A stretch of DNA of 64,000 nucleotides from Methanoculleus frigidifontis (GTDB taxonomy: Archaea > Halobacteriota > Methanomicrobia > Methanomicrobiales > Methanoculleaceae). Positions 1-64,000 of the stretch are shown here, one piece after another; position 1 is the first letter of the stretch; every line of letters begins with the position of its first letter. The DNA is taken from contig NZ_VCYH01000007.1 of assembly GCF_030464345.1 (NCBI RefSeq), positions 1 through 64,000 of the forward strand, in the 5' to 3' direction. The position numbers and the translations under genes were made by a program. A model generated the notes under the pieces. It worked only from the letters and a program-made list of their open reading frames with translations. It was not told the DNA's origin and did no database searches.

Positions 1-130
1 CCGAGCGGTAGCTCTCGAGAAAATCCAAAAGAACCCCTAAAGGCAAGAGTTCAGGAAGAAAGCGGCTCAGCAGTGGCGGAACGAAAGAGCAAATCCTTGA
101 TGGAAGAGAGGGTTAATCGCAATTCTCTTA
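1..130 (+). pseudogene. Possible group II intron reverse transcriptase N-terminal remnant
   Basis: The frame is open from the window edge. Its last stretch (residues encoded at about 82-132, ending LMEERVNRNSLK) looks like the start of group II intron maturase/reverse transcriptases, which usually open with a 'LMExVxxRxNL' helix before the finger domain. The resemblance stops where an adenosylhomocysteinase frame begins, so the rest of the enzyme is missing. The reading frame continues to 453 only as an out-of-frame run through the neighbouring gene. A second, clearer reverse-transcriptase scrap lies at 47,653-47,760, so such introns have been active in this genome. The call rests on a short stretch recognised by eye, and another source is possible. 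Confidence 0.35.
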
Positions 131-325
131 AGTTTCGCGGTCCAGGCGCTCAGCTCCGAGTACATCGCCCGTGTCGGGGAGATGCTTCCAGGCGGTGTCT
201 ACGACGTTCCCGCCGAGCTCGACGAGATGATCGCGGGACTGAAACTGGCATCCCTCGGCATCACCATCGACACCCTGACAGCCGAGCAGGAGCACTACAT
301 GACCAGCTGGGACATCGGGACATAA
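128..325 (+). pseudogene. ahcY: Adenosylhomocysteinase, C-terminal fragment
   Basis: A frame ending in TAA at 323-325 encodes SFAVQALSSEYIARVGEML, then GGVYDVPAELDEMIAGLKLA, and finishes LTAEQEHYMTSWDIGT. This is the conserved end of S-adenosyl-L-homocysteine hydrolase, the enzyme that splits SAH into adenosine and homocysteine after methyl transfer. About 65 residues of a protein of more than 400 are present. The frame is closed upstream by a TGA at 98-100, and residues before about 128 do not match the family, so the 5' part is absent here. Either the gene was broken by an element insertion or deletion, or the 5' exon lies beyond the window. As drawn it is not a functional gene. Confidence 0.75.
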
Positions 326-537
326 TGTTCCCGGATGTCCGTATTTCTCATATTTTTTCTTTTGAAACAGCTCGTTGCAGTCCAGGCGGAAGCGCCGGGT
401 TCATGTCTGCGTCTGCACTGAATCGCGACTGCACAGCCCCCCATCCTCATTAATCAGATTTCATTAATACGGCGGAATTGCGAAAGGGGCGCCGTCCGAA
501 GTAAAGATTATTTCATTAACTAACTCTCAATGTATAG

Positions 538-549
538 TTATTTAAATAA
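538..549 (+). promoter_or_regulatory. Palindromic AT-rich promoter element upstream of modA
   Basis: TTATTTAAATAA is a perfect palindrome 46 bp before the modA start in otherwise GC-rich sequence. It fits an archaeal TATA box with transcription starting near 575, just before the GAGGGG ribosome-binding site. The palindrome could also be an operator for a metal-responsive repressor, which is inference. The rest of the 326-595 gap shows no gene. Confidence 0.5.
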
Positions 550-595
550 TATCAATTGACACCTATCTGGTATACACAGAAAAGAGGGGTCTCCT

Positions 596-1432
596 ATGAA
601 GTTTCATGGTAACAGTATACTGCTGGTGTCGGCCCTCCTGATCGTAGCCGCACTCATGGCTGCAGGCTGCACCGGCACGACGGAGGCGCCGCCCTCCGAA
701 GAACAGACGACACTGACTGTTTTTACCGCCGCATCCCTGACCGGTGCCTTTACCGATATCGGAAAGGCTTACGAGTCTCAGAATCCGGGTCTGAAGATCG
801 ATCTCGTCTTCGATGGCTCGCAGGCGCTTCGAACGCAGATCGAGCAGGGAGCATCTCCTGACGTCTTCGTCTCGGCGAACGTCAAGCACATGAAGGCGCT
901 CGAGGTCGCCGGGTTCATGGACAACGAAACCGTGGAGCTCTTCGTTGAAAACTCCGTGGCGGTCATCGTCCCCGTTGACAATCCGGCGAACATCACGACC
1001 CTTACCGACCTCGCAAACCCCGGCGTGAAGCTTGTCATCGGCACCAAAGACGTGCCGTTCGGCTCGTACACCCGCCAGGTGCTCGATAAGATGGCGAACA
1101 GCTCCGCCTACGGTGCCGAGTACAGAGAGGCCGTGATGGGCAACGTTATCTCCGAGGAGACGGCGGTGAGCTCCGTCGTGCCGAAGCTGACGCTTGGCGA
1201 AGCGGATGCCGCCTTCGTCTACAAATCCGATATCAAGCAGGAATACCGCGACGAACTCACCCGGATAGACATCCCGGCCGAGTATAACGTCGTCGCACAG
1301 TATCCGCTCGGAATCCTTGCCGAGTCACAGCAGAAAGACGCCGCGGCAGCGTTCGTTGCGTTCGTGCGCGGCACTGACGGCAGTGGCATCCTGACAGAGT
1401 ATGGATTCGATCCGATACCGCAAGGCCAGTAA
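596..1432 (+). CDS. modA: Molybdate ABC transporter substrate-binding lipoprotein
   Basis: Captures molybdate (or tungstate) outside the cell and delivers it to the ModB/ModC importer, which supplies the metal for formylmethanofuran dehydrogenase and formate dehydrogenase. The 278-residue protein has a hydrophobic signal with a lipobox-like AAGC at about residues 22-25, a Thr/Pro/Glu linker, and the family opening LTVFTAASLTGAFTDIGKAY, followed by FDGSQALRTQIEQGASPDVF, which carries the oxyanion-binding loops. Length is normal. The start is preceded by GAGGGG. The ModA-type opening argues against the archaeal WtpA class, though tungstate specificity cannot be excluded. First gene of a modABC operon; its 3' end overlaps modB. 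Confidence 0.9.
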   Translation: MKFHGNSILLVSALLIVAALMAAGCTGTTEAPPSEEQTTLTVFTAASLTGAFTDIGKAYESQNPGLKIDLVFDGSQALRTQIEQGASPDVFVSANVKHMKALEVAGFMDNETVELFVENSVAVIVPVDNPANITTLTDLANPGVKLVIGTKDVPFGSYTRQVLDKMANSSAYGAEYREAVMGNVISEETAVSSVVPKLTLGEADAAFVYKSDIKQEYRDELTRIDIPAEYNVVAQYPLGILAESQQKDAAAAFVAFVRGTDGSGILTEYGFDPIPQGQ

Positions 1433-2243
1433 CTTCGTCAGGGATATCTCCTGGAGGCAGGTGCGCCGAACAGGGCTCACCCTTCTCCTCATTCTCCTTC
1501 TGGCCTTATTTCTCCTCTTCGTCACGGTACCAATAGCCTCGCTCTTCCTCCGGATCACTCCCGAGGCGTTCTTCAGATCGCTTGCGGAACCGGTGGTGCT
1601 CGACGCCCTGGCGCTCTCGCTCCTCACCGCAGCGATCAGCACGGTGATCGTCATCCTCTTCGGAACGCCGCTCTCCTACATCAACGCACGGAGGGAGTAC
1701 AGAGGCAAGGAGCTCGTCGATACCCTCACCGACCTTCCGATCGTCCTCCCGCCCGCGGTGGCCGGCATCGCCCTCCTGATGGCCTTCGGGCGGCGGGGCG
1801 TTGTCGGGGAGTATCTCGACGCCTTCGGGATCCAGATCGCGTTTACCACGTTTGCTGTTATCTTAGCGCAGGTCTTCGTCGCCTCACCCTTCTATATCCG
1901 GCAGGCACGGGCGAGCTTCGAGGCGGTCGATCGGATCTACGAGGATGCTGCCCGGACACTCGGGGCGTCCCGGCTGCGGGTGCTCCTCCGCGTCACCGTG
2001 CCCATCGCCTGGGCCGGTCTCGTCTCCGGAGCCATCCTGACCTTTGCCAGGGCGCTCGGTGAGTTCGGTGCGACGATCATGTTCGCCGGCAACTACCAGG
2101 GCAGGACGCAGACGATGCCGCTTGCGATCTACACGACGATGCAGGGGAACATCTACGACGCCATCAGCCTTGCGATTCTTCTCGTGATCATCTCGTTCGC
2201 CGTTATCCTGGCGGTCAAGTTCGTTACCCGGAGGAAGACCTGA
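1401..2243 (+). CDS. modB: Molybdate ABC transporter permease
   Basis: Membrane channel of the molybdate importer. The protein is strongly hydrophobic with about six membrane segments, and it carries the permease EAA loop (ARTLGASRLRVLLRVTVPIA) that docks on the ATPase. The open frame starts at ATG 1401 inside modA, but an in-frame GTG at 1461 sits behind a good TGGAGG site and gives an N-terminus beginning directly at the first membrane helix, so it may be the true start. The stop and the modC start overlap (TGATG), which implies translational coupling. Confidence 0.9.
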   Translation: MDSIRYRKASNFVRDISWRQVRRTGLTLLLILLLALFLLFVTVPIASLFLRITPEAFFRSLAEPVVLDALALSLLTAAISTVIVILFGTPLSYINARREYRGKELVDTLTDLPIVLPPAVAGIALLMAFGRRGVVGEYLDAFGIQIAFTTFAVILAQVFVASPFYIRQARASFEAVDRIYEDAARTLGASRLRVLLRVTVPIAWAGLVSGAILTFARALGEFGATIMFAGNYQGRTQTMPLAIYTTMQGNIYDAISLAILLVIISFAVILAVKFVTRRKT

Positions 2244-2983
2244 TGCTCTCTGTCGATGCCGGAAAACAACTCCGTGACTTCTCTCTTGAGCTCTCCCTCA
2301 CCATTCGTGAACGTGAGACGCTCGTTCTCATCGGGGAGAACGGGGCGGGCAAGTCAACTGTCCTGAACCTCATCTCGGGTATCCTCTCTCCTGACCGCGG
2401 GGAGATAACGCTCGCCGGGCGGACGCTCTTCTCCGACAGGCTCGGGATCGATATGCCGACCGAGGAGCGGAAGATCGGCCATCTTTTCCAGTCCTATGCT
2501 CTCTTCCCGCACCTGTCGGTCTTTGAGAACATTGCCTTCGGTCTCCGGTGCCGGAAGATCCCGAAAGCCGAGATCGCCGAGCGTGTCGCCGGGCAGCTCG
2601 CGGCGCTGCACCTTGCCGACCTTGCGGACGTCAATGTCGGCAGGCTCTCGGGCGGGCAGCGCCAGCGGGTGGCCCTCGCCCGCTCGCTCGTCCTGCAGCC
2701 CGACCTGCTGCTCCTCGACGAACCGCTCGCAGCCGTCGACGTCCGGGCTCAGGGCGGGATGCGCCGCGAGCTTCGAAACCGGATCCGGCAGGCCGGTATT
2801 CCCTGTATCATTGTCACTCATAACCTCAAAGACGCTCTTGAACTCGGCGATCGCGTCTGTCTTCTCGAAGCGGGAAAAGTGGTCCTGGAGGGAACGCCCG
2901 ATGAGGTGCTGCAGTCGCGTGAGAACGCGTTTATCGCGAGTTTTGCCTGCGAATGCCAGCATGATGCCGGAAACAGCTACTGA
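2243..2983 (+). CDS. modC: Molybdate ABC transporter ATP-binding protein
   Basis: Cytoplasmic ATPase that drives molybdate import. Visible motifs are Walker A (GENGAGKST, about residues 32-40), the Q-loop in HLFQSYALFPHLSVFENIAF, the signature LSGGQRQRVALARSL, Walker B LLLLDEPLAAVD, and the switch histidine in IIVTHNL. At 246 residues it ends soon after the nucleotide-binding domain and lacks the C-terminal TOBE/MOP regulatory domain of longer bacterial ModC proteins, so transport is probably not trans-inhibited by bound oxyanion through this subunit. It overlaps modB by one base and faces the convergent glycosylase gene. Confidence 0.88.
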   Translation: MLSVDAGKQLRDFSLELSLTIRERETLVLIGENGAGKSTVLNLISGILSPDRGEITLAGRTLFSDRLGIDMPTEERKIGHLFQSYALFPHLSVFENIAFGLRCRKIPKAEIAERVAGQLAALHLADLADVNVGRLSGGQRQRVALARSLVLQPDLLLLDEPLAAVDVRAQGGMRRELRNRIRQAGIPCIIVTHNLKDALELGDRVCLLEAGKVVLEGTPDEVLQSRENAFIASFACECQHDAGNSY

Positions 2984-3000
2984 AGTTTCCTTCCTCCTCC

Positions 3001-3843
3001 TCACCCCTCCCGGACGCAGTAGAGATACTCCTGGGCGTAACCAGCGTACTCACCGAAGTACTCCCGTGCAAACCGCCGGATCCGGTCGTACTCCTTCGGG
3101 GTGCACGCTGTGCCCTGGAGGTCCGGCAGGTATGTCTGCGCCACGATCCGCCGTATCCAGACATCGACCGGGAACGCCTCGAAGAACCCGAACGCAAAGA
3201 GGAGGACACAGTCCGCCGCCTTTGGTCCGACACCGCGAAGCCGCATCAGTTCCGTTCGGGCCTCCTCAAACGGCAGCGATGCGATGGTTTCAGCCCAGTC
3301 CGGGTGCCGGACGGCGAACGCCGCAGCTTCGCAGACGGCGCTCGTCCGGTAGCCGAGCTTGCAGTCCCACAGGTCGGTGTGGCAGACGCCGGCGAGCGCT
3401 TCCGGCGCCGGGAACGTATATGCGGTGCCGAACGGGCCTTCGATCGGGGTGCCGTAACGTTCCGCCATCAGGAAGACCCGCCGTTTTACCGCCGGGATAT
3501 TGGTGTTCGTGGCGCAGATATAGGAGACGAGGCACTCCCACGGCTGCTGGCGGACTATCCGAAGGCCGCAGCAGCACCGGATCGCGTCATGGATGGCCGG
3601 GTCGCGATCGATCGAGGCGAGGATGGCGGGAAGGTCCTGGTCGAGCCGGAAGTAGTCCCGAATACGCGCTTCGTCCCCACCGTGGAACGTCAGGCTGCTG
3701 CCGTCCTGCCGTATCCGGATCGCCGTATCGCCGACGATGCCCTGCCACCACCCCGCACGCAGCTCCCAGCGGAACGCCTGGCCGCAGGAGAGCGTCCGCT
3801 CGAGATCGAACGGCTGGTCCGGGCGGAGTCTGATCGTCGTCAT
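3001..3843 (-). CDS. ogg: 8-oxoguanine DNA glycosylase/AP lyase (OGG1 type)
   Basis: Base-excision repair enzyme that removes 8-oxoguanine and cuts the abasic site by beta-elimination. The N-terminal region (about 1-100) matches the OGG N-domain, with SCGQAFRWE near residue 20. The C-terminal half is the HhH-GPD domain, with LRGVGPKAADC holding the catalytic lysine (Lys208) and PVDVWI holding the catalytic aspartate (Asp227). At 280 residues it resembles OGG1-type enzymes rather than the shorter archaeal Ogg2 or AGOG classes. It is convergent with modC (17 bp gap) and lies downstream of nifB on the same strand, but the 63-bp gap does not prove an operon. Confidence 0.88.
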   Translation of the reverse strand: MTTIRLRPDQPFDLERTLSCGQAFRWELRAGWWQGIVGDTAIRIRQDGSSLTFHGGDEARIRDYFRLDQDLPAILASIDRDPAIHDAIRCCCGLRIVRQQPWECLVSYICATNTNIPAVKRRVFLMAERYGTPIEGPFGTAYTFPAPEALAGVCHTDLWDCKLGYRTSAVCEAAAFAVRHPDWAETIASLPFEEARTELMRLRGVGPKAADCVLLFAFGFFEAFPVDVWIRRIVAQTYLPDLQGTACTPKEYDRIRRFAREYFGEYAGYAQEYLYCVREG

Positions 3844-3906
3844 GGTGTCGTGAGAGCCCTGTCGCGTTTCGTGACCGGGCGGTAAAAGAGTATGGGGCGA
3901 AAGAGA

Positions 3907-4818
3907 TCACTCTTCGGTTTTTTCGCTTCGGTAGAGGCAGGACTGCACGTCCTGGCCGAGCTTGCCGATCGCGTCCGACCGGCAGCGGGCGCAATGCCGC
4001 ATCTGCTTGATGTAGGGAGCGCAGGCATCCTGCATCTCCCGCTTCTCCTTCGGTGTCGGCGGGGTGATGTCGGCGAACTTGTACTGCGGGATGAGCGGGA
4101 TGACGTTGAAGGTATACGCACCCATCTCGCTCACCCTCTTTGCGATCTCCACGATGTGGTCGTCGTTGATCCCCGGGATGTACACCGTGTTGATCTTGAC
4201 GAACATCTTCTTTGCGACCGCCATCTCGATGCCCTTCAGCTGCTGGGAGAGGAGGATATCTGCAGCCTCCCGGCCGTGGTACGTCTTCCCCTGGTAGGTG
4301 ACATGCGAGACGATCTTCTCCCCGATCTCCGGGTCGACGGCGTTGAGGGTCACGGTCACGTTGCCGACGCCGTAGCGGTCGAGTTCCTCGATCGACTCGG
4401 GGAGCAGAAGGCCGTTTGTGCTGATGCACATGATGAGCTTCGGGAACTCCTCATGCACCAGCCTCAGCGCCTCGAATGTCTCTTTGTTTGCGAGCGGCTC
4501 TCCCGGCCCGGCAATGCCGATGACCTTGACGTACGGGTATTCCTTCACGACGCGCCGGACAAGATACAGAGCCTCCTCCGGTGTGAGCACCCTGCTGGTC
4601 ACACCCGGGCGGCTCTCGTTGACGCAGTCGTAGTCCCGGACGCAGTAGTTGCACTGGATATTGCATTTCGGGGCAACCGGAAGATGGCACCTGCCGAAGG
4701 CGTGGCACGCCTTTTCAGAATAGCAGGGATGTTCGGCGATCTTGCGCATCTGCTCCGGGTCGTACGGAACCTCCCTGCCGTTGATCAGGGTAGTGGGATT
4801 TTCTTCTTCGGCAGCCAT
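3907..4818 (-). CDS. nifB: NifB-type radical SAM protein
   Basis: Radical SAM enzyme that fuses Fe-S clusters into the carbide-containing NifB cofactor, the precursor of the nitrogenase cofactor. The 304-residue protein has the radical SAM cysteine triad KCNIQCNYC (Cys52, Cys56, Cys59), then VIGIAGPGEPLANKETFEAL and ISTNGLLLPE, all typical of NifB, and a C-terminal pair of cysteines (HCARCRSDAIG). It lacks the NifX-like C-terminal domain, as archaeal NifB proteins do. The chosen start gives MAAEEENP; a longer frame to 4,890 has no family resemblance. No nif structural genes are visible in the window, so it either serves a distant nif cluster or a stand-alone role. Confidence 0.88.
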   Translation of the reverse strand: MAAEEENPTTLINGREVPYDPEQMRKIAEHPCYSEKACHAFGRCHLPVAPKCNIQCNYCVRDYDCVNESRPGVTSRVLTPEEALYLVRRVVKEYPYVKVIGIAGPGEPLANKETFEALRLVHEEFPKLIMCISTNGLLLPESIEELDRYGVGNVTVTLNAVDPEIGEKIVSHVTYQGKTYHGREAADILLSQQLKGIEMAVAKKMFVKINTVYIPGINDDHIVEIAKRVSEMGAYTFNVIPLIPQYKFADITPPTPKEKREMQDACAPYIKQMRHCARCRSDAIGKLGQDVQSCLYRSEKTEE

Positions 4819-4886
4819 GTATGGTACACTATTCCCACTGAAGGGTAAAATAGTATTTGGGATCCGGCACTGTTCCCGCGGCCTGC

Positions 4887-6098
4887 TCACTGGTTCGTAC
4901 GTGCCGGCGGCTGTTCTGCCCGTTCGTGTGTCAGTTCCAGGATGCCGGCATCGCGATCAGCCTTCCGGACGGCAGCGGTGTTCCGGTCGAGGATGATCTG
5001 CAGATCCGGTACGACGAGGTACACCGGGAAGAACCCGAAGAGGTCGTGATACTCCGTCTTGTAGACACGGAGGCGGAGGTATCCAACGCTCATGGCTCTG
5101 ATGTCGGCGGCGATGCTGTCATCCGCCCCGCCGCTCCCCTGCACCGACGCTGCAAGGCCGTCAAGACGCGTGAGGAGATGGTCTCTGAGCGTCTGGATCT
5201 TGTCGTCGCCGATCTGCAGGAGGAGCTGCTTGCTGTAGGCTCCCTGCAGGTACCGGGCGATGATCACCTGGGAGAGGAAGATCAGAGCGGTGGGCAGGAT
5301 ATTCCACCCGAGCGAGTAATCGATCGAGTCGAGGAAGTTGTTCAGCGTCATGCCGGGGAGAAGCATCGCGGATATGACCAGGATCCCGGAGAGTGCCCCG
5401 AGTGCTCCGACCAGCAGGACCACCCGCAGTCCGGCACGCCACCCCGTCCGGATCTTCTTCCGGGCATCCTGGCTCATGCCGATGATGGACTTTGAGAACC
5501 GGCTGTGATAGGGCTTCATATGCCATATTGCTGCGTAAAAGACGATGATCGCCAGTGACTGCAGCGTTATCAGAATGGCGGCGCCCGGCTCGAGTGAACC
5601 TGCGATGAATCCGCTGTAGAGCGAGAAGAGGATGTTGATGCCGTAGATGAGGCCGAATCCAATGGCAAGCGGCTGGCTGTTGATGAAGAATACGTCCCAG
5701 AGTACCTTTCCGATCGTCTTCGTCTGATCCGAACGTGAGTCTTTTGCTATCCCGATATCCCGGAGAAGGCCGACGAACTCGGTGATCGCGCCGGGGTCCG
5801 GGACGCTCATCTTCGAACGCTCCGTCGGGATCATCAGGATGAACGGATTCACCATATAGAGGATGAAACTCGAGATGATCCAGTAGAGCATGTACTGCGG
5901 GAGAAACAGCAGGAAGACAACGTTGCCGAGGACTGCTGCAAGGATAAACAGGCCTGTCCAGTGAAGCTTCTCATTGTATGCCAGAAGGCTGTTCTGCTTC
6001 TGTTCTTCGCGAGCAATCTCCTCCCGAACATTGCTGCGTAGGTTTTCAAGTTCCCTCAGATGCCTCTCAGTTATTTCCCTGTTCGGCAGCGGTATCAC
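4887..6098 (-). CDS. Polytopic membrane protein of unknown function
   Basis: I do not recognise the family. From a GTG at 6098 the protein is 403 residues: an N-terminal charged coiled-coil stretch (about 5-45, rich in Glu/Arg, NREITERHLRELENLRSNV), two adjacent membrane helices (about 45-90), a cytoplasmic segment, several more helices in the middle (NSQPLAIGFGLIYGINILFS onward), and a soluble tail ending in an Arg/Glu-rich stretch. The frame stays open to 6251, but a good TATA-like element (6125-6134) lies about 28 bp before the GTG, which fits a leaderless transcript starting there. It lies downstream of the sensor kinase on the same strand; a functional link is only suggested by proximity. 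Confidence 0.65.
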   Translation of the reverse strand: MIPLPNREITERHLRELENLRSNVREEIAREEQKQNSLLAYNEKLHWTGLFILAAVLGNVVFLLFLPQYMLYWIISSFILYMVNPFILMIPTERSKMSVPDPGAITEFVGLLRDIGIAKDSRSDQTKTIGKVLWDVFFINSQPLAIGFGLIYGINILFSLYSGFIAGSLEPGAAILITLQSLAIIVFYAAIWHMKPYHSRFSKSIIGMSQDARKKIRTGWRAGLRVVLLVGALGALSGILVISAMLLPGMTLNNFLDSIDYSLGWNILPTALIFLSQVIIARYLQGAYSKQLLLQIGDDKIQTLRDHLLTRLDGLAASVQGSGGADDSIAADIRAMSVGYLRLRVYKTEYHDLFGFFPVYLVVPDLQIILDRNTAAVRKADRDAGILELTHERAEQPPARTNQ

Positions 6099-6124
6099 CT
6101 GTAATAAAGAATGGTGTCCTGAAG

Positions 6125-6134
6125 GATATTTATC
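6125..6134 (-). promoter_or_regulatory. TATA-like box for the membrane protein gene
   Basis: Read on the minus strand the bases are GATAAATATC, followed 28 bp later by the in-frame GTG at 6098. This is the usual archaeal TATA-to-start distance for a leaderless mRNA and is the main reason for preferring that start. Confidence 0.45.
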
Positions 6135-6247
6135 ACCTGTCCTTGAGGCTCCATCCTCCGACGGTTGAACGTTTTTTCTTCGGGGATGCAGTGTGCAGGG
6201 AGGTTTTGGGGGCACGCCCGCACCGGCGATCCCACTCTGCAGGAAGT

Positions 6248-9200
6248 TCATGTGCCCGTGCCTCCGGTCCGATCCGCGATCACTCTGGCGATGAGTCTTG
6301 CCAGGTCTTCGATGCGGTAGGGCTTGGGCAGCACGTCGGTAAAACCGAATGCGGTGTGTTCGGCCATCACCGGATCGTTGCTGTACCCACTCGAGGCAAT
6401 CGCCGATATGCCCGGAGAGAACTCGCGGATCTCTGCAACCGCTTCTTTTCCGCCCATTCCGCCCGGGACTGTGAGGTCTGCAATCACCACGTCAAAGGGT
6501 ATTCCCGCATTCATGGCTTCCCGGTACCGGGCGACCATCTCCGCACCGTCACGGGTTACTTCTACGGAAAAGCCGTACTTTCTGAGCAGCTCCGGTATGA
6601 CCTGTAAAATCCCCTCGTCGTCATCCATCAGGAGGATCCTGCCCGTGCCGGTTATCCGGCTTGATTCAACCTCTTTTTCTGTGACAGGCGCTTTTTCGGA
6701 TGCCGGAAGGTAGATGGAAAATGCCGTGCCAGTACCCACTTCTGATTCCACGTCGAGTGCCCCGCCGTGGCGTTTTATGATGGAGAGAGTGGAGGCGAGG
6801 CCGAGACCGTTCCCGGTTTTCTTGGTGGTGAAGTAGGGATCAAAGATCTTTGAGAGGTTCTCGCGTGAGATCCCGGTGCCCTGGTCGCGGATCGTGATCC
6901 TGATGCACCGGCCGGGAGCCAGTCCCCACAGAGCATGGGCAAGGTCGACGTTCTCTGCCGTCACACTGATGACACCTCCTTCCGGCATTGCCTGATCGCC
7001 GTTGATGACGAGGTTCTGGATGACCTGACTGATCTGCCCCTCATCGACGTCGACGGGGTGAAGGTCGGACGCGATGGATATCTCGGGGCGTGATTTTGTT
7101 CCTCTCAGAACGAATTCCGTTGTTTCCCGGATGAGTTCTCCGATTTTGGCGGTCTGCTTCACCGGAGCCCCCCCTTTGGAGAAGGTGATGAGCTGGCGGG
7201 TGATCTGCCGGGCGCGGAGGGTGGCCTCTTCAGCCTCGGCCAGCCGTTCCTGAATGGGATCCTCCTCTTCCATCATCATCCTGGCGATCGTAATGTTGCC
7301 GGTGATGGCAGTGAGAATGTTATTGAAGTCATGGGCAATGCCACCCGCGAGCACGCCAACAGATTCGAGTTTCTGCGTCCGCAGGATCTCTTCTTCCCAC
7401 CGGAGCCGCTCTGAGATGTCCCGGAAGACGATGACCGTGCCGATGGGCTTTTTCCCGCGATCGCGTATCGGCGCTGCGGAGAGGACGACCGGGTGTTCTT
7501 CACCATTTCTGGCGACCAGGACAATCTGGTTTGCAAGATCGATGACCCGGTCTTCCCGGAGGACACGCTCTGCCGGGTCATCGATCGGATCGCGGCTCTG
7601 GGTGTGGATGAGCCGGAGAACCGTACGGAGGCTTTGCCCGATCGCATCCAGTTCCGGCCAACCGGTGTCCCGTGCTGCAAGGCTGTTGATGAGCACTACG
7701 TTTCCGCGGGTGTCGGTTGCGATAACACCGTCTGCGATCGATGCGAGCGTCACGGCGAGTCTCTCTTTCTCTTCGGCGAGGCGTTCTTCAACCAGCCGCC
7801 GATCCCGGATCTCCTGAAGGAGGTGGTCGTTTGCGGCTGAGAGCGCTTCTGTCCGCTGGTCGACGAGTTCCTCAAGGTGGTTGCGGTGGCGCTCGAGTTC
7901 CTCCTCCGCCCGTTTTCGATCGGTGATGTCGCGTGCGATCGCAAAGATGCCTGTTGGTGTTCCGTCCTCCCGCTGGACCTGTGTGCTCACCTCGAGGATG
8001 CGGCGATCTCCATCTTTTCCGATGATCTCCGTCTCAAGGGTGACTCTCTCATCGTTCTCCGGCCGATCTGAAAATTTCGCCTTGATCTCGGGAAGAAAAT
8101 GCGGGGGGATGAGCCTGGTGATCGGCATTCCCATCAGTTCATCGCGGGTGTAACCCGTAATCTGTTCGACCATCCGGTTTGCGGCAGTGATCCTGCCGCT
8201 GAAGCTGATCGTGAAGATGAGGTCTTTTGCGTCCTCTACAAGCCGGCTATACCGTTCTTCGCTGGTTGCCAGGCGTTTCCTCGATTGCATCAGCGAGTCG
8301 AGCATGCTGTTGACTGCGGCAGCGACCGATGTTATTTCGTCGTCTCCGTCCAGGGGCACCCGTGCCGAGAGTTCGCCTTCGTCCCCGATCTGCATGATCC
8401 TGGCGTTCAGGAGCGTCAGGCGGGAGAGTATTGTTTTTTCGAGGAGAAGCATGGTGACCGCGCCGAAGACCACAACGATCAGGAGGAGCGATATCAGGGG
8501 GTACTGCATCACCGCCATCCCCCGCTGGTAAATATCCCGCGGCATACCTGCCTTCAGCGTCAGGATGGGATCGCCGGAGATGTCATGGAGGAGTGCATAC
8601 CCGGCAACGGTCTCCCCTGAGAGCGGACTGACGACGACCTCATCCTCACTGTCGAGTAGAATCCTGTTTGCTGCAGTGTAATCATCCGGTATGAACGGTG
8701 CGGAGAGTTCGGCAATTCTGAGGGTGAGTTCCGTTCTTTCTGAGAGCTCTTCAAGTTCGCGCCCATCGAGGTACCGGCCGACAATGATGGTTCCGATGGT
8801 GCCCGCGTTGTTGCCTGAGGTAATGGGGCGCGAGGCGATGAGCATCGGCCCGGAGCTGAGCTGGACAATCCCGGAAAGCCCGCCTTCGGAATCCGCTTCA
8901 GGGTTTCTGGCAAGTTCGCTGCTGGAGAGCTGGGTGAGGAGACTCTTTGGTGTCGGCATCTGGTGCTGGTAGTCGAGATTGACGTATTTGTGATCCAGAA
9001 TCTGTCCTTTATCATTGGTGATCATCAATATGTTCAGATTCGACCCGGCGAACTTTTCATCGGGAAAATTGGTTGTGATGTATCCCGATTCCCCCTTTTC
9101 AACGAAAGCAACGGTCTCCTCTGCGCTTCCCCAGGCGTAGGCGATGGCATCGAGCTTGGCAATATCGCTGTTGATTGCATTCAGCGCCCGGTGGACATTC

Positions 9201-9457
9201 TGGGCGGTGGTATCGGATTCGAGCTCGGTAAATCCCCCGAGAACGATCATCTGGGAGAGGAGAAACAGAACGGCAATGAGGATGAGGAAGGTGATGGTAA
9301 TGATGGCAAATGTCTTTGTTCTGAGTGAGATGCCTGAATGATCCGGAGAAACCTGCCTTCCCGATGGTGTGTGGCGGGTACGCCGGGAATGTGTTTTCTC
9401 TCGCCTCACCGGGGGAAAAATATAGTGATCTTTCACTAAAACAATATTCTGTTTCAC
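6248..9457 (-). CDS. Hybrid sensor histidine kinase (CHASE4-HAMP-PAS-PAS-HisKA-HATPase-REC)
   Basis: Large membrane sensor kinase of about 1,069 residues. In order: a first membrane helix at about 47-70, an extracellular CHASE4-like domain (AIAYAWGSAEETVAF), a second helix at about 320-340, a HAMP segment, a PAS domain ending in a PAC motif (FAIARDITDRKRAEEELERH), a coiled coil, a second PAS, then the phospho-acceptor motif LAGGIAHDFNNILTAITGNI. The ATPase domain has the N-box around NLVINGDQAMPEGG, then DQGTGISRENLSKIFDPYF and GNGLGL. It ends in a receiver domain (LLMDDDEG, phospho-aspartate in VVIADLTVPGG, PKPYR). The start is uncertain: the frame opens with GTG at 9457, which lies right next to a TATA-like TTAAATAT, and an in-frame GTG slightly downstream may be used. 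It is divergent from the PstS-like gene. Confidence 0.88.
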   Translation of the reverse strand: MKQNIVLVKDHYIFPPVRREKTHSRRTRHTPSGRQVSPDHSGISLRTKTFAIITITFLILIAVLFLLSQMIVLGGFTELESDTTAQNVHRALNAINSDIAKLDAIAYAWGSAEETVAFVEKGESGYITTNFPDEKFAGSNLNILMITNDKGQILDHKYVNLDYQHQMPTPKSLLTQLSSSELARNPEADSEGGLSGIVQLSSGPMLIASRPITSGNNAGTIGTIIVGRYLDGRELEELSERTELTLRIAELSAPFIPDDYTAANRILLDSEDEVVVSPLSGETVAGYALLHDISGDPILTLKAGMPRDIYQRGMAVMQYPLISLLLIVVVFGAVTMLLLEKTILSRLTLLNARIMQIGDEGELSARVPLDGDDEITSVAAAVNSMLDSLMQSRKRLATSEERYSRLVEDAKDLIFTISFSGRITAANRMVEQITGYTRDELMGMPITRLIPPHFLPEIKAKFSDRPENDERVTLETEIIGKDGDRRILEVSTQVQREDGTPTGIFAIARDITDRKRAEEELERHRNHLEELVDQRTEALSAANDHLLQEIRDRRLVEERLAEEKERLAVTLASIADGVIATDTRGNVVLINSLAARDTGWPELDAIGQSLRTVLRLIHTQSRDPIDDPAERVLREDRVIDLANQIVLVARNGEEHPVVLSAAPIRDRGKKPIGTVIVFRDISERLRWEEEILRTQKLESVGVLAGGIAHDFNNILTAITGNITIARMMMEEEDPIQERLAEAEEATLRARQITRQLITFSKGGAPVKQTAKIGELIRETTEFVLRGTKSRPEISIASDLHPVDVDEGQISQVIQNLVINGDQAMPEGGVISVTAENVDLAHALWGLAPGRCIRITIRDQGTGISRENLSKIFDPYFTTKKTGNGLGLASTLSIIKRHGGALDVESEVGTGTAFSIYLPASEKAPVTEKEVESSRITGTGRILLMDDDEGILQVIPELLRKYGFSVEVTRDGAEMVARYREAMNAGIPFDVVIADLTVPGGMGGKEAVAEIREFSPGISAIASSGYSNDPVMAEHTAFGFTDVLPKPYRIEDLARLIARVIADRTGGTGT

Positions 9458-9641
9458 ACATATTTAATTGGTGCAGATCTCACAGAGATCAGAAAGATCC
9501 CTTTCTGATTATATATATTGCTCCATTCAATATGTTCTGTATACTGTCTATTGCGGTAAAATATATGTTCTCTAGCGTTAATTCCTCTGCAGGGTGCTCC
9601 CGCATCGCCGGAGTGCCTTCTGCCCCTGTGGAGGTTGAGCG

Positions 9642-10664
9642 ATGCGGTCGGATGAAAGCAGAAGACGCGATGAAGGGATCACTCAGGTTCAGATCATCGC
9701 ACTTATCGTCGTCCTGTTTCTTGCAGGGGTGGTCGTCATCGTCATGGTCGGCCTGCCCTTCTCCGGGAAGCAGGATCCGGGGCCGGTTCAGGTGGGCGGC
9801 CCGGAGGTGCAGATCACTATTGCCGGTTCAACGACGATACAGCCGGTTTCTGAGATTCTGTCGACGGTGTACATGAAATACCACCCTGATGTGCGGGTCA
9901 TGGTTGAGGGCGGCGGTTCAAGCGCCGGAATACGGCGTGTTGCTGCCGGAGAGATTGATATCGGCGCTGCCTCCCGGGCACTCGAAGCGGACGAGCTGTC
10001 GGCGTACCCCTGGTTGCGGGTGCATCAGATTGGCGGGAGCGGCGTCGTCCTGATCGTGAGCCATGAGTACCCCGCTGATGAGGTGTCCTTCGATGAAGTC
10101 GCTGCTCTGTATGACGATCTCTCCGACAACGTCTCTGAAATGCCGCAGGTAGCCGGGATCCGGACTGTCGTGCAGCGGAGTGACTCTTCGGGCACCGAAG
10201 AGACTTTTGCACAGTGGCTCTTCGGGGGTGGTGTCAAGAACGTGAATCCGGCACTCAACGTCACCGATACCGGAACCGGGGGCCCTATTCGCCACATCGG
10301 CGCGAATGGAAATCTCGGGGTGCTCAATGCGGTCAAAGAGAATCCCGATGCCATTGGATTTGTCGACTTCGGGTATGCGGAGGGCGATACCGGGGTGAAG
10401 ATCCTGCGGATCAGGAATGCAGGAGCGGCGACTGCACTGCCTGACGGCATCACGACGTTCCGGGATGCAATCTGGCAGGAGCTTTCCCTGCAAAACGGAC
10501 AGGACGACCTGTACATCGAACGGCTGACCCGTCCTCTCAATTACATTTCGAACGGCACCGCGTCCCCTGCGGTGCTGGAGTTCATCACCTTTGCCCGATC
10601 TGCCGAAGCGCGGAAGTACTTCAATGAAGTGGGATACTTCTCGATGAGTGAGATCAGCGGGTAG
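9642..10664 (+). CDS. Membrane-anchored PstS-like phosphate-binding protein
   Basis: A 340-residue protein with one N-terminal membrane helix (IIALIVVLFLAGVVVIVMVG, about residues 18-37) and a periplasmic-binding domain of the phosphate/PstS class: ITIAGSTTIQPVSEILSTVY near the start, VEGGGSSAGIRRVAAGEIDIG, RSDSSGTEETF, and NGTASPAVLEFITFARS near the end. The serine/glycine-rich loops are those that bind phosphate in PstS. An N-terminal anchor rather than a lipobox is seen. No pstCAB genes follow; instead a REC-PAS regulator lies 43 bp downstream and a sensor kinase is divergent upstream, so it may act as a ligand sensor as well as a transport receptor (inference). The start is preceded by GGAGGT. 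Confidence 0.82.
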   Translation: MRSDESRRRDEGITQVQIIALIVVLFLAGVVVIVMVGLPFSGKQDPGPVQVGGPEVQITIAGSTTIQPVSEILSTVYMKYHPDVRVMVEGGGSSAGIRRVAAGEIDIGAASRALEADELSAYPWLRVHQIGGSGVVLIVSHEYPADEVSFDEVAALYDDLSDNVSEMPQVAGIRTVVQRSDSSGTEETFAQWLFGGGVKNVNPALNVTDTGTGGPIRHIGANGNLGVLNAVKENPDAIGFVDFGYAEGDTGVKILRIRNAGAATALPDGITTFRDAIWQELSLQNGQDDLYIERLTRPLNYISNGTASPAVLEFITFARSAEARKYFNEVGYFSMSEISG

Positions 10665-10707
10665 TGATCCCGCATCTCATCCCTGAAAAAAATAAGAGCG
10701 TGAACTC

Positions 10708-11502
10708 ATGGCAAAAACACGAATCCTTGTTGTAGAAGATGACTCCATCATCTGCAATCTGGTTGAACTGATGCTCAGGAAGCTTGATTATGCCGTAGTC
10801 GGCGGCGTTTCGTCCGGGGAAGAGGCAATTGCATGTGTCGCCGAGGCTCAGCCGGATCTCGTTCTGATGGACGTGAACCTTGACGGCAAGCTCGATGGTA
10901 TCGAGACCGGGACGTTCCTCTATACGATCTTCAACATCCCGGTGGTCTTCCTGACCGGAAGTATCGACAATGAAACAATCCAGCGTGCTAAAGTGGCCGA
11001 ACCATTCGGGTATCTCACAAAGCCGTTTACCAAAGATGAGATCTATAGCACGATCGAGATAGCCCTCAACAACTTCCGGGTGAACAGATCGGCGAAGGGT
11101 GGAAATGAGCGCGATCTCCGCGGGCTGATGCACGCCGACGAGGGCATCGTCATCACCGACGCCAAAGGGGAGGTTCTCTTCCTGAATCCTTCTGCCGAAA
11201 ATCTGACCGGATGGAAACGGCAGCATGCCGTCATGCGTCCGCTGAAGGAGGTGCTCCATGTACATGACCAGAGCGGCCTTGCCGGAGGGGCGTTCATCGA
11301 CAAGGCGGTTCGGGAAGCCCTCATCGTCGGGGTGGAGCGGGTCGGAACGCTCACATCGCGGGGCGGCAAGCAGAGGATTGTCAGGATGAAGTTTTCTCCG
11401 GTCAGAGGCCGTTCTGGCAATGTAGTCAGCCTGATCACATCAATGCAGCAACAGTTCTCGGGTCCGCTGGGGGCCTCATCAGCGCGTGCCTCGGGCGTAT
11501 AG
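10708..11502 (+). CDS. REC-PAS response regulator
   Basis: Two-domain cytoplasmic signalling protein of 264 residues. The receiver (1-125) has acidic pocket VEDD near residue 10, phospho-acceptor Asp55 in VLMDVNLDG, Thr83 in FLTGS and Lys105 in LTKPF, so it should be phosphorylatable. A PAS domain follows (about 135-245: ADEGIVITDAKGEVLFLNPS), the usual module for binding a small ligand or cofactor. There is no DNA-binding or catalytic output domain, as is common for methanogen regulators that act by protein contact. It lies 43 bp after the PstS-like gene and close to the hybrid kinase, its probable partner. Confidence 0.85.
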   Translation: MAKTRILVVEDDSIICNLVELMLRKLDYAVVGGVSSGEEAIACVAEAQPDLVLMDVNLDGKLDGIETGTFLYTIFNIPVVFLTGSIDNETIQRAKVAEPFGYLTKPFTKDEIYSTIEIALNNFRVNRSAKGGNERDLRGLMHADEGIVITDAKGEVLFLNPSAENLTGWKRQHAVMRPLKEVLHVHDQSGLAGGAFIDKAVREALIVGVERVGTLTSRGGKQRIVRMKFSPVRGRSGNVVSLITSMQQQFSGPLGASSARASGV

Positions 11503-11550
11503 GTCTCCTGCCCGGCAGAAAGGAGAAGCGATGGGTGTGTGCAGCCGCAC

Positions 11551-13515
11551 TCAGCCTGTTTCGGCACGCTGCTTTGCCGTCAGGCGACGTCCGGATTCTG
11601 TGCCGATGCGCTCCTCCGCCGCCTGCAGGATCCGTTCCAGCATCCCCTGGTATGAGATGCCGGAGAGTGCTGCCATCCTGGCGAGATGTCCGTCCCAGCA
11701 CCAACCCGGGTTCGGGTTCACTTCGAGAAGTCTTGGTTTTCCGGCGGCGTCGAGCCTCCAGTCGAACCGGCAGTAGTCTCTGCATTCGAGCCGCTCGAAG
11801 AGTGCAAGGCAGCAGCGTATGATCAGTTTCTCGGAGTCCTCCGGAAGGTCTGCGGGTTTCGATGTGATCTTCCAGTACGGGGACTCGGGGAGCCATTTGG
11901 CCTCGTAGCCGCAGATCCGGGGAAGGCCCGGAGGGAGAGCAGAGTAATCTTCCTCGATAATCGGGAGCACGGTGTAGGTCCCGGAGGGGTTGCCGATGAT
12001 GCCGACGCTGATATCGTTGCCTGTCAGGAACTCCTCGACGAGGAACGACGTTCCGTAGCCGAGATGTGCCCGCATGCTGGCGATCACGCCGGAGAGTTCC
12101 TGGATGGAGTGGGCGATGCTCTTCTGGGTGATCCCGAAGCTCGAGTCACCTGCGTTCGGTTTGACGATCACCGGGAACTGAACGGCGATGTTGTAAACCC
12201 GGTCACGCGACGTAATGAACGATGCGTCGGGAACCGGAATCCCCATCTCCCGTGCAGCGCCGCGGACAAGGGATTTGTCGTAGCAGAAGGCAAGCGACTG
12301 CGGCCCTGCGCCGGTGTACGGGATGCCGAGGATCTCCGCGAGCGCGGGGACGTGGAGTTCTTTCCGCGGTTCGTTGTCGTATCCCTCATCACAGAGGTTG
12401 AAGATATACTCCGTCTTCTCCTTCAGCCTGGCAAGATCCCGGATCAGCGCATCGTGCCGCTGTATGAAGGTGAAGCGGTATCCCTTCAGTCCGGCCAGAG
12501 CCTCTCTCATCTGATCGATGGTATAGAAGTCGTCTTCGTCGAAGATGCAGGACGGCTTGATGCGGTCGGGCCTGGACACATCGCCGAGTATCACCGTCAC
12601 GTTTCTGACCGAACCGGTTTTCTTCGCCTTCACTGCTGTCCAGTCTTTTTTGATGACGGCGGTCACGATGAAGCGGCGCTCCATCATGCCGAGGTCCTGG
12701 TTCCGCACCGATTCGGTCCGCATCTCGTGGAAGGTTATCTCGGAGAAGCCGGCGGCCTCGAGAAGGCCGGTGAGCCCGTGCCGGGTGTAGAGGCGTTCGG
12801 CATAGAACTGATCCGCAAGGACCCCTTTTTCAACGTGCGTGATGACCTCCCGCGAAACCAGCCGTTCTTCATCGACGGCAAGCGTTCGCTCCCGGCAGAC
12901 GAACATCCGGTCATCGATCCACTCCCAGGAGCGGGGCTGGAAGTGTCCCTTGAGGTACTCTCCGTCGGTCATATCGAGGAGTATTCTGCCCCATGGTTTG
13001 AGCACGCGCCGGACTTCGCTGAGAACACGGATATCCTCCTCGACCGAATCGAAGTATCCGAAGCTGTTTCCCAGGATCAGCACCGCCCCGAACGTATCGG
13101 GCTTATATGGAAGTGCCCGTGCGTCGCCCTCTCTGAACCGGATCCTGAGGCCTTCGCGCTTCGCCGCTGCCCGTGCTTTCTGGATCAGGTAGTGGGAGCG
13201 GTCGAGTCCTTCTACCGCATACCCCCGGCGGACCAGCTCCAGGGTGTGCCTCCCCTGGCCGCAGCAGAGGTCGAGGATCTCTGTTTCCCTGGAGAAGGAA
13301 AGGATGCCGGTTATCCGGTCGATCTCCCGTTCCGTAATCCGTTGGTCTCCAACGACGTCGCCGTCGGTCTTCAGGTAGAGGTGATTGAATATCCCACGCC
13401 ACCAGTCCGGTTTTACATGCTCTTCGAGGTTCCGGACGGGGCCTGCCGAGCGACTGTTTCGCCGCCTCTGTCGTTTGCTATCGGGAGGCTCGTCGACCGG
13501 TGTTTCTTTATTCAT
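11551..13515 (-). CDS. SAM methyltransferase / ATP-grasp ligase fusion
   Basis: A 654-residue protein with two enzyme domains. Residues about 45-290 form a class I SAM methyltransferase, with motif I ILDLCCGQGRHTLELVRRGY and motif II-like FREGDARALPYKPDTFGAVL. Residues about 305-640 form an ATP-grasp domain of the D-Ala-D-Ala ligase type: YDKSLVRGAAREMGIPVPDA, the ATP-binding loop FPVIVKPNAGDSSFG, FLVEEFLTGNDISVGIIG, and the metal-binding end YCRFDWRLDAAGKPRLLEVN followed by PNPG. The substrate is unknown: methanogens of this group have no murein, so a peptide-like small molecule or cofactor is more likely than a cell-wall dipeptide. It is convergent with the REC-PAS gene (48 bp gap) and stands alone. 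Confidence 0.8.
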   Translation of the reverse strand: MNKETPVDEPPDSKRQRRRNSRSAGPVRNLEEHVKPDWWRGIFNHLYLKTDGDVVGDQRITEREIDRITGILSFSRETEILDLCCGQGRHTLELVRRGYAVEGLDRSHYLIQKARAAAKREGLRIRFREGDARALPYKPDTFGAVLILGNSFGYFDSVEEDIRVLSEVRRVLKPWGRILLDMTDGEYLKGHFQPRSWEWIDDRMFVCRERTLAVDEERLVSREVITHVEKGVLADQFYAERLYTRHGLTGLLEAAGFSEITFHEMRTESVRNQDLGMMERRFIVTAVIKKDWTAVKAKKTGSVRNVTVILGDVSRPDRIKPSCIFDEDDFYTIDQMREALAGLKGYRFTFIQRHDALIRDLARLKEKTEYIFNLCDEGYDNEPRKELHVPALAEILGIPYTGAGPQSLAFCYDKSLVRGAAREMGIPVPDASFITSRDRVYNIAVQFPVIVKPNAGDSSFGITQKSIAHSIQELSGVIASMRAHLGYGTSFLVEEFLTGNDISVGIIGNPSGTYTVLPIIEEDYSALPPGLPRICGYEAKWLPESPYWKITSKPADLPEDSEKLIIRCCLALFERLECRDYCRFDWRLDAAGKPRLLEVNPNPGWCWDGHLARMAALSGISYQGMLERILQAAEERIGTESGRRLTAKQRAETG

Positions 13516-13921
13516 GCACCGCCCCCCGGTTCACCCGGTTTTTCAGGGGAGTGCCGCCAGACTGCCGGATACCAGAAGAAATCGGGTTTATCTCAGCCAT
13601 AGGTTGCAGATCTATGAGTCAGAGAGTATGGATATAAAGCAGTACGGTGCCGGGGAGTGCCGCGCTGCTCAGCACCGCCGGATTCGGCTCTGTCACACGC
13701 GCCATGCAGTGCCTATCGCACGCATTCTCGTCGAGTCATCCCGCGCACCTCCGGCAGGCGCGCGCGTCCCCGCCAGGAAGACTCCTGCATTGGTCCGGCA
13801 TTCTCGAATGCAGATCCTGATGGTGGATTGAGGCAAACATCTCCTGAAAAAGGACCTCGGCAGGGAGGGTTTCACTGCAGCAGGGTATCGGTGTTCCTCG
13901 GTCGAGCCCGGGTTCGATTGC

Positions 13922-13940
13922 GGGGCTCTCCAAAAGCCCC
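13922..13940. other. Short hairpin in a 600-bp gene-free stretch
   Basis: Between the methyltransferase fusion (ends 13,515) and the zinc-ribbon genes there is no frame with protein-like composition. The only structure I see is GGGGCT-7 nt-AGCCCC at 13,922-13,940. A nearby GGTTCGATT recalls a tRNA T-loop, but no tRNA fold can be completed. Function unknown. Confidence 0.25.
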
Positions 13941-14073
13941 TGCTGAAGTTCGCTCCATACTGTGTACCTGTTCGATACGCGTAATATCCGTGGCTCCCTG
14001 TCCTCGCCCCGGGACATTTCGGATCCATGGGCGCGTTTTTCTCCGAAAAAACGTCTATCCGCCGGGAGCATAT

Positions 14074-14083
14074 CTATTTAAAG
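14074..14083 (+). promoter_or_regulatory. TATA box for the zinc-ribbon micro-gene array
   Basis: CTATTTAAAG stands about 25 bp before a predicted start of transcription near 14,105 and ahead of the first zinc-ribbon gene. It is the only strong TATA element seen upstream, so all three copies may be read as one transcript. Confidence 0.5.
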
Positions 14084-14129
14084 CTGCGCGTACTTCTATG
14101 TATGCAGATTCATCTGCATGGTAGAATCC

Positions 14130-14306
14130 ATGAATGAGAGATATCAGAGCCGGGGTCCCCGTTCTTACAACGACCGCCCCCGCGAGTTTCATAAAACAGT
14201 CTGTTCCGACTGCGGCGCCGAGTGCGAAGTCCCCTTCAAGCCCACCGAGGGCCGTCCTGTCTACTGCCGGGACTGTCTCCCCAAGTACAGAAAACCGAGG
14301 TTCTAA
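14130..14306 (+). CDS. Small zinc-ribbon protein, copy 1
   Basis: A 58-residue basic protein: an Arg/Tyr/Pro-rich N-terminus (RYQSRGPRSYNDRPREF), then CSDCGAECEVPFKP and GRPVYCRDCLP, giving a CxxC-16-CxxC pattern that should bind one zinc. This is the CxxC-type zinc-ribbon family often found as tiny stand-alone archaeal proteins, and a nucleic-acid or ribosome-associated role is often suggested but unproven. ATG 14,130 is chosen because the two paralogues begin at the equivalent residue; an in-frame ATG at 14,118 would add four residues. First of three near-identical tandem genes. Confidence 0.75.
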   Translation: MNERYQSRGPRSYNDRPREFHKTVCSDCGAECEVPFKPTEGRPVYCRDCLPKYRKPRF

Positions 14307-14347
14307 GTCCTCTTTTGAGTAAAACCATCCAAAGTGAGTAAATTAAA

Positions 14348-14524
14348 ATGGATAACAGATATCAGAGCCGGGGTCCCCGGTCGTACGATGACCGTCCCCG
14401 CGAGTTCCACAAAGCAACCTGCGCCGACTGCGGCGTCGAGTGTGAAGTTCCCTTCAAGCCGACCGAAGGCCGCCCCGTCTACTGCCGGGACTGTCTCCCC
14501 AAGCACAGAAAACCGAGGTTCTAA
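14348..14524 (+). CDS. Small zinc-ribbon protein, copy 2
   Basis: A 58-residue paralogue of the preceding gene: MDNRYQSRGPRSYDDRPREF, then CADCGVECEVPF and YCRDCLPKHRKPRF. It differs from copy 1 at only a few positions (for example HKATCADC for HKTVCSDC). The two cysteine pairs, their spacing and the C-terminal basic tail are preserved, so all copies appear functional. It lies 41 bp after copy 1 with similar intergenic sequence (CTAAGTCCTCT after each stop), the mark of recent tandem duplication of the whole unit. Confidence 0.75.
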   Translation: MDNRYQSRGPRSYDDRPREFHKATCADCGVECEVPFKPTEGRPVYCRDCLPKHRKPRF

Positions 14525-14564
14525 GTCCTCTGCTGATTAATCAGTCTATACGAGAGTGAATTAG

Positions 14565-14741
14565 ATGGATAACAGATATCCGAGCCGGGGTCCCCGGTCG
14601 TATGATGACCGTCCCCGCGAGTTTCATAAAACAGTCTGCTCCGACTGCGGCGTCGAGTGCGAAGTCCCCTTCAAGCCGACCGAAGGCCGTCCCGTCTACT
14701 GCCGGGACTGTCTCCCCAAGCACAGAAAACCCAGATTCTAA
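14565..14741 (+). CDS. Small zinc-ribbon protein, copy 3
   Basis: Third 58-residue copy: MDNRYPSRGPRSYDDRPREF, CSDCGVECEVPFKP, YCRDCLPKHRKPRF. It mixes the copy 1 linker (FHKTVCSDC) with the copy 2 C-terminus (CLPKHRKPRF), which suggests gene conversion between copies. It ends directly in a run of ten T residues, probably the terminator of the array. Confidence 0.75.
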   Translation: MDNRYPSRGPRSYDDRPREFHKTVCSDCGVECEVPFKPTEGRPVYCRDCLPKHRKPRF

Positions 14742-14751
14742 TTTTTTTTTA
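14741..14751 (+). terminator. Poly-T terminator after the zinc-ribbon array
   Basis: The stop codon of copy 3 runs into a run of ten T residues. Archaeal transcription ends at such T-runs without needing a hairpin. Confidence 0.6.
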
Positions 14752-14824
14752 AGCGCTGCATCCGTTCCTGGTAACCCGCAATCAGCGCCTTTTATCGCTT
14801 TCCACGCTATACTCTCCGTCCGGC

Positions 14825-16168
14825 ATGATACAGGAAGAGCGGATCAGCTCGCTCAACCGGCACTCCACGCCTCCTGACGGAGAGTATGTTCTTTACTGGA
14901 TGCAGGCATCACAGCGGGCGGACTGGAACCACGCACTGGAGTATGCGGTCGAGCGTGCCAATGCACTTCGAAGACCACTGGTTGTCTTCTTTGGCCTGAC
15001 CTGGTCGTACCCCGAGGCGAACGGGCGTCACTACCGTTTCATGCTTGAAGGGCTGCAGGAGACAGAGGAGCGCCTCAAAGAACGCGGCATCGGGATGGTC
15101 GTCCGCACCGGCCAGCCTGATGAGGGAGTGATCGACCTTGCCGGTGCAGCATCGCTCGTTGTCGCCGATGCTGGATACCTCCGCGTCCAGAAAGCCTGGC
15201 GATCACGTATCGCAGACGAGGTCTCCTGCCCCGCCGTCCAGGTTGAGAGCAACGTGGTCGTCCCGGTCGCGGTTGCGTCCGGCAAGGAGGAATGGTCGGC
15301 AGCCACCTTCAGGCCGCGGATCTCGCGGGAGATTGAGCGTTTCCTTGTGCCGTTAAAACCCCGGAGACTCAAGGTTCTCTCTCCTGGGACGGACTTTGAT
15401 TCGGCATCTCCCGGTTCCGTGGATCCTGCAGTCGACCGGAGCGTCGAACCGTCCGTCGGGTTCCGTGGCGGCAGTGCGGAGGCGCACCGGCGCCTGGCCG
15501 TCTTTCTGCACGAACGGCTTGACAGATATCCGGAGGAGCGAAACGATCCGGGCAACGATGTGCTGTCGGAGATGAGCCCGTACCTGCACTTCGGGCAGAT
15601 CTCGCCGTTGGAGATCGCGCTTGCCGTGCGGGCGACAAACAGCCGCGGCGCTCCTGCATACCTCGAGGAGCTGATCGTCCGGAGGGAACTCGCCGTCAAC
15701 TTTGTCCAGTACAATCCGCTGTACGACTCGTTTGCCGCTCTCCCTGACTGGGCGCAGGCAACACTCGCCGCCCATGCCGGCGATGCACGAGAGTATCTCT
15801 ACTCGCGGCGTGATCTTGAGGAGGGACGGACGCATGACCCGTTCTGGAACGCTGCGCAGCTGGAGATGCGTGCTGCCGGCAAGATGCACGGCTACATGCG
15901 GATGTACTGGGGAAAGAAGATCCTTGAATGGACGGAGACGCCGGAGGAGGCCTATGCCCGTGCCCTGTATCTGAACAACCGCTACGAACTGGACGGAAGA
16001 GACCCGAGCGGATACGCGGGCGTTGCCTGGTGCTTCGGAAAACACGACCGTGCCTGGAAAGAGCGCCCGATATTCGGGAAAGTGCGCTATATGAGCGCTG
16101 CCGGTCTTGCACGGAAGTTTTCCATGGACGATTATGTTGCGCGCTCCCGCCGCCTCTTCAGACGATGA
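14825..16168 (+). CDS. phr: Class II CPD photolyase
   Basis: Light-driven FAD enzyme that splits cyclobutane pyrimidine dimers in DNA. The 447-residue protein has the N-terminal antenna domain (YVLYWMQASQRADWNHALEY, then RPLVVFFGL) and a C-terminal FAD domain with class II signatures: YLHFGQISPLEIALAV, MHGYMRMYWGKKILEW and LYLNNRYELDGRDPSGYAGV. The last two belong to the region around the FAD and dimer pocket. Length is normal for class II enzymes, which are common in methanogens. The gene is convergent with the ABC-2 permease gene, and the coding ends overlap by 11 bp. Confidence 0.93.
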   Translation: MIQEERISSLNRHSTPPDGEYVLYWMQASQRADWNHALEYAVERANALRRPLVVFFGLTWSYPEANGRHYRFMLEGLQETEERLKERGIGMVVRTGQPDEGVIDLAGAASLVVADAGYLRVQKAWRSRIADEVSCPAVQVESNVVVPVAVASGKEEWSAATFRPRISREIERFLVPLKPRRLKVLSPGTDFDSASPGSVDPAVDRSVEPSVGFRGGSAEAHRRLAVFLHERLDRYPEERNDPGNDVLSEMSPYLHFGQISPLEIALAVRATNSRGAPAYLEELIVRRELAVNFVQYNPLYDSFAALPDWAQATLAAHAGDAREYLYSRRDLEEGRTHDPFWNAAQLEMRAAGKMHGYMRMYWGKKILEWTETPEEAYARALYLNNRYELDGRDPSGYAGVAWCFGKHDRAWKERPIFGKVRYMSAAGLARKFSMDDYVARSRRLFRR

Positions 16169-16940
16169 GCCTTCTTCGCATCAGGCGGAGCGCGATCACG
16201 AAGAATATCACCGTCACCACGCCGATCCAGACCAGGCTGAAGAGAACGAAGGGGGAGAAGGCCGTGAGCGTGATCGCCCGGTTGACGTTCACCACGTGTG
16301 TGAGCGGCAGAAATGCGATCGCGAAGTACTGAACCTGTTCCGGCAGGATATCGAGCGGGAAGAATGTCCCTGAGAAGAGAAACATCGGGGTGATGAAGAG
16401 GAACGACGGGTAGTTGAGCGCATCGATCCCCGGGGTTATGGCGGTGAAGCACATCCCGATGCAGGCGAAGAGCAGCCCTGCCGGCAGGGCGAAGGGGATC
16501 AGCAGGAACGATGTGGGCAGATCGACGACGCCGAATGCGATGAGTACCGGGAGCATGAGCGTGGCGTAGATGGTTCCCCGCGTCGCCCCCCAGAGAATTT
16601 CGCCGGCGATCACGTCCTCGATGGAGAGCGGCGCTGCGATGATTGCATCGAAGGTCTTCTGGTAGTACATCCGGACGAAGGATGAGTAGGTACACTCGAA
16701 GAAGGCGGAATACATGACCGAGATGGAGACGAGTGCAGGGGCGATATACTGCGGGTAGGGTATCCCGTCGATGGCCTCGACGAATGCTCCGAGGCCGTAG
16801 CCGAGGGCGAGGAGGTAGAGCAGCGGCTCCACGAAGGGCGGGATGAAGTTGACCCGGTAGGTCTTGATGAACGCATCCCAGTTCCTTCGCCAGACGTAGA
16901 GCGCACTTCCCGTGATCCGTGAAAGCCCGAGATCTACCAT
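16158..16940 (-). CDS. ABC-2 type transporter permease
   Basis: A 260-residue integral membrane protein with about six helices, of the ABC-2/DrrB-NodJ type: an N-terminal amphipathic segment (YVWRRNWDAFIKTYRVNFIP), helices with conserved PLLYLLALGYGLG, and FFPLDILPEQVQYFAIAFLP followed by LTHVVNVNR near the end. It forms the channel of an exporter with the ATPase encoded 7 bp upstream. The exported substrate is unknown; relatives export drugs, lipids or polysaccharides. Confidence 0.85.
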   Translation of the reverse strand: MVDLGLSRITGSALYVWRRNWDAFIKTYRVNFIPPFVEPLLYLLALGYGLGAFVEAIDGIPYPQYIAPALVSISVMYSAFFECTYSSFVRMYYQKTFDAIIAAPLSIEDVIAGEILWGATRGTIYATLMLPVLIAFGVVDLPTSFLLIPFALPAGLLFACIGMCFTAITPGIDALNYPSFLFITPMFLFSGTFFPLDILPEQVQYFAIAFLPLTHVVNVNRAITLTAFSPFVLFSLVWIGVVTVIFFVIALRLMRRRLIV

Positions 16941-16947
16941 ACCTTTG

Positions 16948-17883
16948 CTACTCCCGAAGCGTCCTCCCGGTCAGTTTCAGGAAGACGTCTTCAAGCGTCG
17001 CCGGGCGTGCCAACACTTTTTCGTGACTGCAGGACTCCATGAGCGCCCTGACCACATCATGGGGGCGGCCGGTGAAGACCTGCACCACATCGCCGACGGC
17101 ATCGTAGGATGCTCCGATCGCATCAAGGCACGCCATCACCTGCGGTGTCGAGTCTGCTTCGACGATGTCGGTGCCTGCGTACTCACTGATAAGGCTGCCG
17201 GGGCTCCCCTCCACCAGGATCTTTCCGTGATCCATGATGACGAGGCGGTCGCAGAGCCTCGCCGCCTCGTCAAGGTAGTGTGTGGTCATCACCTGGGTGT
17301 TCCCCTGCGCCTGGATCTCTTTGAGTTTCTCCCAGATCAGGTGGCGTGCCTGCGGGTCGAGGCCGATCGTCGGTTCGTCCAGGATAAGGAGCTCCGGGTC
17401 GTTGACGAGCGCCCGTGCGATGATCAGGCGGCGTTTCATTCCTCCCGAGAGCTTGTCGATCAGCACGTCGCTCTTCTCACGGAGCTGCATGAAGTCGAGG
17501 AGTTCCTCTGCGCGCTCTTCGGCGGTCTTTCGCGGGATACCGAAATAGCGTGCGTAGATCGTCAGGTTCTGATATGCGGTGAAGTCGGGGTCGAGGTTGT
17601 TCTCCTGCGGGACGACCCCGAGATGCTGCTTGATCTGCCGTGGGCGGGTGCTCACGTCCATGCCGAAGACGCGGAGAGTCCCTGCGGTCTTTGGGGAGAC
17701 GCACTGGATCATCTTCATGGTCGTGGTCTTCCCTGCACCGTTTGGCCCAAGAAAGCCGAATATTTCTCCCTCCCTGACCGCGAAATCGATGCGGTCGACG
17801 GCCACGACGTCGTCGAACCGTTTCTCGAGGCTCTCCGCCACAATGACGTCGCTGATGCTATCCCTCCGTAAATGCGAATACAC
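16948..17883 (-). CDS. ABC-2 exporter ATP-binding protein
   Basis: A 311-residue ATPase of the DrrA/NodI class. Walker A is GPNGAGKTTTMKM, followed by the Q-loop in LGVVPQENNLDPDFTAYQNL, signature LSGGMKRRLIIARALVNDPE, Walker B LLILDEPTIGLDP and switch histidine in VMTTHYLDEA. The C-terminal about 80 residues form the small domain seen in DrrA-like proteins (PATLEDVFLKLTGRTL). It pairs with the following permease gene as a two-gene operon. Confidence 0.88.
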   Translation of the reverse strand: MYSHLRRDSISDVIVAESLEKRFDDVVAVDRIDFAVREGEIFGFLGPNGAGKTTTMKMIQCVSPKTAGTLRVFGMDVSTRPRQIKQHLGVVPQENNLDPDFTAYQNLTIYARYFGIPRKTAEERAEELLDFMQLREKSDVLIDKLSGGMKRRLIIARALVNDPELLILDEPTIGLDPQARHLIWEKLKEIQAQGNTQVMTTHYLDEAARLCDRLVIMDHGKILVEGSPGSLISEYAGTDIVEADSTPQVMACLDAIGASYDAVGDVVQVFTGRPHDVVRALMESCSHEKVLARPATLEDVFLKLTGRTLRE

Positions 17884-18008
17884 GCTCTCCCTCTACAACA
17901 CTCTTTCGATCGATGCATGGTACTTCCAAGGCCAGCACGAGTCTTTGCCACCTGCACTGCATCACTCCTCGCCAAGCAACCAGTGAAAGCCCATTCTGCT
18001 CTCCCGGC

Positions 18009-18042
18009 CGCTTCACGCTGTCGGTTGTGAGACGGTGAAGCG
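18009..18042. other. Inverted repeat in the gap before the PAS gene
   Basis: CGCTTCAC and GTGAAGCG form a perfect 8-bp stem around an 18-nt loop. It lies in the 17,884-18,370 gap, which otherwise holds no gene I can support. It could be an operator or a small structured leader. Confidence 0.3.
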
Positions 18043-18370
18043 CGCTGCGATCGTCGTGCCCCGGTTCCCATCAATCGCCGTTCTGAATGGCTTTTTGGCC
18101 GGATATCTTCTATTTGGCTGGAATATGGCAAACAGAATCCAGAAATCCCTGCTCCAGGAGGCATAACCTATTTCAGGGAGAACTGGCCACTGCCCGGCTA
18201 CCTCAACCCTGGTTGGGAATTTGGTATGGTGTCATTTGCTCTAAAACGCATTTTAATGCCTCTAATTGACAATTTGCGTGTTTTTAGGGCGTTCTCCTCT
18301 ACCCCTCCGACCACAGTGTTATTATATCAATAGTGTCCAGCTTCCGGTATACACCGGAGGTGGCAAGGTA

Positions 18371-18886
18371 ATGATAATGGTCGTCGGGAGCTTTCTGGTA
18401 TCGCAGACGATGGGAGATGAGTTAGTGCAGCGGCAGCTGCGACGGCAGGTGCTGCACGCGCTTGAACGTCTTCCCATTCCGGTCATAACGATGGACCGGG
18501 AACTGAAGCTGACGTATCTGAACCGGGCAGGCGCCGATCTCTTCCAGGTTAGGCAGGAGACCGTGCAGGGGAGGGCATGCACCGATGTGTACCCGGCATC
18601 GATGATCGATGAGACCTGCCGGTTGTGTCGGGATGCGCTTGATCACGATGCGGCTCGTGCCGGCCGGGTGACGTTCGAAGGCCGGGTGTACTGCTCGATT
18701 GCAGCCCCGCTAAAAGAGGATGACGGGACGACGACGGGTGTCGTGTACATGCTCTGGGGGGCCGATTCCGGGAAAGAATCGGTTTTAGCCGCAGAGGCGG
18801 GCAGCATGGAAGCGTATCTCACACCCAGACCGAGTCCAGACGGTTCCGGGCACTGGGTTCCGGTCTTCATTCCCGAGCCTCACTGA
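18371..18886 (+). CDS. Single PAS-domain protein
   Basis: A 171-residue cytoplasmic protein. A short helical N-terminus (about 1-35) leads into one PAS domain (LPIPVITMDRELKLTYLNRA, then GRACTDVYPASMIDETC), where a Cys/Cys/Cys cluster (CTDVY, ETCRLC) might hold a metal or respond to redox. There is no kinase or DNA-binding output. ATG 18,371 is preferred over the longer open frame because GGAGGTGG lies just upstream. It stands alone; its partner is unknown. Confidence 0.7.
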   Translation: MIMVVGSFLVSQTMGDELVQRQLRRQVLHALERLPIPVITMDRELKLTYLNRAGADLFQVRQETVQGRACTDVYPASMIDETCRLCRDALDHDAARAGRVTFEGRVYCSIAAPLKEDDGTTTGVVYMLWGADSGKESVLAAEAGSMEAYLTPRPSPDGSGHWVPVFIPEPH

Positions 18887-19256
18887 AGATCGTATCTTTT
18901 TTGGCAGACTGGCGGTCTCGCCGGAGAGCATAGGGGGGCAGGCCGAGAACAATAGATGCCCGGCACGGTACGCCGGAGAGGCCGCATCTGATCGAATCGC
19001 TATTTTCTCCAGTGGAAGCAAAGGGGTTCTATTGTAGGTATACAGAGGCGAATAGTATTTCTATACGCTCTATACTCTTACAAGCAGTCTATTGGTTTTT
19101 GGATCCTGTGGGAAACGGCTAAAAGCCATCGTGCGATCCGGGAACTGTCCGCAACCCGTCTGTTATATGGGGCTTCCTCCTGTCCATGCAGGGGAAAGGG
19201 GCGCTCCGGACACCTGCTCCTCGCTTCCTTTCCGCCGAGCGTTTGTATTTTGCAGA
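18887..19256. other. Gene-free gap
   Basis: I see no coding frame here. An AT-rich patch around 19,030-19,080 with several TATA-like words could hold a promoter, but no gene follows it on the plus strand before the convergent secreted protein gene. Confidence 0.4.
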
Positions 19257-19745
19257 TCAGGATTCTATAACGAGTTGCAGGTGCTGCGTCCTGACGGTGC
19301 CGCCGCCAACTGCGGTGATAGTGGCATCGACGGTTGTCCCGGAGACAAGTGGCGGGAGGTTCGGGATGACGATCTCGCGGGTGACTGCACCGTACGGCGG
19401 CGATATCGTTCCGAGGTTCGATGAACGGCTGATGGCGCCGTTCAGTGCCGTGGCCGAAACCGCAAGGTACACCGGCTCCCGGAATCCGTCCTCCGGCTGA
19501 ACGCTCACCCGGTAGAGGATGGTCTCTCCCGGACGCGCCGTCACCGTCCGGGGTGAGATCGTCAGTGAGAAAGACCCTTGTGTCCGGCTCTGCGGCATAA
19601 TGTCTCCTTCATTCCCATCCTGCCCGGAATACTCGGCATCAGGCGTGGGTTTCTGGATACTCCCGCCGCCGTACGCCAGTGCAATGACCACGAGGACGAG
19701 AACGACGATGCCCGCCAGCGCCGTCTTTGCTGCTGCCTCTGCCAT
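19257..19745 (-). CDS. Membrane-anchored extracellular protein, hypothetical
   Basis: A 162-residue protein with a single N-terminal membrane helix (TALAGIVVLVLVVIALAYGG, about 8-27), a polar linker, and a beta-rich domain (SFSLTISPRTVTARPGETIL, VYLAVSATALNG, VIPNLPPLVSGTTVDATITA) that resembles an Ig-like or PKD-like surface fold. The family is not recognised. ATG 19,745 is chosen because a GAGGGGG site precedes it; the longer frame adds 12 residues. Likely a surface protein facing outward. Confidence 0.6.
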   Translation of the reverse strand: MAEAAAKTALAGIVVLVLVVIALAYGGGSIQKPTPDAEYSGQDGNEGDIMPQSRTQGSFSLTISPRTVTARPGETILYRVSVQPEDGFREPVYLAVSATALNGAISRSSNLGTISPPYGAVTREIVIPNLPPLVSGTTVDATITAVGGGTVRTQHLQLVIES

Positions 19746-19835
19746 GGCATACCCCCTCATGCCGCCCGGTGCCGGGGACAATCGGGTGCCTTTGTGCCGC
19801 TACCGTATTCATGGTTTCGGGCACCGTCTCCGCCG

Positions 19836-20267
19836 CTACCGCATCACCGCCTGGATGACCGTCGGGTACCTGTTTATAAGATCGTAGACTATGGGTTTTG
19901 CAACCCAGAGCCTTCCTTCCCGCATTCTGCGGAGATGGCTGATCGCCCCGAGGTGCCGGAGCGCCTCTGCGGCCGCTTCGTCGGCGAAGAACCCGCTGTC
20001 CGTGACGGTCATGTCGAAGTAGACGATGATCGGGAGTTTAAGCCTGCGGTGCAGTTCCTGCGGCAGGCGTTCGCCGAGATCGGCGATGACGGACGCATCG
20101 AAGCGGTATTCCTCTCCGCCTTTGGTCGTCGAAGACGGCGTATCCTCCTCAAGGAGGCGGCGGAGTGTCTTCCGTTCGGCGACGATGCCGGCATTGATCT
20201 TGCCGATCTCAAGCCGCATCCACCGCATGAGGACGGCTTCGTCGCCCGGTCGTGGCCGTTCTGTCAT
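19836..20267 (-). CDS. UPF0216 (DUF61) family protein
   Basis: A 143-residue conserved archaeal protein of unknown function. Recognised by RWMRLEIGKINAGIVAERKT, LGERLPQELHRRLKLPIIVY and the ending REGRLWVAKPIVYDLINRYP. The open frame extends to 20,516, but the family starts near MTERPRP at 20,267. No catalytic residues can be assigned. It is divergent from the M24 peptidase gene. Confidence 0.8.
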   Translation of the reverse strand: MTERPRPGDEAVLMRWMRLEIGKINAGIVAERKTLRRLLEEDTPSSTTKGGEEYRFDASVIADLGERLPQELHRRLKLPIIVYFDMTVTDSGFFADEAAAEALRHLGAISHLRRMREGRLWVAKPIVYDLINRYPTVIQAVMR

Positions 20268-20318
20268 GGTGCGGGTTCTCCGTTTCCGGGTGGTTCTCCG
20301 GTATGCTGTGATGCGGCC

Positions 20319-20380
20319 ATATATATTATTCTCCCCCACCCCCCGGCGACCCTGGCTGCCCGGCTCAGAAATGGTATAAA
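20319..20380. promoter_or_regulatory. Back-to-back promoters of the UPF0216 and M24 genes
   Basis: An ATATATATTATT run at 20,319-20,330 serves as TATA box on the minus strand, about 52 bp before the UPF0216 start. GGTATAAA at 20,373-20,380 lies 24 bp before the M24 ATG, which fits a leaderless plus-strand transcript. Confidence 0.5.
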
Positions 20381-20403
20381 CTCCCGGCCCGCACACGTAG
20401 TGT

Positions 20404-21597
20404 ATGCAGGGAAAAGTTCCTCGCCTGGAACTGACGGGGCGCCTGGATCGCTTCCGGGCCGGGATGGATGCGGAGCAGCCCGGGTGGGAGCTTGCGGCTC
20501 TCTTCGGCAAGGTCAACCTCTTCTATTTCACCGGCACAATGCAGGACGGGGTGTTGCTGATACCGAGGAGCGACGAGGCCGTCTTCTGGGTGCGCCGGAG
20601 TTACGAGCGGGCGCTTGATGAATCCCTCTTCCCGGAGATCCGGCCGATGCGGAGTTACCGGGACGCGGCAGCAGCTTCCGGGCGCTGTCCGGATGCCGTG
20701 CACCTGGAGACGGAACTTCTGCCGCTTGCGCATCTCCGGCGGTTCCAGAAACACTTTCCCTTCACCGAGGCCGGATCCCTCGACAGGACGGTTGCGCGCG
20801 TCCGGGAAGTGAAGAGCGCATACGAGCTCTCGCTCATGGAGCAGGCAGGGCGGATTCACCGGCGGGTGCTTGAGGAGCGTGCACCCGCCCTGCTGCGCGA
20901 GGGGATGACCGAACTTGCGTTCGTGACGGAACTCTACACCGTCCTCATCGAGGAGGGGCATCACGGTATTGTACGCTTCGGCATGTTCGATACGGAGATC
21001 GCCGTCGGGCAGATCGGGTTCGGCGAGAGTTCGATCTACCCGACGGCGTTCGACGGGCCGGGCGGGAACTATGGGATGAGCCCCGCGGTACCGCTCCTCG
21101 GGAGCCGGGAGAGACTACTGAAGGCCGGCGACCTGGTCTTTGCCGATATCGGGTGCGGGGTTGCCGGGTACCATACCGACAAGACGATGACCTACATGTT
21201 CGGCAGATCAATCCCGGACGAAGCGATCGAGCAGCATGAGGTCTGCGTTGCTATCCAGGATGAGATGGCGTCGCTCCTCCGTCCGGGGATCGCCCCTTCG
21301 GAGATATACGATACGATCATCGAGGGGCAAAGTCCGGAGTTTCTCAAGGGCTTTATGGGCTTTGGAGATCGGCAGGTGAAGTTCCTCGGCCACGGGGTTG
21401 GCCTGCTCGTCGACGAGACGCCCGTCATTGCGAGGGGTTTTGACGAACCGCTTCTGGAAGGGATGACCATCGCGCTTGAACCGAAGAAAGGGATCGCAGG
21501 CGTCGGAATGGTGGGCATCGAGAACACCTTCCTGGTGACGCCCGGGGGCGGGCGGTGCATCACCGGCGACCACCGCGGCCTGATGCCGGTCTGGTGA
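20404..21597 (+). CDS. M24 family metallopeptidase (Xaa-Pro aminopeptidase-like)
   Basis: A 397-residue two-domain protein: a creatinase N-domain (about 1-145, LFGKVNLFYFTGTMQDGVLL) and a pita-bread catalytic domain. Four of the five expected metal ligands are clearly visible: Asp in LVFADIGCG, Asp in YHTDKTMTY, His in FLGHGVGLLVDE and Glu in TIALEPKKG, with the final Glu in VGIENTFLV. A proline dipeptidase or aminopeptidase activity is therefore likely, with role in peptide turnover. It starts a plus-strand run with nudC and the PreA-like gene, separated by short gaps. Confidence 0.87.
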   Translation: MQGKVPRLELTGRLDRFRAGMDAEQPGWELAALFGKVNLFYFTGTMQDGVLLIPRSDEAVFWVRRSYERALDESLFPEIRPMRSYRDAAAASGRCPDAVHLETELLPLAHLRRFQKHFPFTEAGSLDRTVARVREVKSAYELSLMEQAGRIHRRVLEERAPALLREGMTELAFVTELYTVLIEEGHHGIVRFGMFDTEIAVGQIGFGESSIYPTAFDGPGGNYGMSPAVPLLGSRERLLKAGDLVFADIGCGVAGYHTDKTMTYMFGRSIPDEAIEQHEVCVAIQDEMASLLRPGIAPSEIYDTIIEGQSPEFLKGFMGFGDRQVKFLGHGVGLLVDETPVIARGFDEPLLEGMTIALEPKKGIAGVGMVGIENTFLVTPGGGRCITGDHRGLMPVW

Positions 21598-21641
21598 GAC
21601 GCCGGGCGCGGCAGAAGCATATTTCCCCGGCGGAGGATGCC

Positions 21642-22508
21642 ATGTATCCCGACACATACGTTCACACCGGAACTTTCTCTGCAGATACGCTTACGGCCCG
21701 GTACCCGGAGCCGGTTTTTCCGCCGGATGGAGAAGCCCTCTTCGTGCCGGTCCGGGGATCGGGAATCTGCGTCGTGAGGGGAGCATGTCCGCAGGCCTTT
21801 CTGCAGACAGTTCCTGCCGGGTGCCGGGTGGAACGGACGGTGTACCTCGGTCATCGCGGCAGCGCGCCCTGTTATGCGGTGGCAATAGCGGCAGAGAGCC
21901 CCCTGCCGGAGGGTATGGACGCCTGCGGCGTGCGCGATCTCTACGGCAGGATTCCGGAGGATGACCTTGCCGTTGCCGCCCTTGCGGTTCGGATCGTCGA
22001 CTACGATCGGACGACGCAGTACTGCGGGCAGTGCGGTGCGAAGATGCGGCCGCTCATGACCGAGCGGGCGAAATTCTGCCCTGCATGCAACCGGACCGTC
22101 TATCCCCGGCTGTCGCCCGCCGTCATCGTCCTCGTGAGTGACGGCGAGCGGGTGCTCCTTGCTCGTTCGCCCCGGTTCCCGCCCGGCATGTACAGCGTCA
22201 TCGCCGGGTTCGTCGAGCCGGGCGAGAACCTCGAGCACGCCGTCCGCCGCGAAGTCAGAGAAGAAGTCGGGGTATCCATACAAAACATCCGCTACTTCGG
22301 CAGCGAGCCCTGGCCGTTTCCAGATTCGCTGATGATCGGCTTTACTGCCGAATATGCGGGCGGCGATCTCGTCGTCGATACGAGCGAGATTGAGGCTGCG
22401 GAATGGTTCGACCGCGAGACCCTCCCTCCATTGCCGTCCACGATGAGCATCTCCCGGGCACTCCTCGACCGGTGGCTGGACGGGGAGGGCAGATGCCTCC
22501 GGCAATAA
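21642..22508 (+). CDS. nudC: NAD(+)/NADH pyrophosphatase (NudC-type Nudix hydrolase)
   Basis: Hydrolyses NADH or NAD to NMN and AMP. The 288-residue protein has an N-terminal domain, a central zinc ribbon (CGQCGAKM ... CPACNRTVYPRLSPAVIVLV) and a Nudix box (GFVEPGENLEHAVRREVREE then VG), followed by FGSEPWPFPDSLMIGFTAEY, a NudC hallmark. The chosen start MYPDTYVH follows a GGAGGATGCC site. In bacteria NudC also removes NAD caps from RNA, but whether this holds here is unknown. It lies 44 bp after the M24 gene. Confidence 0.88.
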   Translation: MYPDTYVHTGTFSADTLTARYPEPVFPPDGEALFVPVRGSGICVVRGACPQAFLQTVPAGCRVERTVYLGHRGSAPCYAVAIAAESPLPEGMDACGVRDLYGRIPEDDLAVAALAVRIVDYDRTTQYCGQCGAKMRPLMTERAKFCPACNRTVYPRLSPAVIVLVSDGERVLLARSPRFPPGMYSVIAGFVEPGENLEHAVRREVREEVGVSIQNIRYFGSEPWPFPDSLMIGFTAEYAGGDLVVDTSEIEAAEWFDRETLPPLPSTMSISRALLDRWLDGEGRCLRQ

Positions 22509-22511
22509 CAT

Positions 22512-22557
22512 CCATATGGTTGTCCGGCGCAGGTTATGTCCGGAAAAAACCATATGG
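22512..22557 (+). promoter_or_regulatory. Hairpin enclosing the ribosome-binding site and start of the PreA-like gene
   Basis: CCATATGGTT (22,512-22,521) and AACCATATGG (22,548-22,557) are perfect 10-bp inverted repeats. The 26-nt loop holds AGGTT and the first ATG (22,536); a second in-frame ATG (22,554) is inside the 3' arm. The structure could hide the start and control translation, or be a half-site pair for a regulator. Confidence 0.45.
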
Positions 22558-23759
22558 CCGCACCTGAATTTCCCCTTGAAACGACCGTCGGATCGCTCGC
22601 GCTCACAAACCCGTTCCTGCTTGCCTCCGGCCCGCCGACCGCTTCCGGCGAACAGATCCGGCACGCATTCCGGCTCGGCTGGGCGGGTGCGGTCACCAAG
22701 ACCATCGTCCCGGATACGATGGAGATTCTGGATGTCTCGCCCCGTTTTGCGGCCTGGAAAGACGAGCATTCAGGGCTTCTCGGCTTTGAGAATATCGAGC
22801 TTTTGAGCAGGAAGGATGAATCCTACTGGGCGGCGGAGATTGCTGCCATCAGGAAAGAGCACCCGGATCGGGTTCTGATTGCGAGCATCATGGCCTCGCC
22901 CGATCCTGCTGAGTGGCAGGAACTTGCCTGCACCGTGCAGGATGCGGGGGCGGATGCGATCGAGCTGAACGTCTCCTGTCCCCACGGTATGCCGGAACGG
23001 GGGGTCGGTGCGGCCATCGGGCAGCACGCCGATCTCGTCGGCGAGGTGACCCGTGCCGTGCGGCAGGTTGCAGCGGTCCCCCTGATCGTCAAGCTCACGC
23101 CCAACGTGACGGATATTCTGCCCGTCGCCCATGCTGCGGTGGACGGCGGCGCCGATATCCTTTCAGCCATCAACACAGTCCAGTGTCTCATGGGCATCGA
23201 CCTTGAGACGCTTGAACCCCAGCCCGCGGTTGCCGGATCCAGCACGTACGGCGGGTATTCGGGCCCTGCGGTGAAACCCATCGGGCTCCGGATGATCGCA
23301 CAGATCGCGCGGGAACTTTCGATCCCGCTGATGGGTATCGGCGGGATCTCCCGCTGGCAGGATGCTGCCGAGTACATAGCGGCCGGGGCATCGGTTGTCC
23401 AGGTCTGCACCGCAGTGATGTGGGAAGGGGCAGGTATCGTCCGCGAGATGGACGCCGGGCTGTCGGGGTATCTTGCACAGAAGTACTTTCCGGATGTCGG
23501 GGCGCTCAGGGGGCGTGCCCTTTCCCGCATCGGGACGCACGCATCGCTTTCCCGAAGCGCACATCGCCGTGCGGCTATTGGCTATCCGGAACGATGTACA
23601 TCCTGCGGCCGCTGTGTGACGGCCTGCCGTGACGGAGGCTACCATGCCATCTCGATAGCGGACCGGCGTGCCGCGATCGATCTGGACCGGTGTGACGGGT
23701 GCAGCCTCTGCTCCCATGTCTGTCCCGAAGGCGCGATCGTCATGCTGCCGGGTTTGTGA
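22536..23759 (+). CDS. preA: PreA-like dihydropyrimidine/dihydroorotate dehydrogenase with ferredoxin domain
   Basis: A 407-residue FMN enzyme fused to a ferredoxin. Residues about 10-320 form the DHOD-type TIM barrel: LTNPFLLASGPPTASGEQIR, the catalytic cysteine in LNVSCPHGMPERGVG, LIVKLTPNVTDI, and LMGIGGISRWQDAAEYIAAG for FMN phosphate. Residues about 345-400 carry two 4Fe-4S motifs, CTSCGRCVTAC and CDGCSLCSHVCPEG. This architecture is that of NAD-dependent dihydropyrimidine dehydrogenase subunit PreA, but no PreT partner is seen. In a methanogen the electron donor is probably ferredoxin (inference). A second start at 22,554 (MAAPEF) is possible. Confidence 0.82.
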   Translation: MSGKNHMAAPEFPLETTVGSLALTNPFLLASGPPTASGEQIRHAFRLGWAGAVTKTIVPDTMEILDVSPRFAAWKDEHSGLLGFENIELLSRKDESYWAAEIAAIRKEHPDRVLIASIMASPDPAEWQELACTVQDAGADAIELNVSCPHGMPERGVGAAIGQHADLVGEVTRAVRQVAAVPLIVKLTPNVTDILPVAHAAVDGGADILSAINTVQCLMGIDLETLEPQPAVAGSSTYGGYSGPAVKPIGLRMIAQIARELSIPLMGIGGISRWQDAAEYIAAGASVVQVCTAVMWEGAGIVREMDAGLSGYLAQKYFPDVGALRGRALSRIGTHASLSRSAHRRAAIGYPERCTSCGRCVTACRDGGYHAISIADRRAAIDLDRCDGCSLCSHVCPEGAIVMLPGL

Positions 23760-23813
23760 ACGGGACGTTCCCTGTGGAGATCCCGACACACGGTGGCGGT
23801 TTGACCAATGTCT

Positions 23814-23846
23814 CCGGTAACCATTACCGGTAGCGGAACCGTTTTT
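23814..23846 (+). terminator. Hairpin and T-run after the PreA-like gene
   Basis: CCGGTAA-3 nt-TTACCGG (23,814-23,830) is a perfect 7-bp stem, followed by GGAACCGTTTTT. It is well placed to end the plus-strand nudC/preA run. The remaining 23,850-24,178 contains no believable gene. Confidence 0.45.
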
Positions 23847-24178
23847 CCGGTATGGTCATGCAGAGGCTCGGCACCTCCAAAGTGCAGAAGAAGTGCTCGA
23901 AAAAGAACTTCGTCTATCCGTTCGTCCGTTTTCCGCGGGCGTGCTCCGGGATCATCGGGGAAACGGTGACGATCATGGAGACAGAGGTCCTGGGCAGACG
24001 GGCATTTTTAGTGATTGTTGATGGCGATGAGGTTGGGCAACCGGTTGAACAACCCGAACCTGCATTCGTGCAACATGATCGTGCATCTCTGATGCAACGC
24101 TGTGAAGGAATCCTCGATGAAATCCACTCTGTGCTAACGAATAGACCGCTCACAGTGATGAAAAAAAGTTCGTATCGA

Positions 24179-24252
24179 TGGGCCTGTCCGGATTCGAACC
24201 GGAGATCTTCGCCGTGTAAGGGCGACGTCATGACCAGCTAGACCACAAGCCC
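24179..24252 (-). tRNA. tRNA-Val (anticodon TAC)
   Basis: On the minus strand a 74-nt cloverleaf: acceptor GGGCTTG pairs with CAGGCCC (one G-T pair), D-loop region CTAGCTGGTCATGA, anticodon stem CGCCC/GGGCG... with loop containing TAC, and T-arm CCGGTTCGAATCCGG. The anticodon TAC reads valine GTA codons. The CCA end is not encoded. An AT-rich box GATTTAATAC stands about 30 bp upstream. No intron is needed to fold it. Confidence 0.92.
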
Positions 24253-24280
24253 GATCAGCCTTAAAACGTGGACGGTTGTC

Positions 24281-24290
24281 GTATTAAATC
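24281..24290 (-). promoter_or_regulatory. TATA box of tRNA-Val
   Basis: GATTTAATAC on the minus strand, 29-38 bp before the tRNA 5' end, at the standard archaeal distance. Confidence 0.5.
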
Positions 24291-24391
24291 TGTTGTTGTC
24301 TTCCTGCCATGCTGCCCTTCCGGATATGATCGCTACGGCTACGCCTGGCACCGCTGTCCGGGATCTACGGCGACGTTCCCGAAAAAAAGTG

Positions 24392-25339
24392 TTAGAGGAA
24401 GCCGAACGACTTCAGGGTAACCTCGGGGTTGACCGCGCCGACATGGTAGACCGCACCTTCGGTGAGTTCGTTGATGACGACTTCTGCAGGGGAGAAGAGC
24501 GAGGTGTCGATCTGGTAGAAGTCGAAGTTCGCTTCCTTGAAGATCTCGTAGAATGGTTTTCCGTATCCCTTGGACTTGTTTGAGGGAATCCTGTCCAGAT
24601 AGTCCTTGATCTCGGGGGCGTTCATCGTCAGATAGATGCTGCCGTGGTAGATGGTCGCATCGTTGGTGCTGCCCATCGCCTTCGTGCCGTCCTTCTTGAC
24701 GGGAGCTATCGGAGCGTGGCCGATACCTGCGCTGATCTTCTTGGTGTCGAACCCGAGCTCGTTGAGTTTGTAAACCGCAGTCTCGACGCAGCGTCCGGCG
24801 ACCTGAATGGAGCCGACGATCGAGGCGGTGGGGGCGACGACGGCGCAGGTGTTCGCCACGTCGACGTTGCAGGCCTCGGCAATCTTCTCCATCACGCCGG
24901 CGTTCGGGAGGTGATCGGACTCAAGGGCGATGACCGCGTAGTCGAACTCGTCCTCGTACTCGATGACCTCATAGGTGTGCTTGGGCTTGAGCGAGAGTGC
25001 CCGTGCCGGGCCGCTGCCCATGGCGAAGTACTTATTGACGTTGACCGTCCATCCGGCCTTCTGTGCGCCGAGGCAGGCGATCGACGGGAAGTCGGTGCTG
25101 ACCTCGACGAACGGGATCGGGTGCTCCCCGATCCTGCCCATGGTAATGTCGACCTCGCCCAGGCCGCCCATACAGATCTCGGTGAACCGCTTGCCGGCCA
25201 GATAGCCGCCGGGGGTGCTGACACCGCAGTCGACGATACGTGCCCCGTTGTCGAGTTCGTGATAGACCGCGTTATATTCTTCAGCATATTCTGCAAGTTC
25301 CTCGAATATGTCCAGTGCAAGTTCGTTTACGCTGAGCAT
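24392..25339 (-). CDS. mch: Methenyl-tetrahydromethanopterin cyclohydrolase
   Basis: Interconverts 5-formyl- and 5,10-methenyl-tetrahydromethanopterin, a central step of CO2 reduction to methane. The 315-residue protein matches Mch along its length: DCGVSTPGGYLAGKRFTEIC near the start, GPARALSLKPKHTYEVIEYE, HLPNAGVMEKIAEACNVDVA and GIGHAPIAPVKKDGTKAMGS. ATG 25,339 (MLSVNELALDIFEEL) is chosen for its match to the family and the GAGGT site before it; the frame extends eight codons further. A single-gene unit between the tRNA and orc1, which is usual in Methanomicrobiales. Confidence 0.95.
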   Translation of the reverse strand: MLSVNELALDIFEELAEYAEEYNAVYHELDNGARIVDCGVSTPGGYLAGKRFTEICMGGLGEVDITMGRIGEHPIPFVEVSTDFPSIACLGAQKAGWTVNVNKYFAMGSGPARALSLKPKHTYEVIEYEDEFDYAVIALESDHLPNAGVMEKIAEACNVDVANTCAVVAPTASIVGSIQVAGRCVETAVYKLNELGFDTKKISAGIGHAPIAPVKKDGTKAMGSTNDATIYHGSIYLTMNAPEIKDYLDRIPSNKSKGYGKPFYEIFKEANFDFYQIDTSLFSPAEVVINELTEGAVYHVGAVNPEVTLKSFGFL

Positions 25340-25513
25340 GTGGAAAACCTCATTAGAATACAAGAGATTGCAGAGCAGATAAGAGTTATGAAATAAAGTT
25401 ATCGGCAGGCTTTGGAAAAATCTTCTTTCTGGTTCCAGTCAGCCGATCTGCACGGCAGGAGATGCAGTGCTGTGCCGGAAGGTAGCAGGCCGCCCGCAGG
25501 GCCGATCTGCTCG

Positions 25514-26638
25514 TTACCGGAGGTGTTCCAGGACGCGTTCTGGATCGTAGCGGAGGCTGATCAGCCGGGTCCTCCCCCGCCCCTGGCGGTAGTGGAGGTT
25601 TAAGAGCCGCATCGCATCGAACTTCGTGACGATCTCGTAGAACTTCGTATAGCCGATCCGCATCGTCTCCTGTGCGTGGCGGAAGACCTCGCCTGCGGTC
25701 ATCTCTTTCTCTTCCCGGGAGATCTCGGCGATTGCTCCCAGGAGCTGCTTCTCTTCACTCTTCAGCGTCCGCAGGGAGTAGGCAAGGTGGAGATACTTCG
25801 AGACCTCGTATGCCTCGCAGACATCCTCCCTGTCGACCGTCCTGCGGGCATCCCTCTCTGCGTTCAGGGCAGCACGCTTGATCAGGTCGATTCCGACCCG
25901 GAGATCGCCGCTCCGCATCGTCTGGTCGACGATGAGATCCAGCATATCGGATGCGAGCACGCCGGGGTAGAGACCCTGCATGACCCGCTCCTCAAGGATG
26001 GTATGCACTTCTTCGCTGCTGTAGGGCGGGAAGTAGATCTCGGTTGGCTGGAATACCGACGCCACCCGTGGGTCAACCGCGGTGCGGAGATCGACGCTCA
26101 TATCGCTGATGATGGCGATCACACCGATGCGGGTGCCGGGATAGGCCTCGTGCGACCGGAGCAGTGCATAGAGAACGCGGTTGATCTCGTTTTCGTAGAG
26201 AAGATAGTTCGCATCGTCGAGTGCGACGACGAGCACCTGCTCCTCCTTCTGCAGGATGCGGCCGATCGCATCGAAGACCTGCTTGAACGAAGTGCCCGAC
26301 GCCGGCGGCAGGTGGCCGGAGAGCCGCTTGTAGATCTGGGAGAAGATGGCGAATTTGGTGTTGTCTATCTGGCAGTTGATGTAGACCGGCACCAGTTTCC
26401 GGGTGGCGTCCTCGATCTCGGCAAAGACCTTTTTGACGCTGGTCGTCTTCCCGGTTCCCGGAAGGCCGCGGCAGATGGTGTTCAGCGGCCGGGCGCCCCG
26501 CAGTCCCGGACGCATCTGGAAGGCAAGTTCCTGCAGCTGGACCTCGCGGTGGTTGAACTGCTCCGGGACGTAGTCGATCTCAAAGACCTCCGGGTCGCGA
26601 AAGAGCGTCTCGTCCCACATGAGCAGGTTCTTCTTCAT
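25514..26638 (-). CDS. cdc6: Orc1/Cdc6 replication initiator-type AAA+ protein
   Basis: Origin-recognition and helicase-loading ATPase of archaea. The 374-residue protein shows Walker A GLPGTGKTTS (residues 58-67), Walker B VVALDDANYL (Asp141, Asp142), a sensor region around GVIAIISDM, and a C-terminal winged-helix domain (about 290-374, RIGYTKFYEIVTKFDAMRLL). The extended Walker B reads DDAN rather than the more usual DE, so ATP hydrolysis may be weakened, as in some Orc1/Cdc6 paralogues. I see no origin recognition boxes in the short flanks (25,340-25,513 and 26,639-26,712), so this may be a secondary paralogue. Confidence 0.88.
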   Translation of the reverse strand: MKKNLLMWDETLFRDPEVFEIDYVPEQFNHREVQLQELAFQMRPGLRGARPLNTICRGLPGTGKTTSVKKVFAEIEDATRKLVPVYINCQIDNTKFAIFSQIYKRLSGHLPPASGTSFKQVFDAIGRILQKEEQVLVVALDDANYLLYENEINRVLYALLRSHEAYPGTRIGVIAIISDMSVDLRTAVDPRVASVFQPTEIYFPPYSSEEVHTILEERVMQGLYPGVLASDMLDLIVDQTMRSGDLRVGIDLIKRAALNAERDARRTVDREDVCEAYEVSKYLHLAYSLRTLKSEEKQLLGAIAEISREEKEMTAGEVFRHAQETMRIGYTKFYEIVTKFDAMRLLNLHYRQGRGRTRLISLRYDPERVLEHLR

Positions 26639-26712
26639 TACTACATCCTCTCTACGGGATTATATATAACCTCCAGCGTTTTATCCTGCATTGCAGATGC
26701 AGGGCGCGCGCG

Positions 26713-27315
26713 TTACTGCTGCTCCATGCACTTTTTGCAGAGGGTTCTGCTCGTGAAGAGCTGGGCGAGTTTTGCCTGCGACTTCGCCACCGGTGCTCCA
26801 CATACTTCACAGACGGCCTCGGCTTCTTCTGCAGGTGGTTTGCTCTCCGGGGCGGTAGGTTCTTTCGCCGGTTCGGGCGCCGGAGCCGCTTCTTTCTTCT
26901 GTTCCGGCGGTTTTGGGTGCACCGGCGGGTGGGGCTGCTTCGGGGCAGGCGGGATCGCCTCCTGGATCACCCCGGTCGGGCACTCTTCCGGTGTCTGCGG
27001 GGCGCTCTTCTCACCTTCTGCCGCAGCCTCTGCTACGATCGGTTTCTGCTCCTGCTTCGGAGCCGGCGGCGGGGCAGCCTCCCCCATCTTCGAGATGTCG
27101 ATCCCGGTCGCGAGGACGCGGCGCCGGTATGCGTCGATGCGATCTGCGGTTGCCGCATCGCCGCGCCCGAGGCGTGCGAGCATCCCGTCGAGGAAGGCGA
27201 TCAGGTCGTCGGCATCCTGCTGGCTTTCCACTTTCCCCTCTACCTCGAGGCGGAGGTTTTCGTAATTTTCGAGGTTGATGGTTATGCCGATGGTGACTTC
27301 CTTCTTATCTGACAT
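26713..27315 (-). CDS. Zinc-ribbon protein with Pro/Ala/Glu linker, hypothetical
   Basis: A 200-residue protein with three parts: a conserved N-terminal module (about 1-75, VTIGITINLENYENLRLEVE, RIDAYRRRVL), a low-complexity linker rich in Pro, Ala, Glu and Lys (about 80-165), and a C-terminal zinc ribbon with CEVCGAPV and CKKCMEQQ. The N-terminal part resembles proteins annotated only as conserved in methanogens. ATG 27,315 is preferred; the longer frame is composition noise. It sits directly upstream of orc1 on the same strand with a 74-bp gap containing a TATA-like TTATATATAA, so the two are probably transcribed separately. Confidence 0.65.
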   Translation of the reverse strand: MSDKKEVTIGITINLENYENLRLEVEGKVESQQDADDLIAFLDGMLARLGRGDAATADRIDAYRRRVLATGIDISKMGEAAPPPAPKQEQKPIVAEAAAEGEKSAPQTPEECPTGVIQEAIPPAPKQPHPPVHPKPPEQKKEAAPAPEPAKEPTAPESKPPAEEAEAVCEVCGAPVAKSQAKLAQLFTSRTLCKKCMEQQ

Positions 27316-27432
27316 ATTTTCCCATAAATATTGTATTCCCTTATATACAATTCCTCCGCACGGCTCTGGTTCTGTGTCCGAACCGCTCTCCGGGTGCATC
27401 CACGGCCGTGATGGCCGGGCCTTGAGTGCACG

Positions 27433-28644
27433 TCAATACCGGCGTCTGAGATATGCCAGCAGCAGAACAAACCCCGTGAGAATTGCGGCTGCTGTATACC
27501 ATGCGTATCCGGGTGGGAGATGTGTGGTCGGTGCCGGGGTGACAGGCGCGGGAGGTTGCGCCAGGGTGGCCGTCGGTGCCGCGTTCATCTCCTGTTCCAG
27601 GGTCATCAGGCCATACGTCCCGGCGGCGTCGATCATGCCTGCTATAGTGTTGCCGTCGATTCTGCTCTGTGTCATCCGCCATGCGTCATCCTCGTACCGG
27701 GCGATGAAGAGATTGTACTGCGAGAGATTCTCGAGTACCGTGCCGGGCAGCTCGATGGTCAGCGTAGCCGCGGGGGAGAAGCCCGTCTCCGGCGGGATGA
27801 TGGTGTAGCCGGTGCCGATCGCAACCCAGTCTTCGGGAGCGTTCGTGATCTCGGTCTCGACAATCGCGAGATTCTCGTCCGTCACTCCGGTGAGAGAGAC
27901 CCTGCCGTCCGGTGAGGTGATGGTCAAATGCTTCCCCCCTTCCTGCCCGCTGCTCTCCGAGGAGATCCCGGGTGATTGCCACGATGAATTGTCTGCAGTA
28001 TTCCCGGATGACCGGCTTGTTGGCTGCGCACCGTCTGGTGCGGTTTCGTTGACGACGGCGACACGCGATCGCATCTGCTCGACCCCGTCGACCAGAACAG
28101 TGACCGTGACCTCTCCTGCCCCGATACCTCCGATAATAAACGAGATCCGGCCGTCGTCTGCGCCCTGCTTGGTGCCGGCGAGCTGCAGCTTGGCTGTCAC
28201 CGCTTCGGCAGTATCCGCCGCCTCTCCCTCGAGTTTCAGGTGCTCGTAGGTGCCTTCCGGAATATCCAGCGCCTCTTCAGCAGAAAAGCGCCCATCCGGG
28301 TCGGCATCGCCGGCGATGCTGACTGATGTGGTTCCCATACTGGCAGCTAGGCCTGTCCAGGCGGTATTTTCAGTGCTTGCAGAAATTGTTCCGGAATTGA
28401 GAGATATTGGCAGAACAAGGCTGTTCGCTTCAAACGAAAAGGCCTCTCCCGGTTCAACCTCGAATCTGCTGCCAATCTGGAGCGTGAAGACTGCGTTGTC
28501 CGGCAGATCGGAAAACTCGATGGCGATGGTATCGCCCGCAGCAGCCTGCGGCGGCGGTGGTGTGATGGAGAGCGCCGTACCGGGAGAGGCGCACCCCAAG
28601 GTGGCAATGAGGGCGATAAGCGCCAGAGAAATGAGTTGTCGCAT
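27433..28644 (-). CDS. Secreted surface protein with C-terminal membrane anchor
   Basis: A 403-residue protein: N-terminal signal (LISLALIALIATLGCASPG), a beta-rich domain opening with AGDTIAIEFSDLPDNAVFTL and holding NTAWTGLAASMG, a region resembling a dockerin or EF loop (AGDADPDGRFSAEEALDI), a Ser/Gly linker, a second beta domain (VSLTGVTDENLAIVETEITN), a Pro/Thr stalk and a final membrane helix (AAAILTGFVLLLAYLRRRY). It faces outward. The first domain is loosely like that of the gene at 29,081. Function unknown, possibly S-layer associated. Confidence 0.65.
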   Translation of the reverse strand: MRQLISLALIALIATLGCASPGTALSITPPPPQAAAGDTIAIEFSDLPDNAVFTLQIGSRFEVEPGEAFSFEANSLVLPISLNSGTISASTENTAWTGLAASMGTTSVSIAGDADPDGRFSAEEALDIPEGTYEHLKLEGEAADTAEAVTAKLQLAGTKQGADDGRISFIIGGIGAGEVTVTVLVDGVEQMRSRVAVVNETAPDGAQPTSRSSGNTADNSSWQSPGISSESSGQEGGKHLTITSPDGRVSLTGVTDENLAIVETEITNAPEDWVAIGTGYTIIPPETGFSPAATLTIELPGTVLENLSQYNLFIARYEDDAWRMTQSRIDGNTIAGMIDAAGTYGLMTLEQEMNAAPTATLAQPPAPVTPAPTTHLPPGYAWYTAAAILTGFVLLLAYLRRRY

Positions 28645-29010
28645 GCAGCGTCAATATGGTTTTGCTTATATAATCCTTTATGTATACAAATGCGATACCT
28701 GGTGCGCGTACGTGCTTGGCGTTACTGCGAGAAGATGATTGCGGTGAGTCCCTCACCTGGTTGGCATGGGGCACGAACGCCGGGTCATCTTCGTATTGTC
28801 GTCTGCTGCCTGTTGACAGCCCCGGAAGGTGCAGTATCTCCCGGCGCTGCGGCCGATGGTCTGAGATGAGCATTCTCTTTTCAGGGAATGAACACTTCAG
28901 CGCCCCCAAGGATGAGGGCAAAATTCATAATGTTCTCTTGTCATTCTCCTTGGAAAAGCGAAGATTAGATATACGGGCGAGTGGGCAGAGTTTGTATTCT
29001 GGCTAATAAA

Positions 29011-29035
29011 AATTTATATAAAAATCTTTATATAG
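29011..29035 (+). promoter_or_regulatory. AT-rich promoter of the surface protein gene
   Basis: Two TATA-like words (TTATATAAAA and CTTTATATAG) lie in tandem 46-70 bp before the ATG at 29,081. The 28,645-29,080 gap carries no other supported feature. Confidence 0.45.
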
Positions 29036-29080
29036 TTCTTACTTTATTGAGGTGCGTCCGTATCAATGGAGGTACGTACA

Positions 29081-29716
29081 ATGAGATGGATAGTTTATGC
29101 CTTTGGTTTCGCCCTTGTGGCTGCGACACTGCTTGTTGCGGGTGCAGGGGCGTGCCAGGCAACGGATGCCACTTGCACCATCAATCCCGGCGACACCATT
29201 TATGTGGAGGATCTGCCGGAGATCGAAGAGGGCATGCCGTTTAGGATGGAGATTGAGAATGCAGTCGCAGTATGCGAAAATGGCCGTTTTGAGATATCTC
29301 TGGAAAACTTCACGACGCCGTCCCCCATGGAGGATATGACCATTCAGCTGGAGGCGGACGAAGCTTCGACAATCGGCCTTCAGGTCACGAAGGATGGTAT
29401 GGTACGGGACCTCACCAGGGAAGGAAATGAGATCGAGATTACTTCGTTTGACTGCCCGGGAGGAGAGACCGATTCCATGACATTCTATGGAACCTGCTGC
29501 CAGTCCGATTCCGAGGTGGTGATTGACCTGATAATGGAGGGCACTGTCGGGTCGCTCAGCGGAACGAGCCCTGATGAGTTTTCGTTTGAGATCTATGGGA
29601 TTACTGACGGGCTCACCGATGTTTCTGTGGAGCTGGGCGATACCGCATGGACCGGGGAGGTCACGGTAACATCCGACGCGACAGGAGACGGTGAATGCCG
29701 GCTGACCCTCGCGTAA
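29081..29716 (+). CDS. Secreted cysteine-containing surface protein, hypothetical
   Basis: A 211-residue protein with a signal peptide (AFGFALVAATLLVAGAGAC) and a beta-rich domain that opens with NPGDTIYVEDLPEIEEGMPF and later has ELGDTAWTGEVTV. Six or more cysteines after the signal (CQATDATC, AVC, DCPG, TCC, GEC) suggest disulfides. There is no C-terminal anchor, so it is released or held by contact. The start at 29,081 is supported by TGGAGGT just before it; ATG 29,066 overlaps that site. It shares the GDTI opening and DTAWTG motif with the secreted protein at 27,433-28,644, so the two may be paralogous. Confidence 0.65.
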   Translation: MRWIVYAFGFALVAATLLVAGAGACQATDATCTINPGDTIYVEDLPEIEEGMPFRMEIENAVAVCENGRFEISLENFTTPSPMEDMTIQLEADEASTIGLQVTKDGMVRDLTREGNEIEITSFDCPGGETDSMTFYGTCCQSDSEVVIDLIMEGTVGSLSGTSPDEFSFEIYGITDGLTDVSVELGDTAWTGEVTVTSDATGDGECRLTLA

Positions 29717-30166
29717 CCGTGGAGGGTTTCCGGCTGTGATGAGCGTGATCATCTACTAACTCAATAAAGGTATCTGGGGGGGTGGCAAGACAATAAAGGG
29801 GCTAACAGAATGTGGTATCTATTCAGGATTCAGTAAAAACCATCATATACAGGGCAGATGCGGATACTATCGGATCTGAAGTCAAAAAACGGCTTTACCT
29901 CCATCAAGCATGACCCCCGGTGCAGAACGCCCTCAACCAATTGTTTCAATAATTGCTTCACTTTAAAATTTATTGCAGATCGATTCTCTTCGCGATTGGA
30001 TTATATACTGCCTGTTTTTCTGCTGCTATCCGATCGTAACAATACGTCGACCATGGCGGGTCATGCCGGAGGCGCTCACAGTCTTCAGCAGTGCTGCTGG
30101 TGTCCGGCAGAGCGCTGCCCATCCCTGGCGATGTTGTTTCCTTCTTCGACCAGCGTGAGCAGCCGG
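29717..30166. other. Gene-free gap between convergent genes
   Basis: No coding frame is supported. AT-rich words occur near 29,960-30,010 but no gene follows on the plus strand. It probably holds the 3' ends of the flanking transcripts. Confidence 0.4.
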
Positions 30167-31009
30167 CTACCCCTTCTCCTGCTGCTCTTCCTCCATGTCG
30201 GCAGCACTATTGCTTGTTTCCATCTTATCCTGTGCCTTTTCATGATATAGGATCAGCCGCATGGACTGACGTTTCGGATCGATCTGCGTCTGCGTAATGG
30301 TGCAGGCTCTGCCCGATCCTTTCGCGAGCATGCAGGCGATGAGGCTGCAGACCGGGCAGCCGATCATGGTGCAACATTTCGGGGACGCACTCCTGACGGC
30401 AATACACCCGGGGATGAGCCGGAATCCCGAGAGGGTGATGCTCACGGTATCTCCCGTTCGATCGATCTCCACCTGTTCTGCGATCTCCAGGGTGTCCTCG
30501 CAGACCTCCCTGATTGCGGTGAAGAGACCGTCGTCATTGGACGGCAGGGCAAGGGCGTTCTTCTCTTCCAGCCACCGGAGCAGCGGTTCGGCAGTCGGGG
30601 TGATCCGAACCCCGTCTGCCTCTGTGCCGACGATAAAGGAACTGTCGTCTGCCGGGAGGGGGACCGCGCCGGCAGCCGCCGGAATGACCTGGGTGACGCA
30701 GTGCCTGCCTTCGTCGGGGGGGAGGTACCGGGCATCCTCGCGAAGGCCGAGGTCGGCGCAGATCGTGGCAATAGTGATAGTGCCCTGGGTGGGCAGGAGG
30801 GAGAAGAGATGTGGGTCGAGCGGCTCTCCCTTTGTGAGGGTGAGGACGAAGACGGCTGCGATGAAGCTGACGGCACCGGTGAGTATCAGGGTGGCGCTCG
30901 TCATATCTCCGCGGCCGGTGATCAGTGCAAGTCCAATGCTTCCTGCCGATGCGGCGAACAGGATGAGGGAAGCGATATAGGGATTATTATACTGCAATCG
31001 TTCTGCCAT
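30167..31009 (-). CDS. Membrane protein, last gene of the MoxR/DUF58 operon
   Basis: A 280-residue protein with two N-terminal helices (ASLILFAASAGSIGLALITG and LILTGAVSFIAAVFVLTL, about 12-65) and a long cytoplasmic part. In that part a cysteine cluster (KCCTMIGCPVCSLIACMLAK) could bind a metal or be a third membrane-associated segment. The C-terminus is Glu/Gln-rich and charged. The family is not recognised. The start overlaps the stop of the gene before (TAATG) with a GGAGGG site, so it is translated from the same mRNA. Confidence 0.65.
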   Translation of the reverse strand: MAERLQYNNPYIASLILFAASAGSIGLALITGRGDMTSATLILTGAVSFIAAVFVLTLTKGEPLDPHLFSLLPTQGTITIATICADLGLREDARYLPPDEGRHCVTQVIPAAAGAVPLPADDSSFIVGTEADGVRITPTAEPLLRWLEEKNALALPSNDDGLFTAIREVCEDTLEIAEQVEIDRTGDTVSITLSGFRLIPGCIAVRSASPKCCTMIGCPVCSLIACMLAKGSGRACTITQTQIDPKRQSMRLILYHEKAQDKMETSNSAADMEEEQQEKG

Positions 31010-31467
31010 TATAGCCCTCCTGCCAATCGTTTCTGCTGTCGGTATTCGACGATAGCGACAACGAGGACGACTCCTCCGAAGACGGCACCCATGACCGGAA
31101 GCGTTGCGAGGGGATTTGTGCCTGCCTGCAGGATCGCGACGAACCCGATGCTCGCAACGGCAAAGGCGGCGAAGAGGCCGATGCTCTGCCGCCCTGCAAG
31201 GAGGTGCAGTTCTCTGAGCAGCAATCCGAGGAGCAGCAGCTGCAGGGCGAGGGGGAATCCCTCCGTCCCTGTCGACAGGGCAACAACCTCGCCGATCCCG
31301 AGCAGCACGACGGGCCGGCCAGCCCGGTCTCCTGTGAGAAGATATGCAGCCAGAAATGCCGCGAGCAGACCTGCTGTTATCGCGCCTTGGACCGTCATTA
31401 CCAGCCCTGTGGCGGCGAGGGCCACAAACCCGAGAGCGAGGAGATGTGCTCCCGCATCACCCCGCAT
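31009..31467 (-). CDS. Small polytopic membrane protein of the MoxR/DUF58 operon
   Basis: A 152-residue protein made almost wholly of hydrophobic helices (about five: LLALGFVALAATGLVMTVQG, AALLA..., FPLALQLLLLGLLL, GLFAAFAVASIGFVAIL, VMGAVFGGVVLVVAIVEY). The family is unknown. ATG 31,467 is chosen because it overlaps the DUF58 stop (TAATG) and follows AGGAGGC; a longer open frame to 31,617 runs inside the DUF58 gene and should be ignored. Confidence 0.65.
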   Translation of the reverse strand: MRGDAGAHLLALGFVALAATGLVMTVQGAITAGLLAAFLAAYLLTGDRAGRPVVLLGIGEVVALSTGTEGFPLALQLLLLGLLLRELHLLAGRQSIGLFAAFAVASIGFVAILQAGTNPLATLPVMGAVFGGVVLVVAIVEYRQQKRLAGGL

Positions 31468-32765
31468 TACGGTGCCTCCTTCCGGGGTCTGTGTCCGCGT
31501 GGAGTGTGCCGGTATCGACGCATCCGGCTCTCTGGTGTCCAGAGGGAGAGATGCCTCCCCTGCAGAGCCGCTTCTCGTGCGACGCAATCGATATGGCTTG
31601 TATCCCCGTTCCGGCATGTGTAGAGGTAGACGTTGTCTGACCCCGCCTCACCGAGCGCACGCCGGATCTGTGCCTCAAAGGGAGTCCGGGCGATCCCTTC
31701 CGGAAACGTACGGTAGAGTCTGTGCATGGCCTGCCGGTACGTGCTGGATTCTGCCTGCGGGTTCTGCTGCAGCCGTTCAAGTCGCCTGGCGGCTGCCCGC
31801 AGGGATGAGCGGTTCTGCATGCGGTAGAGATGGGTGTGGCGTGCGACCGGGTGCAGGACGGCAGGGAGCGTCGTCGCCTGATGCAGGACTTCGGGAGGAG
31901 TGAAGGAGCGTATGACGTTCGCACCGGAGATGAGCGTCAGCCAGCACCCCCCCGCGCTGCGGACTGCTCCCTCCACCGCACCTCCCACCGCCGCCGAAAA
32001 AGCCCCAAAGGCGGCTGAACCTTCCGATACCTCCAGGTCCGGGAGGTCCGCGATGATACACGGCATGCTGCCTCTCTGTCCGCTCATCTCCCGTGCAAAG
32101 AGGCGATCGTGCTTTGCGGCCATCTTCCAGTCGATGTCGCGGGGATCATCCCCTGCGCGGTAGGGGCGGAAAGAGCGGACGGTCTGGCCTTTCATGACCC
32201 GGAGATAGTCACTATCTTTCCGCCCCCCTTCCCTGCTGCCCCCCCCTTCGATCGCTGTGGCTGTTTGCGGGGGGATGACCTGGACATGCGGCTCCCTGCA
32301 GTCATCCCTGGTACACCGGATCTCCTGGCGGTAGAAGGGATCGGTGAGGGTGACCCAAAGTCCCCCGAACCGCGTTTCACCTGTGGCCATGAACCTGACA
32401 GGGTACCCGGCCGTCCAGCCGCCTGCGGGCGAGGGGGCGTACGTGGGTTCATCGCCGGAGGCGGCAAGGGCGGGGAGCAGATCGCGTATCGTGACCTTCA
32501 TCTGATCCGGCGACCGTGCAGTGATCCGCGATTCGACCGCAATAGCGCCGCCCTGCCGGACAACCTGCCGGTCGGTCTCCCGCGTGACGGTGATGCCGGC
32601 CAGGAATCTGCGGCATCCTACGGTAAAGGTGAGTGCCCGGTACGCGAGGAAGAGCCCGATCGTCGCCGCTGCTATCATGGCCGGCAGATCGCTTAGGAAA
32701 AGGGCGAACGCTCCGAGGAAAAGGGCTACTATGGCAAACCCCTGGGCATTCTGTGTCGGCTGCAC
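31467..32765 (-). CDS. DUF58 domain protein
   Basis: A 432-residue protein with two N-terminal membrane helices (FAIVALFLGAFALFLSDLPA and MIAAATIGLFLAYRALTF), a beta domain, the diagnostic DUF58 motif (VRSFRPYRAGDDPRDIDWKM followed by AAKHDRLFARE) at about residues 208-235, and a C-terminal VWA-like region. DUF58 proteins are regularly encoded next to MoxR ATPases and are thought to help assemble or remodel protein complexes, often at the membrane. It starts with GTG three bases after the MoxR stop. The DxSxS metal-site of a canonical VWA domain is not clearly visible. Confidence 0.85.
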   Translation of the reverse strand: MQPTQNAQGFAIVALFLGAFALFLSDLPAMIAAATIGLFLAYRALTFTVGCRRFLAGITVTRETDRQVVRQGGAIAVESRITARSPDQMKVTIRDLLPALAASGDEPTYAPSPAGGWTAGYPVRFMATGETRFGGLWVTLTDPFYRQEIRCTRDDCREPHVQVIPPQTATAIEGGGSREGGRKDSDYLRVMKGQTVRSFRPYRAGDDPRDIDWKMAAKHDRLFAREMSGQRGSMPCIIADLPDLEVSEGSAAFGAFSAAVGGAVEGAVRSAGGCWLTLISGANVIRSFTPPEVLHQATTLPAVLHPVARHTHLYRMQNRSSLRAAARRLERLQQNPQAESSTYRQAMHRLYRTFPEGIARTPFEAQIRRALGEAGSDNVYLYTCRNGDTSHIDCVAREAALQGRHLSLWTPESRMRRYRHTPRGHRPRKEAP

Positions 32766-32768
32766 GGT

Positions 32769-33743
32769 TTATGGCACCTCGACCGTGCTGACGATGTCGT
32801 CGACCACCTCTCCGGCTGTTACCTGCTCGATCTCTGCCTCGGGTTCCAGGATGATCCTGTGCTGGAGCACCGGCAGGATGAGCGCCTTCACGTCGTCGGG
32901 GATGATATATGTCCGGTTCCTGAACGCGGCACGCACCTTTGCCCCGGTCAGCAGGGCGAGGGATCCGCGGGAGCTGGCTCCCAGCCGGACATTTTCATGC
33001 TCCCGCGAGGCGATGACCAGGTCTCTGATGTACTGCAGGACCGCTTCATCCGCATAGACTTCTCTGACGGCGGCATGCATCCGGAGGATCTCTGCGGTCG
33101 TAATGACAGGGGTGAGCTGGTCGCGATAGGCTGTCCAGTCGAGTTCGCCTGCCTGGCTCCGCCGGAGGATCTTAAGTTCGCTGTCGCCGTCCAGATGCCT
33201 GACAATCGTGCTGAGCATGAACCGGTCTTTCTGCGCCTCGACGAGCGGGAAGGTGCCCTCAAGCTCGTAGGGGTTCTGTGTGGCGATGGTGAAGAAGGGT
33301 TCGGCGAGCGGGTAGGTTACGCCGTCGATCGTCGTCTGGCCCTCGCCCATCGCTTCGAGGAATGCACTCTGCGTCCTGGGTGTGAGGCGGTTGATCTCGT
33401 CGATCACAAGAAAGTTCGAGAATATCGGTCCTTGGATCAGTGAGAATGTCTTTGTCTTCTGGTCATAGATCCGCAGACCGATGATGTCGGCGGGCTGTAC
33501 GTCCACCGCGCATTGCACGCGCTTGAAATCGAAGCTGATGAGCCCGGCGAGGATCTTGCTGATAGTGGTCTTCGCCGTCCCGGGCACGCCCTCGATGAGG
33601 ACGTTCCCGCCTGCAAAGATGCCGATCAGGATCGGTTCAAGATCTGCCGGATCGCCGACGATATACCTGTGGGTGTTCTCCTGGATCTGCCGGTACGCGG
33701 ATGCAATCGATGCGATCCGCTCTTCAAGATTCTGTTCATGCAT
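32769..33743 (-). CDS. MoxR-family AAA+ ATPase
   Basis: A 324-residue chaperone-type ATPase: Walker A EGVPGTAKTT (residues 51-60), pore-region and Walker B FLVIDEINRLTPRTQSAFLE, sensor I ATQNPYELEGTFPLVEAQKD, and a C-terminal lid with VRLGASSRGSLALLTGAKVR. MoxR proteins use ATP to mature or insert metal or partners into client complexes together with VWA/DUF58 proteins. The start overlaps the end of the DUF4350-like gene by 8 bp. Likely client: the Ig-repeat membrane protein encoded upstream (inference). Confidence 0.92.
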   Translation of the reverse strand: MHEQNLEERIASIASAYRQIQENTHRYIVGDPADLEPILIGIFAGGNVLIEGVPGTAKTTISKILAGLISFDFKRVQCAVDVQPADIIGLRIYDQKTKTFSLIQGPIFSNFLVIDEINRLTPRTQSAFLEAMGEGQTTIDGVTYPLAEPFFTIATQNPYELEGTFPLVEAQKDRFMLSTIVRHLDGDSELKILRRSQAGELDWTAYRDQLTPVITTAEILRMHAAVREVYADEAVLQYIRDLVIASREHENVRLGASSRGSLALLTGAKVRAAFRNRTYIIPDDVKALILPVLQHRIILEPEAEIEQVTAGEVVDDIVSTVEVP

Positions 33744-34629
33744 TGTCGCTCTCCTCCGTTTTCCGTCTGCCGAAGATGATGATCGCCGGCAGCACCACCA
33801 GCCCTGCGATCAGCACACGCCACGGCGATGATCGGACGGCACTGATGCCGTCGATTACGTCCCCCCCCGAGGCTGTCCGGCTCCGTGTCTGGTCGAGGAG
33901 GACTGACGGGTACGCTCCCGTCACCTGCCGGAGGAACCGGGCGTTGTCAACCTCTCCGTCGATGGCGAGCATTGCGTTGATGAAGATGCTCGGATCGGCA
34001 AGCACGATTATCTCGCCGCTGCCTGCGTTTTCACGGGAGCAGAGGGTGTAACCGCCCTGTGGTTCGCCCGGGTCGATCCTGCCGTTGCCGTTTTGGTCGA
34101 TCCAGCTCAGCGGGGACGTCCGGATGAGCGCTGTCCCGCCGGTGACCGTCCCGGGGTGGTTGAACTGGAGCGCGGTGCAGTTCGTGAGGAGGGGATGGTC
34201 GCTGCACCGCCTGCCGGTGACCGCTCCGGGATCGGTGTAGGATCGTTCGGCGCCGGAGACGTTTCCGGGCACAAGTCTGATACTGCTTCCAAGCTCCCCG
34301 AGCAGCTGGTTGCCGCTGCCGTCATCGTCTGCAAGGAGAATGCTGTTCCCCTGCTCGAGGAACGCCCGGTACCGCTCAATCTCTGCCGGGGTGTAGGATC
34401 CCGCCGGGGCAATGATGACGAGCAGCGCATTCCGGTGTCCTTCAAGGCTGGCGGTCTCATGCACCTCGACGGCACCGCTCTTGATGAAGCGCTCGACGCA
34501 CCCGGACGTCCCGTTCCACTGAATATTGTATCTGCTGTACTCCTCCGTCGTCGTGGTGAGGTGGGCCGAGACTGCGACGACCGCCAGCATGAGAACGCCT
34601 GCCACTATCCACATACGCCGGTTACTCAT
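33736..34629 (-). CDS. DUF4350-like membrane protein
   Basis: A 297-residue protein with one N-terminal helix (MWIVAGVLMLAVVAVSAHL), an extracytoplasmic domain typical of DUF4350 (LLVIIAPAGSYTPAEIERYR, FLEQGNSILLADDDGSGNQL) and a C-terminal helix (VLIAGLVVLPAIIIFGRR). It contains an EF-hand-like calcium loop, DQNGNGRIDPGEPQGG. ATG 34,629 lies within the stop of the upstream gene (ATGAGTAA); three GTG codons just before it allow a slightly longer form. DUF4350 genes neighbour MoxR/DUF58 genes in many bacteria and archaea. Confidence 0.78.
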   Translation of the reverse strand: MSNRRMWIVAGVLMLAVVAVSAHLTTTTEEYSRYNIQWNGTSGCVERFIKSGAVEVHETASLEGHRNALLVIIAPAGSYTPAEIERYRAFLEQGNSILLADDDGSGNQLLGELGSSIRLVPGNVSGAERSYTDPGAVTGRRCSDHPLLTNCTALQFNHPGTVTGGTALIRTSPLSWIDQNGNGRIDPGEPQGGYTLCSRENAGSGEIIVLADPSIFINAMLAIDGEVDNARFLRQVTGAYPSVLLDQTRSRTASGGDVIDGISAVRSSPWRVLIAGLVVLPAIIIFGRRKTEESDNA

Positions 34630-36370
34630 CACCACCACCCGCCGCGCAGGCCAGTATCATGATGAAGAGTTCCCCGAGCCGTTGCCGCTCCCCGGCGTCC
34701 GGAACCCTTCCGGCGTAGCAGACCCGCTCGTGCAGTTCGACGAACGCAGCCAGATCGGGGGCAAACTCCCTGGCATGGTAGTTCTTCAGAACTTCCCGCG
34801 GGGTCGCTGTCCGGAGGGCCGGAGCCTGCGTCACCGGCCCGAGCCGCTCGAGGAGGGCATGGTAGAGGAGCGCCACGCCCTCCCGCGGGTCGGCCGCCGA
34901 GAGCAGGGCATCTGCAACCGCCTGCAGGTCTTCGTCCGCGGGCATGCCCGTATCCTGCCTGCTCTCCGTCTCCGGCATCGCGCTCGTCTGGTGTCGCCAG
35001 GTGGTCTGCAGCGATTTTTCCGGATGCGGGACACTGTTCCTCGAGCGCCGGATATACCAGTTTCCACCGACGATCGACGTGATGCCGGCGAATGCGACTG
35101 CCAGAAGGGCTGCCGGCGATCCGAAACCAGGGATGAGGTTGATAGTGACAGGCTGGCTGCTCGACCCGTTCAGCGGGAAGCCCTCGCCCGAAAAGACTGC
35201 GGTGATGGTGTGGGTTCCGGAGGTGAGATTGATAGCATGCCGGTACCATCCGTCCGCTCCGGTTACGGTCTCTGTTCCGGTCCGTCCGTCGATGATAAAC
35301 GAGACGGGTGCATCCGCCACCGGTTCCCCATCTGCCGTGAGAATTCTTCCTGTGCAGGAGGCACCCGCTGTCTCGATGCCGGAAGACGGCGTGACTGCGA
35401 GCGTGACGCTGGTGTCCTCTGGAAGAACCGCAAACTGTGCAACCCCGGAGAGTGCTGGCCCCACCCCTGCGTAGACAAAGTGCGTGCCGCTTGCGATCTC
35501 TCTGACGGGGAGGAGGTAGCGGTAGGCACCGGACGAATCGGCCAGTGCGGTGCCGGCTGGCCGGCTGTCGAGGATGATCTCCACGGAGGCGTTTCCTTCT
35601 CCGGAAGTGTTCGACACCGTCCCTGCAATCGCGAGAGTGTCGTTGTAGGTAACCCGGCCGGGAACGACACCGATCGAGATTGTCGCTCCTGGAAGGGTGC
35701 CTGCGGCAGCGGCTAAACTCTGCTGCCCTGCTGCGACTGCGGCCGGGAGCGCCTCCAGAGCCCCCAGGCTCTGCCGGTATTCCGTGGTGTTCAGGCCGTA
35801 TGCCTCTCCGATGGCGGCGATCCGATCCTGTCTGCTTGTGACGGAGCTCACCCCTTCGGTGATCGTGCGGTTGAGCGCCTCCCCCTCATAGACGATGGAG
35901 CGTGTCCGGTTGGCATCCAGGCCGTGTTCGCGGATCTCGATCGAGCGTACCTCGTCAAAGCGTCCGGAATCATTGACAATCTCGTACAGGTCTCTGAGAC
36001 ACTGCTCGTTCTCCCGGGCGAATGTATCCGCATCGCTGCCTTCCAGGTCAAGGTCGACCACGACGTTCTGGAGGTGTTCGGCATGTTCGAGCGCTGCCCT
36101 GAGGTCCTCCTCTGCGCCGTCAAGGTCATGCGCTTTGATTCTGATGGTGATCTCTGCGGTATCCTGCAGGAGCCCGTCCATGAGCCCGAGAACCATGCCT
36201 GCGTCCGCCGGATCTGTGGCGGTCTCATACTGCAGATCCCGGTGGTAGAGTGTTTTGCTCTGGTTCTCCGCGCTGAAGAAGACCGGGGTGCTTGCAGCGT
36301 AGGTGAGCATCAGGATTGATGCGAGTGCGAGAACCGCAAGGACGAGGCTTGAAACGGAAGATCGCATCAT
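34622..36370 (-). CDS. Large Ig-repeat membrane protein with DUF4129-like C-terminus
   Basis: A 582-residue protein: signal/anchor helix (LVLAVLALASILMLTYAAST), a helical domain rich in Glu/Asp/Leu (about 50-220) that may be a coiled coil, two or more Ig-like domains (GVVPGRVTYNDTLAIAGTVS; VTLAVTPSSGIETAGASCTG; ADAPVSFIIDGRTGTETVTG), a second membrane helix (AALLAVAFAGITSIVGGNWY) and a cytoplasmic tail of about 130 residues that looks like the DUF4129 helical module (LLYHALLERLGPVTQAPALR, ELHERVCYAGRVPDAGERQR). It is the main candidate for the surface or client protein handled by the operon's MoxR ATPase. Confidence 0.7.
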   Translation of the reverse strand: MMRSSVSSLVLAVLALASILMLTYAASTPVFFSAENQSKTLYHRDLQYETATDPADAGMVLGLMDGLLQDTAEITIRIKAHDLDGAEEDLRAALEHAEHLQNVVVDLDLEGSDADTFARENEQCLRDLYEIVNDSGRFDEVRSIEIREHGLDANRTRSIVYEGEALNRTITEGVSSVTSRQDRIAAIGEAYGLNTTEYRQSLGALEALPAAVAAGQQSLAAAAGTLPGATISIGVVPGRVTYNDTLAIAGTVSNTSGEGNASVEIILDSRPAGTALADSSGAYRYLLPVREIASGTHFVYAGVGPALSGVAQFAVLPEDTSVTLAVTPSSGIETAGASCTGRILTADGEPVADAPVSFIIDGRTGTETVTGADGWYRHAINLTSGTHTITAVFSGEGFPLNGSSSQPVTINLIPGFGSPAALLAVAFAGITSIVGGNWYIRRSRNSVPHPEKSLQTTWRHQTSAMPETESRQDTGMPADEDLQAVADALLSAADPREGVALLYHALLERLGPVTQAPALRTATPREVLKNYHAREFAPDLAAFVELHERVCYAGRVPDAGERQRLGELFIMILACAAGGGDE

Positions 36371-36633
36371 TCTCCCAGGATCTCCAGCACCTTCAGGGCG
36401 ACGATGTACCCGAAGAGGATGACGCCGACGGCGACGGCGTACCTGAGATATGACTGATACTCAGGCCGCGAGAAAGCCGGGGTGGCGAGTTCAACGATCA
36501 CCAGGGTTCCGATGAGCCAGAGGACAAAGAAGATCTCACCACTCAGGTACTGGTTCAGGATCATAGCTCCGACTACCAGAAAGAGCCAGACGGTGAGCAC
36601 GAGGAGAGCGGCGTACTTTCTGCCAAGCCCCAT
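36367..36633 (-). CDS. Small membrane protein, first gene of the MoxR/DUF58 operon
   Basis: An 88-residue protein with three predicted helices (YAALLVLTVWLFLVVGAMIL, IFFVLWLIGTLVIVELATP, AVAVGVILFGYIVALKVLEI). No family recognised. ATG 36,633 is chosen because a strong TATA element lies 22 bp upstream, leaving almost no leader; the frame's longer extension has non-coding composition. Its stop overlaps the start of the Ig-repeat gene (ATGATG). Confidence 0.7.
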   Translation of the reverse strand: MGLGRKYAALLVLTVWLFLVVGAMILNQYLSGEIFFVLWLIGTLVIVELATPAFSRPEYQSYLRYAVAVGVILFGYIVALKVLEILGE

Positions 36634-36654
36634 TCGCGGGATTTTATTTTTAAT

Positions 36655-36666
36655 TTTATATATAAA
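36655..36666 (-). promoter_or_regulatory. TATA box of the MoxR/DUF58 operon
   Basis: TTTATATATAAA, palindromic, 22 bp upstream of the first ATG. All seven following genes overlap or nearly touch, so this is probably the promoter for 6.5 kb. Confidence 0.55.
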
Positions 36667-36787
36667 TGTATCGGGGTGGGCTGGCATGCCGGGAAACTGA
36701 AGACTAATGGTGATCCCCGTCAAAGATGTGTACCATGTCCGGGTCCGACCCGGCAGGCGCATGCGGCAGATGATGACAGTTACCCCC

Positions 36788-36840
36788 ACTGACATCCGGA
36801 TGATGATGCAGGGGCCTGATGCCGCACTGTTTGTGCTCGC
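36788..36840 (+). repeat. Dispersed repeat, copy A
   Basis: About 50 bp, beginning ACTGACATCCGGATGATG and continuing through TATGCCGCAC-like sequence, recur at 52,592-52,643 with few differences. Both copies lie at the outer edges of the glycan region. The rest of the 36,796-37,272 gap shows no gene; an AT-rich patch around 37,130-37,175 may hold a promoter. Confidence 0.5.
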
Positions 36841-37272
36841 CGTTGATGCTGGCCGGATCCGTTTTGCTCTTCTCCCTCGCTGCAGAGCGCCGGGCAGCAG
36901 CCGTCTCTTTCCAACGGCACCCGTCGATGGTCGGGCGCGCTTCCAGAGTATGGAATGAACGGAACATGCCGGAAGATGCGTGCGTCGAAGGCCGCGAATT
37001 TGCCTGCTGCGTGTGCCGTGCAGGCCTGTTTCTCTTGTGCGGGGCAGGAGGGAGCCGGGTTACGCCTTCCCGGGACGATCCTCCGGGGAGTATTACAATA
37101 ACGTTAGGCTTTGGGTCGGCCGGGGGGCATTTAAATTTTACTAGAAATATATTTATAGTAATATAATTATTGAGGGTCATCTCAGCCAGTATCCCCTTGG
37201 GCATCAATAGGAAAAACCGGAGCTCACCACACTGCCACGCGGATATGAGCGGACGTAGGGGGAGGAGGGTCC

Positions 37273-37680
37273 ATGCAATACGACAGTTCGTGTGCCTCTG
37301 CCACAACTGAAGCGGAGGGTGGTGAGTTTCGTGTCCGGGCAGCAGCACTGCCCGCTTCCCTGCCGGTCTACCGGTATGCGGGGAAGACTGCCGATCTGCC
37401 CCGGGATATCGGCACTTCTTCCGGTGAGGGTTTGTACCGGGATCATAGGATCGCTGTCGTCGTTCCCGCCTACAATGAGGAACCCCTCGTTGGAGAGACG
37501 CTCCGGACGATCCCGGAGTATGTGTCCCGTTTCTATGTCATCACCGACTGTTCAACGGATGGCACCGGCGACCGGATTGAGGTGCCTGTCCGAAGGGATC
37601 CCCGGATCGTTCACTTCCGCCATGACCGGAACAGCGGGGTCGGCGCCCGGATTTTGTTTACACTCCGGAGGCACGTATGA
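37273..37680 (+). pseudogene. Glycosyltransferase family 2, N-terminal fragment
   Basis: Residues about 58-130 are the start of a GT2 nucleotide-sugar domain: RIAVVVPAYNEEPLVGETLR, VITDCSTDGTGDRI and FRHDRNSGVGA. The match ends abruptly and the frame stops after ARILFTLRRHV, so the acceptor domain and membrane anchor (another 250 residues) are missing. The metal-binding DxD has not been reached. The stop overlaps the start of the next, complete GT2 gene (ATGA), so a deletion between two tandem GT2 genes is likely. Confidence 0.65.
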
Positions 37681-38774
37681 ACGCAGCCAGGATCGCCGCT
37701 CAGGAAGCCGATTCATTGGTGATTGTCACACCGACGATCGCATCCTCACGATCTTCTCACAAACCCGGGAGGGTCGTTTCCGAAAGAAAGCGATCCTGTC
37801 GAACCCTCGTTGCCATGCCCGCCTATAACGAGGAGAAGTACATTGCAAAGACAATCGTCGGCGCCCGAACGTATGCCGACAGAGTTCTTGTCGTCGACGA
37901 TGGCTCCACGGACGACACCGATGCCATCGCCCGGGCTCTGGGCGCTCTTGTCGTCCGCCACGAGACCAACAGAGGCTATGGCGGTGCTCTCCAGACGATC
38001 TTTGCTGCGGCACGTGCGTCAGGCGCCGAAGAGCTCGTCGTCATTGATTCCGACGGCCAGCATAACGCGGAGGACATCGGAAAGCTTCTCGCCGAGCTCC
38101 GGAAGGGCAACGACGTCGTCATTGGCTCCCGATTCCTCGACGGCAACGACGGCGGGATCCCCGCCTACCGGAAGGTCGGGATGAAGGTGCTTGATAAGGC
38201 CACCACGATGGCCGGCACCAGGCTTGCGGTCTCCGATTCCCAGAGCGGTTTTCGGGCATACGGGAAGAGGGCAATTGATGCCATCCATCTCAGTGGCGAG
38301 GGTATGTCTGCCGGCTCTGAGATCCTGATCCAGATCAGCGATCACCATCTGCAGGTTGCCGAGGTGCCGGTCAGGGTGCGCTACGATATCGAGGATACCT
38401 CCTCGCAGCATCCCGTGTCGCATGGAGTCGGAGTGCTGATAAACATTGTGAAGCTCGTCAGCTGCCGGAGGCCGCTGTTCTTCTTTGGGATCCCGGGATT
38501 CCTTCTGTTTGCATTTGGGGTAGGGTTGGAGATCTATGCATTCTCAGAGCATTACAGGATTAACCAGTTCCATTATATTCTGTTCACCGGAGGGATGTCC
38601 GCACTCGTACTTGGCCTTCTGCTCATTACCGCTGGGATGATTCTCTTCGCTCTCATTGAAGTACTAAGAGGTCAGGACACTCAGATGGCGCGTACTCCGA
38701 CATCAATAACTGTGAAGGCTCCCCCGTCTTCAGTTCCAGCACCGCCAGAGGAGTCGGGAGATGAAATGCGATGA
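37677..38774 (+). CDS. Glycosyltransferase family 2, dolichyl-phosphate sugar synthase-like
   Basis: A 365-residue protein. From about residue 42 it is a GT2 enzyme: RTLVAMPAYNEEKYIAKTIV, VLVVDDGSTDDTD, the DxD in VVIDSDGQHNAEDIGKLLAE, and SRFLDGNDGGIPAYRKVGMK, followed by two C-terminal membrane helices (FFFGIPGFLLFAFGVGLEIY and ALVLGLLLITAGMILFALIE). Such proteins load a sugar onto dolichyl phosphate or initiate glycan synthesis. The first 41 residues have no counterpart in the family and probably come from the neighbouring truncated gene; the ancestral start may have been lost. Last GC-rich gene before the AT-rich island. Confidence 0.8.
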   Translation: MNAARIAAQEADSLVIVTPTIASSRSSHKPGRVVSERKRSCRTLVAMPAYNEEKYIAKTIVGARTYADRVLVVDDGSTDDTDAIARALGALVVRHETNRGYGGALQTIFAAARASGAEELVVIDSDGQHNAEDIGKLLAELRKGNDVVIGSRFLDGNDGGIPAYRKVGMKVLDKATTMAGTRLAVSDSQSGFRAYGKRAIDAIHLSGEGMSAGSEILIQISDHHLQVAEVPVRVRYDIEDTSSQHPVSHGVGVLINIVKLVSCRRPLFFFGIPGFLLFAFGVGLEIYAFSEHYRINQFHYILFTGGMSALVLGLLLITAGMILFALIEVLRGQDTQMARTPTSITVKAPPSSVPAPPEESGDEMR

Positions 38775-38971
38775 GCAAAAGGTACATGAATTTGAACGTG
38801 ATTGCAATTGTTCCTTGAGACAAGGATCAAGAGATTCTCAAAATCTCTTTGATAATATACCGTCCAGCATTGAATTAATGACGTTCTAATTTCACCTTCC
38901 CCTTAAGCTCACTAAAAAGTAAGACCAACAAGATGAACTTGCATCCGAAACGCCTAACGAGGAAGATAAAA

Positions 38972-40147
38972 ATGAATGAAACAGCAAATATATTTGTCAC
39001 AGATGCACAAATGCGGAGTTCCTTGGCAGTAATTCGTTCATTGGGAAAACGGGGATTTAAAGTTACTGCTGGTGAGGAAACCCGTTTTGCAACAGGTTTT
39101 TTTTCAAAGTACTGTAATAACCATGTGGTATATCCGCCTCCCCTCAAACAGAAAAAAGATTTTATTGAATATTTGATTGCAACACTACAAAAAAACACCT
39201 GTGACCTTCTTATCCCAGTAGCAAATCCTACCCTTGAACCAATTATTGAAAATGAGAAGGAACTATCTCAATATGTCAATATTGCCCTTCCACCACGCGA
39301 AACTTTCATGAAGGGCTACGATAAGCAAACCACTCTGAAAATCGCATTAGGAAATAGCATCCCATGTCCGAAAACACATTTTATTGAGCACTTGGATGAC
39401 ATATATAATATTGAGGATTTGCTGGAATACCCTCAAACAATAAAGCCAACAATAAGCTTTGGCAGCAGGGGGTTTGATACTTGCAATTCTTTTGACCAAC
39501 TGATTGAAAAAGCCGAAAGATCACTTTCTAATTACAATACAATATTACTTCAGGAATATATTCCTAATGGTGGCGAATTTGGGGTCTACACACTGTTTAA
39601 CTCCTGTTCCAGACCCTGTGCATTAACAGTTCAAAAGCGATTGAGATCATATCCTATCTCAGGCGGTCCAAGTACTCTTAGAGAAACGTTCCATACAGAA
39701 ACATCTGAAATTGCTGTAAATGCTGCCTTTAGGTTGTTGAATGCGATGAAATGGGTTGGAGTTGCGATGGTTGAATTTCGAATAGACTCAAGAGATGGCA
39801 TTCCAAAGTTAATGGAGGTGAATCCTCGTTTCTGGGGTTCACTGGCGCTATCTATTCAAGCAGGAGTAGATTTCCCTTATCTCTTATATAAACAATTCAT
39901 TGATGGGGATGTCAAACCTGTTCTAGATTACAAAGATGGGGTAAAATGCAGATGGCTGCTTCCAGGAGATATTTTGTGGTTTTGCAGCGCTCCAAATAAA
40001 CTACGTAATCTACCAAAGTTACTAGACTTCAGAATAAAAGATGATATCGTCTCATTCACAGATCCAATGCCTACATTTGGATTTTTTACAGCTGTTGCCA
40101 GGTACTTATTTGACCTAGATATGTGGAAGTTTATTTTTAGGAGATAA
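38972..40147 (+). CDS. ATP-grasp ligase of the carbamoyl-phosphate synthase-like class
   Basis: A 391-residue protein: an N-terminal pre-ATP-grasp part (ANIFVTDAQMRSSLAVIRSL), then the ATP-grasp core with PQTIKPTISFGSRGFDTC, LLQEYIPNGGEFGVYTLFNS and the metal-binding ending GIPKLMEVNPRFWGSLALSI. Such ligases join a carboxylate to an amine or hydroxyl; in polysaccharide clusters they are believed to decorate sugars with amino acids or similar groups. ATG 38,972 follows a GAGGAAGA site; the frame extends 13 codons upstream. First gene of the AT-rich island, three bases before the deacetylase. Confidence 0.82.
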   Translation: MNETANIFVTDAQMRSSLAVIRSLGKRGFKVTAGEETRFATGFFSKYCNNHVVYPPPLKQKKDFIEYLIATLQKNTCDLLIPVANPTLEPIIENEKELSQYVNIALPPRETFMKGYDKQTTLKIALGNSIPCPKTHFIEHLDDIYNIEDLLEYPQTIKPTISFGSRGFDTCNSFDQLIEKAERSLSNYNTILLQEYIPNGGEFGVYTLFNSCSRPCALTVQKRLRSYPISGGPSTLRETFHTETSEIAVNAAFRLLNAMKWVGVAMVEFRIDSRDGIPKLMEVNPRFWGSLALSIQAGVDFPYLLYKQFIDGDVKPVLDYKDGVKCRWLLPGDILWFCSAPNKLRNLPKLLDFRIKDDIVSFTDPMPTFGFFTAVARYLFDLDMWKFIFRR

Positions 40148-40150
40148 AAT

Positions 40151-40975
40151 ATGATAAATGGACTGAGTATTGACTTGGAGTACTGGTGGAGCATAGAACT
40201 TCTCAAAAATTGCATTCCAAAGAAAAAAGACGATTTAATCACTGAATCTGTAGATCCATTACTTAAGTTACTCGATGCATATGATGTGAGCGCTACCTTC
40301 TTTGTCTTGGGAATGGTTGCCGAAAAGTATCCGGAGCTTATTTATAATATTCATACACGAGGACATGAAATTGGTTGTCATGGGTATTCTCATAAGACGT
40401 TAGTTGATCTAGGTGAGATGGGTTTTGAAGAGGATCTCAAAAGAGCTATGATGTATTTAGGCAAATATCACCCTATAGGGTATAGAGCTCCATCATTCTC
40501 TTTGAATAATGATACTCTATGGGCCTTGGAAATTCTAAGAGATCAGGGCTTTCTGTATGATTCAAGTGTTTTCCCAATAAAGACATCATTATATGGCGTT
40601 CCTGAAGCTCCCGTCCACATCTACAGACCTTGTAAGACCAATATTGCTCTGCACGATCCCGAGGGTCCAATAATTGAGTTTCCGCTAACTGTACTTAATA
40701 TGGGTAAAAATATTCCAATTGCTGGAGGATTTTATATTCGTGCACTTCCAGAAATGTTTTTGAAATGGGGTATCCGTAGCGTAAATAAAGAGAAAAGACC
40801 CGCCATAATATATGTCCATCCTTGGGAAACATATCAAGAGACACCAAGAGTCCGGATGTTACCTCCTAGATATATTGTAACATACTATGGAATTGCTTCC
40901 GCTCTGAAAAAGCTAGAAGGGATATTGAAAGAGTTCAATTTTAAGCCAATGCGGGAGATTTTGCATGATCTATGA
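40151..40975 (+). CDS. Polysaccharide deacetylase (NodB-type, CE4)
   Basis: A 274-residue enzyme that should remove acetyl groups from N-acetyl sugars. The CE4 metal site is present: the Asp in GLSIDLEYWW and SATFFVLG, the HxxxH pair in GHEIGCHGYSHKTL (His-Gly-Tyr-Ser-His), and IGYRAPSFSLNN as motif 3. The C-terminal part has VHPWETYQETPRVR, typical of the group with DUF3473. AT-rich, and overlaps the PHP gene by 11 bp. Confidence 0.87.
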   Translation: MINGLSIDLEYWWSIELLKNCIPKKKDDLITESVDPLLKLLDAYDVSATFFVLGMVAEKYPELIYNIHTRGHEIGCHGYSHKTLVDLGEMGFEEDLKRAMMYLGKYHPIGYRAPSFSLNNDTLWALEILRDQGFLYDSSVFPIKTSLYGVPEAPVHIYRPCKTNIALHDPEGPIIEFPLTVLNMGKNIPIAGGFYIRALPEMFLKWGIRSVNKEKRPAIIYVHPWETYQETPRVRMLPPRYIVTYYGIASALKKLEGILKEFNFKPMREILHDL

Positions 40976-41576
40976 TTTACACATCTACTCAAAATATTTT
41001 CAAGACTCATTATTGTCGCCAGAAATCATCAAAACTGCGAAAAGAAAAAACATGGATGGCATTGCCATAACCGATCATAATGTTATAAAGGGCGTCTTTG
41101 CCACCCCCAAACTATACCGAAACAGAGACATTGAGGTAATTGTCGGGGCTGAGGTTAAGGTCGAGTATGATGACGTAACAGGGTTATTCTTAAATGAGGA
41201 GGGCAAAACACGAACGTCTGCAGAGGTGACCACTGAAAGTCATGATCCGGGGGAATACGCATCCTTGCTCATCCATCCTGCCGCTTTGTTTTCCCTAATA
41301 AGTCGATCAAGTGTGTGGATCTCATTGAATATTTTAATGCCCGAGAAACTGCAGAAAAAAAATCCGACAAGCCCATGCTTTTGCACAAACATTTCAAAAA
41401 TGATGATTGCTGGAGGTAACTCTTATTTATCGTTTGAAATTGGGCGGGGGAGAGCTTACATTACGGAATCGGGCATTGAAAGTGCATTAAAGGATGGTAT
41501 GACATCTGGTGATCAAGTAATGAGAAGGTGCTACAAAGTTAAATTAAGTCCTTTAAATCTCGGAGAGAACCTATGA
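40965..41576 (+). pseudogene. PHP-domain phosphoesterase with two compensating frameshifts
   Basis: The open frame encodes a PHP start (YDLHIYSKYFQDSLLSPEII, then GIAITDHNVIKGVF, VIVGAEVKVEYDDVTGLFLN) and end (MMIAGGNSYLSFEIGRGRAY), but the middle is out of frame. In another frame, 41,250-41,395 reads HPSCRFVFPNKSIK then VDLIEYFNARETAEKKSDKP, which is exactly the missing PHP core. So a frame change near 41,250 and a second near 41,395 restore the reading frame. The middle histidine and Asn residues of the metal site are thereby lost. It is probably inactive. The gene overlaps its neighbours (11 bp and ATGA), which shows an intact ancestor in the operon. Confidence 0.8.
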
Positions 41577-42748
41577 AAATTGTATATGTACTGCCAGTGA
41601 GCTGGGGTGGAATTGTACACTATACTGCAGAATTAGCAAACGCAATGGCAAAAATTGAGGATGTTGTAGTAATTAAAGCGCAGGATGAGAATGATAACCT
41701 ATTCTCGAGCGATGTTCAAGTGTACAACCTATTTAAACCGTTTAATTTTGATCGGACATCCAGCCGATCGTTAGTGTCCCTGTTATCATATAAAAACATG
41801 CGTGCGTTATTATCATATAAGAAGTTACGTTGCATCAAATCTGTCAACCCAGACATCGTACACTTTACAATTCCATCCCCACAAGTCTCATTCTTTTCTC
41901 ACCTCTATAAACTGGACAAGAATTATAATATCGTATGTACTGTGCATGGGGTCTTTAGATCACTTAGAGATGCTCAATTTAATAACTTTAATCTCAGTAT
42001 GGGCTTTATTGACTCATTAAATGAGGTGGCAAATAGGTTTGTTAAATTTAGAGAATTAATTGTCCACACAGAAGATAATAAGAAAGGCTTGATCGCGAAG
42101 GGCATCATTGAAGATCAGATAGCAATAATACCTCATGGATCATTTTCGCTATTTAACAGACTCAATGACGATAATCCTGATGAGAGTACTGATTATCGGT
42201 CAGAAGAGGTGATTCTCTTTTTTGGTTATATACTTAATAACAAAGGTGTAGATGTTTTGATTAAGTCGATCCCGCATATAAACAGAGAAATTCCAAACCT
42301 CAAAGTGGTCATTGCTGGAGAAGGAGATCTCTCTGAGTATAGAAAGAATATTGTTGATGAGTCAAAATTTGAAATTCATAATGAATATATACCTAATGAG
42401 ATGGTCGGCAGCCTCTTTCAACGCGCAAAGGTGGTTGTATTACCATATATCCGTCACCAGGGGCATAGTGGCGTTGTAAATGTCGCATTTGCCTTTGGAA
42501 AACCAGTTGTTGCAACAAATTTAGGAGATTTTCCAAATCTGGTACAAGATGGGAAGGAAGGCTTAATAATACCCCCTGAAGATGAGATTGCACTTGCTAA
42601 TGGAGTGATCAGAATCTTACGCAACGAAGACTTGAGGCAAAGCATGTCGCAAAATGCTCTTAAGAAAGCGAGGCAGCATTCTTGGAATCGGATTGCTGAG
42701 AGGCACGTTACAGTATACGAAAAAGTAATTGAAAGGCAGAGGGAATAA
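41573..42748 (+). CDS. Glycosyltransferase family 4
   Basis: A 391-residue GT-B enzyme: an N-terminal acceptor domain starting KIVYVLPVSWGGIVHYTAEL, with a central VHTEDNKKGLIAKGIIEDQI, and a C-terminal sugar-nucleotide domain with ILFFGYILNNKGVDVLIKSI, FGKPVVATNLGDFPNLVQDG and the conserved E in KEGLIIPPEDEIALA. It adds a hexose to a growing glycan on the cytoplasmic side. AT-rich; first ATG overlaps the PHP stop. Confidence 0.85.
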   Translation: MKIVYVLPVSWGGIVHYTAELANAMAKIEDVVVIKAQDENDNLFSSDVQVYNLFKPFNFDRTSSRSLVSLLSYKNMRALLSYKKLRCIKSVNPDIVHFTIPSPQVSFFSHLYKLDKNYNIVCTVHGVFRSLRDAQFNNFNLSMGFIDSLNEVANRFVKFRELIVHTEDNKKGLIAKGIIEDQIAIIPHGSFSLFNRLNDDNPDESTDYRSEEVILFFGYILNNKGVDVLIKSIPHINREIPNLKVVIAGEGDLSEYRKNIVDESKFEIHNEYIPNEMVGSLFQRAKVVVLPYIRHQGHSGVVNVAFAFGKPVVATNLGDFPNLVQDGKEGLIIPPEDEIALANGVIRILRNEDLRQSMSQNALKKARQHSWNRIAERHVTVYEKVIERQRE

Positions 42749-42752
42749 ATCA

Positions 42753-42905
42753 ATGAAAAGAGGTCTGCTTGTCATAGCAGAATTGATTGATCCAGATCTC
42801 AGAATTACGATGGAAAAGAATGTAAAAAAGAAATCAGAGGGACTGTCTTGGGACAGAATTGCTGAAGATTACATTGCGGCATATAATACTGTTTTAGGAA
42901 GATAA
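42753..42905 (+). pseudogene. Glycosyltransferase family 4, C-terminal remnant
   Basis: A 50-residue frame, MKRGLLVIAELIDPDLRITM ... KKKSEGLSWDRIAEDYIAAY, that reads like the last helix of a family 4 glycosyltransferase (the part after the final sugar-nucleotide site). Everything before it is missing. It lies between two intact family 4 genes, so it is likely left by a deletion. A real small protein cannot be ruled out. Confidence 0.55.
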
Positions 42906-42906
42906 T

Positions 42907-44079
42907 ATGAAGATACTTGCTCTTTCGAACCATGGTAATACCTTTAATCCAAAAGAGGGCGCAGACATTAGAAAAAATAAGTTATTGTTAGAATTGAGTC
43001 GAAGGAATGACGTAATTGTATGCGAATCAGATCGGTATATTCATGATAAACCGGAAGGTTACCCAAATATTGAGGTCAAGTATTATCATGAAAATTATTT
43101 ATTTAAGAGACCAATGTCCTTTCTTTTGGATATCAATCCGAGTTTTCTATCTATCTTATACGACACGGTAAAGAATACTAAAATAGACCTTATCCAGATC
43201 TCTTTTCCATATGGTTTTATTTCCACGAAATTGTTACTGTGGTTGCTTAAAAAGAAAACGCCTGTAATCTATGATGCACACAACGTCGAGAGTGACACCG
43301 TAAAACAGATGCGGATACTAGATTACAACCTTTTGACGCAGTATTTCTTTGAAATCTATATTTCAACCCTTGAGTGGCTGACCGTAATATTTGCATCGGA
43401 TTATGTCATTTCTGTGAGTGATGAAGATCGACTGCGCTTCATTACAAAGTACAATTTGAACGAAAACAAAGTTATGGTCATCCCGTCGGGAACCGTCATC
43501 CGCAACCATGATCTGGATTATAGAAAGGAAGTTCTGAAAGCCACTTTAGGTTTGTCTAATGCAAAAGTAATTCTGTTTCATGGTACGTATTCCTATCCTC
43601 CGAACAGGGAGGCGTTTAACCTAATAATTAATGAAATTGCGCCAAGGATTAAATGTCAGGTTGCGGATGTAGTATTTCTATTAGCAGGAAATGGGGTTCC
43701 GATATTTGAGAAGGAAAATGTTAAGTCGATTGGTTTCGTTGAGGATCTTGATTTGCTGCTACACACTGCCGACATTGCTATTGTACCTCTGCTAAGCGGA
43801 GGTGGGACTAAACTAAAGATCCTTGACTACTTGGGTGCAGCTTTGCCGATTGTTACAACAAAAAAGGGTATTGAGGGGATAAATGCTGTGAATGGCAAGG
43901 ATGCAATTATTGTAGACGGGGTGGATGGTGAGTTCATTGAAGCAATTATGTGTCTAGTCTGTGATGAAAAGTGTTGTAAAACACTTGGTCAGAATGGTAA
44001 AATACTTGCTGAAGAGCAATATGATTGGGAGAGCATCGGAGAGAAATTGAATATATTCTATCGTAAGATAATTGATTGA
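42907..44079 (+). CDS. Glycosyltransferase family 4 (second)
   Basis: A 390-residue GT-B enzyme, not closely like the other one. The start is KILALSNHGNTFNPKEGADI, the linker region has PVIYDAHNVESDTVKQMRIL and SVSDEDRLRFITKYNLNENK, and the C-terminal domain has LFHGTYSYPPNREAFNLIIN, IAIVPLLSGGGTKLKILDYL and GAALPIVTTKKGIEGIN. The GGGTKLK segment is the donor-binding loop of this class. AT-rich. Last plus-strand gene of the island's left half. Confidence 0.85.
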   Translation: MKILALSNHGNTFNPKEGADIRKNKLLLELSRRNDVIVCESDRYIHDKPEGYPNIEVKYYHENYLFKRPMSFLLDINPSFLSILYDTVKNTKIDLIQISFPYGFISTKLLLWLLKKKTPVIYDAHNVESDTVKQMRILDYNLLTQYFFEIYISTLEWLTVIFASDYVISVSDEDRLRFITKYNLNENKVMVIPSGTVIRNHDLDYRKEVLKATLGLSNAKVILFHGTYSYPPNREAFNLIINEIAPRIKCQVADVVFLLAGNGVPIFEKENVKSIGFVEDLDLLLHTADIAIVPLLSGGGTKLKILDYLGAALPIVTTKKGIEGINAVNGKDAIIVDGVDGEFIEAIMCLVCDEKCCKTLGQNGKILAEEQYDWESIGEKLNIFYRKIID

Positions 44080-44230
44080 TGATGAAATCATCCGATATTT
44101 CCTAACTCATATTGAGAGATCTTCCCCTGCTTTCCCTGATGTATCTCCTCTCCCGGCACCTAAACCAGAACTGGGGCAGAGACGTCGCATACACACTGGA
44201 TGGTTTTCATATCCACTGGAGTGTTCAGTC
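44080..44230. other. Gap with a possible coding scrap
   Basis: At about 44,113-44,236 the plus strand has the open frame LMYLLSRHLNQNWGRDVAYT followed by LDGFHIHWSVQS and a stop. Its base composition is GC-rich, unlike both neighbours, so it could be the end of a lost gene. I do not recognise it. Confidence 0.2.
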
Positions 44231-46516
44231 TTAATGTGAAAGTTGAGGTGGAAGATCATTGTAATACACCATTGGCCCCCCATTATCGTAGATCCTATTG
44301 GAGCGTGAGACATAGGAGGTTACAGGATAATAGGTATAGGAGTTGAGGACTTGCCAGCGATCATACGTGATTAATTCCAAACTTAATTTATTATATTCAC
44401 CAAAGTATGAATATGAGGGGAGATCCATGGAATTAGAATCGATAGGATAATTGTAAGTGGTATTTTGTCCAGAAATCCTGTGTATATGGAGTTGTCTATA
44501 TAAGTCAGCGTAAAGAATGTTTGCCTCTTTTACATTTAACAACCACTTCACTCCTTGAATTTCAAGCAAATTGTAACTTGTTGAGTCAACAGTGCTGTTG
44601 ATCGCAAAGTTCGTCGTGTTTTCATGGCCAACCTCGTAGATCCACCCGCAATTGAACAGTAAAAAAATGGCCAAAAAAATAGAGAATAACTTTAGGGGAT
44701 GGGTTGGTTTTTCACGAATGCGTTTAAATTTAGAAAATATGGTCATCCCTCCGATGACGCAAAATAGAGATAAAAAGATGAGGCTTACATGATATATCCG
44801 GGAAACGCCAATGGCGCTTGAAAAATAGGGTAGGATTAGTGCTCCGAAACAGATACTAAAAGCACTGAGTGCAAGAAGATGAAACTGGAGATCAAAATAT
44901 ATCCATTTATGACGCAACCATGATGTCACAAAACCGATAGTTATAAATAAAATTGCCAGTACGTGTAGATATTTGCCTACTTCATGGAGAGGTGCAGTGG
45001 TATTTGTGATGATGACTGCAAGGCCTTGACTGGTATCTGGATTAAGTATTCCAGAGGGCATATTTGTGCTGACCTGGTGTACAATTTTTAGCAGAATTTC
45101 GAAAGAGGACGAACTGGATGTATAAATATACCAAATTAGAATAAATAGTCCATAAAATAAAATTGCATGTAGTGGGATTCTATATCCGGGTGATTTTATT
45201 TTGTTCAAGTTTAGCCCCGATAAAATGTATAACTTCCCCTGCATCCACCTAAAATAGTGATCGATATTGTTCTGGATATTTAAACTGAGTCCCAGAGCTA
45301 CAAGGATCGACGTTAGAAAGAGGATGTACATAAAGAGGTACGCTAGTCCGTAATGTGATACTATTAGAGAGGTGCTAAATGCAAAAAAAAGAAAAATCTT
45401 CTGCTTTCTGGACAAATTAGAATCGATCGTTGAAAGAATGATCAAAACAACAAAGAGTTCAGCGACCTCCTGCCTAGCAAGGGAGAGCATTTCATTATAA
45501 TAAACAAAAGTAAAGATTAAGAAAAAACAGCCAAAAAGGGCTATAGATTCATGTGTCTGCTGCCTGAATGTGGCATAAAGTCCCAGAGGGACAAAGGTAA
45601 AAAGAAATGGATATATGATCTTGAAGACCCAGTCAACGGCCAAGTTGAGGGTAATTGAATAGAGGGGTACGAGCATTACAAGGCTGAGCATGGCATTGCA
45701 GGTGCTCTGTATGGTTGGATCCCAGAATCCATTCTGGATTACATTGCTGGTTAGATAGCATTCATATTGGATGTCCCAGCCCCAGATGTACATCGAAATT
45801 AGGCTAGTATGATACAGCAGGGTGAGTGCCACGGAAAACACTACATACGGATAGTATTTCCTTGGAATCCATTTGGTATATGCAATTACTATTGGGATAA
45901 GAGATATGATGGTGAGTAGGATCATGAGAAGGAAATTTATGCCATAATTGTTCATGAGATACGTTCCGGCAATGGCACCGAAAGGAAGAAGCGAGAGCGC
46001 TAAAATAGGTGTGGCGAAAACTTCTCGGAGTTCTATATAGTTAGGCGAAGCAAATGTTCTGTCTCTGATGTAGGCCAAGGGAATGAGGAACATAGTGATA
46101 ATGTTGATAGTAATCAGGAGAGGATAGAGTGAAATTGGACGGGATATGCCACAGAGGGGATATATGATGCTTATACAGAACCCCATTAGCATCAAAATTG
46201 TGATTGAGAGACCCACTGAATAGACCAGGGTTTTGAGATTGCCGATTTTGTGAATTCGGAGGATGCGTAGTAAGAGTATTCCCGGAACGAAGGTGAGAAA
46301 AAGAAAGCCCACGGTTTGTCGAATAATGGGAAAGAATGTCCCGAAGTTTTCAAAGAAAATTGAACTAGTAAATGCAATTTGGAGAGTAAGCACTACAAGG
46401 AAAGTAGATCGCATGTCCCAGTCATTCATCGTGAGGATATTCCGTATTTGCATACGTTGTCTGAAATTGTTTATTGTGTTTGATCTATCAACAAGCGATA
46501 CACTTGTGGTTTCCAA
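44231..46516 (-). CDS. DUF2206-like polytopic membrane protein
   Basis: A 761-residue protein with about 16 membrane helices over the first 620 residues and an extracytoplasmic C-terminal domain (about 625-761: VGHENTTNFAINSTVDSTSY, YADLYRQLHIHRISGQNTTY). The pattern, and the position beside glycosyltransferases and a flippase, match the archaeal DUF2206 family, which may act as a lipid-linked glycosyltransferase or polymerase. The loop after the helices holds several NxT/NxS sites. AT-rich codon use like the rest of the island, and transcribed opposite to the left half. Confidence 0.65.
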   Translation of the reverse strand: METTSVSLVDRSNTINNFRQRMQIRNILTMNDWDMRSTFLVVLTLQIAFTSSIFFENFGTFFPIIRQTVGFLFLTFVPGILLLRILRIHKIGNLKTLVYSVGLSITILMLMGFCISIIYPLCGISRPISLYPLLITINIITMFLIPLAYIRDRTFASPNYIELREVFATPILALSLLPFGAIAGTYLMNNYGINFLLMILLTIISLIPIVIAYTKWIPRKYYPYVVFSVALTLLYHTSLISMYIWGWDIQYECYLTSNVIQNGFWDPTIQSTCNAMLSLVMLVPLYSITLNLAVDWVFKIIYPFLFTFVPLGLYATFRQQTHESIALFGCFFLIFTFVYYNEMLSLARQEVAELFVVLIILSTIDSNLSRKQKIFLFFAFSTSLIVSHYGLAYLFMYILFLTSILVALGLSLNIQNNIDHYFRWMQGKLYILSGLNLNKIKSPGYRIPLHAILFYGLFILIWYIYTSSSSSFEILLKIVHQVSTNMPSGILNPDTSQGLAVIITNTTAPLHEVGKYLHVLAILFITIGFVTSWLRHKWIYFDLQFHLLALSAFSICFGALILPYFSSAIGVSRIYHVSLIFLSLFCVIGGMTIFSKFKRIREKPTHPLKLFSIFLAIFLLFNCGWIYEVGHENTTNFAINSTVDSTSYNLLEIQGVKWLLNVKEANILYADLYRQLHIHRISGQNTTYNYPIDSNSMDLPSYSYFGEYNKLSLELITYDRWQVLNSYTYYPVTSYVSRSNRIYDNGGPMVYYNDLPPQLSH

Positions 46517-46585
46517 TTGTATTCGTTTAGTTTAGCTACGTCACGCCACCTTGGTAATCTTTATTTATAATACTTAGCCCCCCCC

Positions 46586-47651
46586 TGCCGTGTTGCATAA
46601 TGCCTGAAGGGTTCCCCTACCGTTCATCCAGCGGCGGCTTCGCTCAGGCCACCGCAGCAATCAGCATGTTGTACCAGTTCACTTTCATCTGGATCTCGCG
46701 GAACATGCCCTCCCGTGACGTTGCGCGCACACCTTCGCCAAAGATCCGTTTGAGACTGGAGAAGTCTCCTTCAACCTTCCATCGCATGCCGTAGTTGTTC
46801 TTTTGCGCCCACATCCGATAACCCCCCAGTCTGTTGCGGTCTCTGACGCATTCGGCACGATAGGGTGACCCGGTGGAGTGGGTTGCGGCATCGTTCCGGG
46901 TCTTGATCCCGGAGAGGATGCCCCGTTTCTCGAGGAGGTTGAAGATCTCATTTCTATCGTATGCTCCGTCACCAAGCACCAGGTATACCGGGTGCTCCTC
47001 GCCGCAGTTCTGTACGGCTTGCTCGAGAAGCGGAGCGAACATCTGGTCGTCCTGCACCGACTCGTCGGTGACTTCGAGGCCGAGGATCTGGTTGCTCTCG
47101 ACGTCGATCATCGCATGCACTTTTATCCACCCGCGCCGGACTTTCCACTTCTCCCGCATCCATTCACCTCGGTTCGTGACGGTAATCGCGGTGCTGTCGA
47201 CCGCGATGATCACGTCCTCGGCAAGGAACTCGGGAGTGACCTTCAGGGAGAGATCCAGCTGCTCTATCCGCCGGAAGAGCGTGGTGTAGTCCGCCGCCGT
47301 GAGACGGGGGATGAACTCCGCGAGTTTCCGGACAAATCCCTCCATCTGGCGGTAGGGCATCAGGAGAAAGATGTGGATGCAGGCCATCCACACAATGAAC
47401 GGTTCCGGATACTTATACGGACGACCACACTTCCCGGCATTCATCTCCGCAAGCAGGTCGTCCCAGCGATTGAGGAAATCAAGTGCGATGTAGAGTTCAC
47501 CCCGCCGAACCAGCCGTTCATTATAGATACTCCAGTCGCGAGTGTCAGGACACGGTCGTCCCCAGCGTTCGTTCTTAACCATGGAGGGGCGGCAGGGGCG
47601 GCCGTCACCTTCACTTTTGTGGTCGGGTGACCAGAGTTATTCAACACGGCA
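46586..47651 (-). mobile_element. IS5-like insertion sequence
   Basis: One transposase gene bounded by inverted repeats: TGCCGTGTTG at 46,586-46,595 and its complement CAACACGGCA at 47,642-47,651, with ATAA conserved just inside both ends. Length about 1,066 bp. I could not fix the target duplication. Confidence 0.75.
46644..47582 (-). CDS. IS5-family DDE transposase
   Basis: A 312-residue transposase. The catalytic triad is visible as IIAVDSTAITVTN (first Asp), LVLGDGAYDRNEIF (second Asp) and WKVEGDFSSLKRIFGEG (Glu), in the spacing of IS5-type DDE enzymes. The N-terminal part (LDFLNRWDDLLAEMNAGKCG, RQMEGFVRKLAEFIP) is the family's leader domain. Length and motifs look intact, so the element may be active. 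GC-rich, unlike the island around it. Confidence 0.88.
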   Translation of the reverse strand: MVKNERWGRPCPDTRDWSIYNERLVRRGELYIALDFLNRWDDLLAEMNAGKCGRPYKYPEPFIVWMACIHIFLLMPYRQMEGFVRKLAEFIPRLTAADYTTLFRRIEQLDLSLKVTPEFLAEDVIIAVDSTAITVTNRGEWMREKWKVRRGWIKVHAMIDVESNQILGLEVTDESVQDDQMFAPLLEQAVQNCGEEHPVYLVLGDGAYDRNEIFNLLEKRGILSGIKTRNDAATHSTGSPYRAECVRDRNRLGGYRMWAQKNNYGMRWKVEGDFSSLKRIFGEGVRATSREGMFREIQMKVNWYNMLIAAVA

Positions 47652-47652
47652 C

Positions 47653-47760
47653 TGCCTATCGAAAAAGACTTCAGCCCAATGGATTCTGGAAGGGGATATT
47701 GCGGGCTGCTTCGACAACATTGCTCACGATTGGCTCATGGAGAATATAGTTATAGTTTAG
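47653..47760 (+). pseudogene. Group II intron reverse transcriptase, palm fragment
   Basis: A 35-residue frame reading LSKKTSAQWILEGDIAGCFD then NIAHDWLMENI. This is the group II intron maturase core where GDI-CFDNI-H-WL carries the first catalytic aspartates of the palm. It lies precisely between the right end of the IS5-like element and the left end of the IS630 element, each only a few bases away, so it is a scrap of an older intron trapped when the two elements inserted. Confidence 0.8.
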
Positions 47761-47766
47761 TTATAG

Positions 47767-48309
47767 TTACTGGCTCAACATCCTTGAAGCATACTTTGGA
47801 CTCAGGAATTTCTGGACCCATTTCTCCCAGTAGGTTCTCTTCGCCGCCAGTCTCTCGAATGCTCGTGCAATCGTGACAGTCATGTGCTCATAGTCCCTGA
47901 CGAACGTCGCCGAGACCTCTCGCTTGATCGCTCGCCAGATCTGTTCGATGGGATTGAGATCCGGGGAGTATGGTGGAAGATACGCGAGGCGGATGTTGTT
48001 GCCGGCGGCGTACTGCCTGACGAGAATCGCGTGGTGTGACTTGAAGTTGTCGAGCACGATGACGAGCCGTTTTTTGGGATTTGCTTTTCTATACGCTCTC
48101 AAGACCTCTCTGACGTCTTCCTGTTTGGAGCGTTCCCGGAAGGTGACGATGGAGGTTCCTTTGACGGCAAGAATGGCAAAGGTGTTGGCTCGGATCTTCT
48201 TCGTATTCTTCACGAGCGGCGTGTGGTCGAACGACCACATCCGCTGGGTATTGGCAGTCGTTTGTGGAGAGCACTCATCCAGGAACCCGAGCACCGTATG
48301 CTTGCTCAT
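47767..48309 (-). CDS. IS630 transposase, catalytic part (orfB)
   Basis: A 180-residue DDE domain: MWSFDHTPLVKNTKKIRANT near the start, VIVLDNFKSHHAILVRQYAA with the second acidic residue, and the IS630 signature LAYLPPYSPDLNPIEQIWRA with the terminal Glu. The first Asp is probably in GFLDECSP. The start ATG overlaps the stop of orfA (ATGA). A run of eight A residues just before lets ribosomes shift back one base and make a fused protein. Confidence 0.85.
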   Translation of the reverse strand: MSKHTVLGFLDECSPQTTANTQRMWSFDHTPLVKNTKKIRANTFAILAVKGTSIVTFRERSKQEDVREVLRAYRKANPKKRLVIVLDNFKSHHAILVRQYAAGNNIRLAYLPPYSPDLNPIEQIWRAIKREVSATFVRDYEHMTVTIARAFERLAAKRTYWEKWVQKFLSPKYASRMLSQ

Positions 48310-48797
48310 CCGCGGGAGTTTTTTTTGAGAATCGTCTCTGCATCCGCAGGTCTGCGGTAATCCCGTGGAGAGGGTTTTCCATAGTGCATGCCGAACGACT
48401 TCAGAATGCGCCGGACCTGATCCTGGCTGTACGCAACGCCAAAGTGAGACTGGATCAGACGTTGTGCTTCGACGGTCGTCCAGTGATCCTTCTCCCGCAA
48501 CAGCTCAAGCAATTCGGCTTTCTGCTCGTCGGTGAGTTTGGAGGGATGCCCTCCGGCATACCGCGGAACAAGCCCCTCAAACCCTTCGGCATTCCAGCGC
48601 TCCTGCCAGTTGTAGCCCGTCTGACCGGAGACGCCGACAGCATCCGCTGCTTTGACGACACTCACTCCCTTGTACCGCAGCCGGATAAACAGAAGGCGCG
48701 GCAGCACTTCGGGCAACCCTTTGTGGTGCTTGATCCGTTTCTTCAAGACGGAGTAGGGAACGTGTTTCGCGATCGCGATCAGTTCACGCCCGGTCAT
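48306..48797 (-). CDS. IS630 transposase, DNA-binding part (orfA)
   Basis: A 163-residue helix-turn-helix protein: GVSVVKAADAVGVSGQTGYN is the recognition helix region, YAGGHPSKLTDEQKAELLEL starts the second, and HFGVAYSQDQVRRILKSFGM is a winged-helix part. It ends IL KKNSRG at the A-run. Alone it would bind the element ends; with orfB it forms the transposase. Confidence 0.82.
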   Translation of the reverse strand: MTGRELIAIAKHVPYSVLKKRIKHHKGLPEVLPRLLFIRLRYKGVSVVKAADAVGVSGQTGYNWQERWNAEGFEGLVPRYAGGHPSKLTDEQKAELLELLREKDHWTTVEAQRLIQSHFGVAYSQDQVRRILKSFGMHYGKPSPRDYRRPADAETILKKNSRG

Positions 48798-48850
48798 GAA
48801 GGCTGAGGATCGTCAAGGTTCAAAAGGGTAGCGCCAAGAACTATAATTGG

Positions 48851-50161
48851 TTATTGCTTGATCAAATTGCGTAAAAATTGGACATTTTCTTTCAGCGTTG
48901 AACCAATGAGTAAACCGCTTGCCCGATCGATTTCCAAGACTCGCAATGAATAGTATAAATACAAACCAATACCCAAAACTTCAGTGATCACTGTCGCCCA
49001 AGCCGCCCCGACCATGCCATATTGGGGAATGAATATCAAATTGAGAGTTACATTCACTAATGCACCCAAGCCGGTTCCGATGACGACGATCCTTTGCATA
49101 TTCACAGCGTTCAATAAAGTGCTGGTCATGTTACTAATACAGATGATAAAGAAAGCCCATATCAAGATACTCAATGTTGCCGCTGCGGGAGCATACTCCG
49201 GGCCGTAAAGGATGTCGACAATAGTCTGGGAAAAGAATGTGACAAACAGAGCGATCAGGAGTCCAACAATAAACATGATCTGAAAGGATTGAAGGTATAT
49301 ACGCTTCAAATGTTCTTCAGAATGTAAAAATTTACGGGAATAGATTGGGTACAAAACACCCGCTACAGATCCAGCAACTAGAGCAGTCAGTCCTTCAATT
49401 ATATTATAGGATGCAGTGTACCACCCGACAACAGCATATCCGGACATGAGTGAGAGCATGACCGTGTCAATCTTGAAATAGATCACGACAAAAATTGCCG
49501 TCAGGCCAAACGGCAGAGCTTTAGTTACGATCGAACGAAGGAAGGCTAGATCATACTTGAATGTCGGCTTTGTAAACCTCTTTACAACGAGCGCAGCACT
49601 AAGCACAAAACAGACAATCTCTCCGAACAGGAAAGCAGAGATAATGGCAATGAGCCCGTAACCCTGTATGATAAAGAGCATGGCCAGAGCGAATATGAGT
49701 AGGTATTCTACAATCCGGACAATCAATTCGTACTCCATCTTTTCAAATGCACGGAATATCGAGCGGAAAAACTGGTTAAAGGAATTGAGAATGGTATACG
49801 CCCCGGCGAGATATACCGCTAAACCTGTGTCAGAAGGATACCCCATGAGATTGATAATGACCATGAGAACCGTAAAGGAAAAGATAGATAAAGCAAGTTT
49901 TATTATCAAAATTGTCCCGAAGTATTCCCCCGCTTGATCATTCCTTCTCGCGATTTCTCGGATTGTAAGTGAGCTGAGGCCTAGATCCGATAGTATCGAG
50001 ACGAAAAGTGCAAATGCAAATGCAAATGAGTATTTCCCGAATTCAGCGTCCCCAAGATATCGTGCGACGATGACAATGAGCAGGAATGCCAGAAATTTCG
50101 TTACAATCTCCGCAAAACCTAGTGATAAGGTATTTTTTACAACATCTCTCACTACACTCAA
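48851..50161 (-). CDS. Wzx-like polysaccharide flippase
   Basis: A 436-residue protein with 12-14 membrane helices of the MOP superfamily. The N-terminus VVKNTLSLGFAEIVTKFLAF and IVARYLGDAEFGKYSFAFAF are family hallmarks, followed by LGLSSLTIREIARR. It should turn lipid-linked glycans made by the glycosyltransferases from the inner to the outer face of the membrane. AT-rich, of the same character as the left half of the island; the IS nest separates it from the DUF2206 gene. Confidence 0.88.
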   Translation of the reverse strand: MSVVRDVVKNTLSLGFAEIVTKFLAFLLIVIVARYLGDAEFGKYSFAFAFALFVSILSDLGLSSLTIREIARRNDQAGEYFGTILIIKLALSIFSFTVLMVIINLMGYPSDTGLAVYLAGAYTILNSFNQFFRSIFRAFEKMEYELIVRIVEYLLIFALAMLFIIQGYGLIAIISAFLFGEIVCFVLSAALVVKRFTKPTFKYDLAFLRSIVTKALPFGLTAIFVVIYFKIDTVMLSLMSGYAVVGWYTASYNIIEGLTALVAGSVAGVLYPIYSRKFLHSEEHLKRIYLQSFQIMFIVGLLIALFVTFFSQTIVDILYGPEYAPAAATLSILIWAFFIICISNMTSTLLNAVNMQRIVVIGTGLGALVNVTLNLIFIPQYGMVGAAWATVITEVLGIGLYLYYSLRVLEIDRASGLLIGSTLKENVQFLRNLIKQ

Positions 50162-50245
50162 AGCAGGTCACCGTTTGGTCTATATTCGATTATGGTTACA
50201 CCGCTGTATATCTGCTCGAACCATTATCTGCACGAAATCTGCAAA

Positions 50246-50578
50246 TTAAACGTCCGAACTCCACTTAAGTGTCTCCTGTGCCTTGAATGCATCCCCCTGC
50301 AGGAAGTTCACCTCGGCCGGCTGGAAGAACTTCGGATCGATCACGATGTAGTCCTCGTAGTTCAGGTCGAACTCACGGAATGGAAGATCCACGAACTCAC
50401 GCACTGAGTGGGTCTCTCCGGTGGCGACGACGTAGTCGTCCAAAGCCCTCTGCTGGTGCGTCAGCCACATTATCTGCACATAGTCGCTGGCAAATCCCCA
50501 GTCCCGCATGGCATCCAGATTCCCGAGCCGCAGTTCCGCATCCATATGCGCTACTTTTGGCATTACAAACCACCACAT
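50246..50578 (-). pseudogene. gmd: GDP-mannose 4,6-dehydratase, internal/C-terminal fragment
   Basis: About 100 residues: ELRLGNLDAMRDWGFASDYV, DDYVVATGETHSVREFVDLP and VIDPKFFQPAEVNFLQGDAF, which match the region from about residue 220 to 320 of GMD. The NAD-binding domain and the catalytic TYK part are missing, and the last residues of the family are cut off. It is GC-rich, lies before manC and would have made GDP-4-keto-6-deoxymannose for GDP-fucose or rhamnose. Confidence 0.8.
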
Positions 50579-50583
50579 ATACC

Positions 50584-51936
50584 TTAGATACGATCAAAAT
50601 CATCCTTGTACCGCACGATATCATCTTCACCGGTGTACTCCCCGATCTGCACCTCAATCAATTCGAGCGGCAGGAGTCCGGGGTTCTTCAGGCGATGCAC
50701 CGTACCCGCCGGCACAAATGTGCTCTCTCCACTCCTGAGAAGGTAGCACTCCTCACCGACCGTCACCTCAGCAGTCCCCCGGACGACTACCCAGTGCTCG
50801 CTCCTGTGGTGGTGCATCTGGAGGGAAAGGCGCTTCTTCGGCGGGACGGTTACCCGCTTGATCTTATAGGCCTGGCCGTCCTCAAGGGTTGTATACGACC
50901 CCCATGGACGGTGCACCTTGGTGTGGAACGCTGAACGCTGATCGCCCTTCTCTTTCAGCAGTTTGGCGATCTCGCCGACATGTTGGGCTTCGCTGCGCGA
51001 TGCCACGAGAACAGCGTCCTTCGTCTCGATGATAGCAAGGTCGCGGACGCCGACCGTCGCGACCAGGCGGTCGCTGACGATCAGGTTGTCATGCGAGTTG
51101 ATGCCGATATATTCGCCGCGGACGGCGTTTTGATCGCCGTTCTTGGGAAAGATGCTATACAGTGCATCGAAGTTGCCGACATCGTTCCACGCAGCCTCGA
51201 GGGGAACCACGGCGGCTTTATCAGTCTTCTCCATGATGCCGTAGTCGATCGAGATCTTTGGCGTCAGGTCGTACGCTTGCTCAACAGGATGGGTGAATGC
51301 ACTGACCACATCCTCGGCATGGCATGCACACTCCTGCAGGAAGAGTTTTGGGGAGAAGACGAACATCCCGCTGTTCCAGAGGTAGCCGCCGGTACAGTAG
51401 CGCACCGCGGTTTCTGCATCCGGCTTCTCTACGAAAGTGTCGACGAGGGAACCGTCACCAAGCCCCTCACCAAGCCGGATGTAGCCGTAGCCGGTATGCG
51501 GGCAGGTCGGCCGCACACCGAAGACAACGAGGTACTTCTCGGCCAGTCGGTCGGCAGCCTGGAATGCATCGACATATGCGGTGTTGGTATCTATCAGGTG
51601 GTCGGAGGAGACCACGGCAATATTGTCGTGGTCATCCTCATCGCCGATCGTTTTGACGCCGTAGTAGATCGCCGGAAGAGTATTCTTCCCGACGGGTTCG
51701 GTGAGGATGGTACAGGTGCACCCCATCTCCTCGAGCTGAGCGTGGATCAGGAACCTGTGATCCTTATTGGTGACGACATAAATATCCTGGGGGGACGAAA
51801 AGAGCAGTGAACGCTTGACCGTCTTCTGGAAGAGCGATTCGGCATCGAAGAGTTTAATGAACTGCTTCGGGAAGTGCTCGCGGCTGAGCGGGAAGAGCCG
51901 GGTACCGCTTCCTCCTGCAAGGATGAGTGTCTTCAT
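50584..51936 (-). CDS. manC: Mannose-1-phosphate guanylyltransferase / mannose-6-phosphate isomerase
   Basis: A bifunctional 450-residue enzyme that makes GDP-mannose from mannose-1-phosphate and interconverts mannose- and fructose-6-phosphate. The N-terminal nucleotidyltransferase has LILAGGSGTRLFPLSREHFP then KQF and FVEKPDAETAVRYCTGGYLW. The C-terminal cupin (about 340-445) holds HRPWGSYTTLEDGQ and LSLQMHHHRSEHWVVVRGTA, the metal site of type II phosphomannose isomerases. Intact. It supplies GDP-mannose to the island's glycosyltransferases. Confidence 0.92.
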   Translation of the reverse strand: MKTLILAGGSGTRLFPLSREHFPKQFIKLFDAESLFQKTVKRSLLFSSPQDIYVVTNKDHRFLIHAQLEEMGCTCTILTEPVGKNTLPAIYYGVKTIGDEDDHDNIAVVSSDHLIDTNTAYVDAFQAADRLAEKYLVVFGVRPTCPHTGYGYIRLGEGLGDGSLVDTFVEKPDAETAVRYCTGGYLWNSGMFVFSPKLFLQECACHAEDVVSAFTHPVEQAYDLTPKISIDYGIMEKTDKAAVVPLEAAWNDVGNFDALYSIFPKNGDQNAVRGEYIGINSHDNLIVSDRLVATVGVRDLAIIETKDAVLVASRSEAQHVGEIAKLLKEKGDQRSAFHTKVHRPWGSYTTLEDGQAYKIKRVTVPPKKRLSLQMHHHRSEHWVVVRGTAEVTVGEECYLLRSGESTFVPAGTVHRLKNPGLLPLELIEVQIGEYTGEDDIVRYKDDFDRI

Positions 51937-51942
51937 GGCACA

Positions 51943-52164
51943 CTACCCCCGAAACTTCAGATTATGCTGCTTTTTAACACGAAGTTTCAGTACCTCATCC
52001 GGATTGGTATATCTCGTAGCACCGCAACGCCTGCCAAACTCTGCTGCCGCAACTGCGTTCATATCGAACAGGTATCGAGAACTGACTGGTCTCAATTCAG
52101 AATCGATGTGGGCATGGATCTTTCCCATCGCCCCCACTCCGACAACCCCTACATCCATACTCAT
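51943..52164 (-). pseudogene. Gfo/Idh/MocA family oxidoreductase, N-terminal fragment
   Basis: A 73-residue frame: MDVGVVGVGAMGKIHAHIDS is the Rossmann NAD(P) motif GxGxxG, followed by LFDMNAVAAAEFGRRCGATR. The family has 300-350 residues, so the substrate domain is lost; the frame ends LRVKKQHNLKFRG. It probably supplied a sugar intermediate such as a UDP-sugar 3-ketone for the glycan pathway. Confidence 0.65.
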
Positions 52165-52681
52165 CCACCCGATGGGGGTTTCCCTCCATCATCATCCGGT
52201 AAATATAGCCACTCAGCTGCATCTGCAATGGGCACACAGCACTTGTAAAGGGGCATGTTTCGGAAGAGCGCAGAGCAGAAACGGTGAAAACTGCCCATTT
52301 GCAGCGGAGTATCCGACATACCTGATTTCGACCGTGAACCATACTCTCACCCTACTAGAAAAAGATATTCCCTCATTCGCGAAATGCACACTCCACTAGA
52401 TGGAGAGGTAATACCATTTGCCAAAATCATGTTTCAGGGTTGTATCCACTGTAGAGATCGTAAAATATCTCCCAGCGGCTCTGCTCTCCGGTGACATCCC
52501 CTCTGTTCACCGCACGGTGGAAGCAGATGCCCACCCTTGCACCACCTCATGAATGGAAGTGCAGGGCAGCTGAAGAGATCTGCCCCGGTTTACTGACATC
52601 CGGATGATGCTGCAGGGATCGTATGCCGCACAGTTTCTGCTTTTGATGCAGTGTATATGCTAAGCGATGCCCGCCACTGCA
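52165..52681. other. Gene-free gap at the right edge of the glycan region
   Basis: No frame has protein-like content. It holds copy B of a dispersed 50-bp repeat and probably decayed sequence left from larger genes. Confidence 0.4.
52592..52643 (+). repeat. Dispersed repeat, copy B
   Basis: ACTGACATCCGGATGATG then TGCAGGG and TATGCCGCAC... recurs from 36,788-36,840 in the same orientation with a handful of changes. Together the copies bracket the 37.2-52.2 kb glycan region. Confidence 0.5.
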
Positions 52682-54244
52682 TCATACCCCCGCCACATCC
52701 GCCCCGGTGTTCCTCGCCCTCGTGAGGATGACGGCTCCTCCGCCCCGGCCGTCGAGCACCTCCCGCGCCGCCCCGACGACCCCGTCCATCCCCGTGTCCC
52801 CGACGGCGTAGACCGTCGGCCCGAACGAGCTCAAGCCCGCTCCTGCGGCGCCCGCGTCGACCAGAGCCTCCAGGAGTGCCGGGACAACCGGCGGCTGTGC
52901 GGCGACTTCGACCTTCTTGAAGCCGAGGTGCTGGATCCGGTTGACGGCGGTGCCGAAGGCGTCCAGGTCGTGCTCGATTACGCCCGGGATCAGCCGCATC
53001 AGCACTTCGTGGCAGAGTTCCCGCACCTCACCGAGCGGCACGGGGCAGTGCGCCCGGAAGAGATCGACCTCGGTCGCCCCGTGCACGCCGGTGCCGGCGT
53101 GCGGCGTGACCAGCAGGATCCGCCAGTCTTCGGGGAATGCGTGCCGGGCTACGACCGGCGGAGGCTCGGTGCCGCGGGACGCGGCGGACGGCCGGAAGTC
53201 CTGTTTCCCGCCGGGCACCCCGAACCGGTGTCCGCCGTCGAGGACAAACCCGCCCTGCTCGAAGACCGCCGTGCCGATGCCGGAGGTACCGCCGCGGCCG
53301 ACGACCTTCGCAAGGTCGCGGACCGTGGCGTCCCGGCCGTAGAGCCTGCAGAGGGCACTCCCCGCGGCAAGTGCGAGCGCCGTCCCGCTGCCGAGGCCGA
53401 CGTGCTGTCCGGCCGCGTCGTGCACGGTGATCTCCGCCCCGCCCGGCAGCGAGAGGCTATCCGCCGTCGCCCGGGCAGCCTCGGCGACGCGGAGCCTGGT
53501 CTCGTCGTCGCCTCCGTATACGGCAATGCCGGCACTCTTGCGTGCGTCGAGAACCGTGGCGGGATGGTCGAGCGCGATCCCGACCCCGCCGTCCACCCGT
53601 CCGAGGCTGCCGTTCATATCGAGCAGAGTGATATGGATCCGTGACGGTGCGTTCACGATCACCCGCCGCTCTTCGGAGAACGCGGTGGAGGGGAAGATCT
53701 CTTCGATGGCGATCAGCGGCTGGCGGTTGTGGATGATGCGGTACTTCCGCGACAGCAGCGCCTGCTGCCGGTGAATCCTGAAGATGCTGCTGAGGTGCGG
53801 ATCGGCGGGGACGATACGGGCGTCGGTGATCTCCCGCCGCGATTCGATCCGGTGCCTTCGTAAGATCCTGCCGATGGGGATATCCGCCCGGAGGAGGTCG
53901 TCTCTGAAATCCGGCGCAAGGCGCTGCAGCGGCGTGAACGAGACGGCATAGATGAGTGTTTCGCCGGTCAGGGTGTCCCGGAGCTCCACAACCCGGTAGT
54001 TGACCGCATCGCCCGGTTCGACCCCGAGTTCAGCGGCGGTCTCCGGATCCGCCGGCCTCACCTCCTGCACGCGGGTGACGACTTCGACAGGGTGGCCGGT
54101 CGCCATCTCAAGCAGATTCGTCACCGAGCCGTCGGTGCCCAGCAGCACCTTCTGGAGCGGCGAGAGCGATCCTGCCTCCCGTTCCAGGTCCGTAATAATC
54201 CGGGAGAGGTCCCCGGACGACAGCGGACGTATCTTGTCAGTCAC
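52682..54244 (-). CDS. Chorismate lyase / beta-RFAP synthase fusion
   Basis: A 520-residue protein joining two steps at the head of the methanopterin pathway. Residues about 1-190 resemble chorismate pyruvate-lyase (LSPLQKVLLGTDGSVTNLLE, VEVVTRVQEVRP, RHRIESRREI), which makes 4-hydroxybenzoate. Residues about 195-520 are beta-ribofuranosylaminobenzene 5'-phosphate synthase, a GHMP-type enzyme: SRIHITLLDMNGSLGRVDGG, GLGSGTALALAAG (residues 283-295), VVGRGGTSGIGTAVFEQGGF then VLDGGH. That enzyme joins 4-hydroxybenzoate to PRPP with loss of CO2. The fusion would channel the intermediate. It lies after the DUF1805 gene on the same strand. Confidence 0.85.
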   Translation of the reverse strand: MTDKIRPLSSGDLSRIITDLEREAGSLSPLQKVLLGTDGSVTNLLEMATGHPVEVVTRVQEVRPADPETAAELGVEPGDAVNYRVVELRDTLTGETLIYAVSFTPLQRLAPDFRDDLLRADIPIGRILRRHRIESRREITDARIVPADPHLSSIFRIHRQQALLSRKYRIIHNRQPLIAIEEIFPSTAFSEERRVIVNAPSRIHITLLDMNGSLGRVDGGVGIALDHPATVLDARKSAGIAVYGGDDETRLRVAEAARATADSLSLPGGAEITVHDAAGQHVGLGSGTALALAAGSALCRLYGRDATVRDLAKVVGRGGTSGIGTAVFEQGGFVLDGGHRFGVPGGKQDFRPSAASRGTEPPPVVARHAFPEDWRILLVTPHAGTGVHGATEVDLFRAHCPVPLGEVRELCHEVLMRLIPGVIEHDLDAFGTAVNRIQHLGFKKVEVAAQPPVVPALLEALVDAGAAGAGLSSFGPTVYAVGDTGMDGVVGAAREVLDGRGGGAVILTRARNTGADVAGV

Positions 54245-54293
54245 CTGGTGTGCCCCCGATGTGTACCGTGCATGCCGATCGCATTATCCGGCT

Positions 54294-54608
54294 TCACGAG
54301 AGCAGGTCGAGCGCTTCCTTCCCGCTCATCCCTTCCCGGACGCCGAGCTTCCCGGCTGCGGCATTCGCCTCTCTGATCGTGCCGTCGAGGAGATCGTCCA
54401 CCGTGGCAATCGAGGTTCCGCGGGAGGGCCGGACGCGGGCTGCCGGGTACCCGAAGGCGTCGAGCGCGGCGACATCGAACGCACCGCAGCCGACCATGCC
54501 GCGTGCCGCCACCACCGTTACCAGGTTCACCGCCCCCAGCGGAATGACGTATCCGACCCCTTCGGACCGTTCCAGCGCAACCGGTATCGTTTCCATTGTA
54601 TCAGTCAT
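54294..54608 (-). CDS. DUF1805 (YunC-like) protein
   Basis: A 104-residue protein recognised by VVAARGMVGCGAFDVAALDA and ATVDDLLDGTIREANAAAGK then LGV. The family occurs in bacteria (YunC of Bacillus) and archaea and has no settled function. No membrane part. It follows apgM by 29 bp and precedes the RFAP synthase fusion by 49 bp, all in the same direction, so they may be co-transcribed. Confidence 0.75.
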   Translation of the reverse strand: MTDTMETIPVALERSEGVGYVIPLGAVNLVTVVAARGMVGCGAFDVAALDAFGYPAARVRPSRGTSIATVDDLLDGTIREANAAAGKLGVREGMSGKEALDLLS

Positions 54609-54637
54609 CGTGGGAGAGGGGTATTAAGCATTCTGCT

Positions 54638-55789
54638 TCATGAGAAGAGCATCTCCAGGAAGTTCTTCGCCTGCAGAAGGCCGTAGGATCCCCGCGCTGC
54701 CTCTTTCTCTGAGAATGCCCTCGTGCCGTCCGTTCCCTTCCCGAGGATGGCGAACGGCACCGGATCGCTGCTGTGTGTTTTGGTGCGGATCGGCGTCGGG
54801 TGGTCGGGGAGCACCGCCACGACGAGGTCTGGCACATCGAGGATCGGGCCTATCGCCTCGTCGAGCCGCTCGATAGCGCGGACTTTCTCTTCAACGCTTC
54901 CCATATGCCCGGCCTCGTCCGGCGCCTCGACGTGCATGTAAACAAAATCGAGACGCTGAAGGGCGTCCACCGCGTACCGCGCCTTGGCCTCGTAATCGGT
55001 GTCCAGGTAGCCGGTGGCGCCGGGGACGGAGATCACCTCCATCCCGGCGAGGCGTGCGATGCCGGCGAGGAGATCGACCGCCGAGATCATCCCGCCGGAA
55101 AGATCGTACTTCTCCCGGAACAGGGGGAGGTAGGGTCTCTTCCCGCCGCTCCACGGCCATATCTGCGTTGCGGGCAGTTTCCCCTCCTGCACGCGGCGCC
55201 GGTTCGCCGGGTGGGCGGCAAAGACCTCCCTGCTCGCCTCCATGCACCGGAGGAGGAGGTCAGCATCGGCTCCCTTCGGGAGGTACGGTTCGACCGACCG
55301 GCCGACGATGTCGTGGGGCGGTGTCGTGGCGGCGCCCTCGCCGCCCGGCACCACCATGAGGTTGCGGTAACTGATGCCGGGATAGAACCGGACACCCTCG
55401 AGTCCGGCATCGAGGGTGCGGAGGAGGTCGGCACCGTCGCTGCTTGCTATGTGCCCGGCGTTGAAGTCTTCCATCACGCCGTCCCGGACCGTGACCAGGT
55501 TGCAGCGGTAGGCGACATCGTCCTCGCCGAGATCGACCCCGATGCTCGCCGCCTCGAGTGCTCCGCGTCCGGTATAGGACTCCGCGGGGTCATAGCCGAG
55601 GACCGAGAGGTTGGCGATGTCGCTCCCGGGTTCGAAGCCGGCGGGAACGGTCCTGAGCATCCCGCACCGCCCTTCGCGGGCGATCCGGTCCATATTCGGC
55701 GTGCGGGCGTACTCGAGCGGTGTCTTGCCGCCGAGCTCCGCGAGCGGCTCGTCGGCCATGCCGTCCCCGAGGATGACGATGTACTTCAT
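54638..55789 (-). CDS. apgM: 2,3-bisphosphoglycerate-independent phosphoglycerate mutase (archaeal)
   Basis: Converts 3-phosphoglycerate to 2-phosphoglycerate in gluconeogenesis. The 383-residue protein begins KYIVILGDGMADEPLAELGG and has SDIANLSVLGYDP with the phospho-acceptor serine region, PATQIWPWSGGKRPYLPLFR, YMHVEAPDEAGHMGSVEEKV and VAVLPDHPTPIRTKTHSSDP, the metal ligands of the alkaline-phosphatase fold. ATG 55,789 follows GGAGGATTCGC; the longer frame is wrong. The start overlaps the stop of the export-family gene (ATGA). Confidence 0.93.
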   Translation of the reverse strand: MKYIVILGDGMADEPLAELGGKTPLEYARTPNMDRIAREGRCGMLRTVPAGFEPGSDIANLSVLGYDPAESYTGRGALEAASIGVDLGEDDVAYRCNLVTVRDGVMEDFNAGHIASSDGADLLRTLDAGLEGVRFYPGISYRNLMVVPGGEGAATTPPHDIVGRSVEPYLPKGADADLLLRCMEASREVFAAHPANRRRVQEGKLPATQIWPWSGGKRPYLPLFREKYDLSGGMISAVDLLAGIARLAGMEVISVPGATGYLDTDYEAKARYAVDALQRLDFVYMHVEAPDEAGHMGSVEEKVRAIERLDEAIGPILDVPDLVVAVLPDHPTPIRTKTHSSDPVPFAILGKGTDGTRAFSEKEAARGSYGLLQAKNFLEMLFS

Positions 55790-56250
55790 GCGAATCCTCC
55801 AAGAAGGCCGATGGTCGTGAGCGTCGTGATCAGTGCCGCGATCAGGATGCCTGCTGCGATCGTCGGCAGCGCGTAGCGGAAGCGGATGCCGAAGACGAAT
55901 GCGGCGGCGCAGGCCGTCCACGCACCGGTCACCGGCAGGGGAACCGCGACGAACGGCATCAGGGCAAGGGCGCCCCACCGCTCGAACCGCTCGCTGTGTT
56001 TGCGCGTCCGGTCAAAGAGCCAGGTAAAGAACCGCTCGAAATGCCGCGAGTGGCTGGAAAGGAAGATCGAGACCGGCTCGAGCAGGAGCAGCACGACGAT
56101 CACCGGAATGACGTTGCCGATGAACCCGAGGAGGAAGGCTTCGGGTGCGGTGAACTGCCCGGAGAGGATGGCCGGGGGAATGGCGTAGCGCGCCTCCACG
56201 AAGGGCAGGGCGCTTGCGATCATCAGGAAGAGCGCGGAAACGGCGTCCAT
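55786..56250 (-). CDS. Small multi-drug export family protein (COG2426-like)
   Basis: A 154-residue integral membrane protein with four or five helices. Recognised by MIASALPFVEARYAIPPAIL, AFLLGFIGNVIPVIVVLLLL and FVAVPLPVTGAWTACAAAFV. Members are annotated as putative small multi-drug exporters, but the transported substrate is unproven. It is coupled to apgM by overlapping stop and start and follows the epimerase gene by 10 bp. Confidence 0.78.
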   Translation of the reverse strand: MDAVSALFLMIASALPFVEARYAIPPAILSGQFTAPEAFLLGFIGNVIPVIVVLLLLEPVSIFLSSHSRHFERFFTWLFDRTRKHSERFERWGALALMPFVAVPLPVTGAWTACAAAFVFGIRFRYALPTIAAGILIAALITTLTTIGLLGGFA

Positions 56251-56260
56251 GGATTCTCCG

Positions 56261-57190
56261 TTATGCGAGCATGGCGCGGACCGCCCGGCGCACGCTCTCC
56301 GACGACGTGATCTCCGGCTTCCAGCCGATGCTCTTCATCTTCTCGATGGAGAGCTGCATCTTCGGGACGTCGCCCACCCACCCGCGGCTGCCGCCGGTGA
56401 ACCGGTACTGCACGCCGGCAAGCCCCATCTCCTCGACAATAATGTCGGCGATCGAGACCACGTCGATCCAGTCCTCGGATCCGATATTGAAGGTATTGAC
56501 CGTGTCGCGTGCGTGGGCGACCCCGAACTCGAGCGCCCGGACACATTCGCCGACGTCCAGGTAGGACTTGGTCTGCCGCCCGTCGCCGAGGATCTCGAGT
56601 TCCTGCGGGTTCTCCCGCAGTTTTCTGATGAAATCGGTGATGACCCCGTGACCGCTCCGCTCCCCGATGATGTTTGCAAACCGGTAGACCCATCCCCGCA
56701 TGCCGAACGAGTGGCAGTACGACGAGATCAGCGCCTCACACGCAAGCTTGCTCGCACCGTAGACCGAGATAGGTTCGAGCGGGGTATAGGTCTCGGGCGT
56801 CGGGATGGTCGCGGCTTCACCGTAGACGGTCGAGGTCGAGGTGAAGACGAGTTCCGGAACCCCGGCAACCCGCATCGCTTCAAGCACCCGGTAGGTGGCC
56901 AGGATATTGTTGTTCACCTGCGTCTCCGGTGCAAAGGCGCTCTGGCGCACGTCGGGGTCTGCGGCGATGTGATAGATCCGGTCCGCGCCGGCGAAGTGCT
57001 GCTGCCAGCCGTCGTGGAGCAGGTTCTCCTCGCAGAAGGTGAGCCGCCCGTCCTCAAGGTGCCGCGCGAGGTTCTCCCGCGTCCCGGCACTGCAGTTGTC
57101 GAGCACCAGAACGTCGTGGCCGTCCGCCACCAGGGCATCTACGATGTGCGAGCCGATGAATCCGGCGCCGCCCGTCACGATACAGAACAT
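56261..57190 (-). CDS. galE: NAD-dependent epimerase/dehydratase (UDP-glucose 4-epimerase-like)
   Basis: A 309-residue extended short-chain dehydrogenase. The N-terminal NAD motif is TGGAGFIGSHIVDALVADGH; the catalytic Ser/Thr and Tyr-x-x-x-Lys are FTSTSTVYGEA and VYGASKLACEAL; the C-terminal part has GHGVITDFIRKLRENPQEL. This group makes UDP-galactose or UDP-glucuronate type sugars for archaeal glycans. The start is taken at MFCIVTGGAG (57,190), one codon after another ATG. Divergent from marker 12 with only 40 bp between starts. Confidence 0.85.
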   Translation of the reverse strand: MFCIVTGGAGFIGSHIVDALVADGHDVLVLDNCSAGTRENLARHLEDGRLTFCEENLLHDGWQQHFAGADRIYHIAADPDVRQSAFAPETQVNNNILATYRVLEAMRVAGVPELVFTSTSTVYGEAATIPTPETYTPLEPISVYGASKLACEALISSYCHSFGMRGWVYRFANIIGERSGHGVITDFIRKLRENPQELEILGDGRQTKSYLDVGECVRALEFGVAHARDTVNTFNIGSEDWIDVVSIADIIVEEMGLAGVQYRFTGGSRGWVGDVPKMQLSIEKMKSIGWKPEITSSESVRRAVRAMLA

Positions 57191-57230
57191 CATAGAATAA
57201 TATGCCTCCCATGCTATAGGATTACTGCTT

Positions 57231-58103
57231 ATGTACATCGGGATAGATCATGGAACGACAGCCATGCGGTTCTCGTGCGGTGAGACGGAGTTCAAGATCT
57301 CGCGGGAGGATGCCCGGACGTTCGACTACCGGGACCTTGCGCGGTTCTGCCCCCACGACGAGATCGAGGGGGTGGCTGTCTGCTATTCCATGGGTGACGG
57401 CATCAGCGCGGTCACCGATATTCGGAAGGTGGAGAACCGGGGCATCGTGAGCCGGGAGGGGGCAGGCAAGCATATCGGCGGCGGGACGCGGGTCTACGAC
57501 GAGATCGCGCGGTCAGGCCTCCCTGCGGTGGTTGTGCCTGGCCTGCACCGCGGATCCCCCACCGATCCGCGCTTCAAGGTATACTCGCACCAGGCCAGCC
57601 CGGAGAAGATCGGGATCGCCTACGAAGTCGCCCATGACCTCGGCGGCGATCTGGTGGTCTGCGATACCAGTTCCAACACCGTCACCCTCCTCGTGTCCGG
57701 CGGCCGCCTCGTGGGGGCGTTCGACGCCTGCGTCTTCGCGCCGGGAACCCGGCACGGCGCTCTCGACGTCGACGCTATCAGAAAGATCGACCGGGGAGAA
57801 TGCACGGCAAACGAGGCGTTCCTCCGTGCCGGCGTGGACTACGCCTGCCCCCCGGAGCACCGGACCGGGACGCTCGCCATGTTCGCGGCGATGGAGTGCG
57901 CCGCGATGCTCCTCATGAGTCCCGATGCCGCGGTGGCGCTTGCCGGTTCGATGGGGCCGATGATCGCGCCCGGCGTCCGGGACATCCTCGGGCGGCCTGT
58001 GGTCGTCTACGACGAGTGGTGCGCGGCACGCGGCCTGGTCAGGATCGCCGCCGACGTCTTCGGGGGGAAGAAGGAGATCCTCGGTCTTCCGGTCGATCTC
58101 TGA
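57231..58103 (+). CDS. Methanogenesis marker protein 12 (UPF0285)
   Basis: A 290-residue protein restricted to methanogens, of the ASKHA (actin/hexokinase-like) fold: YIGIDHGTTAMRFSCGETEF is the phosphate-1 loop, VVCDTSSNTVTLLVSGGRLV the phosphate-2, and LAGSMGPMIAPGV the adenosine part. Marker 12 genes are conserved with methane formation, but their reaction is not known; nucleotide-dependent maturation is likely by fold. It starts within 41 bp of the divergent epimerase start, so the mRNA is probably leaderless. Confidence 0.83.
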   Translation: MYIGIDHGTTAMRFSCGETEFKISREDARTFDYRDLARFCPHDEIEGVAVCYSMGDGISAVTDIRKVENRGIVSREGAGKHIGGGTRVYDEIARSGLPAVVVPGLHRGSPTDPRFKVYSHQASPEKIGIAYEVAHDLGGDLVVCDTSSNTVTLLVSGGRLVGAFDACVFAPGTRHGALDVDAIRKIDRGECTANEAFLRAGVDYACPPEHRTGTLAMFAAMECAAMLLMSPDAAVALAGSMGPMIAPGVRDILGRPVVVYDEWCAARGLVRIAADVFGGKKEILGLPVDL

Positions 58104-58169
58104 TGTCCTATCTGAGGCGCAGACGGTAAATAGGTGAAGAACAGATGAAAATACCAGGGATTCGGGTAC

Positions 58170-58790
58170 ATGAAAACGGACTGTTTCAGTATTCTTGATC
58201 TTATGCTGCACACGGCGTCGCGGGTGGAAGAAACCGCCCGATTGGTAGACCAGGACGAGGCGGCGCGCTTTCTCGACGAGGTCATCTCGGCGAAACGGAT
58301 CTACGTCGTCGGCGCCGGCCGGTCGGGGCTCGTAGCAAAGGCGTTTGCCATGCGGCTCATGCACCTCGGGTTCGAGTCGTACGTCGTCGGGGAGACGATC
58401 ACCCCTGCTTTCACGGGCGGCGACCTGCTGGCGGCATTCTCGGGCTCCGGGGAAACAAAGTCCGTGGTGGAGACGTGCGAGATAGCCCACGATCTCGGCG
58501 GGCGCATCGCCCTCGTCACCGCCACACCTGAATCATCCATCGGGCGCATTGCCGACACCGTCGTGACCCTTGGAGAGAACCATCTCCGGAGACCGGACGT
58601 CCCGCACGACTTCGAGGTGCGCCAGCTGACCGGACAGTACCGCTCTGCCTCCGCCACTGCCACCACGCCTGCAGAGACGATCTTTGAGACCGCCGCTCTC
58701 GTCTTCGCCGATGCTATCGTGGCCGCCCTGATGGAGGTGCGCCACTGTACGCTCGACGAGATCAAGGGGCGCTGGGCGAACGTACAGTGA
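58170..58790 (+). CDS. hxlB: 6-phospho-3-hexuloisomerase
   Basis: A 206-residue SIS-domain enzyme that interconverts fructose-6-phosphate and hexulose-6-phosphate. With hexulose-phosphate synthase it supplies ribulose-5-phosphate in methanogens that lack the pentose phosphate pathway. The core is IYVVGAGRSGLVAKAFAMRL, AFSGSGETKSVVETCEIAHD and LGENHLRRPDVPH. Length is normal. It lies 66 bp after marker 12 on the same strand. Confidence 0.87.
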   Translation: MKTDCFSILDLMLHTASRVEETARLVDQDEAARFLDEVISAKRIYVVGAGRSGLVAKAFAMRLMHLGFESYVVGETITPAFTGGDLLAAFSGSGETKSVVETCEIAHDLGGRIALVTATPESSIGRIADTVVTLGENHLRRPDVPHDFEVRQLTGQYRSASATATTPAETIFETAALVFADAIVAALMEVRHCTLDEIKGRWANVQ

Positions 58791-59070
58791 ACGGGCGGAA
58801 AAACCCGGCAGAACCATGGGTTTGTGCGGGTTTCGCGGGAGGCCTCTCTCCGGTGGAGGTGCCAAAGCACTCTCCGGGGTGGATGCCTGCAGGGTTGGGA
58901 TCCTCCCTCGCCGGCAGCAGTCTGGCCGAATAAGGCGCTCTATCCGCAGTTTCACGGATATCTGCCCCGCCGGGGGCTTTCCGCGCCTTTTTTATACTAT
59001 CCCCCTCTGATAGGGCTCTGCCTGCAGATTATTTATATTATTAATCATGTAAAATTATGAGGGGTTTCCA
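58791..59070 (+). promoter_or_regulatory. Intergenic region with the por operon promoter
   Basis: TTATTTATATTATTAA at 59,029-59,044 is a strong TATA element in GC-rich sequence. A GAGGGGT site follows and then the TTG start of porC at 59,071, so the leader is only about 10 nt. The upstream 58,800-59,000 has no supported gene. Confidence 0.55.
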
Positions 59071-59610
59071 TTGAGAGAGCTACGTATCCATGGGAGAGGT
59101 GGTCAGGGCTCTGTCACAGCGGCCGAGCTGATCGCAGTCGCCGCGTTTGAGAGCGGCGTGTACTCGCAGGCGTTCCCCGCCTTTGGCGTGGAGCGCCGTG
59201 GAGCGCCTGTTCAGGCGTTTGTCCGCTTCAGTGACAGTAAAATCCGGCTTCGCAGCCAGGTATACGAACCTGATTACGTCATCGTACAGGACAGCACCCT
59301 GATCAAGGATGTAAACGTCTTTCAGGGGCTGAAAAAGGGTGGTATCGCCATTATCAATACTGAAAAGGCTCCTGATAATCTTCCGGAAGACGTCAGGGTG
59401 CTGACCCTCGATGCAACGAAGATTGCGCTTGAAGTGCTCGGCGTACCGATAACCAATACCACTCTGATCGGTGCGTTTGCCGCGGCGAGCGGCGAGATCG
59501 AGCTCGATGCCCTTGAAAAGGCTCTGCGCCAGCGGTTTGCAGGGAGCCTGGCGGATAAAAATGTTGCAGCCTCCCGGCGTGCATACGACGGAATCGGAGG
59601 TGGTGCCTGA
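59071..59610 (+). CDS. porC: Pyruvate:ferredoxin oxidoreductase, gamma subunit
   Basis: A 179-residue subunit of the enzyme that makes acetyl-CoA reversibly from pyruvate with ferredoxin, used by methanogens to fix CO2 into pyruvate. RELRIHGRGGQGSVTAAELI and VERRGAPVQAFVRFSD are the gamma signature. It begins with TTG, with a GAGGGGT site at normal distance. First gene of porCDAB; its stop overlaps porD (ATGA). Confidence 0.92.
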   Translation: MRELRIHGRGGQGSVTAAELIAVAAFESGVYSQAFPAFGVERRGAPVQAFVRFSDSKIRLRSQVYEPDYVIVQDSTLIKDVNVFQGLKKGGIAIINTEKAPDNLPEDVRVLTLDATKIALEVLGVPITNTTLIGAFAAASGEIELDALEKALRQRFAGSLADKNVAASRRAYDGIGGGA

Positions 59611-59870
59611 TGGCGCTGAACGTCGGTTGTGCCGCCAGGCCCGGCAAGGCCCGGAAGAACAAGACCGGTTCGTGGCGGGTGTTCCGGCCGGTCTTCGAGT
59701 CTGAACAGTGCACGAAATGCGGCATGTGCGCCCTCGTATGCCCGGAAGGGTGCGTCATTGAGACCGAAGAGGGAGAGTTTGTGCCCGACTACGAGTACTG
59801 CAAGGGCTGCGGCATCTGTGCGGAAGTCTGTCCGAAGAAAGGAATCAGAATGGAACAGGAGGAGAAGTAA
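59610..59870 (+). CDS. porD: Pyruvate:ferredoxin oxidoreductase, delta (ferredoxin) subunit
   Basis: An 86-residue ferredoxin carrying two 4Fe-4S clusters: CTKCGMCALVCPEGC and CKGCGICAEVCPKKG. It moves electrons between the catalytic beta subunit and ferredoxin. Stop and the porA start are adjacent. Confidence 0.92.
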   Translation: MALNVGCAARPGKARKNKTGSWRVFRPVFESEQCTKCGMCALVCPEGCVIETEEGEFVPDYEYCKGCGICAEVCPKKGIRMEQEEK

Positions 59871-61025
59871 ATGCTGCAGATCACCGAAGGTTCCCACGCA
59901 GTCGCAGAGATCGCAAAGTTCTGCCGCCCGCAGGTCGTCGCCGCATACCCGATAACGCCGCAGACGCACATCGTTGAGGCGCTCGCCGATATGGTGGCGA
60001 ACTGTGAGCTCGATGCCGAATACATCACCGTAGAGAGCGAATTTTCCGCGCTTTCGGCCTGTCTCGGGGCGAGTGCGGCAGGCTCGCGCGTCTACTCGGC
60101 TACCACCTCGCAGGGGCTCGCCCTGATGTTCGAGGTCTGTTTCAACGTCGCCGGGATGCGCCAGCCGATCGTGATGTCGATCGTCAACCGGTCGCTCGGT
60201 GCCCCCCTCTCGATCTGGAACGATCAGCAGGACTCCATCTCGCTGCGTGACTCGGGCTGGCTGCAGTTCTACGCCGAGGATAACCAGGAGGCGACGGACC
60301 TGCATATGATCGCCTATAAGGTCGCCGAAGATCACGACGTCCTTCTGCCGGCGTTCGTCTGCTTCGACGGTTTCATCCTCTCGCATACCTACGAACCGGT
60401 GGATATGCCCTCGCAGGAAGAGGTGGATGCATACCTTCCGGCGTTCACCCCGTATCACCGGCTCGATGCAAAGGATCCGATCAGCATGGGGATGTACGCG
60501 ACTCCCGACTACTACATGGAGTTCCGCTACGAGCTCGAGCGGGCGATGCAGCGGTCGATCGATGTCATAAAGCGTGCTGGAGCTGAGTTCGCCGAACAGT
60601 TCGGCCGCGACTACAGTGCGCTCGTCGAGAGTTACCGGCTCGACGACGCCGAGATCGCCTTCATTGCCATGGGATCGATCTGCGGCACCGTCAAGGACGC
60701 AATCGATGAGATGCGGGATGCCGGCAAGAAAGTCGGCCTTGCAAAGATACGCACCTACCGGCCGTTCCCGACCGAGGAACTCACCCGGGCGCTCGCCGGT
60801 GTTTCGACGGTGGCGGTGCTCGACAAGAACATCTCGCTCGGCAGCGGCGGCGCCGTCGGCACCGAGGTGAAAGCGATGCTTGCCGGTTCGGGCATCACCG
60901 TGCTCGACTACATCATCGCCCTCGGTGGCCGGGACGTGCGGAAGCGGGACATCGCCGCGATCGTCGATCTCGCAGATAAAGGAGTTGGAGATATGTTCTA
61001 CGGACTGCGGACGGAGGTGCTCTGA
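59871..61025 (+). CDS. porA: Pyruvate:ferredoxin oxidoreductase, alpha subunit
   Basis: A 384-residue subunit that forms half the thiamine-diphosphate site. [20 protein letters not shown] is the classic start, followed by [34 protein letters not shown] and, late, [20 protein letters not shown]. Length typical of the four-subunit enzyme. Confidence 0.93.
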
Positions 61026-61026
61026 T

Positions 61027-61926
61027 ATGGCGGAGCATGTAGCGGGATGCGAACTCTTTGAGTCCGGGCACCGTGCCTGCGGCGGCTGCGGCCCTGCCCT
61101 TGCGGCCCGGCTTCTGCTGAACGCGACCGGCGAGAACGCGATCGTCGTCGCCTCGACCGGGTGTATGGAGGTCTTCTCGACGCCGTATCCTGAGACCGCG
61201 TGGAAGGTCCCTTGGATCCACTCGCTCTTCGAGAATGCTGCTGCCGTCGCCTCGGGCATTGAGGCGTCGCTCAAACGGCAGGGGCGCTCCGAAAAGGTTC
61301 TCTGTGTCTGCGGCGACGGCGCCACCTTCGATATCGGGGTGCTCTGCATCAGCGGCGCCTTCGAGCGCGGCCACGACATCACCTACATCTGCTACGACAA
61401 CGAGGCCTACATGAACACCGGTATCCAGCGCTCCGGTGCGACGCCGTACGACGCCAGCACCACCACAAGCCCTGCAGGTGCGTGCTCGACCGGAAACCAG
61501 AGGCCGAAGAAGGACATGCCCGCGATCCTCGCCGCCCACGGGGCGCCGTACGTGGCGACTGCGTCCATCTCCTACCCGCAGGACTTCATGAAGAAGGTGG
61601 AGAAAGCGCTCAATACCCCTGGCCCCTGCTATATCCAGGTGCACGCACCCTGCTGCACCGGATGGGGCTTTGAGGCAGGCGAGACGCTCAACATCGGCAA
61701 GCTCGCCATCGAAACCGGGATGTGGGTGAACTTCGAGATGGAGAACGGTGAGGTCACGAAGGTCAAGAAGGTGAAGAGAAAGCCGGTTGAGGAGTACCTG
61801 AGCCGCCAGAAGCGGTTCCGCCACCTCTTCAAACCCCAGCGCCGTGACGCCGAGATCGCCAAGATCCAGGCGATCGCCGATCGGAATGCCGAGAAATACG
61901 GCATCGATATCAAGAAGAAAGAGTGA
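61027..61926 (+). CDS. porB: Pyruvate:ferredoxin oxidoreductase, beta subunit
   Basis: A 299-residue catalytic subunit. [20 protein letters not shown] holds the cysteines for the cluster near the active site. [20 protein letters not shown] then [20 protein letters not shown] is the GDG-N thiamine diphosphate motif with Mg ligands, and [15 protein letters not shown] provides further conserved cysteines. It starts one base after the porA stop. Last gene of the operon. Confidence 0.93.
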
Positions 61927-61991
61927 CGGGGTATACCCGACCCCCGAAACCATCTGTTTTCTCTGTTTTTCGTCCGGGAGAGGAGCGGCCG

Positions 61992-62603
61992 TTACTCCTC
62001 GCGTATCCGGGTGAGGAGATAGGGGAAGAGCAGCACGATCCCCATCACCACCCAGATGGTGCCGAAGGTATTGAGGAGTATTTCACGTCCTGGATCGTAA
62101 AACCGCAGTTCAGCAAGGGTAGTCCTGTCCCAGACAACCTCGATCGTCTCGTTCTTTGTCATCTGCACCGCTCCGCCGGGGCTGATCATGCCGAGCAGCG
62201 GGTTTCTGACGTCAAGGCCGGGAGGGAGCGTGACGGTGACGGCATATGGCTGGCTGAAGAACGCCTGCAGGTGGTTGTCCCGGATAAGTCCCTGGTAGGA
62301 GACGGTATAGTTCCCCTCCGGAAAGGTGATGGTGCCTGCATCGGCCTGCTGGAAGTCGACGGCGCCATCCTCGCCGGTCACCGAGACGTCCTCGACCTGG
62401 AGTGGAACGCGTTCGCCGAGCGTCCCGAAGCCCCAGAACGCATACTCATCTCCTGAGGTCTCAACGGTCGCACGGTATGCGGTTCCGTTCTCCAGCACCC
62501 GGTACTCCGCAGAGAGGGCGCCGGCCGGAGCGGCCAGGATTATAAGTGCAATGCAGAGAGCAAGGACTGCAGATCTGCATCGATCTCGAGGGGAGGTTCG
62601 CAC
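61992..62603 (-). CDS. Secreted protein with C-terminal membrane helix, hypothetical
   Basis: A 203-residue protein with a signal peptide (LALCIALIILAAPAGALSAE), a beta-rich outer domain (YRVLENGTAYRATVETSGDE, NYTVSYQGLIRDNHLQAFFS, PYAVTVTLPPGLDVR) and a final helix (FGTIWVVMGIVLLFPYLLTR). It resembles short archaeal membrane-anchored proteins of unknown function. It begins with GTG inside the end of threonine synthase (64-bp overlap), so it is probably translationally coupled to it. Confidence 0.65.
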   Translation of the reverse strand: MRTSPRDRCRSAVLALCIALIILAAPAGALSAEYRVLENGTAYRATVETSGDEYAFWGFGTLGERVPLQVEDVSVTGEDGAVDFQQADAGTITFPEGNYTVSYQGLIRDNHLQAFFSQPYAVTVTLPPGLDVRNPLLGMISPGGAVQMTKNETIEVVWDRTTLAELRFYDPGREILLNTFGTIWVVMGIVLLFPYLLTRIREE

Positions 62604-63748
62604 TGTTTCACCACGGTTTCAGGGTCTTTCAGCAGGTGCCCGGTGACCACGCAGACGATCCGCTCGTCACGGTCGATGATGCCGCTCTCGACCAGTTTGC
62701 GCACGCCTGCAACCGATGCCGCCGACGCCGGCTCGACACCGATTCCTTCTTTGCGTGCGAGGTCGCGCTGCATGGCGAGGATCTCTTCGTCCGTCACCGA
62801 TGCCGCCGCGCCACCGGTCTGGCGGATGGCCGGGAGCGCTTTTTCAGCGTTGACGGGAGCGCCTATCCTGATGGCGGTTGCGACGGTCTCGGGGTTTTGT
62901 TCCGGGATCAGTTCGGCGAGGTTCTGCTCGATGGCGTTCACGACCGGGCGCGACCCTTCTGCCTGGATGCCGGTCATCATGGGAAGATGGTCGATGAACC
63001 CGAGGCCGACGAGTTCCTGCAGGCCCTTGTGGACGGCTGAGATGTTTCCGGCGTTGCCGACGGGCAGCACCATGCGGTCGGGAACATTCCCGTGGAGCTG
63101 GTCGATCACCTCGAACCCGATCGTCTTCTGGCCTTCAAGCCGGAACGGGTTGACCGAGTTTAAGAGATACAGCCCGTGCGAGATGCAGAGGTCGTGCACC
63201 ATCTCGAGAGCACGGTCGAAGTTGCCGCGGATGGAGATGACCCGGCCGCCGTGCATCAGCGCCTGGGCGACTTTGCCGAGCGCCACCTTCCCGGCGGGGA
63301 GGAGCACGACGGCGGGGATTCCGGCCTTCGCGGCGTAGGCCGCAAGGCTCGCGGAGGTATTGCCGGTGCTGGCGCAGGCGACGCTGGTCTTGCCGAGCTG
63401 CAGCGCCATGCTGACGCCGACGGTCATGCCCCGGTCTTTGAACGATCCGGTCGGGTTCATGCCTTCGTGCTTGGCATAGAGTTCGGAGAGCCCCATCTCC
63501 TCGCCGAGACGCTTGAGGTGGTACAGCGGCGTCCCGCCCTCGTGGAGCGTGACCGGGTCACCCCTGACCGGGAGGAGTTCGCGGTACCGCCATACGGAGA
63601 GAGGCCGCCGGTTCCACTCCTCTCTGCTCACGCTGATGGTATCGATGTCGTAGGAGACGGCCAGCAGGTGGCCGCATCGCTCGCAGGTATAAATGATCTG
63701 GTCGGGTGCATATTCTGCATCACAGTGAACGCAGACGAGACGGTACAT
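62540..63748 (-). CDS. thrC: Threonine synthase
   Basis: A 402-residue PLP enzyme that makes threonine from phosphohomoserine. The N-terminus has a zinc ribbon (CVHCDAEYAPDQIIYTCERC), as many archaeal threonine synthases do. The PLP lysine is in EGMNPTGSFKDRGMTVGVSM, and the phosphate loop is LPVGNAGNISAVHKG. ATG 63,748 (MYRLVCVHC) is chosen; a longer frame is not in the family. The gene overlaps the next one at its end. Confidence 0.92.
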   Translation of the reverse strand: MYRLVCVHCDAEYAPDQIIYTCERCGHLLAVSYDIDTISVSREEWNRRPLSVWRYRELLPVRGDPVTLHEGGTPLYHLKRLGEEMGLSELYAKHEGMNPTGSFKDRGMTVGVSMALQLGKTSVACASTGNTSASLAAYAAKAGIPAVVLLPAGKVALGKVAQALMHGGRVISIRGNFDRALEMVHDLCISHGLYLLNSVNPFRLEGQKTIGFEVIDQLHGNVPDRMVLPVGNAGNISAVHKGLQELVGLGFIDHLPMMTGIQAEGSRPVVNAIEQNLAELIPEQNPETVATAIRIGAPVNAEKALPAIRQTGGAAASVTDEEILAMQRDLARKEGIGVEPASAASVAGVRKLVESGIIDRDERIVCVVTGHLLKDPETVVKQCEPPLEIDADLQSLLSALHL

Positions 63749-63819
63749 AGAGAAATGTTGTGCGCAGGGATACGTATAGATATGGGCGCCGGTGTGTGCC
63801 CGTCTGTATCTAATGCTGA

Positions 63820-64000
63820 TCAGGCGGTTTCCCGCTCCCCGCCGTACCGGACGCGTGCGGCGGCCAGGAAGAGCAGCCACAGGAGCATGAGCCCTGCGGC
63901 GGCGGTGAGTGTCAGGTGTTCGGGCCGGACGAGATCCAGCAGCCCTGCAGCGATCGTCGCCGCCACGGTCAGGGCAAGGAGGACGGTAAATGCTCCCGGC
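63820..64000 (-). CDS. Membrane protein, C-terminal part (cut by window edge)
   Basis: A minus-strand frame enters from the right edge and ends at 63,820-63,822. Its last 58 residues have two hydrophobic helices (FTVLLALTVAATIAAGLL and LTAAAGLMLLWLLFLAAA) and a basic tail RVRYGGERETA. The family cannot be judged from this part. Confidence 0.55.
   Translation of the reverse strand, partial: PGAFTVLLALTVAATIAAGLLDLVRPEHLTLTAAAGLMLLWLLFLAAARVRYGGERETA

What the first reader, a model, noticed from the sequence alone, without database searches (positions are those of the whole stretch)
30167..36666. Seven-gene MoxR/DUF58/DUF4350 operon built around a large Ig-repeat membrane protein
Every junction overlaps or nearly touches, with one palindromic TATA box in front. 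The MoxR ATPase and DUF58 protein are known assembly partners in general; here the likely client is the 582-residue protein with coiled coil, Ig-like repeats and a DUF4129-like tail, with two or three small membrane proteins of no known family. This could be an assembly machine for a surface complex not yet described.
Basis: partly seen in the sequence, partly recalled or inferred. Interest (0 to 1): 0.55.

Follow-up and report, generated by a model that had tools for sequence, protein, structure and literature searches.

The report
Seven-gene archaeal envelope-assembly operon
A methanogenic archaeon carries two copies of a seven-gene set that probably builds or secretes something at the cell surface; others had predicted the set in outline, but it splits into separable modules, one of them a pair of membrane proteins of no known family that also turns up alone among sugar-coat genes.

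Summary
The operon is real: seven minus-strand genes (A-G), 36633-30167, overlapping or 3 nt apart, behind a palindromic TATA box. Of 113 related loci examined, 80 hold all seven. The idea is not new: Makarova et al. 2015 (PMC5898192) predicted a secretion system around DUF4350, MoxR, vWA, Ig-like and small membrane proteins; this is a variant of it. B looks like a fixed subunit with a docking DUF4129 tail rather than a client. A secreted protein, H (27433-28644), beside both operon copies of this genome, is a better client candidate. New here: G matches no Pfam family, has four invariant cysteines and a fold that resembles, at middling scores, V4R/TRAPP/H-NOX; A and G also form a stand-alone pair in 13 of 14 loci, among polysaccharide genes. 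Mechanism is inferred.

The parts
36655..36666 (-). palindromic TATA box TTTATATATAAA, the only one in the window
   Evidence: spacing read
36367..36633 (-). A: 88-aa membrane protein (three hydrophobic stretches by hydropathy), no Pfam family above cut-off; elsewhere paired with B alone or with G alone
34622..36370 (-). B: N-terminal hydrophobic segment, helical ectodomain 54-222, two Ig-like domains about 228-414, TM about 419-443, DUF4129 tail (helices 482-576)
   Evidence: sidedness inferred
33736..34629 (-). C: DUF4350 protein with a hydrophobic segment at each end; domain predicted extracellular
   Evidence: topology after PMC5898192
32769..33743 (-). D: MoxR AAA+ ATPase, Walker A GVPGTAKT and Walker B VIDEINR present
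31467..32765 (-). E: DUF58 protein with N-terminal hydrophobic region; first MIDAS serine replaced by proline (ADLPDLE)
31009..31467 (-). F: membrane protein with five hydrophobic stretches, least conserved of the seven between the two copies
30167..31009 (-). G: TM hairpin plus alpha/beta domain with invariant C202, S209, C213, C218, C221; no Pfam family; fold resembles V4R/TRAPP/H-NOX/BcsD at middling scores
27433..28644 (-). H: secreted-looking protein with C-terminal hydrophobic segment and RRRY end; its family lies beside the operon in 35 of 68 loci; candidate client (inference)

Best explanation
The operon encodes a membrane-spanning AAA+ machine that assembles, exports or remodels a cell-surface component. 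Shown by sequence: MoxR (D), DUF58 (E), DUF4350 (C), a five-segment membrane protein (F), an Ig-repeat protein with DUF4129 tail (B) and the membrane proteins A and G are inherited as a set. Inferred: MoxR and DUF58 form the cytosolic motor; B is a fixed subunit that couples it, through the DUF4129 tail, to the outside through its helical and Ig-like ectodomain; C is its extracellular partner; A-G is a regulatory or docking module whose G domain binds a ligand or metal or acts as a scaffold; the substrate is a surface protein such as H, with DUF1616 as a partner at most loci. Whether the act is assembly, secretion or surface modification is not decided.
For: 80 of 113 loci hold all seven genes. 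B and DUF4350 go together in 57 of the 58 genomes with a DUF4350 match of 47 bits or more. The 9 displaced B genes of the C-D-E-F-G genomes are one clade (100/100) whose branching, for the shared genomes, equals that of the C-D-E-F-G MoxR clade (100/98), with some inner forks weak. Outside the order, 13 of 15 loci fetched around G hold C, D and E, 15 of 15 a B-profile match and 11 of 15 an A match, though reordered. The own genome has a second complete copy, L084. H: 2 of its 3 copies in the genome lie beside the two operons; H and DUF1616 stay with the core in 9 and 10 of 11 C-D-E-F-G loci although B has left. Makarova et al. proposed a secretion-system model on gene neighbourhood.
Against: No interaction, expression or phenotype was tested. 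G051 (96% complete) has the core and no B match, so B may be dispensable there or missed. H is seen at 35 and DUF1616 at 46 of 68 loci and the window copy lacks DUF1616 nearby, so neither is obligatory. Flanks of operon loci show few polysaccharide genes, so the surface product is not evidently a glycan. 43 of 100 genomes have no B match (some are incomplete), so the system is not essential to the order.
Confidence: 0.5

Rival explanations
1. B is the client: MoxR and DUF58 mature B and the other proteins help.
For: B is encoded with the machine in 80 of 113 loci. In the bifidobacterial PFNA operon the authors suggest that MoxR may fold the FN3-repeat surface protein encoded beside it (PMC8430577, passages).
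Against: B's invariant residues are in the cytosolic tail; its copy number and tree follow the core even where the gene is displaced. Six loci (L123, L174-L177, L179) have a second protein between B and C that matches the B profile mainly through its tail and has another ectodomain (tail judged by eye), which fits a docking tail. A dedicated client would also be co-inherited, so this does not exclude it.
Confidence: 0.2
2. A secretion system in the strict sense: membrane subunits form a channel, C and B an outer assembly (the Makarova model).
For: Published neighbourhood analysis and model; most subunits are membrane or extracellular by prediction; the H family and a family of larger secreted-looking proteins lie next to the operon in 35 and 25 of 68 loci.
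Against: No subunit matched a channel family above its cut-off in Pfam or NCBIfam; H has its own hydrophobic N-terminus and could use the general Sec route (inference).
Confidence: 0.2
3. An envelope-sensing system: B and C sense the surface, G a ligand or metal, and MoxR and DUF58 relay the signal.
For: The G model matches sensor folds (DmpR, MopR, PoxR, H-NOX, Z 6.4-7.2) as well as TRAPP and BcsD; four invariant cysteines.
Against: None of the seven proteins matched a kinase or DNA-binding output family; unrelated rows such as histidine kinases reach Z 6.9-7.1 in the same list; sequence profiles do not support the V4R link.
Confidence: 0.1

Closest known systems
arCOG01314 (DUF4350) predicted secretion or membrane-remodelling system, Makarova, Galperin and Koonin 2015 (PMC5898192; section 3.2, legends, tables)
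   Same: DUF4350, MoxR, vWA-type protein, Ig-like membrane protein, small 2-3 TM and 5 TM proteins; DUF1616 nearby at 46 of 68 loci
   Different: A fixed seven-gene order, a G subunit with four invariant cysteines and a detachable A-G pair, none described in the sections read; no DUF1616 found beside the window copy. Whether A, F or G are among the listed arCOGs could not be tested
Mycobacterial DUF4350-MoxR-DUF58-SpoIIM-RDD genes (Rv3691-Rv3695; one table in PMC8191103, passage)
   Same: DUF4350, MoxR and DUF58 genes are neighbours by number and all lowered together in a double lysogen of M. chelonae
   Different: SpoIIM and RDD proteins listed there; A, B and G were not searched for in mycobacteria
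Bifidobacterial PFNA operon (PMC8430577, passages)
   Same: MoxR, DUF58 and a repeat-bearing surface protein in one operon
   Different: Kinase and transglutaminase genes there, none among the seven here; no DUF4350 among its listed genes
NorQ/NorD and related MoxR-VWA chaperones (PMC9976466, passages)
   Same: MoxR next to a vWA-type protein
   Different: NorD needs its MIDAS for the client; the vWA-type domain of E lacks the DxSxS motif

Membership tests
DUF4350 (arCOG01314) predicted system | DUF4350 protein with hydrophobic anchors at both ends | tested here: met
   E 1e-28
DUF4350 (arCOG01314) predicted system | MoxR AAA+ ATPase in the same operon | tested here: met
DUF4350 (arCOG01314) predicted system | vWA-type protein in the operon | tested here: met
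   DUF58 match; DUF58 as vWA-like is recalled, and the MIDAS is lost
DUF4350 (arCOG01314) predicted system | Ig-like membrane protein in the neighbourhood | tested here: met
DUF4350 (arCOG01314) predicted system | DUF1616/pfam07760 protein (arCOG02884) in the neighbourhood | tested here: inconclusive
   not found in the flanks of the window copy (26001-41000), present at the second copy L084 and in 46 of 68 loci
DUF4350 (arCOG01314) predicted system | membership of the arCOGs listed in the paper | not testable with these tools
   no arCOG library on hand
MoxR AAA+ family | AAA_3 domain, AAA_lid_2, Walker motifs | tested here: met
   Walker A pattern in 112 of 113 D proteins
MIDAS-type MoxR-VWA chaperone (NorQD-like) | DxSxS MIDAS motif in the partner | tested here: not met
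   window E reads DLPDL; the first serine is P in 78 of 83 operon and 11 of 11 C-D-E-F-G loci, whereas 13 of 13 DUF58 proteins beside the other MoxR keep DxSxS
V4R domain family (for G) | match to the Pfam V4R profile | tested here: not met
   62 G proteins scanned, V4R not among the families listed at E 0.1; hhalign against 20 archaeal V4R proteins scores 14.3, no better than five unrelated controls
V4R/TRAPP/H-NOX fold (for G) | same fold over the domain | tested here: inconclusive
   VIA Z 8.7 TRAPP, 8.3 BcsD, 7.1 H-NOX, 6.7 MopR, with unrelated rows up to 7.1; Foldseek best E 0.019
Bifidobacterial PFNA operon | kinase and transglutaminase genes in the operon | tested here: not met
   no such match among the seven proteins

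The most novel reading that the evidence does not exclude
A and G form a portable membrane switch, with G a four-cysteine V4R/TRAPP-fold domain facing the cytoplasm, that plugs into two different surface machines: the MoxR/DUF58/DUF4350 machine and exopolysaccharide production. It would couple a ligand, metal or redox signal to building the archaeal envelope, and would be a membrane-anchored prokaryotic relative by fold of TRAPP subunits at work in surface traffic.
Probability: 0.25. Interest if true: 0.75.

Novelty: new variant of a known kind. Interest (0 to 1): 0.5.

Why it matters
The passages seen here give archaeal MoxR/DUF58/DUF4350 systems a predicted role but no tested function or client. 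The data split the system into modules (A-B, A-G, core C-D-E-F), name four invariant cysteines of G to mutate and name H as a client to follow. That makes a 2015 model testable in a methanogen or in a tractable haloarchaeon with a related set.

Tried and rejected
B as an accidental neighbour: rejected by co-occurrence and by the displaced A-B pairs. MIDAS loss as a special mark of this operon: thought so, withdrawn, where 15 of 15 E proteins of further loci (14 outside the order, and L215) and 24 of the 25 bacterial ones printed (of 45 aligned) also lack DxSxS; it is common in this kind of DUF58. G as a V4R family member by sequence: not supported. Solved structures by sequence with the G profile: two chains at E 1.7 only. 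Bacterial loci L035-L083 as sources of A or G: 0 of 49 match either profile, 4 match DUF4350. A conserved palindromic TATA box: no. Glycosyl transferase family 2 does not separate A-G flanks from operon flanks (6 of 125 against 5 of 131). Papers with both DUF4129 and MoxR: none in the library. Papers with arCOG01314 or three partner arCOGs: the 2015 paper and one 2019 review. MoxR/GvpN with vWA proteins near thaumarchaeal type IV pili is another published link (PMC4858521, passages); no pilus genes were sought here. A substrate-binding-like gene (named by eye) touches C in L126, L135 and L137; not followed.
Full report
OBSERVATION. Seven minus-strand genes run from 36633 to 30167. A/B, B/C, C/D, E/F and F/G overlap by 4, 8, 8, 1 and 1 nt and D/E are 3 nt apart. 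The only TTTATATATAAA of the window lies at 36655-36666, its centre about 27 nt before the first codon of A; chance expectation 0.00. Pfam names B (Ig-like families and DUF4129), C (DUF4350), D (AAA_3 with AAA_lid_2) and E (DUF58); A, F and G match nothing above a cut-off, and NCBIfam lists nothing above its cut-offs for the seven.

ORGANISM. Several same-order contigs have the length of named Methanomicrobiales contigs (for example G089:C18 and the Methanolinea contig of L004, 20593 bases), so the order is taken to be Methanomicrobiales.

SECOND COPY. The same genome has a complete second set on contig C3 (L084); identities to the window copy are A 58%, B 31%, C 42%, D 58%, E 33%, F 27%, G 50%. 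In the MoxR tree the second copy is sister to the one other genome of the genus searched (G080, 100/99). The window copy groups in the B tree with one copy each of G034 and G069, genomes that have two (98/95, long branches flagged); in the MoxR tree its place is open. It is a divergent second system, by duplication or transfer; which one is not decided.

CONSERVATION. 80 of 113 hold all seven families (some named and unnamed loci are the same contig). 11 hold C-D-E-F-G only (one cut, C-D-E-F). 15 hold D, D-E or D-E plus a B-profile match; 13 of these are another MoxR/DUF58 family and 2 show D alone (L034, L180). The other 7 are partial: contig ends, L031 with split reading frames, and the haloarchaeal L032. 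The 4-nt A/B overlap recurs in many loci.

Directly upstream of C lies a helicase gene in L128, L131, L144 and L147, and a substrate-binding-like gene (named by eye) touching C in L126, L135 and L137; the rest show other frames or a contig end. The B profile finds B elsewhere in 9 of these 11 genomes; in 8 of the 9 fetched loci A lies directly before B, and the ninth begins at a contig edge inside B. Exceptions: G051 (96% complete, no B) and G067 (81% complete, B only in its full operon). The 9 displaced B proteins are one clade (100/100), and for the shared genomes its branching equals that of their MoxR proteins, some inner forks being weak (85/62 in the B tree). A tenth displaced, broken B (G010) is a fragment and falls with the genus g2 instead. 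Over all 100 genomes B is in 57 and DUF4350 over its cut-off in 60; each of the 57 has DUF4350, and the three others are G051 and two genomes with weak matches, 38.9 and 43.0 bits. B behaves as a subunit.

MODULES. G matches occur in 67 of 100 genomes, against 57 for B. Of 17 stand-alone G matches below 240 bits, 14 were fetched; in 13 of the 14 an A match lies directly in front of G on the same strand. A FemAB/GNAT-like cluster occurs in 13 of the 14 loci L204-L217 (this set includes the cut operon L215). Among 125 longest-first ORFs around 13 A-G loci, Pfam tallies 22 Acetyltransf_6, 11 FemAB, 16 Glycos_transf_1, 10 Polysacc_synt_3, 6 Glycos_transf_2 and 5 PGA_cap, and NCBIfam 21 pepcterm_femAB. 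Among 131 ORFs around 18 operon loci the scan gives 4 Glycos_transf_1 and 5 Glycos_transf_2; Acetyltransf_6, FemAB and Polysacc_synt_3 are not among the 25 families shown, so at most 2 each. Fisher p is 0.004 for Glycos_transf_1; the loci are related, so this is descriptive. The third G of the own genome is such a pair (L204). Outside the order 24 of the genomes searched have a G match; of 15 loci fetched from 14 of them, 13 have C, D and E, 15 a B-profile match and 11 an A match, and in L237, L241 and L243 G and A sit side by side on the strand opposite to B-C-D-E.

G PROTEIN. 62 G proteins share invariant L87, C202, S209, C213, C218 and C221, window numbering. AlphaFold gives mean pLDDT 89.7: a TM hairpin and an alpha/beta domain. 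VIA-align lists TRAPP subunits (Z 8.7, 126 residues, 3.5 A), BcsD (8.3), H-NOX (up to 7.1) and the phenol-sensor domains of DmpR, MopR and PoxR (6.5-7.2); unrelated rows such as histidine kinases reach 7.1, and Foldseek has no match at E 0.001 (best 0.019). The resemblance is to one fold group but middling. Sequence does not support V4R membership, although the weak profile alignment sets GCPVCSL against the V4R GRPACAF stretch. That the domain faces the cytoplasm is inferred from charges.

B PROTEIN. AlphaFold mean pLDDT 85.9: hydrophobic N-terminus, long helices 54-222, two Ig-like domains (top row covers 228-414, Z 11.4), TM, disordered linker, DUF4129. The helical part was not searched alone. 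Of 62 members 37 match DUF4129, 33 CarboxypepD_reg and 28 Big_3_5 at E 0.001.

E PROTEIN. DxSxS is kept in 13 of 13 DUF58 proteins beside the other MoxR, but its first serine is proline in 78 of 83 operon and 11 of 11 C-D-E-F-G proteins (serine in 5 of the 83). NorD needs its MIDAS for activity on the client but not for binding NorQ (PMC9976466, passages). However 15 of 15 E proteins of further loci and 24 of the 25 printed bacterial ones also lack DxSxS, so the loss is general in this branch. It suggests that the client is not bound through a MIDAS.

NEIGHBOURS. 35 have an H-family gene, a secreted-looking protein with a stalk and C-terminal hydrophobic, basic end; 27 have both. C-D-E-F-G loci keep DUF1616 in 10 and H in 9 of 11. 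The own genome has three H matches: one by each operon and one on contig C5. The window copy has H at 27433-28644 but no DUF1616 in its flanks. To the right of the operon lies a polysaccharide stretch: glycosyl transferase 37677-38774, ATP-grasp 38933-40147, deacetylase with DUF3473 40151-40975, glycosyl transferase 41573-42748.

KNOWN WORK. Makarova, Galperin and Koonin 2015 (section 3.2, legends and tables) predicted a secretion system around arCOG01314/DUF4350 with MoxR, vWA, Ig-like, DUF1616-type, 2-3 TM and 5 TM proteins; the window operon meets most features tested. Searches for later work on these arCOGs gave that paper and one line of a 2019 review. The V4R to TRAPP link is published (PMC2253512, start of abstract and one passage). 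I saw no paper on A or G in the listings, which searched family names, not these proteins.

VERDICT. Real, conserved, and a variant of a published prediction. The client reading for B is weakened though not excluded; B is better read as a docking subunit and H as a client candidate. The new and open part is the A-G pair.

Noticed in passing
window 37273-42748: Right of the operon lies a polysaccharide stretch: two glycosyl transferases, an ATP-grasp protein and a DUF3473 polysaccharide deacetylase.
   Followed up: partly
L204:7614-9184: A third A-G pair in the same genome (G000:C1 about 460 kb), with no MoxR or DUF58 match in the stretch fetched.
   Followed up: partly
L126, L135, L137 upstream of C: A substrate-binding-like gene (named by eye, no Pfam row seen) touches the DUF4350 gene where A-B is missing.
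   Followed up: no
L123, L174-L177, L179: A second protein matching the B profile, with another ectodomain, sits between B and C.
   Followed up: no
window 29066-29716: 216-aa secreted-looking protein between H and the operon on the opposite strand, no Pfam match; its start resembles H by eye only.
   Followed up: no
L233:5652-7236: A displaced A-B pair in a genome (G010) that also has a full operon; the B match is in two pieces with a TAG inside one, so it looks like a decaying copy.
   Followed up: no
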